64,000 nt of DNA, taken from contig CALFRK010000047.1 in NCBI GenBank assembly GCA_937919625.1, forward strand, positions 1 to 64,000, given 5' to 3'. Within the stretch, counting starts at the first letter, position 1. Every line of letters starts with the position of its first letter. Of this stretch, positions 1 to 64,000 are shown one piece after another. Source of the stretch: an uncultured Ilumatobacter sp. Lineage in GTDB: Bacteria; Actinomycetota; Acidimicrobiia; Acidimicrobiales; Ilumatobacteraceae. The notes under the pieces were generated by a model, which saw only the letters and a list, made by a program, of their open reading frames with translations, did not search any database and was not told the origin of the DNA. Made by a program: the position numbers and the translations under genes.

Positions 1-521
1 CGTTCGTCAACGGGGCGCTCGAACTGGTGGGCGAGCGATCCGGCCTACTCGGCCTCGTCGTCGACGGATGGGAACGACCCGACCCGATGCCGCTCGACGT
101 CGAGGGGATCCCGTTGTCTGGCGGCGCCGCCGCTCCGCCGATCGGTCACCCGAACGGGGCCTTCGAGCTCGATCACATCGTGATCATGACCGATTCGCTC
201 GAGCGAACCTCCGAGGCCGTTGCCAAAACGCTCGGGCTCGAATGCCGCCGAATCCGCGAGACTGCAAACGTCCGACAAGCATTCCACCGGTTCGCCGATC
301 GCGGCTGCATCATCGAGATCGTCGAGCAAGATGGGCTCGACCGCGTCAGCCTGTGGGGCCTGGTCGTCAACGTTGCCGACCTCGACGCAGTGATCGAGGC
401 CCAGGGCAGCGATTCACTCGGCGCCGCCAGGACAGCGGTGCAACCAGGCCGTCGAATCGCCACGTTCCGATCCGGTGCCGGGCTCGGTATCCCGGTCGCC
501 CTGATGACCCCTGACTCCTGA
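1..521 (+). CDS. VOC/glyoxalase-like protein, 5' end outside window
   Basis: The reading frame is open from the first bases and stops at 519-521, so the gene begins before the window. At least 170 residues are visible. A segment reading ELDHIVIMTDSLERT, followed by a KTLGLECRRIRE stretch and a later GCIIEIVEQDG strand, matches the beta-alpha-beta-beta-beta arrangement of vicinal-oxygen-chelate (glyoxalase/bleomycin resistance) proteins; the His of LDH and the Glu of IIEIVE sit where metal ligands usually are. Substrate cannot be read from sequence. It is a separate transcription unit from the protease gene downstream, with about 110 bp between them. Confidence 0.7.
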   Translation, partial: FVNGALELVGERSGLLGLVVDGWERPDPMPLDVEGIPLSGGAAAPPIGHPNGAFELDHIVIMTDSLERTSEAVAKTLGLECRRIRETANVRQAFHRFADRGCIIEIVEQDGLDRVSLWGLVVNVADLDAVIEAQGSDSLGAARTAVQPGRRIATFRSGAGLGIPVALMTPDS

Positions 522-632
522 TTTCTGACTCCTGATTTCTGACCGCTTTCAGCGTCGCCGCGAGCACTGCGGGCGTCATCGCGACTCGAAACTTGACGAC
601 GAGCTGACGCGACAATGGATTAGGTTCATGCG

Positions 633-2114
633 ATGCGCATTACTGCATCCCGTCTGCTCGTCGTGACCGCCCTCGCGGCGTCGGCGGTGGTGGTCTCCTC
701 AGCGGCCTCAGCGGTCAAGCCGTCCGACGCCAACCCTCCGGCCGACGTCGCCGCCTACTGGACGCCTGAACGAGTCGCCTCGGCCCAACCCCGCGACCTC
801 GTGATCGACCAGCGAGGCCTCGGCTACCTCAAGCGCTCCGACGGCTCGCTGACGCCGTACGGCCATACCGTTCGGGCACGGCTCGAGCAGGTGAGTACCG
901 GTACTCCCGTGGCCCGCGCCAAGCCCGGCTCGAGTTCCGACTCGACGCCGCCCAAAATCGTTCTCCTGCAGCCTACGAGCGACTTGACCCAGGGTGGCAC
1001 GGTCTCATTCTCGGCCACCATCACCGACGACTCCGGCATCAAGTCCGTGTCCTTGGTGGTCGGGCCTGACGGCGGGCTCACCCAGACCTTCAGCATCGGC
1101 GAGCTCAGCACCGATACATACGGCACCGAACTCACGGGCTTCTCCAACGGCCCTTGGACCTATGAGTTCATCGCCAAGGACAATGCCGGGCGCGGCGGCA
1201 ACACCGCCACGTCAGGGGGCACGTTCATGGTCGACACGACGAGCGGCGGCGGTAGCGGTGGCGGTGGTGGTGGCGGCGGCGGTGGAGTCGTCACCAACTC
1301 GGAATGGGTCGCGGGTGGCTACATCCAGAAGGCGGCGGGGCGGATCCTGTTCGAGATGCCACAGGTCCGCGGCAAGCGGATCACGGGCTGGGTTGCCTAT
1401 GTGTGCTCGGGTACCGCCGTGCAGAACACGAACACGGATGCTTCGGTCATCCTGACCGCAGCCCACTGCGTGTACGACGACGTCGCCAAGATGTTCGCCC
1501 AGAACGTGTACTTCATCCCCGATCAGGCGGGCACGACCGGTGCCGGCACCGACTGGAACTGTGGCAACGACCCGAGTGGCTGCTACCTGCCCTCGCACGG
1601 TGTGGTCGACGAGAATTGGACTACCCGTACCTTCCCAGCCAACGTCGAATGGGACTACGCCTACTACGTGGTTCCCAACATGGGTGCACACAGCGGACCC
1701 GGCGATGCCTTGCTGGAAGCGGAGGTCACCGGGCTGCCGATCGGGTTCGGCACGGCCACTGTCCCAGATGTGACCGACGCCCTCGGCTACAGCTACTCCA
1801 AAGATCCGAACTTCATGTATTGCGCTGAACCGATGCAGGTCGAGACACCCAACGTCAACTGGTGGCTGCCGAGCTGTGGGCTGTCGGGCGGGTCGTCGGG
1901 CGGCCCGTGGGTGCAACCGATGGACGAAACGACCGGCTCCGGGCCGATCATCTCGGTCAACTCGTGGGGCTACACGAACCAGCCCGGTATGGCTGGCCCC
2001 GTGTTGGACGGCTCGGCGGAGTGCGTCTTCGCCCAGGCCAACAACGCCGACGCCGTCCCCGTGAATCGCGGCGTGATCGTCTCCGGTTGCACCAACTCGT
2101 ACCCGACTCCGTAG
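633..2114 (+). CDS. Secreted trypsin-like serine protease with Ig-like domain
   Basis: A 493-residue exported protein. Residues 1-27 form a Sec signal peptide (Arg, then an Ala/Val-rich core ending SSAASA). Residues about 105-202 look like an Ig-like/bacterial beta-sandwich domain, followed by a nearly pure Gly linker (205-218). The C-terminal half is a chymotrypsin-fold peptidase: TAAHC with catalytic His278, an Asp at 341 in EWDYAYYV, and GGSSGGPW with Ser422 as nucleophile. GSSGGP replaces the usual GDSGGP, as in V8/glutamyl-endopeptidase-like enzymes. Several Cys pairs fit extracellular disulfides. It stands alone and nothing ties it to the island downstream of the tRNA. Confidence 0.85.
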   Translation: MRITASRLLVVTALAASAVVVSSAASAVKPSDANPPADVAAYWTPERVASAQPRDLVIDQRGLGYLKRSDGSLTPYGHTVRARLEQVSTGTPVARAKPGSSSDSTPPKIVLLQPTSDLTQGGTVSFSATITDDSGIKSVSLVVGPDGGLTQTFSIGELSTDTYGTELTGFSNGPWTYEFIAKDNAGRGGNTATSGGTFMVDTTSGGGSGGGGGGGGGGVVTNSEWVAGGYIQKAAGRILFEMPQVRGKRITGWVAYVCSGTAVQNTNTDASVILTAAHCVYDDVAKMFAQNVYFIPDQAGTTGAGTDWNCGNDPSGCYLPSHGVVDENWTTRTFPANVEWDYAYYVVPNMGAHSGPGDALLEAEVTGLPIGFGTATVPDVTDALGYSYSKDPNFMYCAEPMQVETPNVNWWLPSCGLSGGSSGGPWVQPMDETTGSGPIISVNSWGYTNQPGMAGPVLDGSAECVFAQANNADAVPVNRGVIVSGCTNSYPTP

Positions 2115-2144
2115 TCGAACCGGGAGCGGCGCGATCGCGCCCGG

Positions 2145-3083
2145 TCAGTCGCGTCCGGCTTCGCGGTCGGCTAGGTAGCTCTGGCCTTCGGCGCATTCGG
2201 GCTGGAGCGGGCACCAGCGGCACGAGGTGCCTGGGCGTTTGACCGGTTCGCGGCCCTCGATCCGCAGCTCGATCTCGGCGTTGACTCCGTCGAGCATTCG
2301 CCGCGAGGCGGTCAGCAGCACCCGCTCGTTGACGTCTTCCACCACCGGTTCGCCGGCGTCGAGGTAGAACGAGGCGAGCTTGCGGGGCGGAATCTGGGTT
2401 CGCAGTGTTTCCACGAGGGCGTAAAAGCGCAGGTCTTCCCGATGCCTGGGCGACACCCAGCCGGTCTTCAGATCGATCAGCACCTTGCGGCTTTCGGCGC
2501 CGGCGGGTCGGCCGAGCGTGAGGTCGACCTTGCCCGACAGCACGATCGGCCCCTCGAGTGGCCAGCGCACGCTGGACTCGACCGTGGGGGCGGCGCGCCG
2601 ATCGAGCGGCGGGAAACATTCTTGGAACTTGATCAGCTTGTCGACCGCGAACCCGCGCAGATCCGCTAGGTCGGCCTCGCTGAGCCCGGCGATCCAGTCA
2701 CCGATGCTGGTGTCCTCGTTGGCCAAACGGGCGAGCGCCTCGTCGATCACATCTGCCGGCGCCGGATCGCCACGCCAGTTGACCATCAGCTGAACCGCCC
2801 GGTGAGCGACCTGTCCGCCGGCGACGGCCGGTGACCATTCGAAGTTGTCGTCGAGCAGGTGTTGCACCTCGCACCCGAGCACGCTGGAGAGGCGATGCTT
2901 GCTGATGAAAATCGTCTCGTCGCCGAGCCGTTCGTGGAACTGCTCGAAGGCCTCAATGATGTCGGCCCGCAGCGAAGCGATGAACGCCGTGTCGAACACG
3001 ACCGGATCCGGGGCACGCCGCAACAGCCCGAGCGTCTTGTTCTGGAGTGGGGAGAGAGCGGGGGTCGACTCGATGTCAGCCAT
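2145..3083 (-). CDS. PD-(D/E)XK nuclease-superfamily protein (RecB/Cas4-like)
   Basis: I chose the ATG at 3083 (MADIESTPAL, 312 residues). The frame runs 34 codons further up, but that extension reads through the 3114-3162 palindrome and looks non-coding. The middle has the RecB nuclease signature: GKVDLTLG (metal Asp), then VLIDLKTGWVSPRHREDLRFYALV (the D-x-K motif followed by the conserved Tyr helix). Near the C terminus SCRWCPLQPEC provides three Cys, and an earlier Cys lies in LGCEVQHLL; one early plus three late Cys is the iron-sulfur arrangement of Cas4/AddB-type nucleases. No helicase, cas gene or CRISPR array is nearby, so a DNA-repair or unknown nucleic-acid role is likelier than adaptation. 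Confidence 0.75.
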   Translation of the reverse strand: MADIESTPALSPLQNKTLGLLRRAPDPVVFDTAFIASLRADIIEAFEQFHERLGDETIFISKHRLSSVLGCEVQHLLDDNFEWSPAVAGGQVAHRAVQLMVNWRGDPAPADVIDEALARLANEDTSIGDWIAGLSEADLADLRGFAVDKLIKFQECFPPLDRRAAPTVESSVRWPLEGPIVLSGKVDLTLGRPAGAESRKVLIDLKTGWVSPRHREDLRFYALVETLRTQIPPRKLASFYLDAGEPVVEDVNERVLLTASRRMLDGVNAEIELRIEGREPVKRPGTSCRWCPLQPECAEGQSYLADREAGRD

Positions 3084-3113
3084 CGCCAGCGACCCTACCC
3101 ACCCGGCGCACCA

Positions 3114-3162
3114 CCACCAGGAGTTACCAAACGTGCCAGGCACGTTTGGTAACTCCTGGTGG
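3114..3162. repeat. 49-bp near-perfect palindrome
   Basis: Two 24-bp arms (3114-3137 and 3139-3162) are exact reverse complements around one central base. The inner arm reads ACCAAACGTGCC. It sits between the divergent starts at 3083 and 3195. There is no T-tract, so it is not an ordinary intrinsic terminator; a dispersed palindromic repeat or a protein-binding dyad are the alternatives. Confidence 0.8.
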
Positions 3163-3194
3163 GCACTGTTACAGCCCCTGTTCACAATGGGGGT

Positions 3195-3545
3195 ATGTCA
3201 CAACCGATCACGTCGGCCAGCACGGTCGATTTCGCCTCCGCCGCACGCACACTCACCCGTGAGGCGCGCCGGCGTGGGCTGATCGGGCCCAGCTTTCGGT
3301 GCCCACCCCGGCTGGTCGGCGTCGACCGCACCATCCGCCGCCGCGGCGACGGGGCGACCATCTCGGTGCGGCTGCGAGGGCGTCCGTGGGTGGCGGTGCT
3401 GGCCGACATGATCGAAGGCGTCGTGGCGGCGAATCGCTTGGCCCCGCCCGAGTCCGATCGGTTGCGCTCCGAGCTGTGGTCGGTGTGCGGCGTTACCACA
3501 AACAGCTACGGCGATGCTTCTGGCTCGATCCCACGCGTCGCATGA
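3195..3545 (+). CDS. Small protein of unknown function
   Basis: 116 residues from the ATG at 3195 (MSQPITSAST), which follows a G-rich GGGGGT ribosome-binding stretch. The middle is Arg-rich and basic (RREARRRG, RTIRRRGDGATISVRLRGR) with a helix LADMIEGVVAANRLAPPESDRLRSEL. No signal peptide or membrane segment. I do not recognise a family. The coding pattern is typical of the neighbourhood, and the gene is placed head-to-head with the nuclease gene across the palindrome. Confidence 0.55.
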   Translation: MSQPITSASTVDFASAARTLTREARRRGLIGPSFRCPPRLVGVDRTIRRRGDGATISVRLRGRPWVAVLADMIEGVVAANRLAPPESDRLRSELWSVCGVTTNSYGDASGSIPRVA

Positions 3546-3654
3546 GCGGTCGCCTGCCGCCGGTGTCGACAACAGGGCGATGCGCCGTCGACGGGTGAGT
3601 TCGCGTATCGTTTCGATCTCAGCTGGCGCCCGTTCCCCGCTAGCTTGAACGCAG

Positions 3655-3740
3655 GCCCGGGTGGTGGAATTGGCAGACACGGGGGGCTTAAACCCCCCTT
3701 CCACGAAAGTGGAGTACGGGTTCAAATCCCGTCCCGGGCA
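3655..3740 (+). tRNA. tRNA-Leu (anticodon UAA)
   Basis: A complete class II tRNA. The acceptor arms GCCCGGG (3655-3661) and CCCGGGC (3733-3739) pair, with discriminator A at 3740 and no encoded CCA. The anticodon loop CTTAAAC gives UAA; the long variable arm TTCCAC-GAAA-GTGGAG is the leucine hallmark; the T arm is ACGGG-TTCAAAT-CCCGT. The 3' portion from 3684 is also the left end of the 28 kb repeated unit, so the tRNA is the integration site of the island. Confidence 0.97.
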
Positions 3741-3741
3741 C
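3684..3741 (+). repeat. attL-like tRNA 3' end, copy 1
   Basis: 58 bp covering the anticodon loop to the discriminator of tRNA-Leu. Repeated exactly at 31669-31726 and imperfectly at 59654-59711 and 62462-62511. Confidence 0.8.
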
Positions 3742-4100
3742 GATAAAAGACCAGCTCAAAGGCCATATCACCATTTGTTCGTAGGTGTCGAAGCGTGATT
3801 CCGTGCACCGGAGGTGCACAGAAATTTTGTGTTAGCGGAAATCGGACATCCCCTGAGTCGTTATGCGTCGTTGTAATCGCGCCTGTGAACGGCGCATTCG
3901 CTATGGGCTGCCGGGCAGGTGGCGGAGCTTGGGGCGGTCAGCGGTGCTCCGAATGCCGGATCCCGGATGTGTCTGAGGCCGTCCGGTCGCCGCGAATACC
4001 GTACATCGCACTGGGGTAGGTTCCCGTGCGGTGTCTCGTAACGCTGGCTCGGGTTATCGAGCGTGGTTATCGGGTGTCCCTGGCCGCACATATGCCCCGG
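3742..4100. other. Gene-free left end of island copy 1
   Basis: About 360 bp just inside the island. I see no credible gene. A small hairpin GTGCACC-GGA-GGTGCAC lies near 3802. This is where integrase-linked elements usually keep their recombinase or arm sites, but no recombinase is encoded here. Confidence 0.6.
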
Positions 4101-4400
4101 TCAGCCGCGGGCGAGGACCTGGCGGAGTTGGTCGATCGTTGGTGAACCGGCTGGTCCGTCCGGTGTCCGGTAAACACGACACGACAGCCCTACTGGGTCG
4201 TCGGCATCAGCGAATGGGTCGGCGCCATTGACGATGATGCTGGGCGAACCTCGGAACCTGGTGGCTTCGGCAGCTTCGATGGTCTCCACCAGTCGGTGGG
4301 TCAGGACGATGTCGGGATTCTCGGCGGCCAGTGTGCGGAGGTGACCGTCGGCGATACGCCAGTTCGGACAGTCATCGAAGTAGAGCAGTGTCACGTCCAT
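4101..4400 (-). CDS. Thioredoxin-fold small protein of MerR-linked metal loci
   Basis: 99 residues beginning MDVTLLYFDDCPNWRIAD. The beta strand followed by DCPNW is the thioredoxin active-site region with a single Cys instead of CXXC; a cis-Pro-type segment FRGSPSIIVNG and a late DPVGLSCRVYRT follow. Small proteins of this type in actinobacteria are often named thioredoxin-like or alkylmercury-lyase-associated and sit beside heavy-metal MerR genes, as here. Transcription is divergent from the MerR gene with 54 bp between starts and a shared dyad operator, so it is probably induced by the metal the regulator senses. The reaction is unknown; a thiol carrier or metal-thiol role is inference. 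Confidence 0.7.
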   Translation of the reverse strand: MDVTLLYFDDCPNWRIADGHLRTLAAENPDIVLTHRLVETIEAAEATRFRGSPSIIVNGADPFADADDPVGLSCRVYRTPDGPAGSPTIDQLRQVLARG

Positions 4401-4413
4401 GGCCCGATCGTAA

Positions 4414-4435
4414 ACCTTGATCTACGGTACAAGGT
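4414..4435. promoter_or_regulatory. MerR-type operator dyad
   Basis: ACCTTG at 4414-4419 and CAAGGT at 4430-4435 form an exact dyad with a 10-bp centre, in the 54-bp gap between the divergent starts at 4400 and 4455. Position and shape fit a MerR-family operator lying inside a long-spacer promoter. Confidence 0.65.
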
Positions 4436-4454
4436 CAAGGGGTATGTTGGATAC

Positions 4455-4871
4455 ATGAGGATCGGCGATCTTGCTGGCGAGTGCGGCGTTCCGACACAAA
4501 CGATCCGGTTCTACGAGAAACGTCGACTGATGCCCGAGCCGCGCCGCGCCCCGAACGGGTACCGGTCCTATGACCAAGCATCGGTGGAACGGGTGGCCTT
4601 CATTCGTCGAGCCCAGGGTGCCGGGCTGACCTTGGCGGAGATCGGGAGCGTGCTCGATGTCCGAGCCGAAGGATACGCCCCCTGCGACCACGTGTCGGAA
4701 CTGCTCGAGTCGAAACTGCGTGAAGTCGAAGTGCGGATCAACGAACTCGGCGTCCTTCGGGGCGAACTCATCACACTTGTCGAACGGAGCGAGAGCCTCG
4801 ACCCCGCAGACTGCACGGCTGGCGCAATCTGCCACATCCTCCAACCCGGTTTGCGGAGCAGCGACAGTTGA
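4455..4871 (+). CDS. MerR-family heavy-metal-responsive regulator
   Basis: 138 residues from the ATG at 4455 (MRIGDLAGECGV). Residues 1-70 are a MerR winged helix with TIRFYEKRRLMPEPRRAPNGYRSYD; residues about 80-115 form the dimerisation coiled coil. Cys77 (YAPCDHV), Cys120 and Cys126 (DCTAGAICH) match the three-Cys metal site of Hg/Zn/Cd-type MerR proteins better than the two-Cys CueR copper site. It should act as metal-switched activator of itself and of the divergent thioredoxin-fold gene. An in-frame ATG upstream at 4296 would read back through the operator and is rejected as start. Confidence 0.85.
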   Translation: MRIGDLAGECGVPTQTIRFYEKRRLMPEPRRAPNGYRSYDQASVERVAFIRRAQGAGLTLAEIGSVLDVRAEGYAPCDHVSELLESKLREVEVRINELGVLRGELITLVERSESLDPADCTAGAICHILQPGLRSSDS

Positions 4872-5062
4872 ACGCTCGATAGTCGAGAACGGGCGTTGAC
4901 CGAGGCCGGGATGACCGCGGCCGGGTGGGCCTGCCCGCCCGGCGTGGGTGGTACGGCACGTCGACCGAGGTCGGAGGTGTGTCGTCAGGTTCGCTCGAGT
5001 GCCGGTCACCGCGCGCTGAGATCGAGGGGCTCACCGCGACGTTCCGGGCACTCACCTTCGGG

Positions 5063-5563
5063 CTACGCCGTGACGACAATCGGCAATAGCATGCCCTCCT
5101 CGTAGTGGTCGTCGATGTGGCATGCCAGCTCGAGCGTGCCCGCTGCCGTCGGCTCGGTGAACGTCACGTCCAATGCGGTTGTCTGATCGACTTGGAGGTC
5201 GTCTTCTTCGATGTGGGCTACGGCCATGCCGTCCATCATCTCCATCGACATCTCACCGGCCGGAATCGGCTCCACGATCATGAACTCGTGTTCTTCGAGT
5301 CCGGTGTTGTGCACGACGATGTGGTACGGCACGCCGACTTTGAAGGTGGTTACTGAACTGTCGAAGAAGTAGTCGCCGGCGTCGATGTCGACGACGACCG
5401 CTCCGTTGGCGTCGGTGGTCAGGGGTGCTGGCTGCGTCGTCGGGACGGTGACGCCACCGCCTGTGTTGTCGGCTGGCGACGAGGACGAATCGTCGCCGCC
5501 TCCGCATGCTGAGACCGCTACCGCAAGGGCGGCGACCGTGAAAATGCTGATGATTTGGCGCAT
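5063..5563 (-). CDS. Cupredoxin-like lipoprotein
   Basis: 166 residues. The signal peptide ends in a lipobox AVSAC, so Cys20 should be lipidated and the protein anchored outside the membrane. A Ser/Thr/Pro/Gly linker leads to a cupredoxin domain: VDIDAGDYFFDSSVTTFKVG, HNTGLEEHEF with the first His ligand, and ELACHIDDHYEEGM giving the Cys-His-Met cluster of type 1 copper sites. A Met-rich MSMEMMDGM loop could add copper binding. Likely extracytoplasmic copper binding or electron transfer. It is a single gene with its own promoter containing a dyad upstream. Confidence 0.8.
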   Translation of the reverse strand: MRQIISIFTVAALAVAVSACGGGDDSSSSPADNTGGGVTVPTTQPAPLTTDANGAVVVDIDAGDYFFDSSVTTFKVGVPYHIVVHNTGLEEHEFMIVEPIPAGEMSMEMMDGMAVAHIEEDDLQVDQTTALDVTFTEPTAAGTLELACHIDDHYEEGMLLPIVVTA

Positions 5564-5581
5564 TTGTCTCCTTCACAATAA

Positions 5582-5601
5582 ATACTTGTACGCGCAAGTA
5601 T
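5582..5601. promoter_or_regulatory. Dyad operator upstream of cupredoxin lipoprotein
   Basis: ATACTTG at 5582-5588 and CAAGTAT at 5595-5601 are exact inverted repeats about 20 bp before the lipoprotein start. The regulator that binds is unknown; the sequence is unlike the BlaI and CsoR motifs elsewhere in the island. Confidence 0.5.
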
Positions 5602-5889
5602 CTCAGATCGTGTCTGACCCCGGTAGGGTCAAACGGCCCTCGTCCACGGCCACACGACTCGTGTGATGCTTGGCTGATGTTGGGTGAACACGTGACGGAA
5701 ACTGAAATCGCTTGGCAATCGAACTGCTTCTCCGGGGGACGATGGTTCACGCGGACGATGGCATTGTCGAGCTGGCGGCACCACTTCTCGGCCGGGCGAA
5801 CGACGTTCCGCGTCCGAGGTGAGCTCCCCGGTTGAAGGTCGATCCGTAACCGTTGCCCGAGTCGGGAGGCGGGTACGGTTCGTGGCGAG
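5602..5889. other. Gene-free spacer
   Basis: Between the lipoprotein promoter and the YkvA-like gene. No coding signal, hairpin or repeat that I can support. Confidence 0.4.
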
Positions 5890-6300
5890 ATGATGTTGCG
5901 ATTGATGCTGGTGGCGATCGTCGTGATCGCGGGCACATGGGGTGTGATGATCGTGCTCGCACGACGGCTCCCGACAGGGTCGGCCAAAGATCTTTTGAGC
6001 GTGCTCCCGGCGTGCGTCACCACGGCCCACAGGCTGCGCACCGACCCCCGCGTGCCGCACCGGGTTCGTATCGTCGTCGGATTCGCCGGACTCTGGGTGC
6101 TGTCACCGATCGATCTGATCCCCGAGTTCCTGCCCGTGATCGGAGCGCTCGACGACATCGTGGTCGTCGCGCTCGCATTGCGCTACGCGGCTCGCCGGAT
6201 TCCACCACAAGCACTGCTCGATGCCTGGCCCGCTGACCGGCGGATTCTGGAACGTCTCGTACCCTCGATCGCGAAGCTGAAGGAGGGGGAGACGCACTGA
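5890..6300 (+). CDS. YkvA/DUF1232 family membrane protein
   Basis: 136 residues with an N-terminal membrane helix (residues 2-25). The core contains the DUF1232 signature SPIDLIPEFLPVIGALDDIVVVALALRYAARR split over residues about 78-110: SPIDLIPE is the family hallmark and the GALDD-VVVA helix follows. Function of the family is not established. It lies between the cupredoxin lipoprotein (divergent) and the CopC-CopD gene (convergent). An ATG one codon later (5893) is equally possible as start. Confidence 0.75.
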   Translation: MMLRLMLVAIVVIAGTWGVMIVLARRLPTGSAKDLLSVLPACVTTAHRLRTDPRVPHRVRIVVGFAGLWVLSPIDLIPEFLPVIGALDDIVVVALALRYAARRIPPQALLDAWPADRRILERLVPSIAKLKEGETH

Positions 6301-6370
6301 TGGTCGGTCCTTCAGGTGGGTCAGTTGGTGGACCCCGATGGACGGACGGTCAACTGAGCGTGCACGCTCG

Positions 6371-7870
6371 TCAGGTGGCGGCGGCGACGAGCCAGGCGGT
6401 GAGCATCACGACGACGACAAAGACGGCGGACTCGATCGTGAGGGTGGTGCGCAGCTCCCGGGCGAGCGTCGGGTCGTCGGGCGCGGCCTCGAGGGCGGGA
6501 CGCAGGTGGAAATGGTTGTAGGCGCCGAGCCCTGCGGCGACGGCGACGGCGAGGGTCTTGAGGATCAGAATTCGCCCCCAGTCGGTGCCCACGAGGTCTC
6601 CGGGTGTGTCGAGGATCAGGACGGTCATCGCGACGCCGGCGGCGATCACCGCAGTCAGCGAGACCGTGGCGAGGGACGAGAAACGGATCACCATCGCTGC
6701 CATGCCCGCTCGCTCCGAACGTCGCCGCCGCAGCCAGGCCACGGTTGTCATGGCGAACACCCCGCCGCCCCACACCGCCGCTGCGCCGACGTGTACCAGG
6801 TTGAGCAGAGAGTGTATTGCCCACGGCCCCTTGCTGACGGTGTGGCCATCGAACCAATAGGACACGAGCACGATCGCGTAGCCGGCCAACCCAAGACCCG
6901 CCGATGCCGACGGCGACCACCGATGCTCGTTGGGCGACTCGTTCGTAGTGACCGAGTGGGCATATCGCCGGAGGTCGGGGGCGACCGCGGCAGACAACGA
7001 GTGTTGCGGAGCGATTATGGTGCCGGCTCGAGCGTGGAAACCGAACCACACGGCGGCTCCGCCGGCGACTTTGAGCAAGGCCGCCAGACCTGCTTTGGTG
7101 TCGACGAGTTCGCCAATACCCACTGATTGCGCGGCCTGCAGCCCTGCGAGTTCGACGATGCCCCCAGCGGCGATCGCGAGTCCGGCGAGACGGACCCATG
7201 CGATCACGCTGCGCAGCTCGTCGCGGCGGCCGCGTATCACCCACACGAGCGCGGCGAGCGCGCCCAGACCGAAGACCGTGCCGGTGAACGTCAGCGCCCG
7301 ACCGGCACGGCCCACGGGTACCGCGTCGTCGCTCGACGAATCGCTCGCCAAGAACTCGTCGATCGAGCTCGAAGACGTCGCGCCAAGTGATTGGTCGGCG
7401 GCCGCGATCCCGATCGGCGGTGCGGTCGTCGAGACCACCGGAGCCGCACCGGCCGGTGCAGTCGTGGTGGGAGGTGTCGGCTCGGTGACGTCGAACTGGA
7501 AGCCACCTTCGATGGGGTGGGCGTCACCGGCCTGCACCTTCCATCGCACTCCATAGGTCCCGGCGCCGAGCGGTGGGTCGAATCGCAGGACGAACGCGGT
7601 CCCATCGGTTGGGTCGATAGACGTCGGTGTCAGAACGACCCCCGACGGGTCGAGCAGCTGGAACCCCTCACCGGAAGGGACGGCCGGGTTCGTGAAGGAC
7701 ACCGTCACCGTGCCGAGCGGCCCCTCGACACTCTGTTGATCGGCAGGATCCGAGGACTCGAAATCGGTGTGCGCAGATGCCACGCTGGACCAGCCGCCGA
7801 TGATGGTGGCGGCCAGGAGTACAACGGCGATGCGGTGGGAGCGCGCCAATGAAAGCGATGGAACCGACAT
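6371..7870 (-). CDS. CopC-CopD fusion, copper resistance/uptake membrane protein
   Basis: 499 residues. The signal peptide ends ASA before His34, which after cleavage becomes the N-terminal His copper ligand of CopC; DAHPIEGG with Asp116 and His118 completes the Cu(II) site. Residues 34-128 are the CopC beta domain, then a Pro/Thr/Ala linker, then about eight membrane helices of CopD (YcnJ-like), with His residues in YNHFHLRP. Periplasmic copper binding coupled to movement of copper across the membrane is the family role. Divergent from the BlaI-type repressor; the operator at 7905-7920 lies in the 112-bp gap, so copper-protein synthesis is probably under that repressor. Confidence 0.88.
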   Translation of the reverse strand: MSVPSLSLARSHRIAVVLLAATIIGGWSSVASAHTDFESSDPADQQSVEGPLGTVTVSFTNPAVPSGEGFQLLDPSGVVLTPTSIDPTDGTAFVLRFDPPLGAGTYGVRWKVQAGDAHPIEGGFQFDVTEPTPPTTTAPAGAAPVVSTTAPPIGIAAADQSLGATSSSSIDEFLASDSSSDDAVPVGRAGRALTFTGTVFGLGALAALVWVIRGRRDELRSVIAWVRLAGLAIAAGGIVELAGLQAAQSVGIGELVDTKAGLAALLKVAGGAAVWFGFHARAGTIIAPQHSLSAAVAPDLRRYAHSVTTNESPNEHRWSPSASAGLGLAGYAIVLVSYWFDGHTVSKGPWAIHSLLNLVHVGAAAVWGGGVFAMTTVAWLRRRRSERAGMAAMVIRFSSLATVSLTAVIAAGVAMTVLILDTPGDLVGTDWGRILILKTLAVAVAAGLGAYNHFHLRPALEAAPDDPTLARELRTTLTIESAVFVVVVMLTAWLVAAAT

Positions 7871-7904
7871 GAGTTCGACACACTATCGCAATGCATGGGA
7901 GATG

Positions 7905-7920
7905 CTACGGAGTGTCGTAG
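7905..7920. promoter_or_regulatory. BlaI/CopY-type operator, site 1
   Basis: CTACGGAGTGTCGTAG, exact 5-bp arms CTACG/CGTAG. It lies between copC-copD (start 7870) and blaI (start 7983), the usual place for an autoregulatory operator. Confidence 0.65.
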
Positions 7921-7982
7921 AGTGGTCGCACGTGAGGATGCCGACGCCGTAGGCGGCGGGTTGATCGAACAAGGAGAGCTGA

Positions 7983-8339
7983 ATGGGTCGTCGACCCGAT
8001 GGAGCATTGGAACGGGACGTACTGAAGGTGTTGTGGCGCTCTGACGGGCCCCAGACCCCCGGAGAGGTGCGCGAACAGTTGGACGTCGACTTGGCCTACA
8101 CGACTGTGATGACCATTCTGGCCCGCCTTCATGACAAGGGTCTGACGAATAGGTCGGCTCGCGGTCGGGCCTTTGCGTACACCGCGACGGTGAGTGAGTC
8201 CGAACTCATCGCCAAGCGAATGAGTGCCGAGTTGTCAGTGACGAAAGATCGTGCTGGGGCATTGGTTGGGTTCGTCGGCGGACTGAACAAGCGGGATATC
8301 GCAGCATTGCGGAGCGTGCTGGAGGATGACATCGGGTGA
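7983..8339 (+). CDS. BlaI/MecI/CopY-family repressor
   Basis: 118 residues beginning MGRRPDGALERDVLKVLWRSD, a winged helix: TPGEVREQLDVDLAYTTVMTILARLHDKGL is the recognition region and the C-terminal helices dimerise. A strong AAGGAG site precedes the ATG. No Cys cluster of the enterococcal CopY kind is present, so the protein is of BlaI/MecI type, inactivated by proteolysis rather than by binding metal. Its stop overlaps the start of the M56 peptidase gene (GTGA), the standard repressor-antirepressor pair. Recurrent dyads in the island suggest it controls several promoters. Confidence 0.85.
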   Translation: MGRRPDGALERDVLKVLWRSDGPQTPGEVREQLDVDLAYTTVMTILARLHDKGLTNRSARGRAFAYTATVSESELIAKRMSAELSVTKDRAGALVGFVGGLNKRDIAALRSVLEDDIG

Positions 8340-9214
8340 ACGTCGCGGTGTTACTCCCGCTCGTGTTGGCTCTCATCGCCGCGCTCGTGACGGCAGCTGT
8401 TCATCGTCGGCTTCGGCCCGACATCGCGGCAGTCCTGTTGACGGCCGCGATTGTTGGGGCCACGCTGGCGGCGTTGCCGACGCTGGTCGTGTTGTCACTT
8501 GGCTTTGTCGCTCATCAGCCGTTGCTCGATGGCGGGCTGGACTGGTGTCGAGACGTCGTCGGCTTCCATGCTGCGATCAATCCGTGGGTGGGCGGCACGG
8601 CGTCAGTTCTGCTCACCGCCGGAATCGTACGCTTTGTACGTGTGTGGCTGGTCTGGCACCGGTTCCATCGTTCAGATCCTGGCGATCCTGAGGTGGTCGA
8701 GAGCGATGCGTTGTTCGCCTACTCGCTGCCCGGAGCGGGGCGTCGCGTGGCGGTGTCGAGCGGCCTCATCGGGGCGCTCGATCCTGAGGAGTTCGCGATC
8801 GTGATGGCTCACGAGCGCGGTCATGCCAACAACCGTCACGATCGTCATCTGTTGTTGGCCGACTTGGCAGTCGCTGTGTTCCCGCTGGTCGCGCCGGTGC
8901 GCAGCAGACTCAGGTTCGCTCTCGAACGATGGGCGGATGAGTCCGCTGTGGTGGCTCTCGGATGTGACCGCCGGCTCGCTGCGCGCACGCTCGCCCGGGT
9001 TGCGCTCGCTCAGGTTGACACGCCCCCATTGGCGGCGGCATACAACGACCTCGGTGTTGCAGCAAGGGTTGACGCTCTGCTTCGCCCACCGGCTCTGTCG
9101 CACCAGCGGTGGTGGTCTACCACGATGCAGGTTGGTGTCGTGGTCGTGATGCTGACGGCGGCGATTCAGGCCCACCATGTGTTTGGTTTGCTCGTGTCGC
9201 TCTGTCCCGACTGA
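8336..9214 (+). CDS. M56-family membrane metallopeptidase (BlaR1-like)
   Basis: 292 residues starting at GTG 8336, overlapping the blaI stop by 4 nt. Hydrophobic helices at residues 5-22, 33-60 and 88-108 precede the peptidase segment; His159-Glu160-x-x-His163 (AHERGH) is the zinc site and a later ERWADESAV supplies the third-ligand region. A last membrane helix lies near 266-285. Unlike BlaR1 there is no penicillin-binding sensor domain, so the signal must come from elsewhere. Expected role: cleave or destabilise the BlaI-type repressor upon envelope or metal stress. Confidence 0.8.
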   Translation: MNVAVLLPLVLALIAALVTAAVHRRLRPDIAAVLLTAAIVGATLAALPTLVVLSLGFVAHQPLLDGGLDWCRDVVGFHAAINPWVGGTASVLLTAGIVRFVRVWLVWHRFHRSDPGDPEVVESDALFAYSLPGAGRRVAVSSGLIGALDPEEFAIVMAHERGHANNRHDRHLLLADLAVAVFPLVAPVRSRLRFALERWADESAVVALGCDRRLAARTLARVALAQVDTPPLAAAYNDLGVAARVDALLRPPALSHQRWWSTTMQVGVVVVMLTAAIQAHHVFGLLVSLCPD

Positions 9215-9227
9215 AGGCCCGCTCTGA

Positions 9228-9255
9228 CGGACTCGTGACATCCGTCACGAGTCCG
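9228..9255. terminator. Hairpin after the M56 gene
   Basis: A perfect 12-bp stem (9228-9239 with 9244-9255) around loop ATCC, located 14 bp after the M56 stop and 35 bp before the next ATG. No T-run, so it may be a weak terminator or a processing or operator site. Confidence 0.5.
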
Positions 9256-9289
9256 ACATCTAATCGTCATCAATCCGTAACATTGCGAG

Positions 9290-9853
9290 ATGTCTTTATC
9301 GTCATGTCTTGGTCTGGGCGCGCTCTCGCTTCTGATCGCCACCGGCTTCGTAGTCGCTGTCCCGAATCCAGCCAGTGCTCACACGGTCGAGCAGACGTCA
9401 TCGTCCACTGGCGTGGAGGCGCTGGACGCATGCCCGGTCCCCGGGGGTAGCGATTTTGTCGACAGTTGGGGCGATGCCCGGTCGGGTGGCCGCCGTCATC
9501 AGGGCGTCGACGTGGCGGCTGACCGTGGGACGCCTGTCGTCGCCGTGAGCGATGGCGAGGCCGAGTTCAAGCGCAGCAATCTCGGAGGCAACTCGATCTG
9601 GCTCGTGACATCGAGCGGCGAGCGGTTCTTCTACGCCCACCTCGACAGCTGGGAAGGTTCGAGTCGGAAGGTCACGGCGGGAGAGGTCGTGGGCTACGTG
9701 GGGAGCAGTGGAAATGCTCGCGGTAACCATCTCCATTTCGAGACCCACGCCGGTGATCGCCCAGTGAACCCATATCCGTTGGTCGAGACCGCCTGCAGCG
9801 TATCGGCGCAAGAATTCGCACCTGCATTCGGACGGCGCATCATCTTGCGCTGA
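9290..9853 (+). CDS. Secreted M23 (LytM-type) metallopeptidase
   Basis: 187 residues with a signal peptide ending ASA (about residue 30). The rest is almost only the catalytic domain: RRHQGVDV gives the H-x3-D zinc ligands and GNHLHFETH the H-x-H pair. All metal ligands are present, so an active peptidoglycan endopeptidase is expected. Its catalytic domain is clearly a paralogue of the C-terminal domain of the M23 protein at 11167-12396 (shared WGD-RSGGRRH, LGGN, YAHL, WEGSSR, NPYP motifs). It lies downstream of the blaI-M56 pair on the same strand. Confidence 0.88.
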   Translation: MSLSSCLGLGALSLLIATGFVVAVPNPASAHTVEQTSSSTGVEALDACPVPGGSDFVDSWGDARSGGRRHQGVDVAADRGTPVVAVSDGEAEFKRSNLGGNSIWLVTSSGERFFYAHLDSWEGSSRKVTAGEVVGYVGSSGNARGNHLHFETHAGDRPVNPYPLVETACSVSAQEFAPAFGRRIILR

Positions 9854-9902
9854 ACGAGGGACCCTCGTTTCTCGGCTCGCCGATCGAATCGATCGGCGAA
9901 GG

Positions 9903-11060
9903 TCAGCCCGCTTCCGCGCCAACGGTCGTTGTCGGACCTGAGGTCGACGTCGTCGTGCTCGAGGTTGTTGTGGTTGCGGGCGTGGTTGGTGGGTGCGGGG
10001 CGGTGGTGGTTGTTGTTGTCGTCGATGTTGTGGTCGTGGTCGATGTGGACGATGTTGTGGTGGTGTAGTTCGGGTCGGGCCAGTCGAATCTCATCGGTTG
10101 AGCTCCGTAGTGTTCGGGCTCCTCGACGCCGTCGAACACGTATACCGCGTCACCGAGCTCGACGAGTGCTTGGAAGTACTCGGCGATGTGCATCGGAAAC
10201 CGCACGCATCCTCGCGAGGCTGGGTAGTTGGGGACCTTGCTGGCGCCGTGGACGGCGATGCCGTAGTTGAAGTAGATCGGCTTGTACAAGCGGCCCAGCT
10301 TGGCGTTGCGCCAGCCCTCAACTTTGCGTTCGAAATGGTAGACGCCGCCTGGTGTGATCGAGAGCCCGCAGATGCCTTTCGTGGTCTGGGATCCATCGTC
10401 TTCGTCGATCGTGACCTCATCGCACCACTCGACGCCGGCACCGCTCGACACGTGGGTGATTAAGCGAACCTGTCCATTGGCGAACAGCGCGGCGACCTGC
10501 TCGGGCAGGTACACCTCGAGATGTGTTCCGCCGGGGGTGCGCCTCGGCGTGACTGTCACTGGACCATGGAGACGGTCCCAGAGCTCCGGCGTGACGACCC
10601 CGGTCGCCTCCTCGCGGGCGGTGCCAATCACCAATTTCTCGAACGCCCATACCGACCGGAGGGTGGCCTCACCAAAGTAGTCATCGACCGGTCCTGGGTC
10701 GAAAGCAAGGTCGGTCAGTCGCTGTTGGAGGAGCCCGACCTTGGGATCGACATTGCCGGCGATCAGATCATGATCGAGTGTGGGCGTCGCAACTTCCCCG
10801 GAGATCGAGCCGGGCGTGACGGGTTGTGCGCGTGGATCCAGGTTCGAGTCGTTCACCGGCGCGGCGCCAGGTGAGGTGGTCGACGGCTGGCCGCTTGGGC
10901 CGGTCTGCAGGTTGTCCGTGCTCGCTCCGCTCGGTCGCCCGAGCGTCCACCAGGCGCCGAGAGGCACGGCAGCGACGGCGCTGCCCACCAGAAATCGCCG
11001 CCTCGTGTAGACAGCTTGAAGGTTGGGGTTGTGATCGTGGCTGTCGTGTTGTCGCGTCAT
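9903..11060 (-). CDS. L,D-transpeptidase (YkuD) with Tat-type signal and Thr-rich tail
   Basis: 385 residues. YTRRRFLVGSAVAAVP (about 18-33) is a twin-arginine signal. Residues about 105-160 form a peptidoglycan-binding domain (LLQQRLTDLAFDPGPVDDYFGEAT). The YkuD domain covers about 178-320 with His271 (VHGASKV) and catalytic Cys285 in ASRGCVRFP. From about 335 the tail is Thr/Ser/Pro low complexity, an extracytoplasmic spacer common in actinobacterial wall proteins. The enzyme makes 3-3 peptidoglycan cross-links that resist ordinary beta-lactams. A 15-bp palindrome related to the BlaI sites lies 39 bp upstream, linking it to the repressor. Confidence 0.9.
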   Translation of the reverse strand: MTRQHDSHDHNPNLQAVYTRRRFLVGSAVAAVPLGAWWTLGRPSGASTDNLQTGPSGQPSTTSPGAAPVNDSNLDPRAQPVTPGSISGEVATPTLDHDLIAGNVDPKVGLLQQRLTDLAFDPGPVDDYFGEATLRSVWAFEKLVIGTAREEATGVVTPELWDRLHGPVTVTPRRTPGGTHLEVYLPEQVAALFANGQVRLITHVSSGAGVEWCDEVTIDEDDGSQTTKGICGLSITPGGVYHFERKVEGWRNAKLGRLYKPIYFNYGIAVHGASKVPNYPASRGCVRFPMHIAEYFQALVELGDAVYVFDGVEEPEHYGAQPMRFDWPDPNYTTTTSSTSTTTTTSTTTTTTTAPHPPTTPATTTTSSTTTSTSGPTTTVGAEAG

Positions 11061-11098
11061 GATCGGTATCGATGGTCTCCGGTTGCGCCCCAGAACAA

Positions 11099-11113
11099 AC
11101 TACGATTCGTAGT
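11099..11113. promoter_or_regulatory. BlaI-like palindrome upstream of L,D-transpeptidase
   Basis: ACTACGATTCGTAGT, an exact 15-bp palindrome around one base. It shares the CTACGA/TCGTAG arms with the other sites but has a shorter centre. Confidence 0.6.
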
Positions 11114-11166
11114 AACGGAACCCACTCCGCGGCAAACAACTTCCCTGAGCAATCAAGGCATCATGC

Positions 11167-12396
11167 TCAGCACGCCGATCTGACGTACGGGTAGGGGTTG
11201 ACGGCCACTCCGCCACCCGGGTGCACCTCGAAATGAAGGTGGTTTGCGCTCGTGTTGCCGGTTGCTCCGACGTAGCCGATCACTTCGCCCTTCGACACCG
11301 AGCGGCTGGAACCCTCCCAGGCGCTGAGGTGGGCGTAGTAGTAACGCGTCCCGCTCGAACCCTGAAGCCAGACTGCGTTCCCGCCGAGCTTGTTCGCCTT
11401 GAACCGGGCTGAGCCAGACTCCACAGCGACGAGCGGTGTGCCGCCTGGGGACATCATGTCGACACCTTCGTGTCGCCGCCCGCCGGAACGTGGATCGCCC
11501 CAGGTGTCGGAGAACCCCCGCGGGCCGGCGACCGGGCATGCCATTCCGGATCCCGCGTTTGCCGGAGGAGCTGGCGCCGGAGCCGCCGGTGCCGGTGCCG
11601 GTGCCGCGGCTGATGCACCGGAGGATCCCCCTGAGTTTGATGAGCCCGCTGACGCGGATGACGATCTTGATGGTGACGACGCTGGTTGAGCAGCGGCTGC
11701 GGCCGCCTGGCGCTGCTGTTCCTGTTCGCGCTCCTTGCGTTCTTGTTCAAGGCGCGCTTGGCGCTGTCGTTCGAGTTCGTGCTGCACGGCAGCGTCCTGC
11801 AAGCGTTCCTGTTCGACCTGTTGCAGGCGCAACACCTCGGCTTCGGCAGTCGCTTGCAGGTTGGCGAAGTCTTCGCCAGCTCTGACCGTCTCGGAGCGTC
11901 GATCTTCGAGTTCGTTCCGGGCGTGATCGAGTTCGTCGATGGCGGCGTCGAAGTCGTCGGCTCGGATGAGCTCGGAGCCCGTCGCAGCACCCAAGTAGAC
12001 CCTCGCGGTCGCGCCATCGTTGCTGCGCGTTACGTCACTGAACAACATGAGTGGCGCCTGGCCTGCCCCGACGAACTGACGAACTGCCGCGTCGGCCAGG
12101 CCAGACCGCAACACGGACACCTCGCGCTCGAGCTCACCGAGCCGCTGCTCAGCAGCAGTGAGTTCAACCGTCAGGGTGTCCAAGCGCGATTCCGCATCGA
12201 ACATCGCCTCGGCGGCGGCATTTGCTCGGTCGCGAGCATCGAGGATCTCGCCAGCGGCGCGTTCTGCCTCAGCTCCGGTGTGCTCGGCGGAGGCGTGTTC
12301 GGGCGGCATCGATCCGACGCTGGCCAGCATGATCGCCAGCGCCAACGCCAGCGCCAGCACGGCAGGGCGGTGACGCGCGCCTATCTCCGACAACAT
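11167..12396 (-). CDS. Coiled-coil M23 metallopeptidase (EnvC/NlpD-like)
   Basis: 409 residues from the ATG at 12396 (MLSEIGARHR). A signal anchor covers residues about 10-30; two heptad-rich coiled coils follow (about 35-90 and 145-235, including a Gln/Glu/Arg-rich ERQRQARLEQERKERE run), then a Ser/Gly/Ala/Pro linker and the M23 domain with RRHEGVDM and ANHLHFEVH zinc ligands. The architecture is that of septal or wall hydrolases and their activators. No Shine-Dalgarno is visible; a TAATAT box lies 8 nt before the ATG, which fits a leaderless transcript. A longer frame begins at 12543 but its extra 49 residues look non-coding. Confidence 0.85.
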   Translation of the reverse strand: MLSEIGARHRPAVLALALALAIMLASVGSMPPEHASAEHTGAEAERAAGEILDARDRANAAAEAMFDAESRLDTLTVELTAAEQRLGELEREVSVLRSGLADAAVRQFVGAGQAPLMLFSDVTRSNDGATARVYLGAATGSELIRADDFDAAIDELDHARNELEDRRSETVRAGEDFANLQATAEAEVLRLQQVEQERLQDAAVQHELERQRQARLEQERKEREQEQQRQAAAAAAQPASSPSRSSSASAGSSNSGGSSGASAAAPAPAPAAPAPAPPANAGSGMACPVAGPRGFSDTWGDPRSGGRRHEGVDMMSPGGTPLVAVESGSARFKANKLGGNAVWLQGSSGTRYYYAHLSAWEGSSRSVSKGEVIGYVGATGNTSANHLHFEVHPGGGVAVNPYPYVRSAC

Positions 12397-12416
12397 GTCG
12401 TAGATATTACAGAACG
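12397..12416 (-). promoter_or_regulatory. Likely leaderless promoter of the coiled-coil M23 gene
   Basis: Read on the minus strand: TAATAT, then CTACGAC directly touching the ATG. The box-to-ATG distance is that of a transcript starting at the initiation codon. CTACGAC is a half-site of the BlaI-like operator. Confidence 0.4.
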
Positions 12417-12554
12417 ATGACGGGTTTGAGGCATCGGGGGTCGCGGCAGTTGGGCGAGATCGCCGATTGGCACACTGGCGGCGGGCGGCCGACGAGTTGA
12501 CCGCAAGGTCGAGTGCACGTTCGCGAGGCGATAGCGTCGTCAATCGGTAGTGTA

Positions 12555-12570
12555 CTACGACAGTGTGTCG
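12555..12570. promoter_or_regulatory. BlaI/CopY-type operator, site 3
   Basis: CTACGACAGTGTGTCG; reversed it ends CTGTCGTAG like the sites at 13692 and 14254. It stands 26 bp before the lipoprotein ATG at 12596. A second short GTAG/CTAC dyad overlaps at 12547-12558. Confidence 0.55.
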
Positions 12571-12595
12571 TCGTTGACTGTGCGGAAGGAGTCTG

Positions 12596-12970
12596 ATGTT
12601 GCCCGCTTTCGATCGAGTTACCCGACGTCGTTCGACTCGGCCTTCTCAACGATTTCGAGGTCTGGTCTTGGTCGTAGGTTTCGCGGTCGTCGTGTCCTCG
12701 TGTGGTAACGGCGGTGACCAGTCGGCGGTGGTGGTGTCGCCTGCTGACCTTGGCCACGTGCACGATTTCGTCCCCCGTGATGTCCTCGATGGGGGCGCGG
12801 GACAACGTCGCATCGACACAGCGTCCTCTTCGCACCGAGACAAGCGGCGAATCGAACCAGGGGGCTCTCGAGCACGACAGGCACGTATGAGCAGCAAGCA
12901 ACTGACGGTGGCCCACCGAACCCGAGCACGGCGTGTCCGTCCCATCGCGGACGGACTTGCCCCGAGCTGA
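12596..12970 (+). CDS. Putative small lipoprotein, possibly truncated
   Basis: 124 codons, preceded by a GGAAGGAG site. Residues 1-35 are a basic start, a hydrophobic helix and a lipobox-like VVVSSC, after which GNGGDQSAVVVSPADLGHVHDF looks like a genuine mature start. GHVH resembles the first strand of the F510_1955-type glycosylhydrolase-like proteins found in actinobacterial copper loci, but the sequence beyond about residue 60 becomes Arg/Ser-rich and loses any pattern, so a deletion or frameshift may have removed the body. First gene before lspA, 18 bp apart, so probably one operon under the dyad at 12555-12570. Confidence 0.45.
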   Translation: MLPAFDRVTRRRSTRPSQRFRGLVLVVGFAVVVSSCGNGGDQSAVVVSPADLGHVHDFVPRDVLDGGAGQRRIDTASSSHRDKRRIEPGGSRARQARMSSKQLTVAHRTRARRVRPIADGLAPS

Positions 12971-12988
12971 CTGCCTCGATCTTGCGAC

Positions 12989-13504
12989 ATGCACGAAGCC
13001 ACCTCTCAGACCGATCCTCGGCGGCGTCTGCCCCGAGTCATCCCGGTTGCCGTCTCCGCATCGTTGCTTGTCCTCGTCGCTGATCAGCTCACCAAGAGCC
13101 TCGCCGTCAACCGGTTACTGCGGGGCCCGACTGACCCCCCCGGCCCGTTCCGGTTCCGGCTGATGGCGAACCGTGGCGCGCTCCTCGGCATGCCGGTGCC
13201 GATCTGGGTGATGTTTGCCGCGGCGACGATCATTGCAACGATCGCGATCTCGTCGGTCACCAGAACCACCTCCCGTTCGATCGCCATCGGCTGGGCGTTG
13301 TTGCTCGGCGGAGCCATGGGGAACCTGGTCGACCGCTTTCGGCATCGCCCCGGATTTCCGGATCACGCCGTAGTCGACTGGATCGCCTCGAACTCACTGC
13401 CAACGTTCAACTTGGCCGACGCAGCAATCGTTGCGGGCGTCGTGGTGCTCGCCCTGTCGAGCGACCCGAGAGTGCAGGGCCCCAAGTCCGTCGTTCGACC
13501 CTGA
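12989..13504 (+). CDS. lspA: Lipoprotein signal peptidase II
   Basis: 171 residues with four membrane helices. All family motifs are visible: ADQLTKSLAV (31-40), NRGALLG (61-67), GGAMGNLVDRFRH with catalytic Asp115, VVDWIA, and FNLADAAI with catalytic Asp144. It cleaves prolipoproteins after diacylglyceryl transfer. Carrying a private copy in the island suits its several lipoproteins (cupredoxin, cytochrome c, the small lipoprotein directly upstream). It follows the lipoprotein gene by 18 bp. Confidence 0.92.
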   Translation: MHEATSQTDPRRRLPRVIPVAVSASLLVLVADQLTKSLAVNRLLRGPTDPPGPFRFRLMANRGALLGMPVPIWVMFAAATIIATIAISSVTRTTSRSIAIGWALLLGGAMGNLVDRFRHRPGFPDHAVVDWIASNSLPTFNLADAAIVAGVVVLALSSDPRVQGPKSVVRP

Positions 13505-13768
13505 CGCCGGATGCGTGCGCGTCAGCGTCCCCGCCATGGACTGGATCTGGGAGACAGGCATCGTTCCGATGGGAACCCCGGTGTGGGTCCAAGGGGCCAT
13601 CCCGACCTGACTTGTGAGCACGACCGTTCGTCGTTCATCCGATGCGGGCTGTGTGACGTGGCGGAGTCTTCGGCGCAAACCTGGCGATCTCCTACAAACT
13701 GTCGTAGTATCCTTGACTGATCCCGGAAACACCGGGGCAGGCAGGACTAGGCCGTCCGTGGTCGATGA
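13505..13768. promoter_or_regulatory. Spacer with orphan BlaI/CopY-type operator (site 4)
   Basis: The gap after lspA holds CTACAAACTGTCGTAG at 13692-13707, a good match to the sites at 7905 and 14254, yet no convincing gene starts next to it on either strand. An imperfect stem CCGTGGTC/GATCACGG (13755-13773) overlaps the cytochrome c stop and may end that transcript. Confidence 0.5.
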
Positions 13769-14191
13769 TCACGGAGGGTAGGACTCGAAACCTTCCCGTT
13801 CCTGCTCGCTGCGCACGAAGGCGATGATGGCGTCGATCTCGGTGTCGTCTAGGCCGTCGATCGGTTCCATGTCGCCGAAGTTCCAGTGGTGTTGCCCAGC
13901 GCCGTTGCGGATCGCCGAGCGGAAGGAGTCGTCACCGTGATGGTTCGGTTCGTACACGATCGACAAGTGGGAAGGACCTTCGTCGGTGCCACGCAGATCG
14001 GAACCATGGCAGGATGCGCAACTGCTTGCGTACAGCGCGCTGCCGTCTTGAGACGCGGCGCTGTGCTCGGGGCTGCCGGCTCCGCCGCACGCGGCGACGA
14101 GCCCGGCCGTCACGGCAGCTGCCGTCATCGTTCGGACGACTGGCCGTATCCAAGCGTTCGTGCCGTCGCAGATCGAACCGCGTACCCGCAT
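13769..14191 (-). CDS. Cytochrome c-type lipoprotein
   Basis: 140 residues from the ATG at 14191. The N terminus has a hydrophobic stretch ending in the lipobox LVAAC, so the protein is probably lipid-anchored outside. SCASCHGSDLRGT carries the CXXCH haem c site; GDMEPIDGLDD supplies the likely distal Met, and the C-terminal helix TEIDAIIAFVRSEQ is typical of class I mono-haem cytochromes. It is divergent from ccdA, whose product maintains reduced thiols for haem attachment, with the operator at 14254-14269 between them. A much longer frame (to 14809) antisense to ccdA is not credible. Confidence 0.85.
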   Translation of the reverse strand: MRVRGSICDGTNAWIRPVVRTMTAAAVTAGLVAACGGAGSPEHSAASQDGSALYASSCASCHGSDLRGTDEGPSHLSIVYEPNHHGDDSFRSAIRNGAGQHHWNFGDMEPIDGLDDTEIDAIIAFVRSEQEREGFESYPP

Positions 14192-14253
14192 CCGTCGCCT
14201 AACTCGTGTGGCCGGGGGTCGCGATGTGGTTTGGGTGGAAGAGCAGCCGTACA

Positions 14254-14269
14254 CTACGACAGATCGTAG
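14254..14269. promoter_or_regulatory. BlaI/CopY-type operator, site 5
   Basis: CTACGACAGATCGTAG with exact 5-bp arms, in the 103-bp gap between the divergent cytochrome c (14191) and ccdA (14295) starts. Confidence 0.65.
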
Positions 14270-14294
14270 GAGATCTGACGGAGGTTCGCCAAGG

Positions 14295-15143
14295 ATGATC
14301 GATGCTCCACTGGCACTGGCCTTCACCGCCGGCATGGTGGCGACTGTGAATCCCTGTGGATTCGCCCTGTTGCCAGCGTATGTGAGTGCATTCGTCGCAG
14401 GCGACGAGGTGAGTCGTCCGGGGGATCGGCGCATCGTTCGGGCTGTCGGTGTATCGGCGGCTGTGTCGGTCGGTTTCGCAGCCGTGTTCGTATCGATCGG
14501 ATCCCTGTTCAACGCGACGTCGTCGGCGCTGCGGGACCGGATGCCATGGGTCACGATCTTGATCGGTGTCTCGATGATCGTGATCGGCATCGCCGGATTG
14601 GTCGGTCGTCGAATCCGCCTACCGCTGCGCAGCCCACAGGGGCCAGTCAACGGTGACGCGCTCGGGATGATCGGGTTCGGGATGTCGTACGCCTTCGTCT
14701 CGTTGTCATGCACGCTGGGCACCTTCCTTGCCGTGACCGGCTTCGCGCTCGATCGCTCACTCGTCGGCGGACTGATCACATTTGTCGCGTACGCAGCCGG
14801 GATGGGCACCGTGATTTTGGCCCTGAGCGTGTCGTCGGCGCTCGCTCAGGGAGCTATTGCACGGTGGACCCGCGAATTCTCGCGAGTCGCAACTCAGATT
14901 GCAGGCGGATTGTTGGTTCTATCGGGCGCCTATGCCGTCTGGTACGGCGTCCACGAAATCCGCGTCTACGGCGGTGACGTTCGCACCGACCGAGTCATCA
15001 ATGCAGGGACACGGCTGCAGACAGGATTCTACGACTTCGTGCTCTCGATCGGAGCGGTGCGACTCGGCATGATTGTCCTCGCCGCAACGCTGTCGGCGTA
15101 TGCCGGTATCCGGATTCGGAGCCGGGGAGCTGCTCCGGGCTGA
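14295..15143 (+). CDS. ccdA: CcdA-type thiol-disulfide membrane protein
   Basis: 282 residues from the ATG at 14295 (MIDAPLALAF), preceded by GGAGG. Six to eight membrane helices; Cys21 in ATVNPCGFALLPAYV and Cys139 in SLSCTLGTF are the redox pair of CcdA/DsbD-beta proteins, each followed by the expected Pro/Gly context. It moves reducing equivalents outward, keeping apocytochrome c or copper-site thiols reduced. Upstream in-frame codons to 14160 read through the operator and are rejected. Pairing with a cytochrome c lipoprotein supports a cytochrome-maturation role. Confidence 0.88.
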   Translation: MIDAPLALAFTAGMVATVNPCGFALLPAYVSAFVAGDEVSRPGDRRIVRAVGVSAAVSVGFAAVFVSIGSLFNATSSALRDRMPWVTILIGVSMIVIGIAGLVGRRIRLPLRSPQGPVNGDALGMIGFGMSYAFVSLSCTLGTFLAVTGFALDRSLVGGLITFVAYAAGMGTVILALSVSSALAQGAIARWTREFSRVATQIAGGLLVLSGAYAVWYGVHEIRVYGGDVRTDRVINAGTRLQTGFYDFVLSIGAVRLGMIVLAATLSAYAGIRIRSRGAAPG

Positions 15144-15234
15144 CGGTCGGGCGGGCTCCCCTCGGATCAGTTTCTACCGGCACCCTCGGAGCCAGGCGTA
15201 GTGCTGACTGTGAGCGGCTCGCGTGGGTCCGGGT

Positions 15235-15579
15235 TTAGGAGCGTAGGAGTCTGGCGATGGCTTCGCGCGCCTCGCTGAACTTGGCGTCGCCTTCTTCCTC
15301 GCTTCTGTCTGCGGCCTCGCGGACGCAGTGACGGAGGTGTTCGTCGACGAGTCCTACGCCGACGCCGTGGAGGGCTTTGACGACCGAGCTGACCTGAGTC
15401 AGCACGTCGATGCAGTAGGTGTCTTCGTCGATCATCCGTTGGAGACCGCGGACCTGGCCCTCGATGCGTCGAAGACGTGCCGAGTAGTCATCTTTGTAGA
15501 GGGTGTATCCCGCCATGGAATGACTTTCTAGCATTCTGGTTGCCTCATTTTGCTTGATCTCGTCCGTTTGGGTAGTCAT
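15235..15579 (-). CDS. csoR: CsoR-family copper-sensing repressor
   Basis: 114 residues. The DUF156 four-helix core starts at MAGYTLYKDDYSARLRRIEGQVRG; metal ligands follow the C-H-C pattern: Cys in DTYCIDVL, then LRHCVRE giving His and Cys. Copper(I) binding releases DNA. The listed ATG (15579) lies 1 nt after the YHS stop, suggesting coupled translation; the internal MAGY start is the family-typical N terminus and remains possible. A good CsoR box lies at 16314-16328 upstream of this minus-strand gene group. Confidence 0.88.
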   Translation of the reverse strand: MTTQTDEIKQNEATRMLESHSMAGYTLYKDDYSARLRRIEGQVRGLQRMIDEDTYCIDVLTQVSSVVKALHGVGVGLVDEHLRHCVREAADRSEEEGDAKFSEAREAIARLLRS

Positions 15580-15580
15580 G

Positions 15581-15832
15581 TCAGTGGTGTGCGTGGGTGG
15601 CGGGGCCCGAGCGGTACTGGTCGGGGTCGGCGGTGAAGGCGTCGTGGCATCTCGTGGAGCAGAAGTGGTATGTGGTGCCGTGATGCTCGGTGTGTGCAGC
15701 AGCGCTGGCCGGGTCGACGTTCATTCCGCAGACTTGGTCGATCACTTGATCAGGCTCCGCGTGAGCACTCTCGTCGGCGCCGACCTCGACGATGACTTCC
15801 CCGGGTGCGAGAAGTTTGGTCGTGTCGATCAG
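15581..15832 (-). pseudogene. YHS-domain fragment without its own start
   Basis: The readable part LIDTTKLLAPGEVIVEVG continues into DQVCGMNVDPASAA and TTYHFCSTRCHDAFTADPDQY: a YHS domain with the CGM and FCSTRC metal-binding Cys. The only ATG in this frame upstream is at 15985, deep inside the overlapping cupredoxin/ATPase fusion, and no GTG or TTG serves as start in between. The natural 5' end therefore seems lost. In intact actinobacterial loci such YHS pieces accompany copper P-type ATPases. Translation might still occur by overlap, so a functional product is not excluded. Confidence 0.6.
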
Positions 15833-16203
15833 GCGGGGGCGCCAGCGGCGATCATGGGGCTGAGTTGAACGCTGATGAGCGGGTAGAGGATGCCCGCGGC
15901 GATCGGGATGCCGACACCGTTGTAGACGAACGCCGGCAGTGTCTTCGAGGCACCGAAATCGGCGAACACGACCCGCGATGTGCAATCACCCGACTCCTGT
16001 CGGTCGAACACAAGTCGCAATGGCACGCCCTGGTGGACTCGGATCAGGTTCGGTGTGTAGCCGCCCCTCACAGTGACCGCAATTTCCTGCATCCCGCCGA
16101 CAACCTCGGCCCGGCGGGCCTGTTTTGGCCCGAAGAAGAACCACCACAAGAAGCCGGCCAGCAGGATTCCCGCTCCAATCACAATCACGTCTGAAGCAGC
16201 CAT
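15829..16203 (-). pseudogene. Cupredoxin N-terminus fused to CopA-type ATPase C-terminal helices
   Basis: 124 codons with a good GGAGG before the ATG. Residues 1-30 are a membrane anchor (GILLAGFLWWFFFGP); 34-91 are the start of a cupredoxin (QEIAVTVRGGYTPNLIRVHQG, then FDRQESGDCTSRVVFADFGASKTLPAF). From about residue 92 it changes to VYNGVGIPIAAGILYPLI and LSPMIAAGA, which is how the last membrane helices of copper P-type ATPases read. The cupredoxin copper ligands that should come at the C terminus and the whole ATPase body are absent. Best read as an internal deletion from a cupredoxin-copA-YHS locus. The ORF itself is open. Confidence 0.65.
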
Positions 16204-16228
16204 GGACCAAACCTCCGGGATCGCTGTC

Positions 16229-16270
16229 TAGGGGCAGAGGGTATAGAGCACCCTCTTGGCCCCTACCTGG
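16229..16270. promoter_or_regulatory. CsoR-like G-tract motif upstream of cupredoxin fusion
   Basis: TAGGGGCAGAGGGTA at 16229-16243 followed by GGCCCCTACC at about 16258-16267. The same arrangement (TAGGGGCTAGGGGTA, then GGCCCTACCC) occurs at 19652-19686. Confidence 0.4.
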
Positions 16271-16313
16271 AACCTAGGCCCGGACCGCGGACCGAAACAG
16301 AGCCTTAGGTCCC

Positions 16314-16328
16314 TACCCCTAGGGGGTA
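16314..16328. promoter_or_regulatory. CsoR operator
   Basis: TACCCCTAGGGGGTA: exact TACCCC/GGGGTA arms with a 3-bp centre, the canonical CsoR box. It lies between the minus-strand cupredoxin-YHS-csoR group (start 16203) and the plus-strand leader/ABC operon (start 16376). Confidence 0.75.
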
Positions 16329-16375
16329 TTTGGGAGGATACTGAACTTGTGGCCCTCGACGGCCAGGAGGTTCAA

Positions 16376-16465
16376 ATGAGAGACGAACGAAACGGCCTCG
16401 TCTGGTCACCAAGGTGGCGGAGCCCGCACATGCTGACGCAGCACTTCGACAAGACAGGAAAGTGA
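16376..16465 (+). CDS. 29-residue leader peptide coupled to ABC ATPase
   Basis: A short frame, MRDERNGLVWSPRWRSPH and onward to DKTGK, preceded by AGGAGG at ideal spacing. Its TGA (16463-16465) overlaps the ATG of the ABC ATPase (TGATG), so the two are translationally coupled. It begins 47 bp after the CsoR box. No known family; the Trp/Arg/His content and location suggest a regulatory leader, which is inference. Confidence 0.5.
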   Translation: MRDERNGLVWSPRWRSPHMLTQHFDKTGK

Positions 16466-17175
16466 TGAGGATGGCTACTGAGATGCCGAACGGCACGACG
16501 ACACAGGTCCCAGGGGCGGTCCGACCTTCTGGTTCGGGGATCGGGTCGGTATTGGCAGCGTCGGGTGTCTGGAAGGCGTATCGGCGGGGTTGGTGGCCAC
16601 GACGCCGGACACTCCAGGTGTTGCAGGGTGCCGATTTGACGATGGTGCCAGGTGAGATCGTCGGGCTGGTCGGCGAGAACGGATCGGGTAAGAGCACGCT
16701 GATGAAGGTGCTGGTCGGCGACTTGGTCGCCGATGCGGGAGAGGTTGGCCGTACCGAGAGTTTCGGCTACTGCCCGCAGGTACCGGTGCTCTATGAACGG
16801 CTGAGCTGCGACGAGCACCTCGATCTGTTCGGCGCTGCATACGGTCTCGACCCTGGCGCGCTGTCCGAGTCGCGCACAGCGCTGTATGCCGAGCTCGATT
16901 TCGCTCGGTTTGCCGGTACGCGCGTCGAGGAGTTATCGGGGGGTACACGATCCAAGTTGAACCTGGCGCTCGCCATGTTGCATGACCCCGAGCTGCTGTG
17001 CTTGGACGAGCCATATGCGGGGTTCGATTGGGACACGTACCAGCGGTTCTGGGACCTCAGCAGCCAGCGACGTGCCGGCGGCGCGAGCTTGCTGATCATC
17101 AGTCACTTCATCGCCGATGAAGAGCGCTTCGATCGCATCTACGACCTGATCGATGGGAAGACGGTACAGCGATGA
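16465..17175 (+). CDS. ABC transporter ATP-binding protein
   Basis: 236 residues from the ATG at 16465. Walker A GLVGENGSGKST (68-78), a Gln-loop-like CPQVPVLYERLSCDEHL, the signature ELSGGTRSKL (156-164), Walker B LLCLDEP (177-183) and a switch His in LIISHF are all present, so it should hydrolyse ATP. Its stop overlaps the ATG of the permease (ATGA). The first about 25 residues are non-conserved. With an ABC-2 permease it forms an exporter of unknown substrate; a CsoR box upstream makes copper-dependent expression plausible. Confidence 0.88.
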   Translation: MRMATEMPNGTTTQVPGAVRPSGSGIGSVLAASGVWKAYRRGWWPRRRTLQVLQGADLTMVPGEIVGLVGENGSGKSTLMKVLVGDLVADAGEVGRTESFGYCPQVPVLYERLSCDEHLDLFGAAYGLDPGALSESRTALYAELDFARFAGTRVEELSGGTRSKLNLALAMLHDPELLCLDEPYAGFDWDTYQRFWDLSSQRRAGGASLLIISHFIADEERFDRIYDLIDGKTVQR

Positions 17176-18650
17176 CGTACCGCCTGACCTCTCGTTGGCT
17201 TGCCGAGTATGCACGGCGGCCACTCAACCTGGTGCTCTTGCTGGTAGTCCCGGTGATCTTCGTGACCATGTCGGCGGGGACGTTGGCAGACTTTGCTGAC
17301 ATTCTGGGTGGTGTCGCCGATCTCGGGGAGGTCGAGGCCGCCACTGCCGGTTGGGCGGCCGCGGTGCTGGCAGGGGTGGCGGGCTTCTTCCATGTTTCCA
17401 CCTCGCGTGACGCCGACCGTCGCCTGGCCGCTGCTGGCGCGGGTGCGGGGCGGGTCGTGGCGTCGAGGCTCGTCTCGACACTGGCATTGGCTGCGCTCGC
17501 CTCGGCCGGTGCGCTGCTGGCTTTGCGGGTACGTACCGATCTGGCCGGCACACCGAGAGTGATCGGCGCCACGTTGCTGTTCGCAGTGATCTATGCCGGA
17601 ATCGGAGTCACGGTCGGGGCGCTGGTCCGGTCCGAGATGAACGGTTCGCTGATCGTGGTGTTCGCTTGGATCTTCGACGTGTTCTTCGGGCCGGCGATGG
17701 GCGGTCGGGCGCCGTTCATCCGGGTGTTCCCGTTGCACTTTCCGACGTTGGTCGTGACCGATGTCGCATCGGGCCACGCCGGCAGGCTCGGTGACCTCGG
17801 TCTGTCGCTGGTGTGGGCGGGTCTCACCATGTCGGTCGCTGTCATCTCGCTGACGCTCACCACCCGATCACATCAGCATGCAACACGACACAAGATCCCA
17901 GTGCTGCGCCGGATCGGGGTGGCATTGATGGCGGCGTCGCGGCAGTTGCGTCGGATGCCGGTCATGTGGGTATTGATCGTCGGACTTCCCGTAGCGTTCA
18001 TCAGCGCCTCAATCGCAGTCACGCCCGACGATCCCACGCCGGTCGAACTCGTCGAACGCGGTCAGCGGGCCCTGCAGATCGTGTCGATGACCGACGTCCA
18101 CGGTGCCGTCATGGTGCCGATCACGGTCGGATTCCTAGCCTCGCTGGCAGGGTTGTTTGTGATCCTGGACTCCGCCCAGGCCGACCGTCGCCTCTCCCTC
18201 ACCAGCTATCGCACCTGGGAGATCCTGACCGTTCGGATGGCGGTGATTACGGCGGCGTCGCTGCTCGCGACCGCGGTTGCGGTCGCTGTGACATCGTTCA
18301 GTTTCGACGCTGCCAGTTGGCCGATCTTCATCGCCGCCAACGTCCTCGTGGCGTTGACGTACGCGACGATCGGCGTGATCGTGGGCCCGCTGTTCGGCCG
18401 GCTCGGTGGCCTGTATCTGTTGTTGTTGTTGCCGTTCATCGACATCGGCATGGCCCAGAACCCGATGTTTGACGCAGCGCCTCCGACATGGGGCCGCTAC
18501 CTACCCGCCCACGGTGCTGTTCGCGTGATGATGGACGGTGCCTTCACTCCAACGTTCGACGAGACCGGCGCTCTCCTCTTGGCGGTCGCCTGGCTGATGG
18601 CGCTCGCGATCGGTGCGGTGGCGGTGTTCCGCCGGGTCACCGTGTCGTGA
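17172..18650 (+). CDS. ABC-2 type transporter permease
   Basis: 492 residues, very hydrophobic, with about twelve membrane helices in two similar halves (each half begins with a short amphipathic stretch such as TYRLTSRWLAEYARRPLN or VALMAASRQLRRMPVMW, then helices). A GARVVASRLVSTLALAAL-like coupling segment occurs in half 1 and the equivalent in half 2. Its start overlaps the ATPase stop by 4 nt and its end overlaps the convergent hydrolase gene by 14 bp. Substrate cannot be told. Confidence 0.8.
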   Translation: MTYRLTSRWLAEYARRPLNLVLLLVVPVIFVTMSAGTLADFADILGGVADLGEVEAATAGWAAAVLAGVAGFFHVSTSRDADRRLAAAGAGAGRVVASRLVSTLALAALASAGALLALRVRTDLAGTPRVIGATLLFAVIYAGIGVTVGALVRSEMNGSLIVVFAWIFDVFFGPAMGGRAPFIRVFPLHFPTLVVTDVASGHAGRLGDLGLSLVWAGLTMSVAVISLTLTTRSHQHATRHKIPVLRRIGVALMAASRQLRRMPVMWVLIVGLPVAFISASIAVTPDDPTPVELVERGQRALQIVSMTDVHGAVMVPITVGFLASLAGLFVILDSAQADRRLSLTSYRTWEILTVRMAVITAASLLATAVAVAVTSFSFDAASWPIFIAANVLVALTYATIGVIVGPLFGRLGGLYLLLLLPFIDIGMAQNPMFDAAPPTWGRYLPAHGAVRVMMDGAFTPTFDETGALLLAVAWLMALAIGAVAVFRRVTVS

Positions 18651-19623
18651 TCGCCCTGGTCAGCTGGTTCAGGCAGATCCCCGGGTGTGTCATCGGGAGG
18701 TGATGGTTGGCGTTCGCGATCAACGTCACGGTCGTGCCGCTCGCGGTGCTCGCGAGCGACCGCCCGAACTCTCGATCGCCAACCTTGTCCTTTGTGCCCC
18801 ACACCAACTCGACACTCGTTTCGTTGGCGTCGAGGCGCGCGAGGTGGTCGTGCCAATCGGTCTCGATGACAAGGTGGCGCATCGCGTCGCGGTAGGCGGG
18901 CCAGGTGTGCAGTGAGACAGCGCGAGCTATAGGCACGGGGAGCGTCGGCTCCAACGCAGCCGTGAGCCAGCCGGCTGCGGTTCGGTGCCTGCAACTGATC
19001 GCGCACGCCCGTTCGGCCCAGCCCGTGTCCAGCGCGAACAACCGGGCCATCGTGCTCCCCGAGATCATGCTTCTGGCCGCCTCCGGAGAGGCGTAGATCG
19101 GAGCGCCCCAACACACCACCCGGTCGATTCGTGCGATATGGCGGGCCGCCCATCGCAACGCCAGCGCCGAGCCCATCGAATGTGCGCCGATTGTCCATCG
19201 CCGATCGAACAGTCCGGTGACGTGGGCGAGTTCGTCGAGGGCTTCGAGATGGTCTTCGACCGAGAACGACGAACGGCCCTCGTCCATCGAGCGACCGAAA
19301 CCGAACAGATCCGGCACCACTACCCGGTGCGTCGTGGCCAGTGCGTCATACGCCGCGCCGTAAACATCCCCACTCGATACCAAACCGTGCAACAACACCA
19401 CGGCACGATCGCCATCGCCACCAACGCGGGCGTAGAGCCGGCCCGCTCGGGCTCCCGCCAGCGACGGCGGATTCCAGGCGTCGACGGCCGGCGACGCAAC
19501 ATGCCGGATCGTCCAGATGGCGGGTGCTGTCGCGACGGCTGCGCCGGTGAGCAATTTCATGATCGTGCAGGATCGCAGCAATTCGGGAGCCCGGTCGATC
19601 GATCTGCGCACAGGTCCTCGCAT
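18637..19623 (-). CDS. Alpha/beta hydrolase
   Basis: 328 residues. After a basic, partly hydrophobic N terminus (MKLLTGAAVATAPAIWTI, possible anchor), VVLLHGLVSSGDVY is the HG oxyanion region and IGAHSMGSALAL contains the G-x-S-x-G nucleophile elbow; an Asp in LVWGTKDKVGD and a His in ANHHLPMTHP complete a triad. An esterase, lipase or C-C hydrolase is likely; substrate unknown. Its promoter region contains the G-tract motif also found at 16229. Confidence 0.82.
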   Translation of the reverse strand: MRGPVRRSIDRAPELLRSCTIMKLLTGAAVATAPAIWTIRHVASPAVDAWNPPSLAGARAGRLYARVGGDGDRAVVLLHGLVSSGDVYGAAYDALATTHRVVVPDLFGFGRSMDEGRSSFSVEDHLEALDELAHVTGLFDRRWTIGAHSMGSALALRWAARHIARIDRVVCWGAPIYASPEAARSMISGSTMARLFALDTGWAERACAISCRHRTAAGWLTAALEPTLPVPIARAVSLHTWPAYRDAMRHLVIETDWHDHLARLDANETSVELVWGTKDKVGDREFGRSLASTASGTTVTLIANANHHLPMTHPGICLNQLTRAITTR

Positions 19624-19651
19624 CGGTTCACCTCTTCAGTCTGATACTGCA

Positions 19652-19686
19652 TAGGGGCTAGGGGTAGAGACGTTCGGCCCTACCCG
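19652..19686. promoter_or_regulatory. CsoR-like G-tract motif between hydrolase and SHOCT genes
   Basis: TAGGGGCTAGGGGTA (19652-19666) then GGCCCTACCC (19677-19686), in the 142-bp gap between divergent starts at 19623 and 19766. It matches the motif at 16229 in order and approximate spacing. Confidence 0.4.
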
Positions 19687-19765
19687 ATTCGGCCAGGACC
19701 GGGCACGATTTGTGTAGAGCCTCGCTCGAGAGGTTCGTTGCCGCACCGCCGAGGAGATATCCATC

Positions 19766-20035
19766 GTGAACACTCTTGTACTAGTCGCTCAGACCGACCG
19801 CTGGGACCACATGAACGGGTGGGGTGGAGGCTGGATGTGGCTGGGGGGGCCCGCAATGATGGTGTTGTTCGCAGTTCTCGTCGTGTGGCTCATCCGCGCC
19901 AGCACCGGGTCGACTGGGGCCGCGGGGATACCACGGGATGCCACCGACCGGGCTCGTGAAATCCTCGCCGAGCGCTTTGCCAAAGGCGAACTGTCGACAG
20001 AGGAGTACCGAGAGCGCGTCAACGAGCTGCAATGA
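19766..20035 (+). CDS. Small SHOCT-domain membrane protein
   Basis: 89 residues starting at GTG 19766 after GAGGAGAT. A membrane helix (MMVLFAVLVVWLIRAS) is preceded by a Gly/Trp/Met-rich stretch (MNGWGGGWMWLGG); the C terminus ILAERFAKGELSTEEYRERVNEL is the SHOCT motif. Such proteins are common small partners in metal-resistance loci. The stop overlaps the next start by 4 nt (ATGA). Confidence 0.8.
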   Translation: MNTLVLVAQTDRWDHMNGWGGGWMWLGGPAMMVLFAVLVVWLIRASTGSTGAAGIPRDATDRAREILAERFAKGELSTEEYRERVNELQ

Positions 20036-20688
20036 CGAACACTCCGACCGCTCCCTCGGATCAGGAGATCGTAACCCGGTGCTATGACCGCATCGCCAGG
20101 TTCTACAACCTGATCGACAAACCGATGGATCTGCTCGGCGTCGGTCGCCGCCGCACACGTCTGCTCAGTCGAGCGAACGGCAAAACCCTCGAAGTCGGCG
20201 TAGGGACCGGTCGGAACCTCGGCCTATACCCCGCCGGCGTACAACTCACCGGAATCGACGTGTCAGCCAACATGTTGGCCAAGGCCCAGCAGGCCGCCGA
20301 CTGCCAAGAAGCCGACGTCACCCTCGAACTCGCCGACGTCCAACACCTCCCCTTCGACGACGACTCGTTCGACACCGTCACCGCGACGTGTGTGTTCTGC
20401 TCGGTCGCCGACCCCGTTGCAGGACTGCGCGAAGTGGCACGGGTCGTGAAACACGGCGGCGATATCTTGCTGCTCGAACATGTCCGGCCGCGCAACCCGA
20501 TCCTCGGATGGTTCGCCGACCGCCTCGCCCCGATCGTGAGCCATGTCATCGGGCCCGACATCAACCGCCGCACCGAAGACCACATCGCCGCGGCAGGCCT
20601 GGAACTCCTCGAAGTGCGCCGGTGGGGGGTATGGCGCGAGATCGTCGCACGCCAGCGGTTGCCCCACGCCGTTAAACCTGCTGACTGA
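20032..20688 (+). CDS. Class I SAM-dependent methyltransferase (UbiE-like)
   Basis: 218 residues with LEVGVGTGRNLGLYP (motif I), TGIDVSANML (acidic end of strand 2), LADVQHLPFDDDSFDTVTATCVFCSV (motifs II/III) and a post-motif VKHGGDILLLEHVRPRN. The beginning EIVTRCYDRIARFYNLID is characteristic of UbiE/phosphatidylethanolamine-methyltransferase-like enzymes, so a lipid or quinone substrate is a guess. Overlaps the SHOCT gene by 4 nt, probably one operon. Confidence 0.82.
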   Translation: MTNTPTAPSDQEIVTRCYDRIARFYNLIDKPMDLLGVGRRRTRLLSRANGKTLEVGVGTGRNLGLYPAGVQLTGIDVSANMLAKAQQAADCQEADVTLELADVQHLPFDDDSFDTVTATCVFCSVADPVAGLREVARVVKHGGDILLLEHVRPRNPILGWFADRLAPIVSHVIGPDINRRTEDHIAAAGLELLEVRRWGVWREIVARQRLPHAVKPAD

Positions 20689-20910
20689 CACAGCAACCAT
20701 CTGTTCTGTCGGTCAACAATGGCTGGCGCCAAGCCGACGACCGAGGTGGCAATCGCAGGACCAACAGCCTGACAGGACGTTCGGCACCCTTTGTTGAGGA
20801 AAGATGCCCGCTGAGCGACTTTCTACCATTGCCCGTTGAGATGCCCGGATGGTGGCTGGTGGCTGGTGGCTGGGGATGCTGGCTGGTGGCGAGAGGAGCT
20901 GTCTTGAAGG
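20689..20910. other. Gene-free spacer with GGTGGCT repeats
   Basis: Convergent gap between the methyltransferase and the DUF1573-like gene. At 20848-20890 the heptamer GGTGGCT is repeated several times. No gene or strong hairpin seen. Confidence 0.5.
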
Positions 20911-21471
20911 TCAGTCGCGGAAGTTGCCGGCCACGTTCAGCGTGAGGGTGTCGGTAGTGCCGTCGGCTCGTTGGATGGGAACGTGGACCGTCATGTCGTG
21001 AGCACCATCCATGCCGGGATGCATGGAGAGCTCGAAGGTGAGTTCGGCCTCGGAGCCCGGGGTAAGCGTGTCTGATCCTTGGAGGGTGAAAGCTCCCGGA
21101 CAGCAACCTTCGTTGACCTGGGCGTGGGGTTCGCCGATGGTGACCTCGTCGGTGGCGTCGTTCTGGATTGTCCAGGTGGGTCGGACGGCGACGTTCAGTG
21201 GCACTCGTCCCAGCGCCCACGTAGACGGGGTCGCGGTGATGCCGTTAACCGCGGCCGTTCCGCTCGCGGTGCCAGGCGTTTCGATGACGGGCATGCCCAT
21301 CGCGTTGATTTCGCCGGTTCGGGCGTATGTGGGGTCGGGGGATCCGCCCGAGGCGGCGCTGGCGATGGCGACTCCCGCGGCAACGACCAAAACAGCGGCG
21401 GCTGCTGCGAGTAGCCGGTTGTGGTGACGGCTTCGTTGGCGCTCGGTGGTTCGGATACGGGTGTTGTTCAT
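20911..21471 (-). CDS. DUF1573-like anchored extracytoplasmic protein
   Basis: 186 residues from the ATG at 21471 (MNNTRIRTTE). A basic start and a long Ala/Val helix (residues 20-44) anchor it; the rest is a beta-rich domain with WALGRVPLNVAVRPTWTIQNDATDEVTIGEP and EGCCPGAFTL, like the Cys pair region of DUF1573 domains, and HPGMDGAHDMTVHVPI near the end. His, Met and vicinal Cys suggest metal binding. It follows the PCYCGC gene by 14 bp on the same strand, so the two are cotranscribed. Confidence 0.55.
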   Translation of the reverse strand: MNNTRIRTTERQRSRHHNRLLAAAAAVLVVAAGVAIASAASGGSPDPTYARTGEINAMGMPVIETPGTASGTAAVNGITATPSTWALGRVPLNVAVRPTWTIQNDATDEVTIGEPHAQVNEGCCPGAFTLQGSDTLTPGSEAELTFELSMHPGMDGAHDMTVHVPIQRADGTTDTLTLNVAGNFRD

Positions 21472-21485
21472 GGCTGATCTCCGAG

Positions 21486-21971
21486 TCAGGTGAGAGAGGG
21501 TGGTCCGTAGCGATCGATGATCGCCTGGCGTAAGACATCGATGTGAGTGTTCGCGTCGAGGAGTTCTTGCGCTGTGAGTGCTTCGGCAGTGCAGATGCCG
21601 CACCCGGAGGCGTGTGCGTCCCAGCCGCCGGCCGGGTTGACGAAGCAGTCTTCGAGGTTGCGGTGGCCGAGGCTTCGGTCGCAGCCGCAGTAGCACGGGA
21701 TGTCTGCGAAATGGTCGGCGTGGTCGGCGGCGTACTGGTAGATCTCGGCCGTCGCAGCGGGGAGATCGGCGAGTGACACCGTCACCGCTGTCACGGAGCC
21801 CGAGGCGCTGCTCGGTATCGGCGCGCTCGCCCCACGGGCGAGCGCGCCGATACCGACAACGACGAGAAGTATGATCGTCAGCTCGGCCATGACGACCCGA
21901 AGGGTGGTCCGCCGATCGGCGCTCTCAAGCGAAGGCACATCGAAGGCTTCGTCGTCGTCGCTCATGGCCAC
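21486..21971 (-). CDS. PCYCGC-motif protein
   Basis: 161 residues. A cytoplasmic N terminus, one membrane helix (ELTIILLVVVGIGALA, about 30-46), then an outer domain with DIPCYCGCDRSLGHRNLEDCFV and HASGCGICTAEAL. The PCYCGC cluster plus the later Cys residues define the family, generally thought to bind metal. The protein is anchored by a helix rather than a lipobox. It precedes the DUF1573-like gene and follows the Met-rich protein on the minus strand. Confidence 0.82.
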   Translation of the reverse strand: MAMSDDDEAFDVPSLESADRRTTLRVVMAELTIILLVVVGIGALARGASAPIPSSASGSVTAVTVSLADLPAATAEIYQYAADHADHFADIPCYCGCDRSLGHRNLEDCFVNPAGGWDAHASGCGICTAEALTAQELLDANTHIDVLRQAIIDRYGPPSLT

Positions 21972-22005
21972 GAACCTCTGGCTACGTGTCGGCTCATGGC
22001 CGCGA

Positions 22006-22407
22006 TCACTGGTGGTGTGCTGAGTGGTCCGACCCGATGCCGGTCGATGACCCCATCATCCCGTCGCTCATCGACTCGTGAGCCGCGTCACATTCTGCGA
22101 GAACGTCGGCCGACACGGTGTCACTGAGGGCCTCGTGCATTGCCGTGTGCATCGACTCCATGCCGTTGCCGTTCATCATGTTGGCCATGCCGTTGCCGTT
22201 CATCATGCCGGCCATGTCGTTGCCGTTCAGGCTCGACATCATGTCCATGTTGTCGAGCATGTGATCCCCGTCTGTGCCGTCCATCTCGGTGACAGGATCG
22301 GACGGGGTGGGTGGCGCCGGCTCCTCAGCCGCCAGCGTTACGCCGACGCCGACGCCGAGGGTGAGTGCTGCGACGCCGATGGCGCCGATGGTCATTGTGC
22401 GTCTCAT
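22006..22407 (-). CDS. Met-rich secreted protein, putative copper buffer
   Basis: 133 residues with a signal peptide (MRRTMTIGAIGVAALTLG, cleavage near residue 26). The mature part is crowded with Met and His: DNMDMMSSLNGNDMAGMM, then NGNGM repeated three times, MHTAMHEA, and a His-rich end SDHSAHHQ. Spaced Met clusters of this kind bind Cu(I) in periplasmic copper proteins. No known domain. It is divergent from the response regulator across 147 bp with a perfect 11-bp direct repeat, so the two-component pair is its likely regulator. Confidence 0.6.
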   Translation of the reverse strand: MRRTMTIGAIGVAALTLGVGVGVTLAAEEPAPPTPSDPVTEMDGTDGDHMLDNMDMMSSLNGNDMAGMMNGNGMANMMNGNGMESMHTAMHEALSDTVSADVLAECDAAHESMSDGMMGSSTGIGSDHSAHHQ

Positions 22408-22446
22408 GGTGAGTTGCCTCCTTTGTCGACCTCATGATGGTCTCTG

Positions 22447-22468
22447 CATGTGGAGACCATGTGGAGAC
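22447..22468. promoter_or_regulatory. 11-bp tandem direct repeat, likely response-regulator box
   Basis: CATGTGGAGAC occurs twice head-to-tail (22447-22457 and 22458-22468). A one-helical-turn spacing is what OmpR-family dimers bind. It lies between the Met-rich gene and the response regulator. Confidence 0.55.
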
Positions 22469-22554
22469 AGGGTGCACGTCGGACGGTTTCGGCCCGTCCG
22501 AGCGAGTGTCACCAGCTGCGGTCAGATAGCCATGGAGATGGAAAGGGTGTGCTG

Positions 22555-23253
22555 ATGGCTGCGACGGTTCTGGTAGTCGAGGACGAAACGAAGATCCGGG
22601 ATCTCGTTCGCCGCTATTTGGAACGCGATGGGTTGGCGGTGCTCACGACCGGCTCGGGAGCGGAGGCCTTGATGATGCTCGAGACACAATCGGTCGATCT
22701 GATCGTGCTGGATCTCAACTTGCCCGACGTCAGTGGCGAGGCCGTCGCAACCGAGGTCCGCTCCCGATCCGTGATCCCGATCCTCATGCTGACAGCGAAG
22801 TCGGCAGAGGTGGACAGGATCAGAGGCCTCGAACTCGGTGCCGACGACTATCTCACCAAGCCGTTCTCTCCGCGGGAGCTCGTGTTGCGGGTGCAAGCGG
22901 TGCTGCGCCGGAGCAGAAGTGTCGTTGGCGCGGACGCGGCCACCGCATTTGGTGAAGGGACGTTGATCATCGACGAGGACCGCCATGACCTGATCGTGCG
23001 GGGACAATCCGTTGGGCTGACACCGACCGAGTGGGCGCTGCTCGTGGCGTTGACGGGAGCCCCGGGTCGAGTGTTCTCTCGATCGGAGCTGATCAACCGG
23101 CTGCGCGGCTACGAGTTCGACGGGTACGAGCGCACGGTCGACTCCCACGTGAAGAACTTGCGGCGCAAGATCGAGTTCGATCCTCATGAACCGGCGATCG
23201 TGGAGACGATCCTCGGGGTCGGCTACCGACTGGGGCTTCGCCGTGACGCGTAG
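22555..23253 (+). CDS. OmpR-family response regulator
   Basis: 232 residues from the ATG at 22555. The receiver has the acidic pair Glu9-Asp10, phospho-acceptor Asp53 (LIVLDLNLPD), Thr80 and Lys102 (TKPFSPRE); the winged-helix output ends with YERTVDSHVKNLRRKIE and ILGVGYRLG. The stop overlaps the histidine kinase start by 11 nt. Its neighbours suggest control of the Met-rich protein and perhaps other metal genes. Confidence 0.9.
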   Translation: MAATVLVVEDETKIRDLVRRYLERDGLAVLTTGSGAEALMMLETQSVDLIVLDLNLPDVSGEAVATEVRSRSVIPILMLTAKSAEVDRIRGLELGADDYLTKPFSPRELVLRVQAVLRRSRSVVGADAATAFGEGTLIIDEDRHDLIVRGQSVGLTPTEWALLVALTGAPGRVFSRSELINRLRGYEFDGYERTVDSHVKNLRRKIEFDPHEPAIVETILGVGYRLGLRRDA

Positions 23254-24652
23254 GACGCTGCTCGGCTCGCTCGGCGTCCGACTCACGCTGGCGTTCCTGA
23301 CGGTCGCGATGACTGCCGTCGCTGTATTCGCCGTACTCATCGTCGTAGCTTCGCGTTCCGAGGTGTCCGGGTTGTCCGATCAGCGCCGAAGTGACGACCT
23401 CGCTGCGACTGCTGCCGCCGCGGGCGATGCGTATGTGCGCGCCGGCGGCTGGGAGGGCGCCGACCTGTTCGCAGTTGCGACCGTGGCCGCGCGAGGTCAA
23501 GCAACACTGACCGTGGTCGATGCCGACGGGGCCGTGATCGCTGCGCCCACCGACGCGTTGGCGACGATGATGGCCCGAATGCACGGCGTCGCCTCGGTCG
23601 ACGCCCCGCGCGCCGACCCGGTGTCGGAAGCCGTCGTCGTCGATGGCCGATCCGTCGGGGCGGTGATGCTGCGCTTCCCGACCGAGACGATGGCGGCCGA
23701 ACTACACGTTCGTGACGCACTTTCCCGAGCTGCGCTCACCGGCGTCCTGATCGCCGCCGGGGTCGCCTTGATCGTCGCCGTGTTCGTTTCAGCGCGCCTG
23801 ACGCGACCACTCGTTGCTCTCACGAGCGCGGCTGGAGATCTTGCTGTGGGCCGACGAGACACGCGTGTCGACCTTGCCACCGCACCCGGTGAAATCCGGA
23901 TCCTCGCCGACGCGTTCAACGAGATGGCCGACCACCTCGATCGCGAAGACCAGCTCCGTCGCAATCTCGTCGCCGACGTTGCCCACGAACTGCGGACTCC
24001 ACTCACGATCCTTCAAGGCAACACCGAAGCCATCCTCGATGGCATCGACGAGCCAACACCAGCCGCGATCGCCTCCCTCCACGACGAAGTCGTTCGGCTC
24101 CGACGACTCGTGGCAGACCTCGAAACTCTCGCCGCTGCCGAAGCTGCAGGACTTCGCCTGCGGGTCGATCCCGTCGACCTCGCCGATATCGCTCTCGATT
24201 CGGTCGATCTACTGGGGCCGCTGGCGGCCGAGCGCGACATCACCATCGAAGTCGTCGGTAACTCCGCGCCCGTCAAGGGAGACGCCGACAGGCTCCAGCA
24301 AGTTGTCGTCAACCTCCTAGCCAACGCAGTGAAATTCACGCCACCTGGCGGTCACATCACCATCACCACCGCAGTCGAAAACTGTGCCGCAACGATCACC
24401 GTCGCTGACACCGGCCCAGGTCTGCAGGAAACCGAGATTCCCCATCTCTTCGAGCGCTTCTGGCGCGGCCACGCCACCTCCGAAACCCCAGGAAGCGGGA
24501 TCGGTCTCGCCGTCGTCGCCGAACTCGTAGCGGCCCACCATGGCACCGTTCACGCCACCAACCGACCCGAACGCGGCGCCGAGTTCGTCGTCAGGGTGCC
24601 GGCCAATGCGGATGACTCGACAACCCAGCCGCCGGACCATTCCGATGCCTGA
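23243..24652 (+). CDS. Sensor histidine kinase
   Basis: 469 residues starting at GTG 23243. Membrane helices at about 13-37 and 162-183 bracket an outer sensor domain of about 125 residues (no Met/His cluster visible). HAMP is about 184-236 (RLTRPLVALTSAAGDL), HisKA has DVAHELRTPL with His248, and the ATPase domain shows NLLANAVKF, DTGPGLQ and GSGIGLAVV. A complete, active-looking kinase, cotranscribed with the response regulator. Confidence 0.9.
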   Translation: MTRRTLLGSLGVRLTLAFLTVAMTAVAVFAVLIVVASRSEVSGLSDQRRSDDLAATAAAAGDAYVRAGGWEGADLFAVATVAARGQATLTVVDADGAVIAAPTDALATMMARMHGVASVDAPRADPVSEAVVVDGRSVGAVMLRFPTETMAAELHVRDALSRAALTGVLIAAGVALIVAVFVSARLTRPLVALTSAAGDLAVGRRDTRVDLATAPGEIRILADAFNEMADHLDREDQLRRNLVADVAHELRTPLTILQGNTEAILDGIDEPTPAAIASLHDEVVRLRRLVADLETLAAAEAAGLRLRVDPVDLADIALDSVDLLGPLAAERDITIEVVGNSAPVKGDADRLQQVVVNLLANAVKFTPPGGHITITTAVENCAATITVADTGPGLQETEIPHLFERFWRGHATSETPGSGIGLAVVAELVAAHHGTVHATNRPERGAEFVVRVPANADDSTTQPPDHSDA

Positions 24653-24816
24653 TCGATTGATATCGGGTGTTCGTTACCGACGGCCCTATCGCCATGAGAT
24701 ACTGCCGGCCTGCCACGAACTCGATGTCGTCGGTGAGGCCTGCACGTCAGGGTGGGGGGCCGAATATTCGGTGGTGCGGGTTGACCAGGGCAAACTCGCC
24801 TCCATCCTGGGCCGCC

Positions 24817-25356
24817 ATGCCCCGTATTCTCTACCGCCTGATCGCTTCGCTGGCTCGCCTCGCGGTCCGCTCCGCTCGGTCCAAGGACCTCGAGATCATC
24901 GTCCTGCGCCACCAGCTCACGGTCCTGCGCCGCCAAATCGATCGACCCGCACTCAACGACGACGACCGGACACTGCTTGGAGCTACGGCCGCTGCGCTCC
25001 CCGCGCCTGCCGCACCGGCTGGCTTGTCACACCCGAGACCTTGCTGCGCTGGCATCGCCGACGCATCGCCCACCACTGGACCCAACCCACGCGGGCACCG
25101 GGACGGCCTTCCACCGCCACTGAGATCCGCCAACTCATCATGCGGCTCGCCGCCGAGAACCCCACCTGGGGCCACCAACGCATACACGGCGAACTCGTCG
25201 GCCTCGGCCACCGCCTCGCCTCCTCCACCGTCTGGCGGATCCTCAAAGACAACGGCATCAACCCGTCCCCCGAGCGATCCGAGATCACGTGGTCGCAGTT
25301 CCTGCACTCCCAAGCCGCGGTTGCATGCGACTTCTTCTCCGTCGACACCGCCCGGA
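24817..25356 (+). pseudogene. Frameshifted, 3'-truncated DDE transposase remnant
   Basis: In one frame MPRILYRLIASLARLAVR continues to LEIIVLRHQLTVLRRQIDRPALNDDDRTLLG, the start of integrase-core transposases common in actinobacteria. The match then moves to another frame: ACRTGWLVTPETLLRWHRRR, WGHQRIHGELVGLGHRLASSTVWRILKDNGI and QAAVACDFFSVDTA, where the first catalytic Asp region lies. Everything after that (the second Asp and Glu) is missing. Inactive. Confidence 0.75.
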
Positions 25357-25743
25357 TGGGAGGAAACCCGCGGCTCGATCGCCGTGGCAGCAGCCCAGCA
25401 ATGACCAACGAGCACCTGAGTCGAAACGGGCGAGTCAACCGACGAGCCGACACGCCGGCGCATCCCTGATCGCCAGACGCGAAGATCACCGGCATATGCG
25501 TAGATATGGGCGGTCGCGAGCGGACGCGCTGGCCGTCGTTCTGCGCTGCGCGTTCTGTGTCACCGACCGGCCCTTCCGTGACCGTGCGACTCGTACGGAT
25601 CGTGTGCGTTATGGAGCGGTTGGGCGAGATCGGAATGCTACGTATCCTGAGCGGCCGCAGCGGCGGATCGTCGGCACGTTCTGATCGCATCGTTGACTCG
25701 GTCAACATCGAACGCGCCGCTCATGCGGTCCGACCGGCGGGGT
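25357..25743. other. Gene-free region after transposase remnant
   Basis: About 390 bp without a believable gene. Probably debris of the insertion that carried the transposase; no terminal inverted repeats recognised. Confidence 0.4.
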
Positions 25744-26661
25744 TCATCTTGGATCTCCGTTCGTATTGTCGGTGAGGGTGAGAACGTCGGGGCGGGCGTA
25801 GTGGCCGACGGGATCGAAGGAGCGACGTCCGGCGGCGATCCGATTCAGGTCGAGCGTCGCTGTCACGGTCCCTTCCTGCGCGACCAGCGGCCCTTCGAGG
25901 ATCTCACCACCCGGAGCGACGATGGTCGTGTTGCCGCGGGACAGGAAGCCGTCGGGGTCGTCGTAGATCTCCTTCGCCCGGGGAAGATCGGTCGGTACGT
26001 CGCTGTCACGGATGCACGCAGTGACGCCGACCACGAAGACGCGTCCCTCCTTGGCGATGTGGCGCAGCGTGGGTACCCACTCGTCGCTGTTGTCCCACGT
26101 CGGTGACAGCAAGACGTCGATGCCCTTCTCGTAGAGGGCGGCGCGGGCGAGCGGCATGTAGTTCTCCCAACAGATGAGTGAGCCGACCTTCACACCGCCA
26201 ATGTCGACAACAGTGAGCATCGGTCCCTGGCCGTTCGACCAGACGGTTCGCTCGGCCGCGGTCGGGATCAGCTTGCGGTGCAGCCCGGCGATCTCGCCGT
26301 GGTCGTCGATGTAGACGACCGAGTTGTAGAGCGTGCCTGACATGGTGCGCTCGGTGATGCCGAGGGCAACCCACACGCCCGCCGCCTCGGCTGCGGCACG
26401 CGCTTTGTCGAGGTGTGGCCCATCGATCTCGACTGCCTGATCCTGGAAACGCTCGTACCAGCCGCTGTCCTCGGTAATCGGCATCCGCCACACGAAATCG
26501 GGGTAGCCGGGGACGAAGGATTCGGGAAACGCGACGAGATTCGCCCCGTCGGCGCCGGCTTTGGCGACGTGATCGGCGACGATGTCGAGCGTGCCGTCGC
26601 GGTCGAGATAGGCGGGGGTCGCCTGCACGGCCGTCACCCGGAACTCGCCACTGGCGGTCAT
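25744..26661 (-). CDS. Nitrilase-superfamily amidohydrolase
   Basis: 305 residues from the ATG at 26661, which overlaps the methyltransferase stop (ATGA). The catalytic triad is complete: Glu47 in FPESFVPGYPDFVW, Lys130 in LHRKLIPT, Cys164 in SLICWENYMP. CWENYMPLAR is characteristic of branch 1 nitrilases (cyanide dihydratase or aliphatic/aryl nitrilase) rather than amidases. It should hydrolyse a nitrile to the acid and ammonia. Cotranscribed with a methyltransferase; the natural substrate is unknown. Confidence 0.85.
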   Translation of the reverse strand: MTASGEFRVTAVQATPAYLDRDGTLDIVADHVAKAGADGANLVAFPESFVPGYPDFVWRMPITEDSGWYERFQDQAVEIDGPHLDKARAAAEAAGVWVALGITERTMSGTLYNSVVYIDDHGEIAGLHRKLIPTAAERTVWSNGQGPMLTVVDIGGVKVGSLICWENYMPLARAALYEKGIDVLLSPTWDNSDEWVPTLRHIAKEGRVFVVGVTACIRDSDVPTDLPRAKEIYDDPDGFLSRGNTTIVAPGGEILEGPLVAQEGTVTATLDLNRIAAGRRSFDPVGHYARPDVLTLTDNTNGDPR

Positions 26662-27509
26662 CGCGTCGCTCCGGCGATCACGAGCTCGCACGGTCCGACG
26701 AATCCGTCGGCCGTGTTGTACTGGCTCAAGGCTTGTTCGATCTCGTTCCAGACGTCGGCTTGTTCATCATTGTCCAGCGTGCCGAGCATCTGGTGTAGCG
26801 CACCAAATGATTCGCGTTCGAAGCGCACGCAGTCGGCCGCCGATGGGAGCCGAACGGGAGCGTTGATGGTTTCCACGACGACGTCGTGGAAACCTGCCTG
26901 TGTGAGATCACGCTCGAGGACAGCGGGGTCGGCGAGGCTGAACGGACCGGGCTGGCCGGCTGCGGGCGGCGGAAGCTTGGCGCGGTCGCGGATGATCGAG
27001 ACCGGCAGCGAGAAGAAGCCGTTGGTTGCAGCGGTCGAGTAGGTCACCGTCGCGAAGCGTCCGCCGTCGCGCAGCGTGTGATGGATTCCGCTGAGTGCCT
27101 CTTGGCGGTTCGGGAAGTAGATCAGGCCGACCCGGGAGATCGCCGCATCGAAGCTCTCGCCCGGGAGCTCACGCAGCGCCTCGCCATCGAGTTCCTTGGT
27201 TGTCAGGTTGGTCAGGCCCGCCATGGTTGCGGCCCGTTGCGCGTGGTCAAGGATGGCGGGGGAGAGGTCGGTGGCGAGCACCGTGCCGGTGGGGCCCACC
27301 CGGCGGCACGCAGCGATGCTTTGGCCACCGGCGCCCGCAGCGACGTCGAGGACGCTGCTTCCGGTTGTGGCACCAGCCAGGTCGAGCATGCGCTCGGTCG
27401 CCTCGCCGAGCCAAGACTCAAGCAGTGGGGCCCAGTCGTTCCAACCGCTGGCGTAGTCCTGCCATTGCTGGCGGGTGGAGGTCTTGTACTGAACTGAGTC
27501 GAATGTCAT
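26658..27509 (-). CDS. Class I SAM-dependent methyltransferase
   Basis: 283 residues. VLDVAAGAGGQSIAA is motif I, VLATDLSPAILDHA motif II, FDAAISRVGLIYFPNRQEAL covers the central motif, and LRDGGRFATVTYS follows. The N terminus TRQQWQDYASGWNDWAPLLESW is usual in UbiE/ArsM-like small-molecule methyltransferases, but no Cys pair for arsenite is present. First gene of a two-gene unit with the nitrilase. It is divergent from the large ATPase gene, with repeated CGCCAGA motifs between. Confidence 0.82.
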   Translation of the reverse strand: MTFDSVQYKTSTRQQWQDYASGWNDWAPLLESWLGEATERMLDLAGATTGSSVLDVAAGAGGQSIAACRRVGPTGTVLATDLSPAILDHAQRAATMAGLTNLTTKELDGEALRELPGESFDAAISRVGLIYFPNRQEALSGIHHTLRDGGRFATVTYSTAATNGFFSLPVSIIRDRAKLPPPAAGQPGPFSLADPAVLERDLTQAGFHDVVVETINAPVRLPSAADCVRFERESFGALHQMLGTLDNDEQADVWNEIEQALSQYNTADGFVGPCELVIAGATR

Positions 27510-27548
27510 GTCTGTCGTCCTTCCGGGTTGGGTGTGTCATCCTGAAGG

Positions 27549-27606
27549 CGCCAGATCAACGGCGTTTCCGCCAGAATCAATCTGGCGATTTTGACGAAAC
27601 GCCAGA
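27549..27606. promoter_or_regulatory. Cluster of four CGCCAGA elements
   Basis: CGCCAGA at 27549-27555, 27569-27575 and 27600-27606, and its complement TCTGGCG at 27581-27587. The two middle ones form an inverted repeat with a 5-bp centre. They fill the gap between divergent starts at 27509 and 27616. Confidence 0.55.
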
Positions 27607-27615
27607 AGGGATGTC

Positions 27616-30600
27616 ATGAGCGACGGAAGCGGAGGCGGGGTCGTGGGGCGCGCTGAGCCTCTGCAGCGTCTTGGCGAGGTGGTGACGGCATCGGTCAACG
27701 GGCGTTCTTCGGCGGTGCTCGTGAGCGGTGAGGCGGGCATCGGCAAGACCTCGCTGATCAGGGCCGCCATTGAGGGCGCGACTGCGGATTCGGCGCCGGG
27801 TTCGGCCGTCGTGGGGTGGGGTACGTGCTGGCATGGTGACGGGGCCCCGGGTTTTTGGCCGTGGATGCAGGCGTTCGACGAGGTCGCGAATGCGGTGGGT
27901 CGCGACGTCGCGTCTGCGGCTGCTGGGTACGATGCTGGCCTCTTGTCGCTCCTGATTCGCGAGCTCGGTGCGCCCGAGTCGGCGGCGGGCGACCCAGACG
28001 GACACCGTCTCCTCCTCCTCGACGCGGCGGCCGGTTGGCTTGAGACTCTGGCCGCGGACCGGCACGTGGTGGTCGTTCTCGACGACCTCCAATGGGCAGA
28101 TTCCTCGACGTTCGACCTGATCGACTACGTGATCGGAACGCCCCGGGCCGCGCGGCTGCTGGTGATCGGCGCGTTTCGCCATGACGAGCTCGACCAGGAA
28201 CGACGCGCTCGACTTGCGACGATCGGCTCCCATGCCCGCGGCGTGCATCTTGACGGTCTCACGGTCGATGGTGTCGAGGAGTTGATTCGAGCGATCCCGG
28301 GCCCGCCAGCGTCGCGTTCACTCGCTATCGACCTCCACCGGCGAACCGGCGGGCATCCGCTCTTCGTGGGTGAACTCGCACGATTGCGTGCCGCCGGTGA
28401 CCTTGCTGCGCTCCCGACGGTGGTGACTGGGGCTGTCATCAGACGTCTCGACGCCCTGTCGACGGAGAGTCAACGCTTGCTCGAAGTTGCGAGTGTGCTG
28501 GGCAATCGGCTGCTGCTCGACGTGTTGGGCGCCGTCACCGATACGGCTCCGGCGGCGGTATTGGGCTACCTCGCGCCGGCGGTCGATGCCGGGCTGGTCA
28601 GAACTGCGCCGGGTGATGAGTTCTGGTTTACCCACGACATCTATCGCGAGACGCTCTACAGCGAACTCGACGCGGCCGACCGTTCCGGGCTTCACGCCGC
28701 GGTCGGCGCCGCCCTCGAGGTTCGTCGAGAGCGCGGTGCTGAGGTGCCGCCAGGCGACGTGGCGCTCCACTACGTTCATGCGATCGCCACCGTCGAGCCG
28801 GCTCGGGCGATCCGTTGGGCCAGTGAGGCAGCTCAGGACGAGCGCCGACGTCTGGCATTCAGCGAGGCCGCCGGACACCTTCGCCGGGTGCGCCTCGCGA
28901 CCATCGACGGTGGATGGCGCATCGAGCCCGATGTCATGACCCGGTTGCTGATGGACGAAGCTGACAACCAGGCCCGCTCGGGCGACCCAGAGGCCGCCCG
29001 CGGCCTGCTGGTCCAGGCGTTGAGGGCGGCCCCCGGTGCCGAGGCACTCGCCGACGTGGCCTTGGCCGTGCAGCGACTCGGCGCCAAGTTTTCTGTGCCC
29101 CGCGACGAGATCATTGCGCAACTCGAAACAGCGCTGGCCGCCGTGACCGGTGTCAGCCTGACGAAGCAGGCGCAGCTCACCGCGGCGCTGGCTCGTGAAC
29201 TCCAGCACTCGGTCGCGAAGGATCGCCACCGCGCCGGGCCACTCAGCGAAGAGGCGCTGACACTCGGTCGACAATCAGGCCACGACGAGACGATCGCCGC
29301 CTGCCTCCTCGCCCGCCACGACGCCCTGTGGGGCCCAGGAACCGGAACCGAACGAGCCGAACTCGGTCACGAGATCGCCGTTGTCGGCGCCGCGCTCGGT
29401 GACATCGACCGTCAGGCGGAGGGTCTGATTCTCGAGGCGAACGGCCTGTTGGAATCCGGCGACGCCCGGTTCCGTTCTGTGCTCGCCCAATGGTTCGACG
29501 TGCTCACAGCCAGGAACGAACCTCGAGATCGATACATGGTCCAGACGCGGCGTGCCGCGCTGGCCCTGCTCGACGGCGACCTCGATCGCGCTGAGGCGCT
29601 CATGGACGAAGCCGGACGCATGGGAGAGCAGATCCACGAACCGGACACCGGCAACGTGCTGATGTCCCAGCGCGTCGCGCTCGCGTCGGCCCGCCGAGAC
29701 CCCGACGAGCTGAGGACGCTCGCCACTGATGCCGTGCGCTGGTGGACCGGAGCACCAGTCCTGGCTCACGCGGTCGCAGCAGGCGCACTGGCCAAGGCCG
29801 GCGACCTCGAGGATGCCGAAAACGAGGTGGCGAAGGTGAATGCATCGGGCGGCTGGCAGAGCGAGGGCTCATACCTCAGGTCGGTCTTGGTGGGCCATCT
29901 TGCCGAGGCAAGCGTCGCTCTCGGGAACCGCGAACTATGCGTTCATCTCCTCGCCGACATCGAGAACATCGCGGATGCGTGCGGCGTGAACGGAGCGGTC
30001 GTGGCCTTCGCAGGACCATTCGCCCACAGCGCGGGCATCTTGGCATCCGCACTTGGTGATCAAGAGACTGCGAGCTCGATGCTCCACCAATCGATCGAGA
30101 CATCTCGCCGCCTCGGCGCGGCCGTCTGGGTGCGCCAGGGAGAAACTGCACTACGGGCCATCAAGGAGCGATCAGCCGCGTCCACACCGGATGGCGCCGA
30201 CGACTCCGAACCCGAGACCGCATCGCTCATTCGCCAGGGAGCCGTCTGGACGATCTCGTGGCATCACGAGACGGGAACGCTGCCGCACCTGAAGGGCTTG
30301 GCCGACATCGCGACCCTAATCAGCCATCGCGACCAGGAGGTTTCCGCTCTGGAACTCGCCGGTGGACCTGCAGTGTCCGGCGTCGCGACCGACGCGATGG
30401 CCGATCGGCAGTCGCTCGATACCTATCGGCGGAGGCTCGACGATCTCGATGCGGAGATCGACGTCGCCGACCGCGATGCCGACCTCGGAAGGACCGGACT
30501 ACTCGACGCCGAACGCCAGCAACTTCTCGCCGAGCTGCGACGGGTCACCGGTCTCGGCGGCCGGATTCGATCGAACCCCAACGATCCAGCGGAGCGAGCG

Positions 30601-30762
30601 CGCAAGGCCGTGAGCGGTCGCATCCGCGACGCAATCGGGCGACTCGCTGAGATCACGCCAGGTCTCGCGGCCCACTTGGATCGTTCGATCCGTACCGGGC
30701 TGCGGTGCTCGTACTCACCCTTGAGTCACGACGAGCAGATGCAATGGAAGATCGAGATGTGA
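27616..30762 (+). CDS. Large STAND/MalT-like AAA ATPase
   Basis: 1048 residues. The N terminus VVGRAEPLQRLGEVV leads to Walker A SGEAGIGKTSL (38-48) and Walker B VVVLDDLQWADSSTF (about 150-164), then GGHPLFVGELARL, the AAA/STAND pattern of LuxR/MalT-type signal ATPases. Residues about 380-880 are helical, TPR-like repeats. No LuxR helix-turn-helix is seen at the end; instead RIRDAIGRLAEITPGLAAHLDRSIRTGLRC-type sequence closes the protein, a C-terminal module found in actinobacterial predicted ATPases. A ligand-sensing regulator of the divergent methyltransferase-nitrilase unit is plausible. Confidence 0.75.
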   Translation: MSDGSGGGVVGRAEPLQRLGEVVTASVNGRSSAVLVSGEAGIGKTSLIRAAIEGATADSAPGSAVVGWGTCWHGDGAPGFWPWMQAFDEVANAVGRDVASAAAGYDAGLLSLLIRELGAPESAAGDPDGHRLLLLDAAAGWLETLAADRHVVVVLDDLQWADSSTFDLIDYVIGTPRAARLLVIGAFRHDELDQERRARLATIGSHARGVHLDGLTVDGVEELIRAIPGPPASRSLAIDLHRRTGGHPLFVGELARLRAAGDLAALPTVVTGAVIRRLDALSTESQRLLEVASVLGNRLLLDVLGAVTDTAPAAVLGYLAPAVDAGLVRTAPGDEFWFTHDIYRETLYSELDAADRSGLHAAVGAALEVRRERGAEVPPGDVALHYVHAIATVEPARAIRWASEAAQDERRRLAFSEAAGHLRRVRLATIDGGWRIEPDVMTRLLMDEADNQARSGDPEAARGLLVQALRAAPGAEALADVALAVQRLGAKFSVPRDEIIAQLETALAAVTGVSLTKQAQLTAALARELQHSVAKDRHRAGPLSEEALTLGRQSGHDETIAACLLARHDALWGPGTGTERAELGHEIAVVGAALGDIDRQAEGLILEANGLLESGDARFRSVLAQWFDVLTARNEPRDRYMVQTRRAALALLDGDLDRAEALMDEAGRMGEQIHEPDTGNVLMSQRVALASARRDPDELRTLATDAVRWWTGAPVLAHAVAAGALAKAGDLEDAENEVAKVNASGGWQSEGSYLRSVLVGHLAEASVALGNRELCVHLLADIENIADACGVNGAVVAFAGPFAHSAGILASALGDQETASSMLHQSIETSRRLGAAVWVRQGETALRAIKERSAASTPDGADDSEPETASLIRQGAVWTISWHHETGTLPHLKGLADIATLISHRDQEVSALELAGGPAVSGVATDAMADRQSLDTYRRRLDDLDAEIDVADRDADLGRTGLLDAERQQLLAELRRVTGLGGRIRSNPNDPAERARKAVSGRIRDAIGRLAEITPGLAAHLDRSIRTGLRCSYSPLSHDEQMQWKIEM

Positions 30763-30795
30763 GGCAGCGGTTATGCGCGCCCCGACTTCACCGAA

Positions 30796-30972
30796 TCAAC
30801 TCGGTTCTCCAAGCTGGTTTGCCCACTCGAGCAGCGATTGGTAGGCGGACTCGTCGGCTCGGATCTGAATGGTGCCGAGTCGCCGGCCGAGCTGATTGAT
30901 CGCGACCGCGGCGCGAGTGTCGGTATGGGTGTCGACACCCACGATGATCTGTGTGGTCTTGTCTGGCGTGAT
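30796..30972 (-). pseudogene. IS110-family transposase N-terminal fragment
   Basis: About 58 codons beginning near TPDKTTQIIVGVDTHTDT and continuing AAVAINQLGRRLGTIQIRA, the start of the DEDD (RuvC-like) domain with its first Asp in GVDTH. The usual ATG is absent (ATC/ACG where it should be, after AGGAGT) and the frame stops after about 58 residues, so it is dead. Confidence 0.75.
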
Positions 30973-31668
30973 TGTGGTACTCCTGATCCTCGATGGTTGG
31001 AAGCACCCACTGGCCGGGACGGCGGACAGGACAGTTAGGGCGTCGATCGAGACTCCTGACTTGTTCAAATGGGGCCACCCCGCCCGACCGGTCGGTGCGT
31101 GTCCAACCCCGGACTTCGTCGACGGATCAGTGCGAGGGCACCCGAAGGGCCCGGTTGCGTTGCAGGTCAGACCGAACCCCACCACATGACGGGACTAATC
31201 CCCGGGACCGGACCACACCATCATGACTAACTGTTGCATTGAGCCACTTTGACGGTCGGCAGCGTTGCAGTCAGTCACTCGACGTGGTGGTCGTTCTGGG
31301 CGGGATCGCAGAACCCGACATCGGGCGAGCGCCTCGACCGAGTCAACACCGACAGCCAAGACCCCGATCATCGACCGCCATGTTCGAAACCCGATTTTCA
31401 GCGCACTGCTTGGCGATCAGCGGCACCGTCTGATCGGGGGAGTCGCGATCGTGTTGCACCAGCATCGGCCCGGTCTCGAGCATCCGGTTCGCTCGACAGC
31501 GGATGCCGACTCGACGAACCCGCATCCGCGCCCTTTTGCCGGGCTCGGGTGCACAAGACTCGGCGGACACGGGCGGTACTGGAGCAGACCGGACGGACAT
31601 CATGGAACGACCCTCCAGGTCACAGCGTTCTGGACGGACAGTGCCGCACTCGACGGACATCATTTGCC
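30973..31668. other. Gene-free right end of island copy 1, with direct repeats near att
   Basis: About 700 bp with no credible gene. Near the att junction GACGGACATCAT occurs at 31592-31603 and 31652-31663, with a related GGACGGACA at 31632-31640. Repeats in this position could be recombinase arm or excision-factor sites. Confidence 0.5.
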
Positions 31669-31726
31669 GGGCTTAAACCCCCCTTCCACGAAAGTGGAGT
31701 ACGGGTTCAAATCCCGTCCCGGGCAC
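31669..31726 (+). repeat. Internal att junction between the two island copies
   Basis: An exact copy of 3684-3741, preceded by island right-end sequence rather than by the tRNA 5' half. It is therefore not a second functional tRNA gene: the acceptor 5' strand, D arm and half of the anticodon stem are missing. This is the expected attP/attB-type junction of a tandem integration. Confidence 0.85.
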
Positions 31727-32085
31727 GATAAAAGACCAGCTCAAAGGCCATATCACCATTTGTTCGTAGGTGTCGAAGCGTGATTCCGTGCACCGGAGGT
31801 GCACAGAAATTTTGTGTTAGCGGAAATCGGACATCCCCTGAGTCGTTATGCGTCGTTGTAATCGCGCCTGTGAACGGCGCATTCGCTATGGGCTGCCGGG
31901 CAGGTGGCGGAGCTTGGGGCGGTCAGCGGTGCTCCGAATGCCGGATCCCGGATGTGTCTGAGGCCGTCCGGTCGCCGCGAATACCGTACATCGCACTGGG
32001 GTAGGTTCCCGTGCGGTGTCTCGTAACGCTGGCTCGGGTTATCGAGCGTGGTTATCGGGTGTCCCTGGCCGCACATATGCCCCGG
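31727..32085. other. Gene-free left end of island copy 2
   Basis: Same sequence as 3742-4100, here joined to the internal att junction. Confidence 0.6.
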
Positions 32086-32385
32086 TCAGCCGCGGGCGAG
32101 GACCTGGCGGAGTTGGTCGATCGTTGGTGAACCGGCTGGTCCGTCCGGTGTCCGGTAAACACGACACGACAGCCCTACTGGGTCGTCGGCATCAGCGAAT
32201 GGGTCGGCGCCATTGACGATGATGCTGGGCGAACCTCGGAACCTGGTGGCTTCGGCAGCTTCGATGGTCTCCACCAGTCGGTGGGTCAGGACGATGTCGG
32301 GATTCTCGGCGGCCAGTGTGCGGAGGTGACCGTCGGCGATACGCCAGTTCGGACAGTCATCGAAGTAGAGCAGTGTCACGTCCAT
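32086..32385 (-). CDS. Thioredoxin-fold small protein, copy 2
   Basis: Duplicate of the 99-residue gene at 4101-4400 with the single-Cys DCPNW site, again head-to-head with its MerR gene and shared operator. Confidence 0.7.
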   Translation of the reverse strand: MDVTLLYFDDCPNWRIADGHLRTLAAENPDIVLTHRLVETIEAAEATRFRGSPSIIVNGADPFADADDPVGLSCRVYRTPDGPAGSPTIDQLRQVLARG

Positions 32386-32398
32386 GGCCCGATCGTAA

Positions 32399-32420
32399 AC
32401 CTTGATCTACGGTACAAGGT
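32399..32420. promoter_or_regulatory. MerR-type operator dyad, copy 2
   Basis: ACCTTG/CAAGGT dyad, as at 4414-4435. Confidence 0.65.
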
Positions 32421-32439
32421 CAAGGGGTATGTTGGATAC

Positions 32440-32856
32440 ATGAGGATCGGCGATCTTGCTGGCGAGTGCGGCGTTCCGACACAAACGATCCGGTTCTACG
32501 AGAAACGTCGACTGATGCCCGAGCCGCGCCGCGCCCCGAACGGGTACCGGTCCTATGACCAAGCATCGGTGGAACGGGTGGCCTTCATTCGTCGAGCCCA
32601 GGGTGCCGGGCTGACCTTGGCGGAGATCGGGAGCGTGCTCGATGTCCGAGCCGAAGGATACGCCCCCTGCGACCACGTGTCGGAACTGCTCGAGTCGAAA
32701 CTGCGTGAAGTCGAAGTGCGGATCAACGAACTCGGCGTCCTTCGGGGCGAACTCATCACACTTGTCGAACGGAGCGAGAGCCTCGACCCCGCAGACTGCA
32801 CGGCTGGCGCAATCTGCCACATCCTCCAACCCGGTTTGCGGAGCAGCGACAGTTGA
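32440..32856 (+). CDS. MerR-family heavy-metal-responsive regulator, copy 2
   Basis: Duplicate of 4455-4871 (138 residues, Cys77/Cys120/Cys126). Both copies keep an intact operator, so dosage rather than divergence is the visible effect. Confidence 0.85.
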   Translation: MRIGDLAGECGVPTQTIRFYEKRRLMPEPRRAPNGYRSYDQASVERVAFIRRAQGAGLTLAEIGSVLDVRAEGYAPCDHVSELLESKLREVEVRINELGVLRGELITLVERSESLDPADCTAGAICHILQPGLRSSDS

Positions 32857-33047
32857 ACGCTCGATAGTCGAGAACGGGCGTTGACCGAGGCCGGGATGAC
32901 CGCGGCCGGGTGGGCCTGCCCGCCCGGCGTGGGTGGTACGGCACGTCGACCGAGGTCGGAGGTGTGTCGTCAGGTTCGCTCGAGTGCCGGTCACCGCGCG
33001 CTGAGATCGAGGGGCTCACCGCGACGTTCCGGGCACTCACCTTCGGG

Positions 33048-33548
33048 CTACGCCGTGACGACAATCGGCAATAGCATGCCCTCCTCGTAGTGGTCGTCGA
33101 TGTGGCATGCCAGCTCGAGCGTGCCCGCTGCCGTCGGCTCGGTGAACGTCACGTCCAATGCGGTTGTCTGATCGACTTGGAGGTCGTCTTCTTCGATGTG
33201 GGCTACGGCCATGCCGTCCATCATCTCCATCGACATCTCACCGGCCGGAATCGGCTCCACGATCATGAACTCGTGTTCTTCGAGTCCGGTGTTGTGCACG
33301 ACGATGTGGTACGGCACGCCGACTTTGAAGGTGGTTACTGAACTGTCGAAGAAGTAGTCGCCGGCGTCGATGTCGACGACGACCGCTCCGTTGGCGTCGG
33401 TGGTCAGGGGTGCTGGCTGCGTCGTCGGGACGGTGACGCCACCGCCTGTGTTGTCGGCTGGCGACGAGGACGAATCGTCGCCGCCTCCGCATGCTGAGAC
33501 CGCTACCGCAAGGGCGGCGACCGTGAAAATGCTGATGATTTGGCGCAT
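33048..33548 (-). CDS. Cupredoxin-like lipoprotein, copy 2
   Basis: Duplicate of 5063-5563: lipobox Cys20, type 1 copper ligand set His and Cys-His-Met intact. Confidence 0.8.
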   Translation of the reverse strand: MRQIISIFTVAALAVAVSACGGGDDSSSSPADNTGGGVTVPTTQPAPLTTDANGAVVVDIDAGDYFFDSSVTTFKVGVPYHIVVHNTGLEEHEFMIVEPIPAGEMSMEMMDGMAVAHIEEDDLQVDQTTALDVTFTEPTAAGTLELACHIDDHYEEGMLLPIVVTA

Positions 33549-33566
33549 TTGTCTCCTTCACAATAA

Positions 33567-33586
33567 ATACTTGTACGCGCAAGTAT
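33567..33586. promoter_or_regulatory. Dyad operator upstream of cupredoxin lipoprotein, copy 2
   Basis: ATACTTG/CAAGTAT dyad, as at 5582-5601. Confidence 0.5.
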
Positions 33587-33874
33587 CTCAGATCGTGTCT
33601 GACCCCGGTAGGGTCAAACGGCCCTCGTCCACGGCCACACGACTCGTGTGATGCTTGGCTGATGTTGGGTGAACACGTGACGGAAACTGAAATCGCTTGG
33701 CAATCGAACTGCTTCTCCGGGGGACGATGGTTCACGCGGACGATGGCATTGTCGAGCTGGCGGCACCACTTCTCGGCCGGGCGAACGACGTTCCGCGTCC
33801 GAGGTGAGCTCCCCGGTTGAAGGTCGATCCGTAACCGTTGCCCGAGTCGGGAGGCGGGTACGGTTCGTGGCGAG

Positions 33875-34285
33875 ATGATGTTGCGATTGATGCTGGTGGC
33901 GATCGTCGTGATCGCGGGCACATGGGGTGTGATGATCGTGCTCGCACGACGGCTCCCGACAGGGTCGGCCAAAGATCTTTTGAGCGTGCTCCCGGCGTGC
34001 GTCACCACGGCCCACAGGCTGCGCACCGACCCCCGCGTGCCGCACCGGGTTCGTATCGTCGTCGGATTCGCCGGACTCTGGGTGCTGTCACCGATCGATC
34101 TGATCCCCGAGTTCCTGCCCGTGATCGGAGCGCTCGACGACATCGTGGTCGTCGCGCTCGCATTGCGCTACGCGGCTCGCCGGATTCCACCACAAGCACT
34201 GCTCGATGCCTGGCCCGCTGACCGGCGGATTCTGGAACGTCTCGTACCCTCGATCGCGAAGCTGAAGGAGGGGGAGACGCACTGA
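33875..34285 (+). CDS. YkvA/DUF1232 family protein, copy 2
   Basis: Duplicate of 5890-6300; SPIDLIPE signature retained. Confidence 0.75.
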   Translation: MMLRLMLVAIVVIAGTWGVMIVLARRLPTGSAKDLLSVLPACVTTAHRLRTDPRVPHRVRIVVGFAGLWVLSPIDLIPEFLPVIGALDDIVVVALALRYAARRIPPQALLDAWPADRRILERLVPSIAKLKEGETH

Positions 34286-34355
34286 TGGTCGGTCCTTCAG
34301 GTGGGTCAGTTGGTGGACCCCGATGGACGGACGGTCAACTGAGCGTGCACGCTCG

Positions 34356-35855
34356 TCAGGTGGCGGCGGCGACGAGCCAGGCGGTGAGCATCACGACGAC
34401 GACAAAGACGGCGGACTCGATCGTGAGGGTGGTGCGCAGCTCCCGGGCGAGCGTCGGGTCGTCGGGCGCGGCCTCGAGGGCGGGACGCAGGTGGAAATGG
34501 TTGTAGGCGCCGAGCCCTGCGGCGACGGCGACGGCGAGGGTCTTGAGGATCAGAATTCGCCCCCAGTCGGTGCCCACGAGGTCTCCGGGTGTGTCGAGGA
34601 TCAGGACGGTCATCGCGACGCCGGCGGCGATCACCGCAGTCAGCGAGACCGTGGCGAGGGACGAGAAACGGATCACCATCGCTGCCATGCCCGCTCGCTC
34701 CGAACGTCGCCGCCGCAGCCAGGCCACGGTTGTCATGGCGAACACCCCGCCGCCCCACACCGCCGCTGCGCCGACGTGTACCAGGTTGAGCAGAGAGTGT
34801 ATTGCCCACGGCCCCTTGCTGACGGTGTGGCCATCGAACCAATAGGACACGAGCACGATCGCGTAGCCGGCCAACCCAAGACCCGCCGATGCCGACGGCG
34901 ACCACCGATGCTCGTTGGGCGACTCGTTCGTAGTGACCGAGTGGGCATATCGCCGGAGGTCGGGGGCGACCGCGGCAGACAACGAGTGTTGCGGAGCGAT
35001 TATGGTGCCGGCTCGAGCGTGGAAACCGAACCACACGGCGGCTCCGCCGGCGACTTTGAGCAAGGCCGCCAGACCTGCTTTGGTGTCGACGAGTTCGCCA
35101 ATACCCACTGATTGCGCGGCCTGCAGCCCTGCGAGTTCGACGATGCCCCCAGCGGCGATCGCGAGTCCGGCGAGACGGACCCATGCGATCACGCTGCGCA
35201 GCTCGTCGCGGCGGCCGCGTATCACCCACACGAGCGCGGCGAGCGCGCCCAGACCGAAGACCGTGCCGGTGAACGTCAGCGCCCGACCGGCACGGCCCAC
35301 GGGTACCGCGTCGTCGCTCGACGAATCGCTCGCCAAGAACTCGTCGATCGAGCTCGAAGACGTCGCGCCAAGTGATTGGTCGGCGGCCGCGATCCCGATC
35401 GGCGGTGCGGTCGTCGAGACCACCGGAGCCGCACCGGCCGGTGCAGTCGTGGTGGGAGGTGTCGGCTCGGTGACGTCGAACTGGAAGCCACCTTCGATGG
35501 GGTGGGCGTCACCGGCCTGCACCTTCCATCGCACTCCATAGGTCCCGGCGCCGAGCGGTGGGTCGAATCGCAGGACGAACGCGGTCCCATCGGTTGGGTC
35601 GATAGACGTCGGTGTCAGAACGACCCCCGACGGGTCGAGCAGCTGGAACCCCTCACCGGAAGGGACGGCCGGGTTCGTGAAGGACACCGTCACCGTGCCG
35701 AGCGGCCCCTCGACACTCTGTTGATCGGCAGGATCCGAGGACTCGAAATCGGTGTGCGCAGATGCCACGCTGGACCAGCCGCCGATGATGGTGGCGGCCA
35801 GGAGTACAACGGCGATGCGGTGGGAGCGCGCCAATGAAAGCGATGGAACCGACAT
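34356..35855 (-). CDS. CopC-CopD fusion, copy 2
   Basis: Duplicate of 6371-7870 (499 residues). Mature N-terminal His34, Asp116 and His118 of the CopC site are unchanged. Confidence 0.88.
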   Translation of the reverse strand: MSVPSLSLARSHRIAVVLLAATIIGGWSSVASAHTDFESSDPADQQSVEGPLGTVTVSFTNPAVPSGEGFQLLDPSGVVLTPTSIDPTDGTAFVLRFDPPLGAGTYGVRWKVQAGDAHPIEGGFQFDVTEPTPPTTTAPAGAAPVVSTTAPPIGIAAADQSLGATSSSSIDEFLASDSSSDDAVPVGRAGRALTFTGTVFGLGALAALVWVIRGRRDELRSVIAWVRLAGLAIAAGGIVELAGLQAAQSVGIGELVDTKAGLAALLKVAGGAAVWFGFHARAGTIIAPQHSLSAAVAPDLRRYAHSVTTNESPNEHRWSPSASAGLGLAGYAIVLVSYWFDGHTVSKGPWAIHSLLNLVHVGAAAVWGGGVFAMTTVAWLRRRRSERAGMAAMVIRFSSLATVSLTAVIAAGVAMTVLILDTPGDLVGTDWGRILILKTLAVAVAAGLGAYNHFHLRPALEAAPDDPTLARELRTTLTIESAVFVVVVMLTAWLVAAAT

Positions 35856-35889
35856 GAGTTCGACACACTATCGCAATGCATGGGAGATG

Positions 35890-35905
35890 CTACGGAGTGT
35901 CGTAG
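35890..35905. promoter_or_regulatory. BlaI/CopY-type operator, site 1, copy 2
   Basis: CTACGGAGTGTCGTAG between the second copC-copD and blaI genes. Confidence 0.65.
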
Positions 35906-35967
35906 AGTGGTCGCACGTGAGGATGCCGACGCCGTAGGCGGCGGGTTGATCGAACAAGGAGAGCTGA

Positions 35968-36324
35968 ATGGGTCGTCGACCCGATGGAGCATTGGAACGG
36001 GACGTACTGAAGGTGTTGTGGCGCTCTGACGGGCCCCAGACCCCCGGAGAGGTGCGCGAACAGTTGGACGTCGACTTGGCCTACACGACTGTGATGACCA
36101 TTCTGGCCCGCCTTCATGACAAGGGTCTGACGAATAGGTCGGCTCGCGGTCGGGCCTTTGCGTACACCGCGACGGTGAGTGAGTCCGAACTCATCGCCAA
36201 GCGAATGAGTGCCGAGTTGTCAGTGACGAAAGATCGTGCTGGGGCATTGGTTGGGTTCGTCGGCGGACTGAACAAGCGGGATATCGCAGCATTGCGGAGC
36301 GTGCTGGAGGATGACATCGGGTGA
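35968..36324 (+). CDS. BlaI/MecI/CopY-family repressor, copy 2
   Basis: Duplicate of 7983-8339. With two repressor genes and twice the number of operators, their ratio in the cell stays the same. Confidence 0.85.
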   Translation: MGRRPDGALERDVLKVLWRSDGPQTPGEVREQLDVDLAYTTVMTILARLHDKGLTNRSARGRAFAYTATVSESELIAKRMSAELSVTKDRAGALVGFVGGLNKRDIAALRSVLEDDIG

Positions 36325-37199
36325 ACGTCGCGGTGTTACTCCCGCTCGTGTTGGCTCTCATCGCCGCGCTCGTGACGGCAGCTGTTCATCGTCGGCTTCG
36401 GCCCGACATCGCGGCAGTCCTGTTGACGGCCGCGATTGTTGGGGCCACGCTGGCGGCGTTGCCGACGCTGGTCGTGTTGTCACTTGGCTTTGTCGCTCAT
36501 CAGCCGTTGCTCGATGGCGGGCTGGACTGGTGTCGAGACGTCGTCGGCTTCCATGCTGCGATCAATCCGTGGGTGGGCGGCACGGCGTCAGTTCTGCTCA
36601 CCGCCGGAATCGTACGCTTTGTACGTGTGTGGCTGGTCTGGCACCGGTTCCATCGTTCAGATCCTGGCGATCCTGAGGTGGTCGAGAGCGATGCGTTGTT
36701 CGCCTACTCGCTGCCCGGAGCGGGGCGTCGCGTGGCGGTGTCGAGCGGCCTCATCGGGGCGCTCGATCCTGAGGAGTTCGCGATCGTGATGGCTCACGAG
36801 CGCGGTCATGCCAACAACCGTCACGATCGTCATCTGTTGTTGGCCGACTTGGCAGTCGCTGTGTTCCCGCTGGTCGCGCCGGTGCGCAGCAGACTCAGGT
36901 TCGCTCTCGAACGATGGGCGGATGAGTCCGCTGTGGTGGCTCTCGGATGTGACCGCCGGCTCGCTGCGCGCACGCTCGCCCGGGTTGCGCTCGCTCAGGT
37001 TGACACGCCCCCATTGGCGGCGGCATACAACGACCTCGGTGTTGCAGCAAGGGTTGACGCTCTGCTTCGCCCACCGGCTCTGTCGCACCAGCGGTGGTGG
37101 TCTACCACGATGCAGGTTGGTGTCGTGGTCGTGATGCTGACGGCGGCGATTCAGGCCCACCATGTGTTTGGTTTGCTCGTGTCGCTCTGTCCCGACTGA
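36321..37199 (+). CDS. M56-family membrane metallopeptidase, copy 2
   Basis: Duplicate of 8336-9214; HERGH zinc site and the GTGA overlap with blaI retained. Confidence 0.8.
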   Translation: MNVAVLLPLVLALIAALVTAAVHRRLRPDIAAVLLTAAIVGATLAALPTLVVLSLGFVAHQPLLDGGLDWCRDVVGFHAAINPWVGGTASVLLTAGIVRFVRVWLVWHRFHRSDPGDPEVVESDALFAYSLPGAGRRVAVSSGLIGALDPEEFAIVMAHERGHANNRHDRHLLLADLAVAVFPLVAPVRSRLRFALERWADESAVVALGCDRRLAARTLARVALAQVDTPPLAAAYNDLGVAARVDALLRPPALSHQRWWSTTMQVGVVVVMLTAAIQAHHVFGLLVSLCPD

Positions 37200-37212
37200 A
37201 GGCCCGCTCTGA

Positions 37213-37240
37213 CGGACTCGTGACATCCGTCACGAGTCCG
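37213..37240. terminator. Hairpin after M56 gene, copy 2
   Basis: 12-bp perfect stem, as at 9228-9255. Confidence 0.5.
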
Positions 37241-37274
37241 ACATCTAATCGTCATCAATCCGTAACATTGCGAG

Positions 37275-37838
37275 ATGTCTTTATCGTCATGTCTTGGTCT
37301 GGGCGCGCTCTCGCTTCTGATCGCCACCGGCTTCGTAGTCGCTGTCCCGAATCCAGCCAGTGCTCACACGGTCGAGCAGACGTCATCGTCCACTGGCGTG
37401 GAGGCGCTGGACGCATGCCCGGTCCCCGGGGGTAGCGATTTTGTCGACAGTTGGGGCGATGCCCGGTCGGGTGGCCGCCGTCATCAGGGCGTCGACGTGG
37501 CGGCTGACCGTGGGACGCCTGTCGTCGCCGTGAGCGATGGCGAGGCCGAGTTCAAGCGCAGCAATCTCGGAGGCAACTCGATCTGGCTCGTGACATCGAG
37601 CGGCGAGCGGTTCTTCTACGCCCACCTCGACAGCTGGGAAGGTTCGAGTCGGAAGGTCACGGCGGGAGAGGTCGTGGGCTACGTGGGGAGCAGTGGAAAT
37701 GCTCGCGGTAACCATCTCCATTTCGAGACCCACGCCGGTGATCGCCCAGTGAACCCATATCCGTTGGTCGAGACCGCCTGCAGCGTATCGGCGCAAGAAT
37801 TCGCACCTGCATTCGGACGGCGCATCATCTTGCGCTGA
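37275..37838 (+). CDS. Secreted M23 metallopeptidase, copy 2
   Basis: Duplicate of 9290-9853 (187 residues), zinc ligands HQGVD and HLHFE intact. Confidence 0.88.
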   Translation: MSLSSCLGLGALSLLIATGFVVAVPNPASAHTVEQTSSSTGVEALDACPVPGGSDFVDSWGDARSGGRRHQGVDVAADRGTPVVAVSDGEAEFKRSNLGGNSIWLVTSSGERFFYAHLDSWEGSSRKVTAGEVVGYVGSSGNARGNHLHFETHAGDRPVNPYPLVETACSVSAQEFAPAFGRRIILR

Positions 37839-37887
37839 ACGAGGGACCCTCGTTTCTCGGCTCGCCGATCGAATCGATCGGCGAAGG

Positions 37888-39045
37888 TCAGCCCGCTTCC
37901 GCGCCAACGGTCGTTGTCGGACCTGAGGTCGACGTCGTCGTGCTCGAGGTTGTTGTGGTTGCGGGCGTGGTTGGTGGGTGCGGGGCGGTGGTGGTTGTTG
38001 TTGTCGTCGATGTTGTGGTCGTGGTCGATGTGGACGATGTTGTGGTGGTGTAGTTCGGGTCGGGCCAGTCGAATCTCATCGGTTGAGCTCCGTAGTGTTC
38101 GGGCTCCTCGACGCCGTCGAACACGTATACCGCGTCACCGAGCTCGACGAGTGCTTGGAAGTACTCGGCGATGTGCATCGGAAACCGCACGCATCCTCGC
38201 GAGGCTGGGTAGTTGGGGACCTTGCTGGCGCCGTGGACGGCGATGCCGTAGTTGAAGTAGATCGGCTTGTACAAGCGGCCCAGCTTGGCGTTGCGCCAGC
38301 CCTCAACTTTGCGTTCGAAATGGTAGACGCCGCCTGGTGTGATCGAGAGCCCGCAGATGCCTTTCGTGGTCTGGGATCCATCGTCTTCGTCGATCGTGAC
38401 CTCATCGCACCACTCGACGCCGGCACCGCTCGACACGTGGGTGATTAAGCGAACCTGTCCATTGGCGAACAGCGCGGCGACCTGCTCGGGCAGGTACACC
38501 TCGAGATGTGTTCCGCCGGGGGTGCGCCTCGGCGTGACTGTCACTGGACCATGGAGACGGTCCCAGAGCTCCGGCGTGACGACCCCGGTCGCCTCCTCGC
38601 GGGCGGTGCCAATCACCAATTTCTCGAACGCCCATACCGACCGGAGGGTGGCCTCACCAAAGTAGTCATCGACCGGTCCTGGGTCGAAAGCAAGGTCGGT
38701 CAGTCGCTGTTGGAGGAGCCCGACCTTGGGATCGACATTGCCGGCGATCAGATCATGATCGAGTGTGGGCGTCGCAACTTCCCCGGAGATCGAGCCGGGC
38801 GTGACGGGTTGTGCGCGTGGATCCAGGTTCGAGTCGTTCACCGGCGCGGCGCCAGGTGAGGTGGTCGACGGCTGGCCGCTTGGGCCGGTCTGCAGGTTGT
38901 CCGTGCTCGCTCCGCTCGGTCGCCCGAGCGTCCACCAGGCGCCGAGAGGCACGGCAGCGACGGCGCTGCCCACCAGAAATCGCCGCCTCGTGTAGACAGC
39001 TTGAAGGTTGGGGTTGTGATCGTGGCTGTCGTGTTGTCGCGTCAT
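37888..39045 (-). CDS. L,D-transpeptidase, copy 2
   Basis: Duplicate of 9903-11060. The Thr-rich tail, normally prone to length change, has the same number of codons in both copies, which supports very recent duplication or an assembly repeat. Confidence 0.9.
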   Translation of the reverse strand: MTRQHDSHDHNPNLQAVYTRRRFLVGSAVAAVPLGAWWTLGRPSGASTDNLQTGPSGQPSTTSPGAAPVNDSNLDPRAQPVTPGSISGEVATPTLDHDLIAGNVDPKVGLLQQRLTDLAFDPGPVDDYFGEATLRSVWAFEKLVIGTAREEATGVVTPELWDRLHGPVTVTPRRTPGGTHLEVYLPEQVAALFANGQVRLITHVSSGAGVEWCDEVTIDEDDGSQTTKGICGLSITPGGVYHFERKVEGWRNAKLGRLYKPIYFNYGIAVHGASKVPNYPASRGCVRFPMHIAEYFQALVELGDAVYVFDGVEEPEHYGAQPMRFDWPDPNYTTTTSSTSTTTTTSTTTTTTTAPHPPTTPATTTTSSTTTSTSGPTTTVGAEAG

Positions 39046-39083
39046 GATCGGTATCGATGGTCTCCGGTTGCGCCCCAGAACAA

Positions 39084-39098
39084 ACTACGATTCGTAGT
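39084..39098. promoter_or_regulatory. BlaI-like palindrome before L,D-transpeptidase, copy 2
   Basis: ACTACGATTCGTAGT, as at 11099-11113. Confidence 0.6.
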
Positions 39099-39151
39099 AA
39101 CGGAACCCACTCCGCGGCAAACAACTTCCCTGAGCAATCAAGGCATCATGC

Positions 39152-40381
39152 TCAGCACGCCGATCTGACGTACGGGTAGGGGTTGACGGCCACTCCGCCA
39201 CCCGGGTGCACCTCGAAATGAAGGTGGTTTGCGCTCGTGTTGCCGGTTGCTCCGACGTAGCCGATCACTTCGCCCTTCGACACCGAGCGGCTGGAACCCT
39301 CCCAGGCGCTGAGGTGGGCGTAGTAGTAACGCGTCCCGCTCGAACCCTGAAGCCAGACTGCGTTCCCGCCGAGCTTGTTCGCCTTGAACCGGGCTGAGCC
39401 AGACTCCACAGCGACGAGCGGTGTGCCGCCTGGGGACATCATGTCGACACCTTCGTGTCGCCGCCCGCCGGAACGTGGATCGCCCCAGGTGTCGGAGAAC
39501 CCCCGCGGGCCGGCGACCGGGCATGCCATTCCGGATCCCGCGTTTGCCGGAGGAGCTGGCGCCGGAGCCGCCGGTGCCGGTGCCGGTGCCGCGGCTGATG
39601 CACCGGAGGATCCCCCTGAGTTTGATGAGCCCGCTGACGCGGATGACGATCTTGATGGTGACGACGCTGGTTGAGCAGCGGCTGCGGCCGCCTGGCGCTG
39701 CTGTTCCTGTTCGCGCTCCTTGCGTTCTTGTTCAAGGCGCGCTTGGCGCTGTCGTTCGAGTTCGTGCTGCACGGCAGCGTCCTGCAAGCGTTCCTGTTCG
39801 ACCTGTTGCAGGCGCAACACCTCGGCTTCGGCAGTCGCTTGCAGGTTGGCGAAGTCTTCGCCAGCTCTGACCGTCTCGGAGCGTCGATCTTCGAGTTCGT
39901 TCCGGGCGTGATCGAGTTCGTCGATGGCGGCGTCGAAGTCGTCGGCTCGGATGAGCTCGGAGCCCGTCGCAGCACCCAAGTAGACCCTCGCGGTCGCGCC
40001 ATCGTTGCTGCGCGTTACGTCACTGAACAACATGAGTGGCGCCTGGCCTGCCCCGACGAACTGACGAACTGCCGCGTCGGCCAGGCCAGACCGCAACACG
40101 GACACCTCGCGCTCGAGCTCACCGAGCCGCTGCTCAGCAGCAGTGAGTTCAACCGTCAGGGTGTCCAAGCGCGATTCCGCATCGAACATCGCCTCGGCGG
40201 CGGCATTTGCTCGGTCGCGAGCATCGAGGATCTCGCCAGCGGCGCGTTCTGCCTCAGCTCCGGTGTGCTCGGCGGAGGCGTGTTCGGGCGGCATCGATCC
40301 GACGCTGGCCAGCATGATCGCCAGCGCCAACGCCAGCGCCAGCACGGCAGGGCGGTGACGCGCGCCTATCTCCGACAACAT
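39152..40381 (-). CDS. Coiled-coil M23 metallopeptidase, copy 2
   Basis: Duplicate of 11167-12396 (409 residues), with the same TAATAT box 8 nt before the ATG and no Shine-Dalgarno. Confidence 0.85.
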   Translation of the reverse strand: MLSEIGARHRPAVLALALALAIMLASVGSMPPEHASAEHTGAEAERAAGEILDARDRANAAAEAMFDAESRLDTLTVELTAAEQRLGELEREVSVLRSGLADAAVRQFVGAGQAPLMLFSDVTRSNDGATARVYLGAATGSELIRADDFDAAIDELDHARNELEDRRSETVRAGEDFANLQATAEAEVLRLQQVEQERLQDAAVQHELERQRQARLEQERKEREQEQQRQAAAAAAQPASSPSRSSSASAGSSNSGGSSGASAAAPAPAPAAPAPAPPANAGSGMACPVAGPRGFSDTWGDPRSGGRRHEGVDMMSPGGTPLVAVESGSARFKANKLGGNAVWLQGSSGTRYYYAHLSAWEGSSRSVSKGEVIGYVGATGNTSANHLHFEVHPGGGVAVNPYPYVRSAC

Positions 40382-40401
40382 GTCGTAGATATTACAGAAC
40401 G
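40382..40401 (-). promoter_or_regulatory. Likely leaderless promoter, copy 2
   Basis: TAATAT plus CTACGAC half-site, as at 12397-12416. Confidence 0.4.
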
Positions 40402-40539
40402 ATGACGGGTTTGAGGCATCGGGGGTCGCGGCAGTTGGGCGAGATCGCCGATTGGCACACTGGCGGCGGGCGGCCGACGAGTTGACCGCAAGGTCGAGTG
40501 CACGTTCGCGAGGCGATAGCGTCGTCAATCGGTAGTGTA

Positions 40540-40555
40540 CTACGACAGTGTGTCG
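40540..40555. promoter_or_regulatory. BlaI/CopY-type operator, site 3, copy 2
   Basis: CTACGACAGTGTGTCG before the small lipoprotein gene, as at 12555-12570. Confidence 0.55.
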
Positions 40556-40580
40556 TCGTTGACTGTGCGGAAGGAGTCTG

Positions 40581-40955
40581 ATGTTGCCCGCTTTCGATCG
40601 AGTTACCCGACGTCGTTCGACTCGGCCTTCTCAACGATTTCGAGGTCTGGTCTTGGTCGTAGGTTTCGCGGTCGTCGTGTCCTCGTGTGGTAACGGCGGT
40701 GACCAGTCGGCGGTGGTGGTGTCGCCTGCTGACCTTGGCCACGTGCACGATTTCGTCCCCCGTGATGTCCTCGATGGGGGCGCGGGACAACGTCGCATCG
40801 ACACAGCGTCCTCTTCGCACCGAGACAAGCGGCGAATCGAACCAGGGGGCTCTCGAGCACGACAGGCACGTATGAGCAGCAAGCAACTGACGGTGGCCCA
40901 CCGAACCCGAGCACGGCGTGTCCGTCCCATCGCGGACGGACTTGCCCCGAGCTGA
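40581..40955 (+). CDS. Putative small lipoprotein, copy 2
   Basis: Duplicate of 12596-12970, including the apparent loss of pattern after GHVHDF; the damage therefore predates the duplication. Confidence 0.45.
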   Translation: MLPAFDRVTRRRSTRPSQRFRGLVLVVGFAVVVSSCGNGGDQSAVVVSPADLGHVHDFVPRDVLDGGAGQRRIDTASSSHRDKRRIEPGGSRARQARMSSKQLTVAHRTRARRVRPIADGLAPS

Positions 40956-40973
40956 CTGCCTCGATCTTGCGAC

Positions 40974-41489
40974 ATGCACGAAGCCACCTCTCAGACCGAT
41001 CCTCGGCGGCGTCTGCCCCGAGTCATCCCGGTTGCCGTCTCCGCATCGTTGCTTGTCCTCGTCGCTGATCAGCTCACCAAGAGCCTCGCCGTCAACCGGT
41101 TACTGCGGGGCCCGACTGACCCCCCCGGCCCGTTCCGGTTCCGGCTGATGGCGAACCGTGGCGCGCTCCTCGGCATGCCGGTGCCGATCTGGGTGATGTT
41201 TGCCGCGGCGACGATCATTGCAACGATCGCGATCTCGTCGGTCACCAGAACCACCTCCCGTTCGATCGCCATCGGCTGGGCGTTGTTGCTCGGCGGAGCC
41301 ATGGGGAACCTGGTCGACCGCTTTCGGCATCGCCCCGGATTTCCGGATCACGCCGTAGTCGACTGGATCGCCTCGAACTCACTGCCAACGTTCAACTTGG
41401 CCGACGCAGCAATCGTTGCGGGCGTCGTGGTGCTCGCCCTGTCGAGCGACCCGAGAGTGCAGGGCCCCAAGTCCGTCGTTCGACCCTGA
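40974..41489 (+). CDS. lspA: Lipoprotein signal peptidase II, copy 2
   Basis: Duplicate of 12989-13504; Asp115 and Asp144 intact. Confidence 0.92.
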   Translation: MHEATSQTDPRRRLPRVIPVAVSASLLVLVADQLTKSLAVNRLLRGPTDPPGPFRFRLMANRGALLGMPVPIWVMFAAATIIATIAISSVTRTTSRSIAIGWALLLGGAMGNLVDRFRHRPGFPDHAVVDWIASNSLPTFNLADAAIVAGVVVLALSSDPRVQGPKSVVRP

Positions 41490-41753
41490 CGCCGGATGCG
41501 TGCGCGTCAGCGTCCCCGCCATGGACTGGATCTGGGAGACAGGCATCGTTCCGATGGGAACCCCGGTGTGGGTCCAAGGGGCCATCCCGACCTGACTTGT
41601 GAGCACGACCGTTCGTCGTTCATCCGATGCGGGCTGTGTGACGTGGCGGAGTCTTCGGCGCAAACCTGGCGATCTCCTACAAACTGTCGTAGTATCCTTG
41701 ACTGATCCCGGAAACACCGGGGCAGGCAGGACTAGGCCGTCCGTGGTCGATGA
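41490..41753. promoter_or_regulatory. Spacer with orphan operator (site 4), copy 2
   Basis: CTACAAACTGTCGTAG at 41677-41692, as at 13692-13707; again no adjacent gene start. Confidence 0.5.
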
Positions 41754-42176
41754 TCACGGAGGGTAGGACTCGAAACCTTCCCGTTCCTGCTCGCTGCGCA
41801 CGAAGGCGATGATGGCGTCGATCTCGGTGTCGTCTAGGCCGTCGATCGGTTCCATGTCGCCGAAGTTCCAGTGGTGTTGCCCAGCGCCGTTGCGGATCGC
41901 CGAGCGGAAGGAGTCGTCACCGTGATGGTTCGGTTCGTACACGATCGACAAGTGGGAAGGACCTTCGTCGGTGCCACGCAGATCGGAACCATGGCAGGAT
42001 GCGCAACTGCTTGCGTACAGCGCGCTGCCGTCTTGAGACGCGGCGCTGTGCTCGGGGCTGCCGGCTCCGCCGCACGCGGCGACGAGCCCGGCCGTCACGG
42101 CAGCTGCCGTCATCGTTCGGACGACTGGCCGTATCCAAGCGTTCGTGCCGTCGCAGATCGAACCGCGTACCCGCAT
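41754..42176 (-). CDS. Cytochrome c-type lipoprotein, copy 2
   Basis: Duplicate of 13769-14191, CXXCH and lipobox intact. Confidence 0.85.
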   Translation of the reverse strand: MRVRGSICDGTNAWIRPVVRTMTAAAVTAGLVAACGGAGSPEHSAASQDGSALYASSCASCHGSDLRGTDEGPSHLSIVYEPNHHGDDSFRSAIRNGAGQHHWNFGDMEPIDGLDDTEIDAIIAFVRSEQEREGFESYPP

Positions 42177-42238
42177 CCGTCGCCTAACTCGTGTGGCCGG
42201 GGGTCGCGATGTGGTTTGGGTGGAAGAGCAGCCGTACA

Positions 42239-42254
42239 CTACGACAGATCGTAG
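42239..42254. promoter_or_regulatory. BlaI/CopY-type operator, site 5, copy 2
   Basis: CTACGACAGATCGTAG between divergent cytochrome c and ccdA, as at 14254-14269. Confidence 0.65.
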
Positions 42255-42279
42255 GAGATCTGACGGAGGTTCGCCAAGG

Positions 42280-43128
42280 ATGATCGATGCTCCACTGGCA
42301 CTGGCCTTCACCGCCGGCATGGTGGCGACTGTGAATCCCTGTGGATTCGCCCTGTTGCCAGCGTATGTGAGTGCATTCGTCGCAGGCGACGAGGTGAGTC
42401 GTCCGGGGGATCGGCGCATCGTTCGGGCTGTCGGTGTATCGGCGGCTGTGTCGGTCGGTTTCGCAGCCGTGTTCGTATCGATCGGATCCCTGTTCAACGC
42501 GACGTCGTCGGCGCTGCGGGACCGGATGCCATGGGTCACGATCTTGATCGGTGTCTCGATGATCGTGATCGGCATCGCCGGATTGGTCGGTCGTCGAATC
42601 CGCCTACCGCTGCGCAGCCCACAGGGGCCAGTCAACGGTGACGCGCTCGGGATGATCGGGTTCGGGATGTCGTACGCCTTCGTCTCGTTGTCATGCACGC
42701 TGGGCACCTTCCTTGCCGTGACCGGCTTCGCGCTCGATCGCTCACTCGTCGGCGGACTGATCACATTTGTCGCGTACGCAGCCGGGATGGGCACCGTGAT
42801 TTTGGCCCTGAGCGTGTCGTCGGCGCTCGCTCAGGGAGCTATTGCACGGTGGACCCGCGAATTCTCGCGAGTCGCAACTCAGATTGCAGGCGGATTGTTG
42901 GTTCTATCGGGCGCCTATGCCGTCTGGTACGGCGTCCACGAAATCCGCGTCTACGGCGGTGACGTTCGCACCGACCGAGTCATCAATGCAGGGACACGGC
43001 TGCAGACAGGATTCTACGACTTCGTGCTCTCGATCGGAGCGGTGCGACTCGGCATGATTGTCCTCGCCGCAACGCTGTCGGCGTATGCCGGTATCCGGAT
43101 TCGGAGCCGGGGAGCTGCTCCGGGCTGA
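42280..43128 (+). CDS. ccdA: CcdA-type thiol-disulfide membrane protein, copy 2
   Basis: Duplicate of 14295-15143; Cys21 and Cys139 intact. Confidence 0.88.
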   Translation: MIDAPLALAFTAGMVATVNPCGFALLPAYVSAFVAGDEVSRPGDRRIVRAVGVSAAVSVGFAAVFVSIGSLFNATSSALRDRMPWVTILIGVSMIVIGIAGLVGRRIRLPLRSPQGPVNGDALGMIGFGMSYAFVSLSCTLGTFLAVTGFALDRSLVGGLITFVAYAAGMGTVILALSVSSALAQGAIARWTREFSRVATQIAGGLLVLSGAYAVWYGVHEIRVYGGDVRTDRVINAGTRLQTGFYDFVLSIGAVRLGMIVLAATLSAYAGIRIRSRGAAPG

Positions 43129-43219
43129 CGGTCGGGCGGGCTCCCCTCGGATCAGTTTCTACCGGCACCCTCGGAGCCAGGCGTAGTGCTGACTGTGAGC
43201 GGCTCGCGTGGGTCCGGGT

Positions 43220-43564
43220 TTAGGAGCGTAGGAGTCTGGCGATGGCTTCGCGCGCCTCGCTGAACTTGGCGTCGCCTTCTTCCTCGCTTCTGTCTGCGGC
43301 CTCGCGGACGCAGTGACGGAGGTGTTCGTCGACGAGTCCTACGCCGACGCCGTGGAGGGCTTTGACGACCGAGCTGACCTGAGTCAGCACGTCGATGCAG
43401 TAGGTGTCTTCGTCGATCATCCGTTGGAGACCGCGGACCTGGCCCTCGATGCGTCGAAGACGTGCCGAGTAGTCATCTTTGTAGAGGGTGTATCCCGCCA
43501 TGGAATGACTTTCTAGCATTCTGGTTGCCTCATTTTGCTTGATCTCGTCCGTTTGGGTAGTCAT
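43220..43564 (-). CDS. csoR: CsoR-family copper-sensing repressor, copy 2
   Basis: Duplicate of 15235-15579 with the Cys-His-Cys ligand set. Confidence 0.88.
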   Translation of the reverse strand: MTTQTDEIKQNEATRMLESHSMAGYTLYKDDYSARLRRIEGQVRGLQRMIDEDTYCIDVLTQVSSVVKALHGVGVGLVDEHLRHCVREAADRSEEEGDAKFSEAREAIARLLRS

Positions 43565-43565
43565 G

Positions 43566-43817
43566 TCAGTGGTGTGCGTGGGTGGCGGGGCCCGAGCGGT
43601 ACTGGTCGGGGTCGGCGGTGAAGGCGTCGTGGCATCTCGTGGAGCAGAAGTGGTATGTGGTGCCGTGATGCTCGGTGTGTGCAGCAGCGCTGGCCGGGTC
43701 GACGTTCATTCCGCAGACTTGGTCGATCACTTGATCAGGCTCCGCGTGAGCACTCTCGTCGGCGCCGACCTCGACGATGACTTCCCCGGGTGCGAGAAGT
43801 TTGGTCGTGTCGATCAG
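43566..43817 (-). pseudogene. YHS-domain fragment, copy 2
   Basis: Duplicate of 15581-15832, also without a proximal start codon. Confidence 0.6.
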
Positions 43818-44188
43818 GCGGGGGCGCCAGCGGCGATCATGGGGCTGAGTTGAACGCTGATGAGCGGGTAGAGGATGCCCGCGGCGATCGGGATGCCGAC
43901 ACCGTTGTAGACGAACGCCGGCAGTGTCTTCGAGGCACCGAAATCGGCGAACACGACCCGCGATGTGCAATCACCCGACTCCTGTCGGTCGAACACAAGT
44001 CGCAATGGCACGCCCTGGTGGACTCGGATCAGGTTCGGTGTGTAGCCGCCCCTCACAGTGACCGCAATTTCCTGCATCCCGCCGACAACCTCGGCCCGGC
44101 GGGCCTGTTTTGGCCCGAAGAAGAACCACCACAAGAAGCCGGCCAGCAGGATTCCCGCTCCAATCACAATCACGTCTGAAGCAGCCAT
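43814..44188 (-). pseudogene. Cupredoxin/CopA C-terminus fusion, copy 2
   Basis: Duplicate of 15829-16203. The same scar in both copies means the ATPase deletion happened before the duplication. Confidence 0.65.
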
Positions 44189-44213
44189 GGACCAAACCTC
44201 CGGGATCGCTGTC

Positions 44214-44255
44214 TAGGGGCAGAGGGTATAGAGCACCCTCTTGGCCCCTACCTGG
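44214..44255. promoter_or_regulatory. CsoR-like G-tract motif, copy 2
   Basis: TAGGGGCAGAGGGTA and GGCCCCTACC, as at 16229-16270. Confidence 0.4.
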
Positions 44256-44298
44256 AACCTAGGCCCGGACCGCGGACCGAAACAGAGCCTTAGGTCCC

Positions 44299-44313
44299 TA
44301 CCCCTAGGGGGTA
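44299..44313. promoter_or_regulatory. CsoR operator, copy 2
   Basis: TACCCCTAGGGGGTA, as at 16314-16328. Confidence 0.75.
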
Positions 44314-44360
44314 TTTGGGAGGATACTGAACTTGTGGCCCTCGACGGCCAGGAGGTTCAA

Positions 44361-44450
44361 ATGAGAGACGAACGAAACGGCCTCGTCTGGTCACCAAGGT
44401 GGCGGAGCCCGCACATGCTGACGCAGCACTTCGACAAGACAGGAAAGTGA
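44361..44450 (+). CDS. 29-residue leader peptide, copy 2
   Basis: Duplicate of 16376-16465, with AGGAGG and TGATG coupling retained. Confidence 0.5.
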   Translation: MRDERNGLVWSPRWRSPHMLTQHFDKTGK

Positions 44451-45160
44451 TGAGGATGGCTACTGAGATGCCGAACGGCACGACGACACAGGTCCCAGGG
44501 GCGGTCCGACCTTCTGGTTCGGGGATCGGGTCGGTATTGGCAGCGTCGGGTGTCTGGAAGGCGTATCGGCGGGGTTGGTGGCCACGACGCCGGACACTCC
44601 AGGTGTTGCAGGGTGCCGATTTGACGATGGTGCCAGGTGAGATCGTCGGGCTGGTCGGCGAGAACGGATCGGGTAAGAGCACGCTGATGAAGGTGCTGGT
44701 CGGCGACTTGGTCGCCGATGCGGGAGAGGTTGGCCGTACCGAGAGTTTCGGCTACTGCCCGCAGGTACCGGTGCTCTATGAACGGCTGAGCTGCGACGAG
44801 CACCTCGATCTGTTCGGCGCTGCATACGGTCTCGACCCTGGCGCGCTGTCCGAGTCGCGCACAGCGCTGTATGCCGAGCTCGATTTCGCTCGGTTTGCCG
44901 GTACGCGCGTCGAGGAGTTATCGGGGGGTACACGATCCAAGTTGAACCTGGCGCTCGCCATGTTGCATGACCCCGAGCTGCTGTGCTTGGACGAGCCATA
45001 TGCGGGGTTCGATTGGGACACGTACCAGCGGTTCTGGGACCTCAGCAGCCAGCGACGTGCCGGCGGCGCGAGCTTGCTGATCATCAGTCACTTCATCGCC
45101 GATGAAGAGCGCTTCGATCGCATCTACGACCTGATCGATGGGAAGACGGTACAGCGATGA
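44450..45160 (+). CDS. ABC transporter ATP-binding protein, copy 2
   Basis: Duplicate of 16465-17175; Walker A/B and signature intact. Confidence 0.88.
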   Translation: MRMATEMPNGTTTQVPGAVRPSGSGIGSVLAASGVWKAYRRGWWPRRRTLQVLQGADLTMVPGEIVGLVGENGSGKSTLMKVLVGDLVADAGEVGRTESFGYCPQVPVLYERLSCDEHLDLFGAAYGLDPGALSESRTALYAELDFARFAGTRVEELSGGTRSKLNLALAMLHDPELLCLDEPYAGFDWDTYQRFWDLSSQRRAGGASLLIISHFIADEERFDRIYDLIDGKTVQR

Positions 45161-46635
45161 CGTACCGCCTGACCTCTCGTTGGCTTGCCGAGTATGCACG
45201 GCGGCCACTCAACCTGGTGCTCTTGCTGGTAGTCCCGGTGATCTTCGTGACCATGTCGGCGGGGACGTTGGCAGACTTTGCTGACATTCTGGGTGGTGTC
45301 GCCGATCTCGGGGAGGTCGAGGCCGCCACTGCCGGTTGGGCGGCCGCGGTGCTGGCAGGGGTGGCGGGCTTCTTCCATGTTTCCACCTCGCGTGACGCCG
45401 ACCGTCGCCTGGCCGCTGCTGGCGCGGGTGCGGGGCGGGTCGTGGCGTCGAGGCTCGTCTCGACACTGGCATTGGCTGCGCTCGCCTCGGCCGGTGCGCT
45501 GCTGGCTTTGCGGGTACGTACCGATCTGGCCGGCACACCGAGAGTGATCGGCGCCACGTTGCTGTTCGCAGTGATCTATGCCGGAATCGGAGTCACGGTC
45601 GGGGCGCTGGTCCGGTCCGAGATGAACGGTTCGCTGATCGTGGTGTTCGCTTGGATCTTCGACGTGTTCTTCGGGCCGGCGATGGGCGGTCGGGCGCCGT
45701 TCATCCGGGTGTTCCCGTTGCACTTTCCGACGTTGGTCGTGACCGATGTCGCATCGGGCCACGCCGGCAGGCTCGGTGACCTCGGTCTGTCGCTGGTGTG
45801 GGCGGGTCTCACCATGTCGGTCGCTGTCATCTCGCTGACGCTCACCACCCGATCACATCAGCATGCAACACGACACAAGATCCCAGTGCTGCGCCGGATC
45901 GGGGTGGCATTGATGGCGGCGTCGCGGCAGTTGCGTCGGATGCCGGTCATGTGGGTATTGATCGTCGGACTTCCCGTAGCGTTCATCAGCGCCTCAATCG
46001 CAGTCACGCCCGACGATCCCACGCCGGTCGAACTCGTCGAACGCGGTCAGCGGGCCCTGCAGATCGTGTCGATGACCGACGTCCACGGTGCCGTCATGGT
46101 GCCGATCACGGTCGGATTCCTAGCCTCGCTGGCAGGGTTGTTTGTGATCCTGGACTCCGCCCAGGCCGACCGTCGCCTCTCCCTCACCAGCTATCGCACC
46201 TGGGAGATCCTGACCGTTCGGATGGCGGTGATTACGGCGGCGTCGCTGCTCGCGACCGCGGTTGCGGTCGCTGTGACATCGTTCAGTTTCGACGCTGCCA
46301 GTTGGCCGATCTTCATCGCCGCCAACGTCCTCGTGGCGTTGACGTACGCGACGATCGGCGTGATCGTGGGCCCGCTGTTCGGCCGGCTCGGTGGCCTGTA
46401 TCTGTTGTTGTTGTTGCCGTTCATCGACATCGGCATGGCCCAGAACCCGATGTTTGACGCAGCGCCTCCGACATGGGGCCGCTACCTACCCGCCCACGGT
46501 GCTGTTCGCGTGATGATGGACGGTGCCTTCACTCCAACGTTCGACGAGACCGGCGCTCTCCTCTTGGCGGTCGCCTGGCTGATGGCGCTCGCGATCGGTG
46601 CGGTGGCGGTGTTCCGCCGGGTCACCGTGTCGTGA
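45157..46635 (+). CDS. ABC-2 type transporter permease, copy 2
   Basis: Duplicate of 17172-18650 (492 residues), overlapping the ATPase gene by 4 nt. Confidence 0.8.
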   Translation: MTYRLTSRWLAEYARRPLNLVLLLVVPVIFVTMSAGTLADFADILGGVADLGEVEAATAGWAAAVLAGVAGFFHVSTSRDADRRLAAAGAGAGRVVASRLVSTLALAALASAGALLALRVRTDLAGTPRVIGATLLFAVIYAGIGVTVGALVRSEMNGSLIVVFAWIFDVFFGPAMGGRAPFIRVFPLHFPTLVVTDVASGHAGRLGDLGLSLVWAGLTMSVAVISLTLTTRSHQHATRHKIPVLRRIGVALMAASRQLRRMPVMWVLIVGLPVAFISASIAVTPDDPTPVELVERGQRALQIVSMTDVHGAVMVPITVGFLASLAGLFVILDSAQADRRLSLTSYRTWEILTVRMAVITAASLLATAVAVAVTSFSFDAASWPIFIAANVLVALTYATIGVIVGPLFGRLGGLYLLLLLPFIDIGMAQNPMFDAAPPTWGRYLPAHGAVRVMMDGAFTPTFDETGALLLAVAWLMALAIGAVAVFRRVTVS

Positions 46636-47608
46636 TCGCCCTGGTCAGCTGGTTCAGGCAGATCCCCGGGTGTGTCATCGGGAGGTGATGGTTGGCGTTC
46701 GCGATCAACGTCACGGTCGTGCCGCTCGCGGTGCTCGCGAGCGACCGCCCGAACTCTCGATCGCCAACCTTGTCCTTTGTGCCCCACACCAACTCGACAC
46801 TCGTTTCGTTGGCGTCGAGGCGCGCGAGGTGGTCGTGCCAATCGGTCTCGATGACAAGGTGGCGCATCGCGTCGCGGTAGGCGGGCCAGGTGTGCAGTGA
46901 GACAGCGCGAGCTATAGGCACGGGGAGCGTCGGCTCCAACGCAGCCGTGAGCCAGCCGGCTGCGGTTCGGTGCCTGCAACTGATCGCGCACGCCCGTTCG
47001 GCCCAGCCCGTGTCCAGCGCGAACAACCGGGCCATCGTGCTCCCCGAGATCATGCTTCTGGCCGCCTCCGGAGAGGCGTAGATCGGAGCGCCCCAACACA
47101 CCACCCGGTCGATTCGTGCGATATGGCGGGCCGCCCATCGCAACGCCAGCGCCGAGCCCATCGAATGTGCGCCGATTGTCCATCGCCGATCGAACAGTCC
47201 GGTGACGTGGGCGAGTTCGTCGAGGGCTTCGAGATGGTCTTCGACCGAGAACGACGAACGGCCCTCGTCCATCGAGCGACCGAAACCGAACAGATCCGGC
47301 ACCACTACCCGGTGCGTCGTGGCCAGTGCGTCATACGCCGCGCCGTAAACATCCCCACTCGATACCAAACCGTGCAACAACACCACGGCACGATCGCCAT
47401 CGCCACCAACGCGGGCGTAGAGCCGGCCCGCTCGGGCTCCCGCCAGCGACGGCGGATTCCAGGCGTCGACGGCCGGCGACGCAACATGCCGGATCGTCCA
47501 GATGGCGGGTGCTGTCGCGACGGCTGCGCCGGTGAGCAATTTCATGATCGTGCAGGATCGCAGCAATTCGGGAGCCCGGTCGATCGATCTGCGCACAGGT
47601 CCTCGCAT
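46622..47608 (-). CDS. Alpha/beta hydrolase, copy 2
   Basis: Duplicate of 18637-19623; GAHSMGS nucleophile elbow intact. Confidence 0.82.
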   Translation of the reverse strand: MRGPVRRSIDRAPELLRSCTIMKLLTGAAVATAPAIWTIRHVASPAVDAWNPPSLAGARAGRLYARVGGDGDRAVVLLHGLVSSGDVYGAAYDALATTHRVVVPDLFGFGRSMDEGRSSFSVEDHLEALDELAHVTGLFDRRWTIGAHSMGSALALRWAARHIARIDRVVCWGAPIYASPEAARSMISGSTMARLFALDTGWAERACAISCRHRTAAGWLTAALEPTLPVPIARAVSLHTWPAYRDAMRHLVIETDWHDHLARLDANETSVELVWGTKDKVGDREFGRSLASTASGTTVTLIANANHHLPMTHPGICLNQLTRAITTR

Positions 47609-47636
47609 CGGTTCACCTCTTCAGTCTGATACTGCA

Positions 47637-47671
47637 TAGGGGCTAGGGGTAGAGACGTTCGGCCCTACCCG
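47637..47671. promoter_or_regulatory. CsoR-like G-tract motif before hydrolase/SHOCT, copy 2
   Basis: As at 19652-19686. Confidence 0.4.
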
Positions 47672-47750
47672 ATTCGGCCAGGACCGGGCACGATTTGTGT
47701 AGAGCCTCGCTCGAGAGGTTCGTTGCCGCACCGCCGAGGAGATATCCATC

Positions 47751-48020
47751 GTGAACACTCTTGTACTAGTCGCTCAGACCGACCGCTGGGACCACATGAA
47801 CGGGTGGGGTGGAGGCTGGATGTGGCTGGGGGGGCCCGCAATGATGGTGTTGTTCGCAGTTCTCGTCGTGTGGCTCATCCGCGCCAGCACCGGGTCGACT
47901 GGGGCCGCGGGGATACCACGGGATGCCACCGACCGGGCTCGTGAAATCCTCGCCGAGCGCTTTGCCAAAGGCGAACTGTCGACAGAGGAGTACCGAGAGC
48001 GCGTCAACGAGCTGCAATGA
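47751..48020 (+). CDS. SHOCT-domain membrane protein, copy 2
   Basis: Duplicate of 19766-20035, GTG start after GAGGAGAT. Confidence 0.8.
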   Translation: MNTLVLVAQTDRWDHMNGWGGGWMWLGGPAMMVLFAVLVVWLIRASTGSTGAAGIPRDATDRAREILAERFAKGELSTEEYRERVNELQ

Positions 48021-48673
48021 CGAACACTCCGACCGCTCCCTCGGATCAGGAGATCGTAACCCGGTGCTATGACCGCATCGCCAGGTTCTACAACCTGATC
48101 GACAAACCGATGGATCTGCTCGGCGTCGGTCGCCGCCGCACACGTCTGCTCAGTCGAGCGAACGGCAAAACCCTCGAAGTCGGCGTAGGGACCGGTCGGA
48201 ACCTCGGCCTATACCCCGCCGGCGTACAACTCACCGGAATCGACGTGTCAGCCAACATGTTGGCCAAGGCCCAGCAGGCCGCCGACTGCCAAGAAGCCGA
48301 CGTCACCCTCGAACTCGCCGACGTCCAACACCTCCCCTTCGACGACGACTCGTTCGACACCGTCACCGCGACGTGTGTGTTCTGCTCGGTCGCCGACCCC
48401 GTTGCAGGACTGCGCGAAGTGGCACGGGTCGTGAAACACGGCGGCGATATCTTGCTGCTCGAACATGTCCGGCCGCGCAACCCGATCCTCGGATGGTTCG
48501 CCGACCGCCTCGCCCCGATCGTGAGCCATGTCATCGGGCCCGACATCAACCGCCGCACCGAAGACCACATCGCCGCGGCAGGCCTGGAACTCCTCGAAGT
48601 GCGCCGGTGGGGGGTATGGCGCGAGATCGTCGCACGCCAGCGGTTGCCCCACGCCGTTAAACCTGCTGACTGA
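48017..48673 (+). CDS. UbiE-like methyltransferase, copy 2
   Basis: Duplicate of 20032-20688, SAM-binding GVGTG motif intact. Confidence 0.82.
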   Translation: MTNTPTAPSDQEIVTRCYDRIARFYNLIDKPMDLLGVGRRRTRLLSRANGKTLEVGVGTGRNLGLYPAGVQLTGIDVSANMLAKAQQAADCQEADVTLELADVQHLPFDDDSFDTVTATCVFCSVADPVAGLREVARVVKHGGDILLLEHVRPRNPILGWFADRLAPIVSHVIGPDINRRTEDHIAAAGLELLEVRRWGVWREIVARQRLPHAVKPAD

Positions 48674-48895
48674 CACAGCAACCATCTGTTCTGTCGGTCA
48701 ACAATGGCTGGCGCCAAGCCGACGACCGAGGTGGCAATCGCAGGACCAACAGCCTGACAGGACGTTCGGCACCCTTTGTTGAGGAAAGATGCCCGCTGAG
48801 CGACTTTCTACCATTGCCCGTTGAGATGCCCGGATGGTGGCTGGTGGCTGGTGGCTGGGGATGCTGGCTGGTGGCGAGAGGAGCTGTCTTGAAGG
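48674..48895. other. Spacer with GGTGGCT repeats, copy 2
   Basis: The GGTGGCT heptamer array has the same repeat count as in copy 1. Confidence 0.5.
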
Positions 48896-49456
48896 TCAGT
48901 CGCGGAAGTTGCCGGCCACGTTCAGCGTGAGGGTGTCGGTAGTGCCGTCGGCTCGTTGGATGGGAACGTGGACCGTCATGTCGTGAGCACCATCCATGCC
49001 GGGATGCATGGAGAGCTCGAAGGTGAGTTCGGCCTCGGAGCCCGGGGTAAGCGTGTCTGATCCTTGGAGGGTGAAAGCTCCCGGACAGCAACCTTCGTTG
49101 ACCTGGGCGTGGGGTTCGCCGATGGTGACCTCGTCGGTGGCGTCGTTCTGGATTGTCCAGGTGGGTCGGACGGCGACGTTCAGTGGCACTCGTCCCAGCG
49201 CCCACGTAGACGGGGTCGCGGTGATGCCGTTAACCGCGGCCGTTCCGCTCGCGGTGCCAGGCGTTTCGATGACGGGCATGCCCATCGCGTTGATTTCGCC
49301 GGTTCGGGCGTATGTGGGGTCGGGGGATCCGCCCGAGGCGGCGCTGGCGATGGCGACTCCCGCGGCAACGACCAAAACAGCGGCGGCTGCTGCGAGTAGC
49401 CGGTTGTGGTGACGGCTTCGTTGGCGCTCGGTGGTTCGGATACGGGTGTTGTTCAT
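48896..49456 (-). CDS. DUF1573-like anchored protein, copy 2
   Basis: Duplicate of 20911-21471 with the EGCCPG pair. Confidence 0.55.
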   Translation of the reverse strand: MNNTRIRTTERQRSRHHNRLLAAAAAVLVVAAGVAIASAASGGSPDPTYARTGEINAMGMPVIETPGTASGTAAVNGITATPSTWALGRVPLNVAVRPTWTIQNDATDEVTIGEPHAQVNEGCCPGAFTLQGSDTLTPGSEAELTFELSMHPGMDGAHDMTVHVPIQRADGTTDTLTLNVAGNFRD

Positions 49457-49470
49457 GGCTGATCTCCGAG

Positions 49471-49956
49471 TCAGGTGAGAGAGGGTGGTCCGTAGCGATC
49501 GATGATCGCCTGGCGTAAGACATCGATGTGAGTGTTCGCGTCGAGGAGTTCTTGCGCTGTGAGTGCTTCGGCAGTGCAGATGCCGCACCCGGAGGCGTGT
49601 GCGTCCCAGCCGCCGGCCGGGTTGACGAAGCAGTCTTCGAGGTTGCGGTGGCCGAGGCTTCGGTCGCAGCCGCAGTAGCACGGGATGTCTGCGAAATGGT
49701 CGGCGTGGTCGGCGGCGTACTGGTAGATCTCGGCCGTCGCAGCGGGGAGATCGGCGAGTGACACCGTCACCGCTGTCACGGAGCCCGAGGCGCTGCTCGG
49801 TATCGGCGCGCTCGCCCCACGGGCGAGCGCGCCGATACCGACAACGACGAGAAGTATGATCGTCAGCTCGGCCATGACGACCCGAAGGGTGGTCCGCCGA
49901 TCGGCGCTCTCAAGCGAAGGCACATCGAAGGCTTCGTCGTCGTCGCTCATGGCCAC
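49471..49956 (-). CDS. PCYCGC-motif protein, copy 2
   Basis: Duplicate of 21486-21971; all Cys retained. Confidence 0.82.
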   Translation of the reverse strand: MAMSDDDEAFDVPSLESADRRTTLRVVMAELTIILLVVVGIGALARGASAPIPSSASGSVTAVTVSLADLPAATAEIYQYAADHADHFADIPCYCGCDRSLGHRNLEDCFVNPAGGWDAHASGCGICTAEALTAQELLDANTHIDVLRQAIIDRYGPPSLT

Positions 49957-49990
49957 GAACCTCTGGCTACGTGTCGGCTCATGGCCGCGA

Positions 49991-50392
49991 TCACTGGTGG
50001 TGTGCTGAGTGGTCCGACCCGATGCCGGTCGATGACCCCATCATCCCGTCGCTCATCGACTCGTGAGCCGCGTCACATTCTGCGAGAACGTCGGCCGACA
50101 CGGTGTCACTGAGGGCCTCGTGCATTGCCGTGTGCATCGACTCCATGCCGTTGCCGTTCATCATGTTGGCCATGCCGTTGCCGTTCATCATGCCGGCCAT
50201 GTCGTTGCCGTTCAGGCTCGACATCATGTCCATGTTGTCGAGCATGTGATCCCCGTCTGTGCCGTCCATCTCGGTGACAGGATCGGACGGGGTGGGTGGC
50301 GCCGGCTCCTCAGCCGCCAGCGTTACGCCGACGCCGACGCCGAGGGTGAGTGCTGCGACGCCGATGGCGCCGATGGTCATTGTGCGTCTCAT
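49991..50392 (-). CDS. Met-rich secreted protein, copy 2
   Basis: Duplicate of 22006-22407; the NGNGM repeats have not changed in number. Confidence 0.6.
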   Translation of the reverse strand: MRRTMTIGAIGVAALTLGVGVGVTLAAEEPAPPTPSDPVTEMDGTDGDHMLDNMDMMSSLNGNDMAGMMNGNGMANMMNGNGMESMHTAMHEALSDTVSADVLAECDAAHESMSDGMMGSSTGIGSDHSAHHQ

Positions 50393-50431
50393 GGTGAGTT
50401 GCCTCCTTTGTCGACCTCATGATGGTCTCTG

Positions 50432-50453
50432 CATGTGGAGACCATGTGGAGAC
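50432..50453. promoter_or_regulatory. 11-bp tandem direct repeat, copy 2
   Basis: CATGTGGAGAC twice, as at 22447-22468. Confidence 0.55.
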
Positions 50454-50539
50454 AGGGTGCACGTCGGACGGTTTCGGCCCGTCCGAGCGAGTGTCACCAG
50501 CTGCGGTCAGATAGCCATGGAGATGGAAAGGGTGTGCTG

Positions 50540-51238
50540 ATGGCTGCGACGGTTCTGGTAGTCGAGGACGAAACGAAGATCCGGGATCTCGTTCGCCGCT
50601 ATTTGGAACGCGATGGGTTGGCGGTGCTCACGACCGGCTCGGGAGCGGAGGCCTTGATGATGCTCGAGACACAATCGGTCGATCTGATCGTGCTGGATCT
50701 CAACTTGCCCGACGTCAGTGGCGAGGCCGTCGCAACCGAGGTCCGCTCCCGATCCGTGATCCCGATCCTCATGCTGACAGCGAAGTCGGCAGAGGTGGAC
50801 AGGATCAGAGGCCTCGAACTCGGTGCCGACGACTATCTCACCAAGCCGTTCTCTCCGCGGGAGCTCGTGTTGCGGGTGCAAGCGGTGCTGCGCCGGAGCA
50901 GAAGTGTCGTTGGCGCGGACGCGGCCACCGCATTTGGTGAAGGGACGTTGATCATCGACGAGGACCGCCATGACCTGATCGTGCGGGGACAATCCGTTGG
51001 GCTGACACCGACCGAGTGGGCGCTGCTCGTGGCGTTGACGGGAGCCCCGGGTCGAGTGTTCTCTCGATCGGAGCTGATCAACCGGCTGCGCGGCTACGAG
51101 TTCGACGGGTACGAGCGCACGGTCGACTCCCACGTGAAGAACTTGCGGCGCAAGATCGAGTTCGATCCTCATGAACCGGCGATCGTGGAGACGATCCTCG
51201 GGGTCGGCTACCGACTGGGGCTTCGCCGTGACGCGTAG
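50540..51238 (+). CDS. OmpR-family response regulator, copy 2
   Basis: Duplicate of 22555-23253, Asp53 intact. Confidence 0.9.
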   Translation: MAATVLVVEDETKIRDLVRRYLERDGLAVLTTGSGAEALMMLETQSVDLIVLDLNLPDVSGEAVATEVRSRSVIPILMLTAKSAEVDRIRGLELGADDYLTKPFSPRELVLRVQAVLRRSRSVVGADAATAFGEGTLIIDEDRHDLIVRGQSVGLTPTEWALLVALTGAPGRVFSRSELINRLRGYEFDGYERTVDSHVKNLRRKIEFDPHEPAIVETILGVGYRLGLRRDA

Positions 51239-52637
51239 GACGCTGCTCGGCTCGCTCGGCGTCCGACTCACGCTGGCGTTCCTGACGGTCGCGATGACTG
51301 CCGTCGCTGTATTCGCCGTACTCATCGTCGTAGCTTCGCGTTCCGAGGTGTCCGGGTTGTCCGATCAGCGCCGAAGTGACGACCTCGCTGCGACTGCTGC
51401 CGCCGCGGGCGATGCGTATGTGCGCGCCGGCGGCTGGGAGGGCGCCGACCTGTTCGCAGTTGCGACCGTGGCCGCGCGAGGTCAAGCAACACTGACCGTG
51501 GTCGATGCCGACGGGGCCGTGATCGCTGCGCCCACCGACGCGTTGGCGACGATGATGGCCCGAATGCACGGCGTCGCCTCGGTCGACGCCCCGCGCGCCG
51601 ACCCGGTGTCGGAAGCCGTCGTCGTCGATGGCCGATCCGTCGGGGCGGTGATGCTGCGCTTCCCGACCGAGACGATGGCGGCCGAACTACACGTTCGTGA
51701 CGCACTTTCCCGAGCTGCGCTCACCGGCGTCCTGATCGCCGCCGGGGTCGCCTTGATCGTCGCCGTGTTCGTTTCAGCGCGCCTGACGCGACCACTCGTT
51801 GCTCTCACGAGCGCGGCTGGAGATCTTGCTGTGGGCCGACGAGACACGCGTGTCGACCTTGCCACCGCACCCGGTGAAATCCGGATCCTCGCCGACGCGT
51901 TCAACGAGATGGCCGACCACCTCGATCGCGAAGACCAGCTCCGTCGCAATCTCGTCGCCGACGTTGCCCACGAACTGCGGACTCCACTCACGATCCTTCA
52001 AGGCAACACCGAAGCCATCCTCGATGGCATCGACGAGCCAACACCAGCCGCGATCGCCTCCCTCCACGACGAAGTCGTTCGGCTCCGACGACTCGTGGCA
52101 GACCTCGAAACTCTCGCCGCTGCCGAAGCTGCAGGACTTCGCCTGCGGGTCGATCCCGTCGACCTCGCCGATATCGCTCTCGATTCGGTCGATCTACTGG
52201 GGCCGCTGGCGGCCGAGCGCGACATCACCATCGAAGTCGTCGGTAACTCCGCGCCCGTCAAGGGAGACGCCGACAGGCTCCAGCAAGTTGTCGTCAACCT
52301 CCTAGCCAACGCAGTGAAATTCACGCCACCTGGCGGTCACATCACCATCACCACCGCAGTCGAAAACTGTGCCGCAACGATCACCGTCGCTGACACCGGC
52401 CCAGGTCTGCAGGAAACCGAGATTCCCCATCTCTTCGAGCGCTTCTGGCGCGGCCACGCCACCTCCGAAACCCCAGGAAGCGGGATCGGTCTCGCCGTCG
52501 TCGCCGAACTCGTAGCGGCCCACCATGGCACCGTTCACGCCACCAACCGACCCGAACGCGGCGCCGAGTTCGTCGTCAGGGTGCCGGCCAATGCGGATGA
52601 CTCGACAACCCAGCCGCCGGACCATTCCGATGCCTGA
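51228..52637 (+). CDS. Sensor histidine kinase, copy 2
   Basis: Duplicate of 23243-24652, His248 intact, 11-nt overlap with the regulator kept. Confidence 0.9.
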   Translation: MTRRTLLGSLGVRLTLAFLTVAMTAVAVFAVLIVVASRSEVSGLSDQRRSDDLAATAAAAGDAYVRAGGWEGADLFAVATVAARGQATLTVVDADGAVIAAPTDALATMMARMHGVASVDAPRADPVSEAVVVDGRSVGAVMLRFPTETMAAELHVRDALSRAALTGVLIAAGVALIVAVFVSARLTRPLVALTSAAGDLAVGRRDTRVDLATAPGEIRILADAFNEMADHLDREDQLRRNLVADVAHELRTPLTILQGNTEAILDGIDEPTPAAIASLHDEVVRLRRLVADLETLAAAEAAGLRLRVDPVDLADIALDSVDLLGPLAAERDITIEVVGNSAPVKGDADRLQQVVVNLLANAVKFTPPGGHITITTAVENCAATITVADTGPGLQETEIPHLFERFWRGHATSETPGSGIGLAVVAELVAAHHGTVHATNRPERGAEFVVRVPANADDSTTQPPDHSDA

Positions 52638-52801
52638 TCGATTGATATCGGGTGTTCGTTACCGACGGCCCTATCGCCATGAGATACTGCCGGCCTGCCA
52701 CGAACTCGATGTCGTCGGTGAGGCCTGCACGTCAGGGTGGGGGGCCGAATATTCGGTGGTGCGGGTTGACCAGGGCAAACTCGCCTCCATCCTGGGCCGC
52801 C

Positions 52802-53341
52802 ATGCCCCGTATTCTCTACCGCCTGATCGCTTCGCTGGCTCGCCTCGCGGTCCGCTCCGCTCGGTCCAAGGACCTCGAGATCATCGTCCTGCGCCACCAG
52901 CTCACGGTCCTGCGCCGCCAAATCGATCGACCCGCACTCAACGACGACGACCGGACACTGCTTGGAGCTACGGCCGCTGCGCTCCCCGCGCCTGCCGCAC
53001 CGGCTGGCTTGTCACACCCGAGACCTTGCTGCGCTGGCATCGCCGACGCATCGCCCACCACTGGACCCAACCCACGCGGGCACCGGGACGGCCTTCCACC
53101 GCCACTGAGATCCGCCAACTCATCATGCGGCTCGCCGCCGAGAACCCCACCTGGGGCCACCAACGCATACACGGCGAACTCGTCGGCCTCGGCCACCGCC
53201 TCGCCTCCTCCACCGTCTGGCGGATCCTCAAAGACAACGGCATCAACCCGTCCCCCGAGCGATCCGAGATCACGTGGTCGCAGTTCCTGCACTCCCAAGC
53301 CGCGGTTGCATGCGACTTCTTCTCCGTCGACACCGCCCGGA
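52802..53341 (+). pseudogene. Frameshifted transposase remnant, copy 2
   Basis: Carries the same frameshift and truncation as 24817-25356, so it was dead before the duplication. Confidence 0.75.
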
Positions 53342-53728
53342 TGGGAGGAAACCCGCGGCTCGATCGCCGTGGCAGCAGCCCAGCAATGACCAACGAGCAC
53401 CTGAGTCGAAACGGGCGAGTCAACCGACGAGCCGACACGCCGGCGCATCCCTGATCGCCAGACGCGAAGATCACCGGCATATGCGTAGATATGGGCGGTC
53501 GCGAGCGGACGCGCTGGCCGTCGTTCTGCGCTGCGCGTTCTGTGTCACCGACCGGCCCTTCCGTGACCGTGCGACTCGTACGGATCGTGTGCGTTATGGA
53601 GCGGTTGGGCGAGATCGGAATGCTACGTATCCTGAGCGGCCGCAGCGGCGGATCGTCGGCACGTTCTGATCGCATCGTTGACTCGGTCAACATCGAACGC
53701 GCCGCTCATGCGGTCCGACCGGCGGGGT
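53342..53728. other. Gene-free region after transposase remnant, copy 2
   Basis: Same as 25357-25743; nothing recognised. Confidence 0.4.
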
Positions 53729-54646
53729 TCATCTTGGATCTCCGTTCGTATTGTCGGTGAGGGTGAGAACGTCGGGGCGGGCGTAGTGGCCGACGGGATC
53801 GAAGGAGCGACGTCCGGCGGCGATCCGATTCAGGTCGAGCGTCGCTGTCACGGTCCCTTCCTGCGCGACCAGCGGCCCTTCGAGGATCTCACCACCCGGA
53901 GCGACGATGGTCGTGTTGCCGCGGGACAGGAAGCCGTCGGGGTCGTCGTAGATCTCCTTCGCCCGGGGAAGATCGGTCGGTACGTCGCTGTCACGGATGC
54001 ACGCAGTGACGCCGACCACGAAGACGCGTCCCTCCTTGGCGATGTGGCGCAGCGTGGGTACCCACTCGTCGCTGTTGTCCCACGTCGGTGACAGCAAGAC
54101 GTCGATGCCCTTCTCGTAGAGGGCGGCGCGGGCGAGCGGCATGTAGTTCTCCCAACAGATGAGTGAGCCGACCTTCACACCGCCAATGTCGACAACAGTG
54201 AGCATCGGTCCCTGGCCGTTCGACCAGACGGTTCGCTCGGCCGCGGTCGGGATCAGCTTGCGGTGCAGCCCGGCGATCTCGCCGTGGTCGTCGATGTAGA
54301 CGACCGAGTTGTAGAGCGTGCCTGACATGGTGCGCTCGGTGATGCCGAGGGCAACCCACACGCCCGCCGCCTCGGCTGCGGCACGCGCTTTGTCGAGGTG
54401 TGGCCCATCGATCTCGACTGCCTGATCCTGGAAACGCTCGTACCAGCCGCTGTCCTCGGTAATCGGCATCCGCCACACGAAATCGGGGTAGCCGGGGACG
54501 AAGGATTCGGGAAACGCGACGAGATTCGCCCCGTCGGCGCCGGCTTTGGCGACGTGATCGGCGACGATGTCGAGCGTGCCGTCGCGGTCGAGATAGGCGG
54601 GGGTCGCCTGCACGGCCGTCACCCGGAACTCGCCACTGGCGGTCAT
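53729..54646 (-). CDS. Nitrilase-superfamily amidohydrolase, copy 2
   Basis: Duplicate of 25744-26661; Glu47-Lys130-Cys164 intact. Confidence 0.85.
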   Translation of the reverse strand: MTASGEFRVTAVQATPAYLDRDGTLDIVADHVAKAGADGANLVAFPESFVPGYPDFVWRMPITEDSGWYERFQDQAVEIDGPHLDKARAAAEAAGVWVALGITERTMSGTLYNSVVYIDDHGEIAGLHRKLIPTAAERTVWSNGQGPMLTVVDIGGVKVGSLICWENYMPLARAALYEKGIDVLLSPTWDNSDEWVPTLRHIAKEGRVFVVGVTACIRDSDVPTDLPRAKEIYDDPDGFLSRGNTTIVAPGGEILEGPLVAQEGTVTATLDLNRIAAGRRSFDPVGHYARPDVLTLTDNTNGDPR

Positions 54647-55494
54647 CGCGTCGCTCCGGCGATCACGAGCTCGCACGGTCCGACGAATCCGTCGGCCGTG
54701 TTGTACTGGCTCAAGGCTTGTTCGATCTCGTTCCAGACGTCGGCTTGTTCATCATTGTCCAGCGTGCCGAGCATCTGGTGTAGCGCACCAAATGATTCGC
54801 GTTCGAAGCGCACGCAGTCGGCCGCCGATGGGAGCCGAACGGGAGCGTTGATGGTTTCCACGACGACGTCGTGGAAACCTGCCTGTGTGAGATCACGCTC
54901 GAGGACAGCGGGGTCGGCGAGGCTGAACGGACCGGGCTGGCCGGCTGCGGGCGGCGGAAGCTTGGCGCGGTCGCGGATGATCGAGACCGGCAGCGAGAAG
55001 AAGCCGTTGGTTGCAGCGGTCGAGTAGGTCACCGTCGCGAAGCGTCCGCCGTCGCGCAGCGTGTGATGGATTCCGCTGAGTGCCTCTTGGCGGTTCGGGA
55101 AGTAGATCAGGCCGACCCGGGAGATCGCCGCATCGAAGCTCTCGCCCGGGAGCTCACGCAGCGCCTCGCCATCGAGTTCCTTGGTTGTCAGGTTGGTCAG
55201 GCCCGCCATGGTTGCGGCCCGTTGCGCGTGGTCAAGGATGGCGGGGGAGAGGTCGGTGGCGAGCACCGTGCCGGTGGGGCCCACCCGGCGGCACGCAGCG
55301 ATGCTTTGGCCACCGGCGCCCGCAGCGACGTCGAGGACGCTGCTTCCGGTTGTGGCACCAGCCAGGTCGAGCATGCGCTCGGTCGCCTCGCCGAGCCAAG
55401 ACTCAAGCAGTGGGGCCCAGTCGTTCCAACCGCTGGCGTAGTCCTGCCATTGCTGGCGGGTGGAGGTCTTGTACTGAACTGAGTCGAATGTCAT
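54643..55494 (-). CDS. Class I methyltransferase upstream of nitrilase, copy 2
   Basis: Duplicate of 26658-27509, ATGA overlap with the nitrilase gene kept. Confidence 0.82.
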   Translation of the reverse strand: MTFDSVQYKTSTRQQWQDYASGWNDWAPLLESWLGEATERMLDLAGATTGSSVLDVAAGAGGQSIAACRRVGPTGTVLATDLSPAILDHAQRAATMAGLTNLTTKELDGEALRELPGESFDAAISRVGLIYFPNRQEALSGIHHTLRDGGRFATVTYSTAATNGFFSLPVSIIRDRAKLPPPAAGQPGPFSLADPAVLERDLTQAGFHDVVVETINAPVRLPSAADCVRFERESFGALHQMLGTLDNDEQADVWNEIEQALSQYNTADGFVGPCELVIAGATR

Positions 55495-55533
55495 GTCTGT
55501 CGTCCTTCCGGGTTGGGTGTGTCATCCTGAAGG

Positions 55534-55591
55534 CGCCAGATCAACGGCGTTTCCGCCAGAATCAATCTGGCGATTTTGACGAAACGCCAGA
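55534..55591. promoter_or_regulatory. Cluster of four CGCCAGA elements, copy 2
   Basis: As at 27549-27606. Confidence 0.55.
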
Positions 55592-55600
55592 AGGGATGTC

Positions 55601-58600
55601 ATGAGCGACGGAAGCGGAGGCGGGGTCGTGGGGCGCGCTGAGCCTCTGCAGCGTCTTGGCGAGGTGGTGACGGCATCGGTCAACGGGCGTTCTTCGGCGG
55701 TGCTCGTGAGCGGTGAGGCGGGCATCGGCAAGACCTCGCTGATCAGGGCCGCCATTGAGGGCGCGACTGCGGATTCGGCGCCGGGTTCGGCCGTCGTGGG
55801 GTGGGGTACGTGCTGGCATGGTGACGGGGCCCCGGGTTTTTGGCCGTGGATGCAGGCGTTCGACGAGGTCGCGAATGCGGTGGGTCGCGACGTCGCGTCT
55901 GCGGCTGCTGGGTACGATGCTGGCCTCTTGTCGCTCCTGATTCGCGAGCTCGGTGCGCCCGAGTCGGCGGCGGGCGACCCAGACGGACACCGTCTCCTCC
56001 TCCTCGACGCGGCGGCCGGTTGGCTTGAGACTCTGGCCGCGGACCGGCACGTGGTGGTCGTTCTCGACGACCTCCAATGGGCAGATTCCTCGACGTTCGA
56101 CCTGATCGACTACGTGATCGGAACGCCCCGGGCCGCGCGGCTGCTGGTGATCGGCGCGTTTCGCCATGACGAGCTCGACCAGGAACGACGCGCTCGACTT
56201 GCGACGATCGGCTCCCATGCCCGCGGCGTGCATCTTGACGGTCTCACGGTCGATGGTGTCGAGGAGTTGATTCGAGCGATCCCGGGCCCGCCAGCGTCGC
56301 GTTCACTCGCTATCGACCTCCACCGGCGAACCGGCGGGCATCCGCTCTTCGTGGGTGAACTCGCACGATTGCGTGCCGCCGGTGACCTTGCTGCGCTCCC
56401 GACGGTGGTGACTGGGGCTGTCATCAGACGTCTCGACGCCCTGTCGACGGAGAGTCAACGCTTGCTCGAAGTTGCGAGTGTGCTGGGCAATCGGCTGCTG
56501 CTCGACGTGTTGGGCGCCGTCACCGATACGGCTCCGGCGGCGGTATTGGGCTACCTCGCGCCGGCGGTCGATGCCGGGCTGGTCAGAACTGCGCCGGGTG
56601 ATGAGTTCTGGTTTACCCACGACATCTATCGCGAGACGCTCTACAGCGAACTCGACGCGGCCGACCGTTCCGGGCTTCACGCCGCGGTCGGCGCCGCCCT
56701 CGAGGTTCGTCGAGAGCGCGGTGCTGAGGTGCCGCCAGGCGACGTGGCGCTCCACTACGTTCATGCGATCGCCACCGTCGAGCCGGCTCGGGCGATCCGT
56801 TGGGCCAGTGAGGCAGCTCAGGACGAGCGCCGACGTCTGGCATTCAGCGAGGCCGCCGGACACCTTCGCCGGGTGCGCCTCGCGACCATCGACGGTGGAT
56901 GGCGCATCGAGCCCGATGTCATGACCCGGTTGCTGATGGACGAAGCTGACAACCAGGCCCGCTCGGGCGACCCAGAGGCCGCCCGCGGCCTGCTGGTCCA
57001 GGCGTTGAGGGCGGCCCCCGGTGCCGAGGCACTCGCCGACGTGGCCTTGGCCGTGCAGCGACTCGGCGCCAAGTTTTCTGTGCCCCGCGACGAGATCATT
57101 GCGCAACTCGAAACAGCGCTGGCCGCCGTGACCGGTGTCAGCCTGACGAAGCAGGCGCAGCTCACCGCGGCGCTGGCTCGTGAACTCCAGCACTCGGTCG
57201 CGAAGGATCGCCACCGCGCCGGGCCACTCAGCGAAGAGGCGCTGACACTCGGTCGACAATCAGGCCACGACGAGACGATCGCCGCCTGCCTCCTCGCCCG
57301 CCACGACGCCCTGTGGGGCCCAGGAACCGGAACCGAACGAGCCGAACTCGGTCACGAGATCGCCGTTGTCGGCGCCGCGCTCGGTGACATCGACCGTCAG
57401 GCGGAGGGTCTGATTCTCGAGGCGAACGGCCTGTTGGAATCCGGCGACGCCCGGTTCCGTTCTGTGCTCGCCCAATGGTTCGACGTGCTCACAGCCAGGA
57501 ACGAACCTCGAGATCGATACATGGTCCAGACGCGGCGTGCCGCGCTGGCCCTGCTCGACGGCGACCTCGATCGCGCTGAGGCGCTCATGGACGAAGCCGG
57601 ACGCATGGGAGAGCAGATCCACGAACCGGACACCGGCAACGTGCTGATGTCCCAGCGCGTCGCGCTCGCGTCGGCCCGCCGAGACCCCGACGAGCTGAGG
57701 ACGCTCGCCACTGATGCCGTGCGCTGGTGGACCGGAGCACCAGTCCTGGCTCACGCGGTCGCAGCAGGCGCACTGGCCAAGGCCGGCGACCTCGAGGATG
57801 CCGAAAACGAGGTGGCGAAGGTGAATGCATCGGGCGGCTGGCAGAGCGAGGGCTCATACCTCAGGTCGGTCTTGGTGGGCCATCTTGCCGAGGCAAGCGT
57901 CGCTCTCGGGAACCGCGAACTATGCGTTCATCTCCTCGCCGACATCGAGAACATCGCGGATGCGTGCGGCGTGAACGGAGCGGTCGTGGCCTTCGCAGGA
58001 CCATTCGCCCACAGCGCGGGCATCTTGGCATCCGCACTTGGTGATCAAGAGACTGCGAGCTCGATGCTCCACCAATCGATCGAGACATCTCGCCGCCTCG
58101 GCGCGGCCGTCTGGGTGCGCCAGGGAGAAACTGCACTACGGGCCATCAAGGAGCGATCAGCCGCGTCCACACCGGATGGCGCCGACGACTCCGAACCCGA
58201 GACCGCATCGCTCATTCGCCAGGGAGCCGTCTGGACGATCTCGTGGCATCACGAGACGGGAACGCTGCCGCACCTGAAGGGCTTGGCCGACATCGCGACC
58301 CTAATCAGCCATCGCGACCAGGAGGTTTCCGCTCTGGAACTCGCCGGTGGACCTGCAGTGTCCGGCGTCGCGACCGACGCGATGGCCGATCGGCAGTCGC
58401 TCGATACCTATCGGCGGAGGCTCGACGATCTCGATGCGGAGATCGACGTCGCCGACCGCGATGCCGACCTCGGAAGGACCGGACTACTCGACGCCGAACG
58501 CCAGCAACTTCTCGCCGAGCTGCGACGGGTCACCGGTCTCGGCGGCCGGATTCGATCGAACCCCAACGATCCAGCGGAGCGAGCGCGCAAGGCCGTGAGC

Positions 58601-58747
58601 GGTCGCATCCGCGACGCAATCGGGCGACTCGCTGAGATCACGCCAGGTCTCGCGGCCCACTTGGATCGTTCGATCCGTACCGGGCTGCGGTGCTCGTACT
58701 CACCCTTGAGTCACGACGAGCAGATGCAATGGAAGATCGAGATGTGA
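55601..58747 (+). CDS. Large STAND/MalT-like AAA ATPase, copy 2
   Basis: Duplicate of 27616-30762; all 1048 codons read the same in both copies. Confidence 0.75.
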   Translation: MSDGSGGGVVGRAEPLQRLGEVVTASVNGRSSAVLVSGEAGIGKTSLIRAAIEGATADSAPGSAVVGWGTCWHGDGAPGFWPWMQAFDEVANAVGRDVASAAAGYDAGLLSLLIRELGAPESAAGDPDGHRLLLLDAAAGWLETLAADRHVVVVLDDLQWADSSTFDLIDYVIGTPRAARLLVIGAFRHDELDQERRARLATIGSHARGVHLDGLTVDGVEELIRAIPGPPASRSLAIDLHRRTGGHPLFVGELARLRAAGDLAALPTVVTGAVIRRLDALSTESQRLLEVASVLGNRLLLDVLGAVTDTAPAAVLGYLAPAVDAGLVRTAPGDEFWFTHDIYRETLYSELDAADRSGLHAAVGAALEVRRERGAEVPPGDVALHYVHAIATVEPARAIRWASEAAQDERRRLAFSEAAGHLRRVRLATIDGGWRIEPDVMTRLLMDEADNQARSGDPEAARGLLVQALRAAPGAEALADVALAVQRLGAKFSVPRDEIIAQLETALAAVTGVSLTKQAQLTAALARELQHSVAKDRHRAGPLSEEALTLGRQSGHDETIAACLLARHDALWGPGTGTERAELGHEIAVVGAALGDIDRQAEGLILEANGLLESGDARFRSVLAQWFDVLTARNEPRDRYMVQTRRAALALLDGDLDRAEALMDEAGRMGEQIHEPDTGNVLMSQRVALASARRDPDELRTLATDAVRWWTGAPVLAHAVAAGALAKAGDLEDAENEVAKVNASGGWQSEGSYLRSVLVGHLAEASVALGNRELCVHLLADIENIADACGVNGAVVAFAGPFAHSAGILASALGDQETASSMLHQSIETSRRLGAAVWVRQGETALRAIKERSAASTPDGADDSEPETASLIRQGAVWTISWHHETGTLPHLKGLADIATLISHRDQEVSALELAGGPAVSGVATDAMADRQSLDTYRRRLDDLDAEIDVADRDADLGRTGLLDAERQQLLAELRRVTGLGGRIRSNPNDPAERARKAVSGRIRDAIGRLAEITPGLAAHLDRSIRTGLRCSYSPLSHDEQMQWKIEM

Positions 58748-58780
58748 GGCAGCGGTTATGCGCGCCCCGACTTCACCGAA

Positions 58781-58957
58781 TCAACTCGGTTCTCCAAGCT
58801 GGTTTGCCCACTCGAGCAGCGATTGGTAGGCGGACTCGTCGGCTCGGATCTGAATGGTGCCGAGTCGCCGGCCGAGCTGATTGATCGCGACCGCGGCGCG
58901 AGTGTCGGTATGGGTGTCGACACCCACGATGATCTGTGTGGTCTTGTCTGGCGTGAT
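58781..58957 (-). pseudogene. IS110-family transposase fragment, copy 2
   Basis: Duplicate of the dead fragment at 30796-30972. Confidence 0.75.
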
Positions 58958-59653
58958 TGTGGTACTCCTGATCCTCGATGGTTGGAAGCACCCACTGGCC
59001 GGGACGGCGGACAGGACAGTTAGGGCGTCGATCGAGACTCCTGACTTGTTCAAATGGGGCCACCCCGCCCGACCGGTCGGTGCGTGTCCAACCCCGGACT
59101 TCGTCGACGGATCAGTGCGAGGGCACCCGAAGGGCCCGGTTGCGTTGCAGGTCAGACCGAACCCCACCACATGACGGGACTAATCCCCGGGACCGGACCA
59201 CACCATCATGACTAACTGTTGCATTGAGCCACTTTGACGGTCGGCAGCGTTGCAGTCAGTCACTCGACGTGGTGGTCGTTCTGGGCGGGATCGCAGAACC
59301 CGACATCGGGCGAGCGCCTCGACCGAGTCAACACCGACAGCCAAGACCCCGATCATCGACCGCCATGTTCGAAACCCGATTTTCAGCGCACTGCTTGGCG
59401 ATCAGCGGCACCGTCTGATCGGGGGAGTCGCGATCGTGTTGCACCAGCATCGGCCCGGTCTCGAGCATCCGGTTCGCTCGACAGCGGATGCCGACTCGAC
59501 GAACCCGCATCCGCGCCCTTTTGCCGGGCTCGGGTGCACAAGACTCGGCGGACACGGGCGGTACTGGAGCAGACCGGACGGACATCATGGAACGACCCCC
59601 CAGGTCACAGCGGTCTGGACGGACAGCGCCGCACCCGACGGACATCATTTGTC
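58958..59653. other. Gene-free right end of island copy 2
   Basis: Identical to 30973-31613 as far as 59598, then five substitutions in 55 bp. The GACGGACATCAT repeats are kept (59577-59588 and 59637-59648). Confidence 0.5.
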
Positions 59654-59711
59654 GGGATGAAATCCCCCTTCATCGAGAGGTGAGTACGGGTTCAAATCCC
59701 GTCCCGGGCAC
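59654..59711 (+). repeat. Diverged tRNA-Leu 3' end (att-like, third copy)
   Basis: Aligns without gaps to 3684-3741 but differs at about eight positions in the anticodon/variable-arm part. The last 26 bp (ACGGGTTCAAAT, then CCCGTCCCGGGCAC) are identical. It is followed by CGTCTACCAGG rather than by the island left end. Confidence 0.75.
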
Positions 59712-59812
59712 CGTCTACCAGGGGTTATGCCATGCCGTCGTAGGTGTGGCGAGCCTGCCGGGCAGATGCCTGCACGAATCCTGCACGAGATCTTCCGCCG
59801 TGAGTGAACGGG

Positions 59813-61075
59813 CTATGCGAACTCGGCGGCTCGATCCGCGGCCCAGCCGCAGATCAGTTCGCGGATGGCGTCCGCGATCTGCTGCTCGCTGTTGTCGAGG
59901 TGTGCGGACTTCACTGCGTCTGAGAATGCGTCGGGGAGGCGCTCGGCGAGACCGGTGATGCGTGTGCTTGCCTCATCTGGGTCGAGCCCCAGCGGGCGGG
60001 CCACACGTTGCCAGTGTCGTCGTCTTATGAAACTCGCTCGGTACTCGCCGCCGATCTTCTGCGCCATGCGTGCCTTGCGGGGGTGGTCGAGATGGGGGAG
60101 AGCTGAGGCGACGTCGTAGAGAGGTGCGAGGCGCACCTGGTGACCACTGAGCAGGAGGGAGTAGTTCTTTGCGTGGCCGTCCGTTGCAAGCACGAGCCAG
60201 CTGTATGCGAGTGCGTCGAAGAAGCGTGCAGCGTCGTAATGTCCTGCGGCTTCGCGTATCAGCCGACCGAGCTGCTCGGCTCCCGGACCACCGTCGACTT
60301 CGTACTTGCGATCCGGGTGGACAGAGAGCGCCTGGCACAGGTCTTCTTGGTGCACGCGGATCACAGCGTCAGATTCGCCGACGAACCGGTCATATCGCTC
60401 GACGACCAGTGCCCGTTCACCGGCAAAGGTGTGCACCGAGGTCGTCGCTGCAATGAGCCCAGCGCATCGCGCCGCTGACAAGCAGAGGTGCTCGTTGATG
60501 TCGAAGTCGCCGAGACCGCCGATCGCAGGCTTGAGGATGTGCGTGGTCGGCGATGCTCCCGTCGGAATTCCCCATCGGTCTGCAGTTGGGTCGTACACGA
60601 GCGCCAGTTTTGGTTGGGCGCCGGCAAGGCTCCATCGGCCTTCAGGATGCTGTCGCCAGCTCGTGCTGTCGCGTCGCAGACCACGGAGGAACTGTGCGAT
60701 GTCGTCTTCGGTGAGCCACTGGACGTCGCCGTGCAGCGACTCCTCGGGTGTTGCGTCGGCAGGGATGTATTGGGCTGCACCGGCCACGTCGTTTCCGACG
60801 CTGCGCATCAGGCCTGCGATGTCGCTCGACGAGCACCCGGACTCGCGCGCCCAGCGATCGAGGACTCGATCGTTGTCGGGCAGCAGGCCCCACAGATACG
60901 GATGAATGGTCGCATGTGAATAGGGCGACACGCGCAAAGGCATCGAAACCGACAGCGGAGTAGAGCTCGGGTCGGCGGCGTAGCCCGTGTCGTAGGTGAA
61001 ACGTAGGCTGCGCCTGTCGGACGCATCGAGCGTGCCGACGAAACGACCACTCATAAGGACCGACAATTCAGTCAC
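59813..61075 (-). CDS. hipA: HipA-family toxin kinase
   Basis: 420 residues, taking GTG at 61075 as start, 8 nt inside the hipB stop; an ATG at 61054 (MSGRFVGTL) is the alternative. The N-terminal subdomain contains PLRVSPYSH and LWGLLPDN; the kinase core has WSLAGAQPKLAL (nucleotide-binding loop), THILKPAIGGL, ATDGHAKNYSLL with the catalytic Asp and Asn, and LAPLYDVASA with the metal Asp. HipA kinases phosphorylate aminoacyl-tRNA synthetase targets and cause growth arrest. All key residues look intact. Cotranscribed with the antitoxin gene. Confidence 0.9.
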   Translation of the reverse strand: MTELSVLMSGRFVGTLDASDRRSLRFTYDTGYAADPSSTPLSVSMPLRVSPYSHATIHPYLWGLLPDNDRVLDRWARESGCSSSDIAGLMRSVGNDVAGAAQYIPADATPEESLHGDVQWLTEDDIAQFLRGLRRDSTSWRQHPEGRWSLAGAQPKLALVYDPTADRWGIPTGASPTTHILKPAIGGLGDFDINEHLCLSAARCAGLIAATTSVHTFAGERALVVERYDRFVGESDAVIRVHQEDLCQALSVHPDRKYEVDGGPGAEQLGRLIREAAGHYDAARFFDALAYSWLVLATDGHAKNYSLLLSGHQVRLAPLYDVASALPHLDHPRKARMAQKIGGEYRASFIRRRHWQRVARPLGLDPDEASTRITGLAERLPDAFSDAVKSAHLDNSEQQIADAIRELICGWAADRAAEFA

Positions 61076-61331
61076 GAGTGTCACCGAGTAGTCGATCGAG
61101 ATCGATTCGGATGTCGCCTGTCGGTGCGTCAATGAGGTCGGCGACGAGCCCGAGCGCGGCGACAGCGCGCAACGCCGTTCCCAACTCAGCCGTCGGCTTG
61201 CCGTGCTCGAGGGCGATCACCCACTGTCGGCTCGCCCCGATTCGGTCGGCCAGCTGTGCTTGGGTCCAACCGCGTCGCAGCCGCGCATCGCGAACCGTGG
61301 CGCCGAGATCACGGGCGGTTCGACAAATCAT
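61068..61331 (-). CDS. hipB: HipB-like XRE antitoxin
   Basis: 87 residues with a clear helix-turn-helix GWTQAQLADRIGASRQWVIALEHGKPTAELGTALRAVAALGL. It overlaps hipA and is preceded by two dyads within 50 bp, the usual autoregulated antitoxin-first order. Confidence 0.88.
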   Translation of the reverse strand: MICRTARDLGATVRDARLRRGWTQAQLADRIGASRQWVIALEHGKPTAELGTALRAVAALGLVADLIDAPTGDIRIDLDRLLGDTRD

Positions 61332-61395
61332 GATGTCAGCGTACGCTCACATCGGTGCAATGTCAACGGTCGCTGACATTCCGCCGATGTCAGCG
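61332..61395. promoter_or_regulatory. HipB operator cluster
   Basis: Dyad A 61332-61353: GATGT and ACATC around the palindrome AGCGTACGCT. Dyad B 61359-61380: AATGTCA and TGACATT, exact. A third half-site GATGTCAGCG follows at 61386-61395. Confidence 0.7.
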
Positions 61396-61450
61396 CCCGA
61401 GGACATGAGGCGAGCAAACTCCTGGCACCTCTCGGAATCGACCGTTCCGT

Positions 61451-61630
61451 CGGCTCTACCTCGGTAGCCGTGCCACCCGTATCACCTACTGGATCGCACC
61501 GGGCCGAGTGATCATCCTGCTGACGGTGTTCGCGAAGTCGCGGCCGAACGAGTGAGCGAGAGGTCGAGCGGGCACGGCGGCCATGGCGAAGTGCATGAAC
61601 GAACACGGAATGGGAGGAGACGAATCATGA
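61451..61630 (+). pseudogene. HigB/Gp49-like toxin remnant
   Basis: RLYLGSRATRITYWIAP and GRVIILLTVFAKSRPNE are the middle of a RelE/HigB (phage Gp49-type) toxin. The continuation EREVERARR is in another frame and AMAKCMNEHG returns to the first, so at least two indels have occurred; the N-terminal half is missing. The last codons overlap the antitoxin ATG (ATGA), the ordinary higBA arrangement. Confidence 0.7.
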
Positions 61631-61974
61631 GTACCAGGACCGGTTGGTCAGCGATGCCGCGACCCGACACTGATGTGGCGCGTGCCGCGGTCGAGGACGA
61701 GGCCCGGATCACGGAGCTCCGGGAGATGGTGTTCACACTCCGCACCGAGGCAGGTCTGACGCAGGCCGCGCTCGCCGAGCGGATGGGGACCACGCAGTCG
61801 GCGATCGCGCGGATGGAGGGTGGGGGAGCGCGGCCATCGCTCGACTCGCTCGAGCGTCTCGCCGCCGCCGTCGGCCAGCAACTGGTCGTTGGTGTCGGTG
61901 CCAGCCTGAGCGAGAATCGATCGATCGCGAAGCTGGTTCGCGAGGGTCATGCCGTCGTGCGTGCGGCCAGCTGA
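61627..61974 (+). CDS. HigA-like XRE antitoxin
   Basis: 115 residues from the ATG at 61627, with GGGAGGA before it. The helix-turn-helix AGLTQAALAERMGTTQSAIARMEGG is followed by RPSLDSLERLAAAVGQQLVVGV and a C-terminal tail. It is intact although its toxin is broken, an orphan antitoxin. Confidence 0.8.
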   Translation: MSTRTGWSAMPRPDTDVARAAVEDEARITELREMVFTLRTEAGLTQAALAERMGTTQSAIARMEGGGARPSLDSLERLAAAVGQQLVVGVGASLSENRSIAKLVREGHAVVRAAS

Positions 61975-62002
61975 CACCGGGCAGATCGCTACACGCCTTA
62001 CA

Positions 62003-62028
62003 CAACTATATCGATATCGACATAGTTG
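62003..62028. promoter_or_regulatory. Dyad operator of a lost toxin-antitoxin operon
   Basis: CAACTAT at 62003-62009 and ATAGTTG at 62022-62028 are exact inverted repeats, with TATCGATA at the centre, ending 4 bp before the ATG at 62033. AT-rich compared with its surroundings. Confidence 0.55.
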
Positions 62029-62032
62029 CTCT

Positions 62033-62463
62033 ATGGATGTTGGTGGCACCATACGGGACTTCCGTACCCGGCACGGTTTGACTCAGAGCGAGCTGGGGCG
62101 CCTGTCGGGAGTTCCGCAACACGCGGACGGTGTTTCTGCGTGGACGGCGTACCTGCCGGACTCATGGGAGCAGCGGCTCGTGCGATTCGAAGACTCCGAG
62201 TCAGTTCGATCGGGTTGTGCTTGCATCCCGAGGATTTGTGCGTTGCGAAGGCGTTGGCCGGTCGCCAGAAGGACATCGACTTCGTTCGTGCCGTATTCGC
62301 CGCCGGCCTGGTCGACCTTCTCAAAGTCGAGGACCGACTTGGCACGATGCCTCTTCGGTCGAGCGAGGAGCCCTTGCGAGCGCGAGCGAAGGTGATGCTG
62401 GCCGCGGTTCCCCGGCTGGTGACCTATGCCGCAGGACCGCCGCTCGCCGCGGCCTGCCCTTAA
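62033..62463 (+). pseudogene. XRE head joined to DUF6036/AbiEii-like tail
   Basis: MDVGGTIRDFRTRHGLTQ and SELGRLSGVPQ begin a helix-turn-helix antitoxin that breaks off at about 62120. Straight after it, GVSAWTAYLPDSWEQRLVRFE and, in another frame, GLCLHPEDLCVAKALAGRQKD and FVRAVFAAGLVD read like the nucleotidyltransferase-fold partner of such antitoxins. An internal deletion plus a frameshift produced this remnant. Confidence 0.6.
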
Positions 62464-62511
62464 CCCCCTTCATCGAGAGGTGAGTGCGGGTTCAAACCCC
62501 GTCCCGGGCAC
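62462..62511 (+). repeat. Diverged tRNA-Leu 3' end (att-like, fourth copy)
   Basis: Closest to the copy at 59654: both share CCCCCTTCATCGAGAGGTGAGT and a following TCTACCAGG, differing in the T arm (two substitutions). The pair flanks the toxin-antitoxin patch. Confidence 0.75.
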
Positions 62512-62595
62512 CATCTACCAGGTGTTTCGCGAACTGGTAGTGATCCGTGACGTCATCGGGGTAGTGCCCCACATCCGCCTTCACGACCTCCGGTG

Positions 62596-63399
62596 TCAAG
62601 TGTAACGAGGCTGTGTCATCATGATCTCGCTCTCTTGGCGATGCAGGGCCTCGTCGTAACCGATCTGGCGGAACATGTCGGCCAGGCTGTCATAGGCACC
62701 GAAGTCGCCCTGGAACTGGCTCTCGAACGGGGTTGTCTCCCACTCGGGATGTTCCTGCACCATCAGCGCATACTCGAGGGCGGCGTGGTCTTCGAAGTCG
62801 GCATTGAGCTGATAGCTCCGCTTCGGCCGGATGACGAGCAGGATCCATGACAGCTGGTAGTAGGACAGCGCCAGAATCTGAGGGATGATGCGGCCCTTGA
62901 GCCACGGGCGCCGCTGGTCGCGCGTGAGCTTTTCCAGGATCAGCAGGTGCCACTGTTCGTTGTCCTGTTCGACCCTGGCGATGCGTGCCCGGTCGTAGAC
63001 CCTCCGGGCGAAGTCGGGGTTCTTCGACGTATGTGTCATGGCGACGTAGGCCACGCTCTCCCACGCCTGATACGGCACACGTGCCACGACTTCGAGCACC
63101 CGGAACTTCTCCAGTGAGCGCTCCTTCCCGTACACCAGGTCCATCACCGAGAACAGCGCGCGAGAACTCAGCGTGTACTTGCGACGAGAGGCAGCGAGCT
63201 CGGACTGCTGATTCGCCACGAGCCCATCGTGGTCGAGACGCTCGATCGGCCCCAACGGTGGACGATCCTCGAGGGCACGCGTCACCGGGGTCTCCATTGC
63301 CGGAGGACGATGGGCGTCGGGGTGCGTCAGATCCGTGCCTCGAGAGCCGGTCCCGTCGGGGCTCGCTACAGGGTGTGTCCAATGGTTCTCGGGAGTCAT
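62596..63399 (-). CDS. Alternative oxidase-like di-iron membrane protein
   Basis: 267 residues. The variable N terminus is followed by LEVVARVPYQAWESVAYVAMTH, then EQDNEQWHLLILEKL (E-x-x-H pattern, like NERMHL of alternative oxidases), DFEDHAALEYALM (LEEEA position) and GYDEALHRQESE (DEAHH position): the four-helix carboxylate/His di-iron set. A hydrophobic IIPQILALSYYQLSWILLVI lies between. Quinol oxidation to water without haem or copper is the family activity. An internal ATG (METPVTRALED) is an alternative start. Outside the duplicated unit. Confidence 0.75.
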   Translation of the reverse strand: MTPENHWTHPVASPDGTGSRGTDLTHPDAHRPPAMETPVTRALEDRPPLGPIERLDHDGLVANQQSELAASRRKYTLSSRALFSVMDLVYGKERSLEKFRVLEVVARVPYQAWESVAYVAMTHTSKNPDFARRVYDRARIARVEQDNEQWHLLILEKLTRDQRRPWLKGRIIPQILALSYYQLSWILLVIRPKRSYQLNADFEDHAALEYALMVQEHPEWETTPFESQFQGDFGAYDSLADMFRQIGYDEALHRQESEIMMTQPRYT

Positions 63400-63505
63400 G
63401 TTGACCGTCCTTGGGCCGGGAGGTTCAGTCTCGCAGCGGTGGGAGCATCTCGGTTCGACGAGGCTGTGGCGTCGACCACACCGGATCGCATCCTGCGTTC
63501 GGTGG

Positions 63506-63628
63506 GTCGTCGATGTCGAGCCAGCCCACGTCGACGCTGTACATCGCCACCCCGCTGACGTCGGACGATCTCAGGGTGGCGCCGCGAAAGCTCGCCCTGA
63601 CGAAGGTCGCGCCCTCGAACTTCTGGGT
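63506..63628 (-). pseudogene. Pentapeptide-repeat-like fragment
   Basis: TQKFEGATFVRASFRGATLRS followed by SDVSGVAMYSVDVGWLDIDDP looks like the first repeats (A-[DN/S]-[LF]-x-x pattern) of an actinobacterial pentapeptide protein; the flanks in this frame are meaningless. A broken piece. Confidence 0.45.
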
Positions 63629-63774
63629 ACCGGAATGATCGCAATTTCTGCATTCTGCCCGTCGGCGGTGACAGTTCGTCGCCCTTGAGCCGCCCGCTAT
63701 CCGGCGCTCACTGGCCGGCCGGGCACCATCGCACATAATGCGAGCGCCGTAACCCGAGGTCTCGCTTCGACGGG

Positions 63775-63915
63775 CTACCCGGGTTCGGCCCTCATGTCGG
63801 TGATTCGTGCGCACGCCTCATCGGGGTCCAGTCCAAGTGGGCGCGCTAGACGTTCCCAGTGCCGTCGTCCGATGAAGCTCGGCCGGTACTCGCCGCTGAT
63901 CTTCTGCGCCATCGC
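63775..63915 (-). pseudogene. HipA C-terminal fragment
   Basis: AMAQKISGEYRPSFIGRRH continuing WERLARPLGLDPDEACARIT parallels the intact HipA (AQKIGGEYRASFIRRRHWQRVARPLGLDPDEASTRIT). Only about 46 residues remain. Confidence 0.75.
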
Positions 63916-63985
63916 TCGACTCGCTCGGCCGGCAACTGGTCGGTGGTGTGTCGGCGCCAACCTGAGTGAGAATCGGTCGATTGCG
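63910..63985 (+). pseudogene. HigA-like antitoxin C-terminal fragment
   Basis: The DNA resembles 61841-61930 of the intact antitoxin (SLDSL, GQQLVVGVGASLSENRSIA region) with a deletion. It is joined directly to the hipA fragment on the other strand. Confidence 0.6.
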
Positions 63986-64000
63986 GCCATCGCTTCTCGT

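Follow-up and report, generated by a model that had tools for sequence, protein, structure and literature searches.

The locus behind the tRNA-Leu(TAA) gene described here is an ordinary island array that assembly has probably distorted. In the window (the whole stretch of 64,000 nucleotides analyzed, part of the draft assembly of an Ilumatobacteraceae bacterium), an island that we call Y appears twice in tandem behind this gene, with right ends, A and B, that differ from each other (Table 1). The reading we favor, with moderate confidence, is an integration array in which ends A and B come from two events, and in which both the identity of the copies and their two-copy order result from the assembler's walk through a single loop. 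The identity, the copy number and with them any homogenization of the copies are unproven, and the assembler has most likely shaped them.

Table 1. Features of the tRNA-Leu(TAA) locus, in positions of the window
Feature	Position	Strand	Source or remark
Intact tRNA-Leu (anticodon TAA), integration target	3655..3741	+	ARAGORN, Rfam
attL, the final 58 bp of tRNA-Leu	3684-3741	+	The exact repeat starts at 3684
Island Y, copy 1 in the assembly, with copper/metal-type cargo	3742..31613	+	Pfam
The 55 bp preceding the divergence	31559..31613	+	Sole interior stretch with identity guaranteed in both contexts (k=55 graph)
Right-end arm variant A, with GACGGACA boxes	31614..31668	+	
att A, 58/58 match to the tRNA 3' end	31669..31726	+	Junction between the two apparent copies
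Island Y, copy 2 in the assembly, equal to copy 1	31727..59598	+	Identity is not independent evidence
Right-end arm variant B	59599..59653	+	5 substitutions relative to A, GACGGACA boxes unchanged
att B, a displaced 3' end from a different tRNA-Leu type, with the TTCATCGAGAGGTGAG arm	59654..59711	+	8 changes relative to the tRNA
Fourth, outermost att, diverged	62454..62511	+	Variable-arm type as att B; without CGGAC boxes upstream

An intact tRNA bounds the island on one side and a copy of that tRNA's 3' end on the other, the arrangement of a tRNA-integrated genomic island. The cognate integrase of such an element was found neither as a PF00589 match anywhere on this contig nor, with the integrases of relatives as queries, as a remnant in Y. 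Flanking att sites that have been kept and integration genes that have been lost correspond to a CIME (cis-mobilizable element), and four att copies of two tRNA types behind one target correspond to an accretion array; the arrays of relatives are alike. The cargo identified by Pfam consists of CopC-CopD, a metal-sensitive repressor, MerR, a cupredoxin, a PCYCGC protein, a cytochrome c, signal peptidase II and a two-component system.

Several further observations concern the edges of the island. Its right end (30788-31078 and 31423-31511) is made up of degraded coding pieces. Read by eye, the minus strand around 30800-31000 looks like the start of an IS110-type transposase, for which Pfam gave no match, and G003 has a longer open frame that matches 31423-31511. 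The 2.8 kb from att B to the outermost att (59712-62511) hold a HipA-like gene and a small HTH gene and are probably the remnant of an older island. The sequence past 62511 resembles parts of this unit at 83-85%, and a related further unit may lie there. An alternative-oxidase-like gene (PF01786; 62596-63399) adjoins the outermost att.

Letter for letter, positions 3684-31613 recur at 31669-59598, a repeat of 27,930 bp with 0 mismatches at an offset of 27,985. Directly beyond it, A and B differ at five positions of the 55-bp arm (31614, 31628, 31642, 31650 and 31667) and at eight of the 58-bp att (31672, 31674, 31678, 31687, 31688, 31692, 31695 and 31696), and over the final 30 bp of att (31697-31726) they match again. 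The counts given in the first-pass annotation, five substitutions in the arm and about eight in att, were exact. If a single substitution rate applied throughout, 13 differences in 113 bp beside none in 27,930 bp could not be put down to chance. By hand calculation, 5 differences in 55 bp right after 0 in the 55 bp of guaranteed identity correspond to a one-sided p of ~0.03. This step at 31614 leaves room for a true local breakpoint and counts against the assembly-loop explanation.

The differences between A and B do not resemble random error, as att A agrees with the tRNA 3' end at 58 of 58 positions and the TTCATCGAGAGGTGAG arm of att B is also present in the fourth att. We rejected a polishing or base-calling error as the source of end B, given that the variable arm of att B recurs in a separate att and that the GACGGACA boxes are intact. 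Judging from the letters, the TTCATCGAGAGGTGAG arm of att B can still pair as a stem.

Ends A and B are probably real variants, and their sequences suggest that they are traces of two separate integrations of related islands. Because the two carry different tRNA 3'-end types, they would stem from different integration events. We discarded the idea that one element had excised and reinserted, turning B into A, since the arm differences (31614-31668) sit upstream of the tRNA-homologous segment and would not be produced in this way. The earlier proposal that a second, slightly different element had arrived fits these data, as the ends differ in both tRNA 3'-end type and arm, and arrays of relatives also have right ends that have diverged. 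Integration of related islands at one tRNA is an already known kind of event, and the simplest reading of ends A and B follows the accretion at one target gene that has been reviewed (PMC5704250). The array at tRNA-Leu(TAA) would have been built by repeated site-specific integration, presumably through an integrase reaction, with each newcomer entering at the tRNA, bringing a new tRNA 3' end and displacing the previous end outward. The arm-B element may have entered a tRNA bearing the other 3' end, which a related arm-A element would have replaced when it later integrated at this tRNA.

To what extent the assembled order can be trusted depends on how the contig was made. Contig ends in this genome overlap by exactly 55 bp, which points to an assembly at k=55, the usual final k in SPAdes and metaSPAdes. 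Among 80 contig stretches sampled from this genome for exact repeats, six pairs have an exact repeat of precisely 55 bp in common. At least one contig end takes part in every such overlap, and four of the six link the ends of two separate contigs. Outside the island, these 80 stretches contain no exact repeat above 92 bp. A fixed k, with contig ends overlapping by exactly k, is the setting of a de Bruijn loop artifact. Consistent with such an assembly, a 16S gene is cut at a contig start inside a conserved segment, and cutting 16S in conserved segments is a tendency of de Bruijn assemblers (PMC11443906).

At k=55, the graph of the window has four edges, the left flank (3738 bp), Y (27,930 bp), loop A (165 bp) and exit B (4457 bp), and its path runs left, Y, A, Y, B, right, with a single loop. 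One edge leads back to the start of the repeat and one different edge leaves it, which is the form a de Bruijn loop artifact takes. The stretches common to A and B beyond 31613 are all 30 bp or shorter, so that A and B cannot re-merge at k=55, and a loop that is walked out needs two different right ends. The first-pass annotation had expected identical right ends from an assembler loop; this was wrong, as an edge back and a different edge out are required and the ends must differ, and its case against a loop fails. In the reading we favor, the assembler would have walked left, Y, A, Y, B, right after collapsing small differences. Assemblers break at such repeats more often than they walk them, which counts against this explanation. 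The number of loops is not inferable from graphs of this kind, and integrated repeats cause phantom cycles in them (PMC9104695).

Simulation, carried out with simple home-made bulge popping and not with the actual assembler program, indicates how much difference such a graph can hide. A second copy with 26 or 131 substitutions relative to Y gave the same four-edge graph after bulge popping, and copies differing by ~0.5% gave a graph identical to the one observed. Raising the number of substitutions to 265 and 571 lengthened the loop edge to 300 and 426 bp, which makes hidden divergence above ~1% less likely. Given a k=55 loop walk, neither identical copies nor exactly two copies are demonstrated. 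A loop walk would account for the 28,000 identical bases, and no unusual copying mechanism is needed.

This bears on the homogenization suggested earlier, which is not supported, as a k=55 assembly yields interior identity even if the true copies differ slightly. That related tandem islands were made identical over 27.9 kb by recombination, with their putative integrase-binding right ends kept distinct, strikes us as very improbable. Read literally, the assembled sequence does agree with gene conversion of diverged tandem elements over 27.9 kb that spared the right ends. However, the identity has no independent support, and so long a tract is unnecessary given assembly collapse or a recent duplication; we find this version scarcely credible.

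At the middle junction, no 56-mer reaches from an A-specific base to Y's left end, since the common att between them is 58 bp long. With an att of that length, support for the tandem junction has to come from reads or read pairs, or from the lack of another continuation, and the assembly offers no other continuation of end A. The latter fits a true tandem of two near-identical Y elements, in which an end-A circle would have re-entered at the tRNA beside a resident Y with end B, the right end of the resident having been exchanged earlier, by homologous recombination within the right-end region, for that of an older related element. The order tRNA-Y-A-Y-B matches accretion on the tRNA side, and SGI1 arrays of up to six copies are documented (PMC5704250). 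Nevertheless, we judge a true tandem to be unlikely, as it requires the additional end-exchange event and has the assembled order as its sole direct support, an order that k=55 short reads cannot establish over 27.9 kb.

That no 56-mer ties an A-specific base to Y's left end is compatible with a mixture of strains, in which cells with a single island ending in A or B (or a circular end-A form) were joined by the assembler. As att (58 bp) exceeds k (55), a phantom loop would arise if one short edge were lost. At k=55, two single-copy strains give a graph that departs from the observed one by short edges only (80, 58 and 193 bp), and phantom cycles arising from integrated repeats have been described (PMC9104695). 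For this to occur, however, the assembler must delete a real edge; popping of equal-length bulges, the simple procedure used here, did not by itself convert the two-strain graph into the observed one, and we consider a strain mixture a rather improbable source of the tandem.

Comparison with relatives supports the integration array that we prefer as an explanation. The right end of the present element, with its CGGAC-box arm repeats and its copy of the tRNA 3' end, has counterparts throughout the family. There, tRNA-Leu(TAA) genes have distal att copies behind them, and CGGAC boxes occur as direct repeats in the 150 bp upstream of the distal att, ranging from 0 to 7 per site. At least three boxes are present at 16 of the 23 family sites, against ~0.3 expected. 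In several relatives, a tyrosine integrase gene begins directly behind the tRNA. At two loci (L063 and L061), a single tRNA has a pair of distal att sites behind it, with right ends that are 79% and 74% identical over 150 bp, and in G005, an Ilumatobacteraceae MAG (JALHOG010000012.1), the variable arm of the distal att differs from that of the intact tRNA, as it does here. Differing right ends within one array are thus normal.

The first-pass annotation had pointed to single-copy islands with end A or B in related genomes as a check; this search was run and none were found. In the genus, family and order, this genome alone has full-length matches to the exact right end, and other genomes gave matches to the att part only or 3-mismatch matches to a short pattern. 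A pattern scan of genome contigs returned one record, the end in G005, which is related but diverged. Public plasmids, phages and viral contigs held no match to the element or its end.

Two other features of these sites were observed. Many right ends of the family (L056-L066) have a TGCACGAATCCTGCACRGGA-like motif ahead of the CGGAC boxes, and a TGCAC repeat similar to this motif lies just right of att B (59750-59800). At three loci, L025 (2265-4745), L064 and L065, only 1.3-2.4 kb separate the tRNA-Leu from the distal att, and it is possible that these short units are minimal elements without an integrase. As a by-product, the comparison yielded a set of tRNA-Leu(TAA) islands that spans the Ilumatobacteraceae and can be recognized by a CGGAC-box right end.

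The locus also carries a caution, in that a long exact tandem island with differing right ends in a short-read assembly has the look of a graph loop. Since a graph loop mimics a tandem, identity, copy number and homogenization should not be read from a short-read assembly. The phantom cycles of metagenome graphs (PMC9104695) are a close parallel, as there too a repeat in two contexts yields a cycle and integrated elements are a stated cause, although here the cycle is written out within one linear contig. The Dehalococcoides ssrA islands (PMC3146451) resemble our locus in having numerous islands in tandem after a single RNA gene, with the 3' end of that gene directly repeated at every boundary and a conserved motif immediately before the repeat, and in the lack of an integration module in about half of the islands. 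They differ in using a serine recombinase and tmRNA, whereas the relatives studied here have tyrosine integrases beside tRNA-Leu, and no duplicate islands were reported within one strain. The tandem accretion of ICEs, IMEs and CIMEs (PMC5704250) departs from our locus in that the two apparent copies here are identical only in assembly, but the likeness extends to the reuse of the target 3' end, the att copies between successive elements, the decayed units without an integrase and the chimeric inner att.
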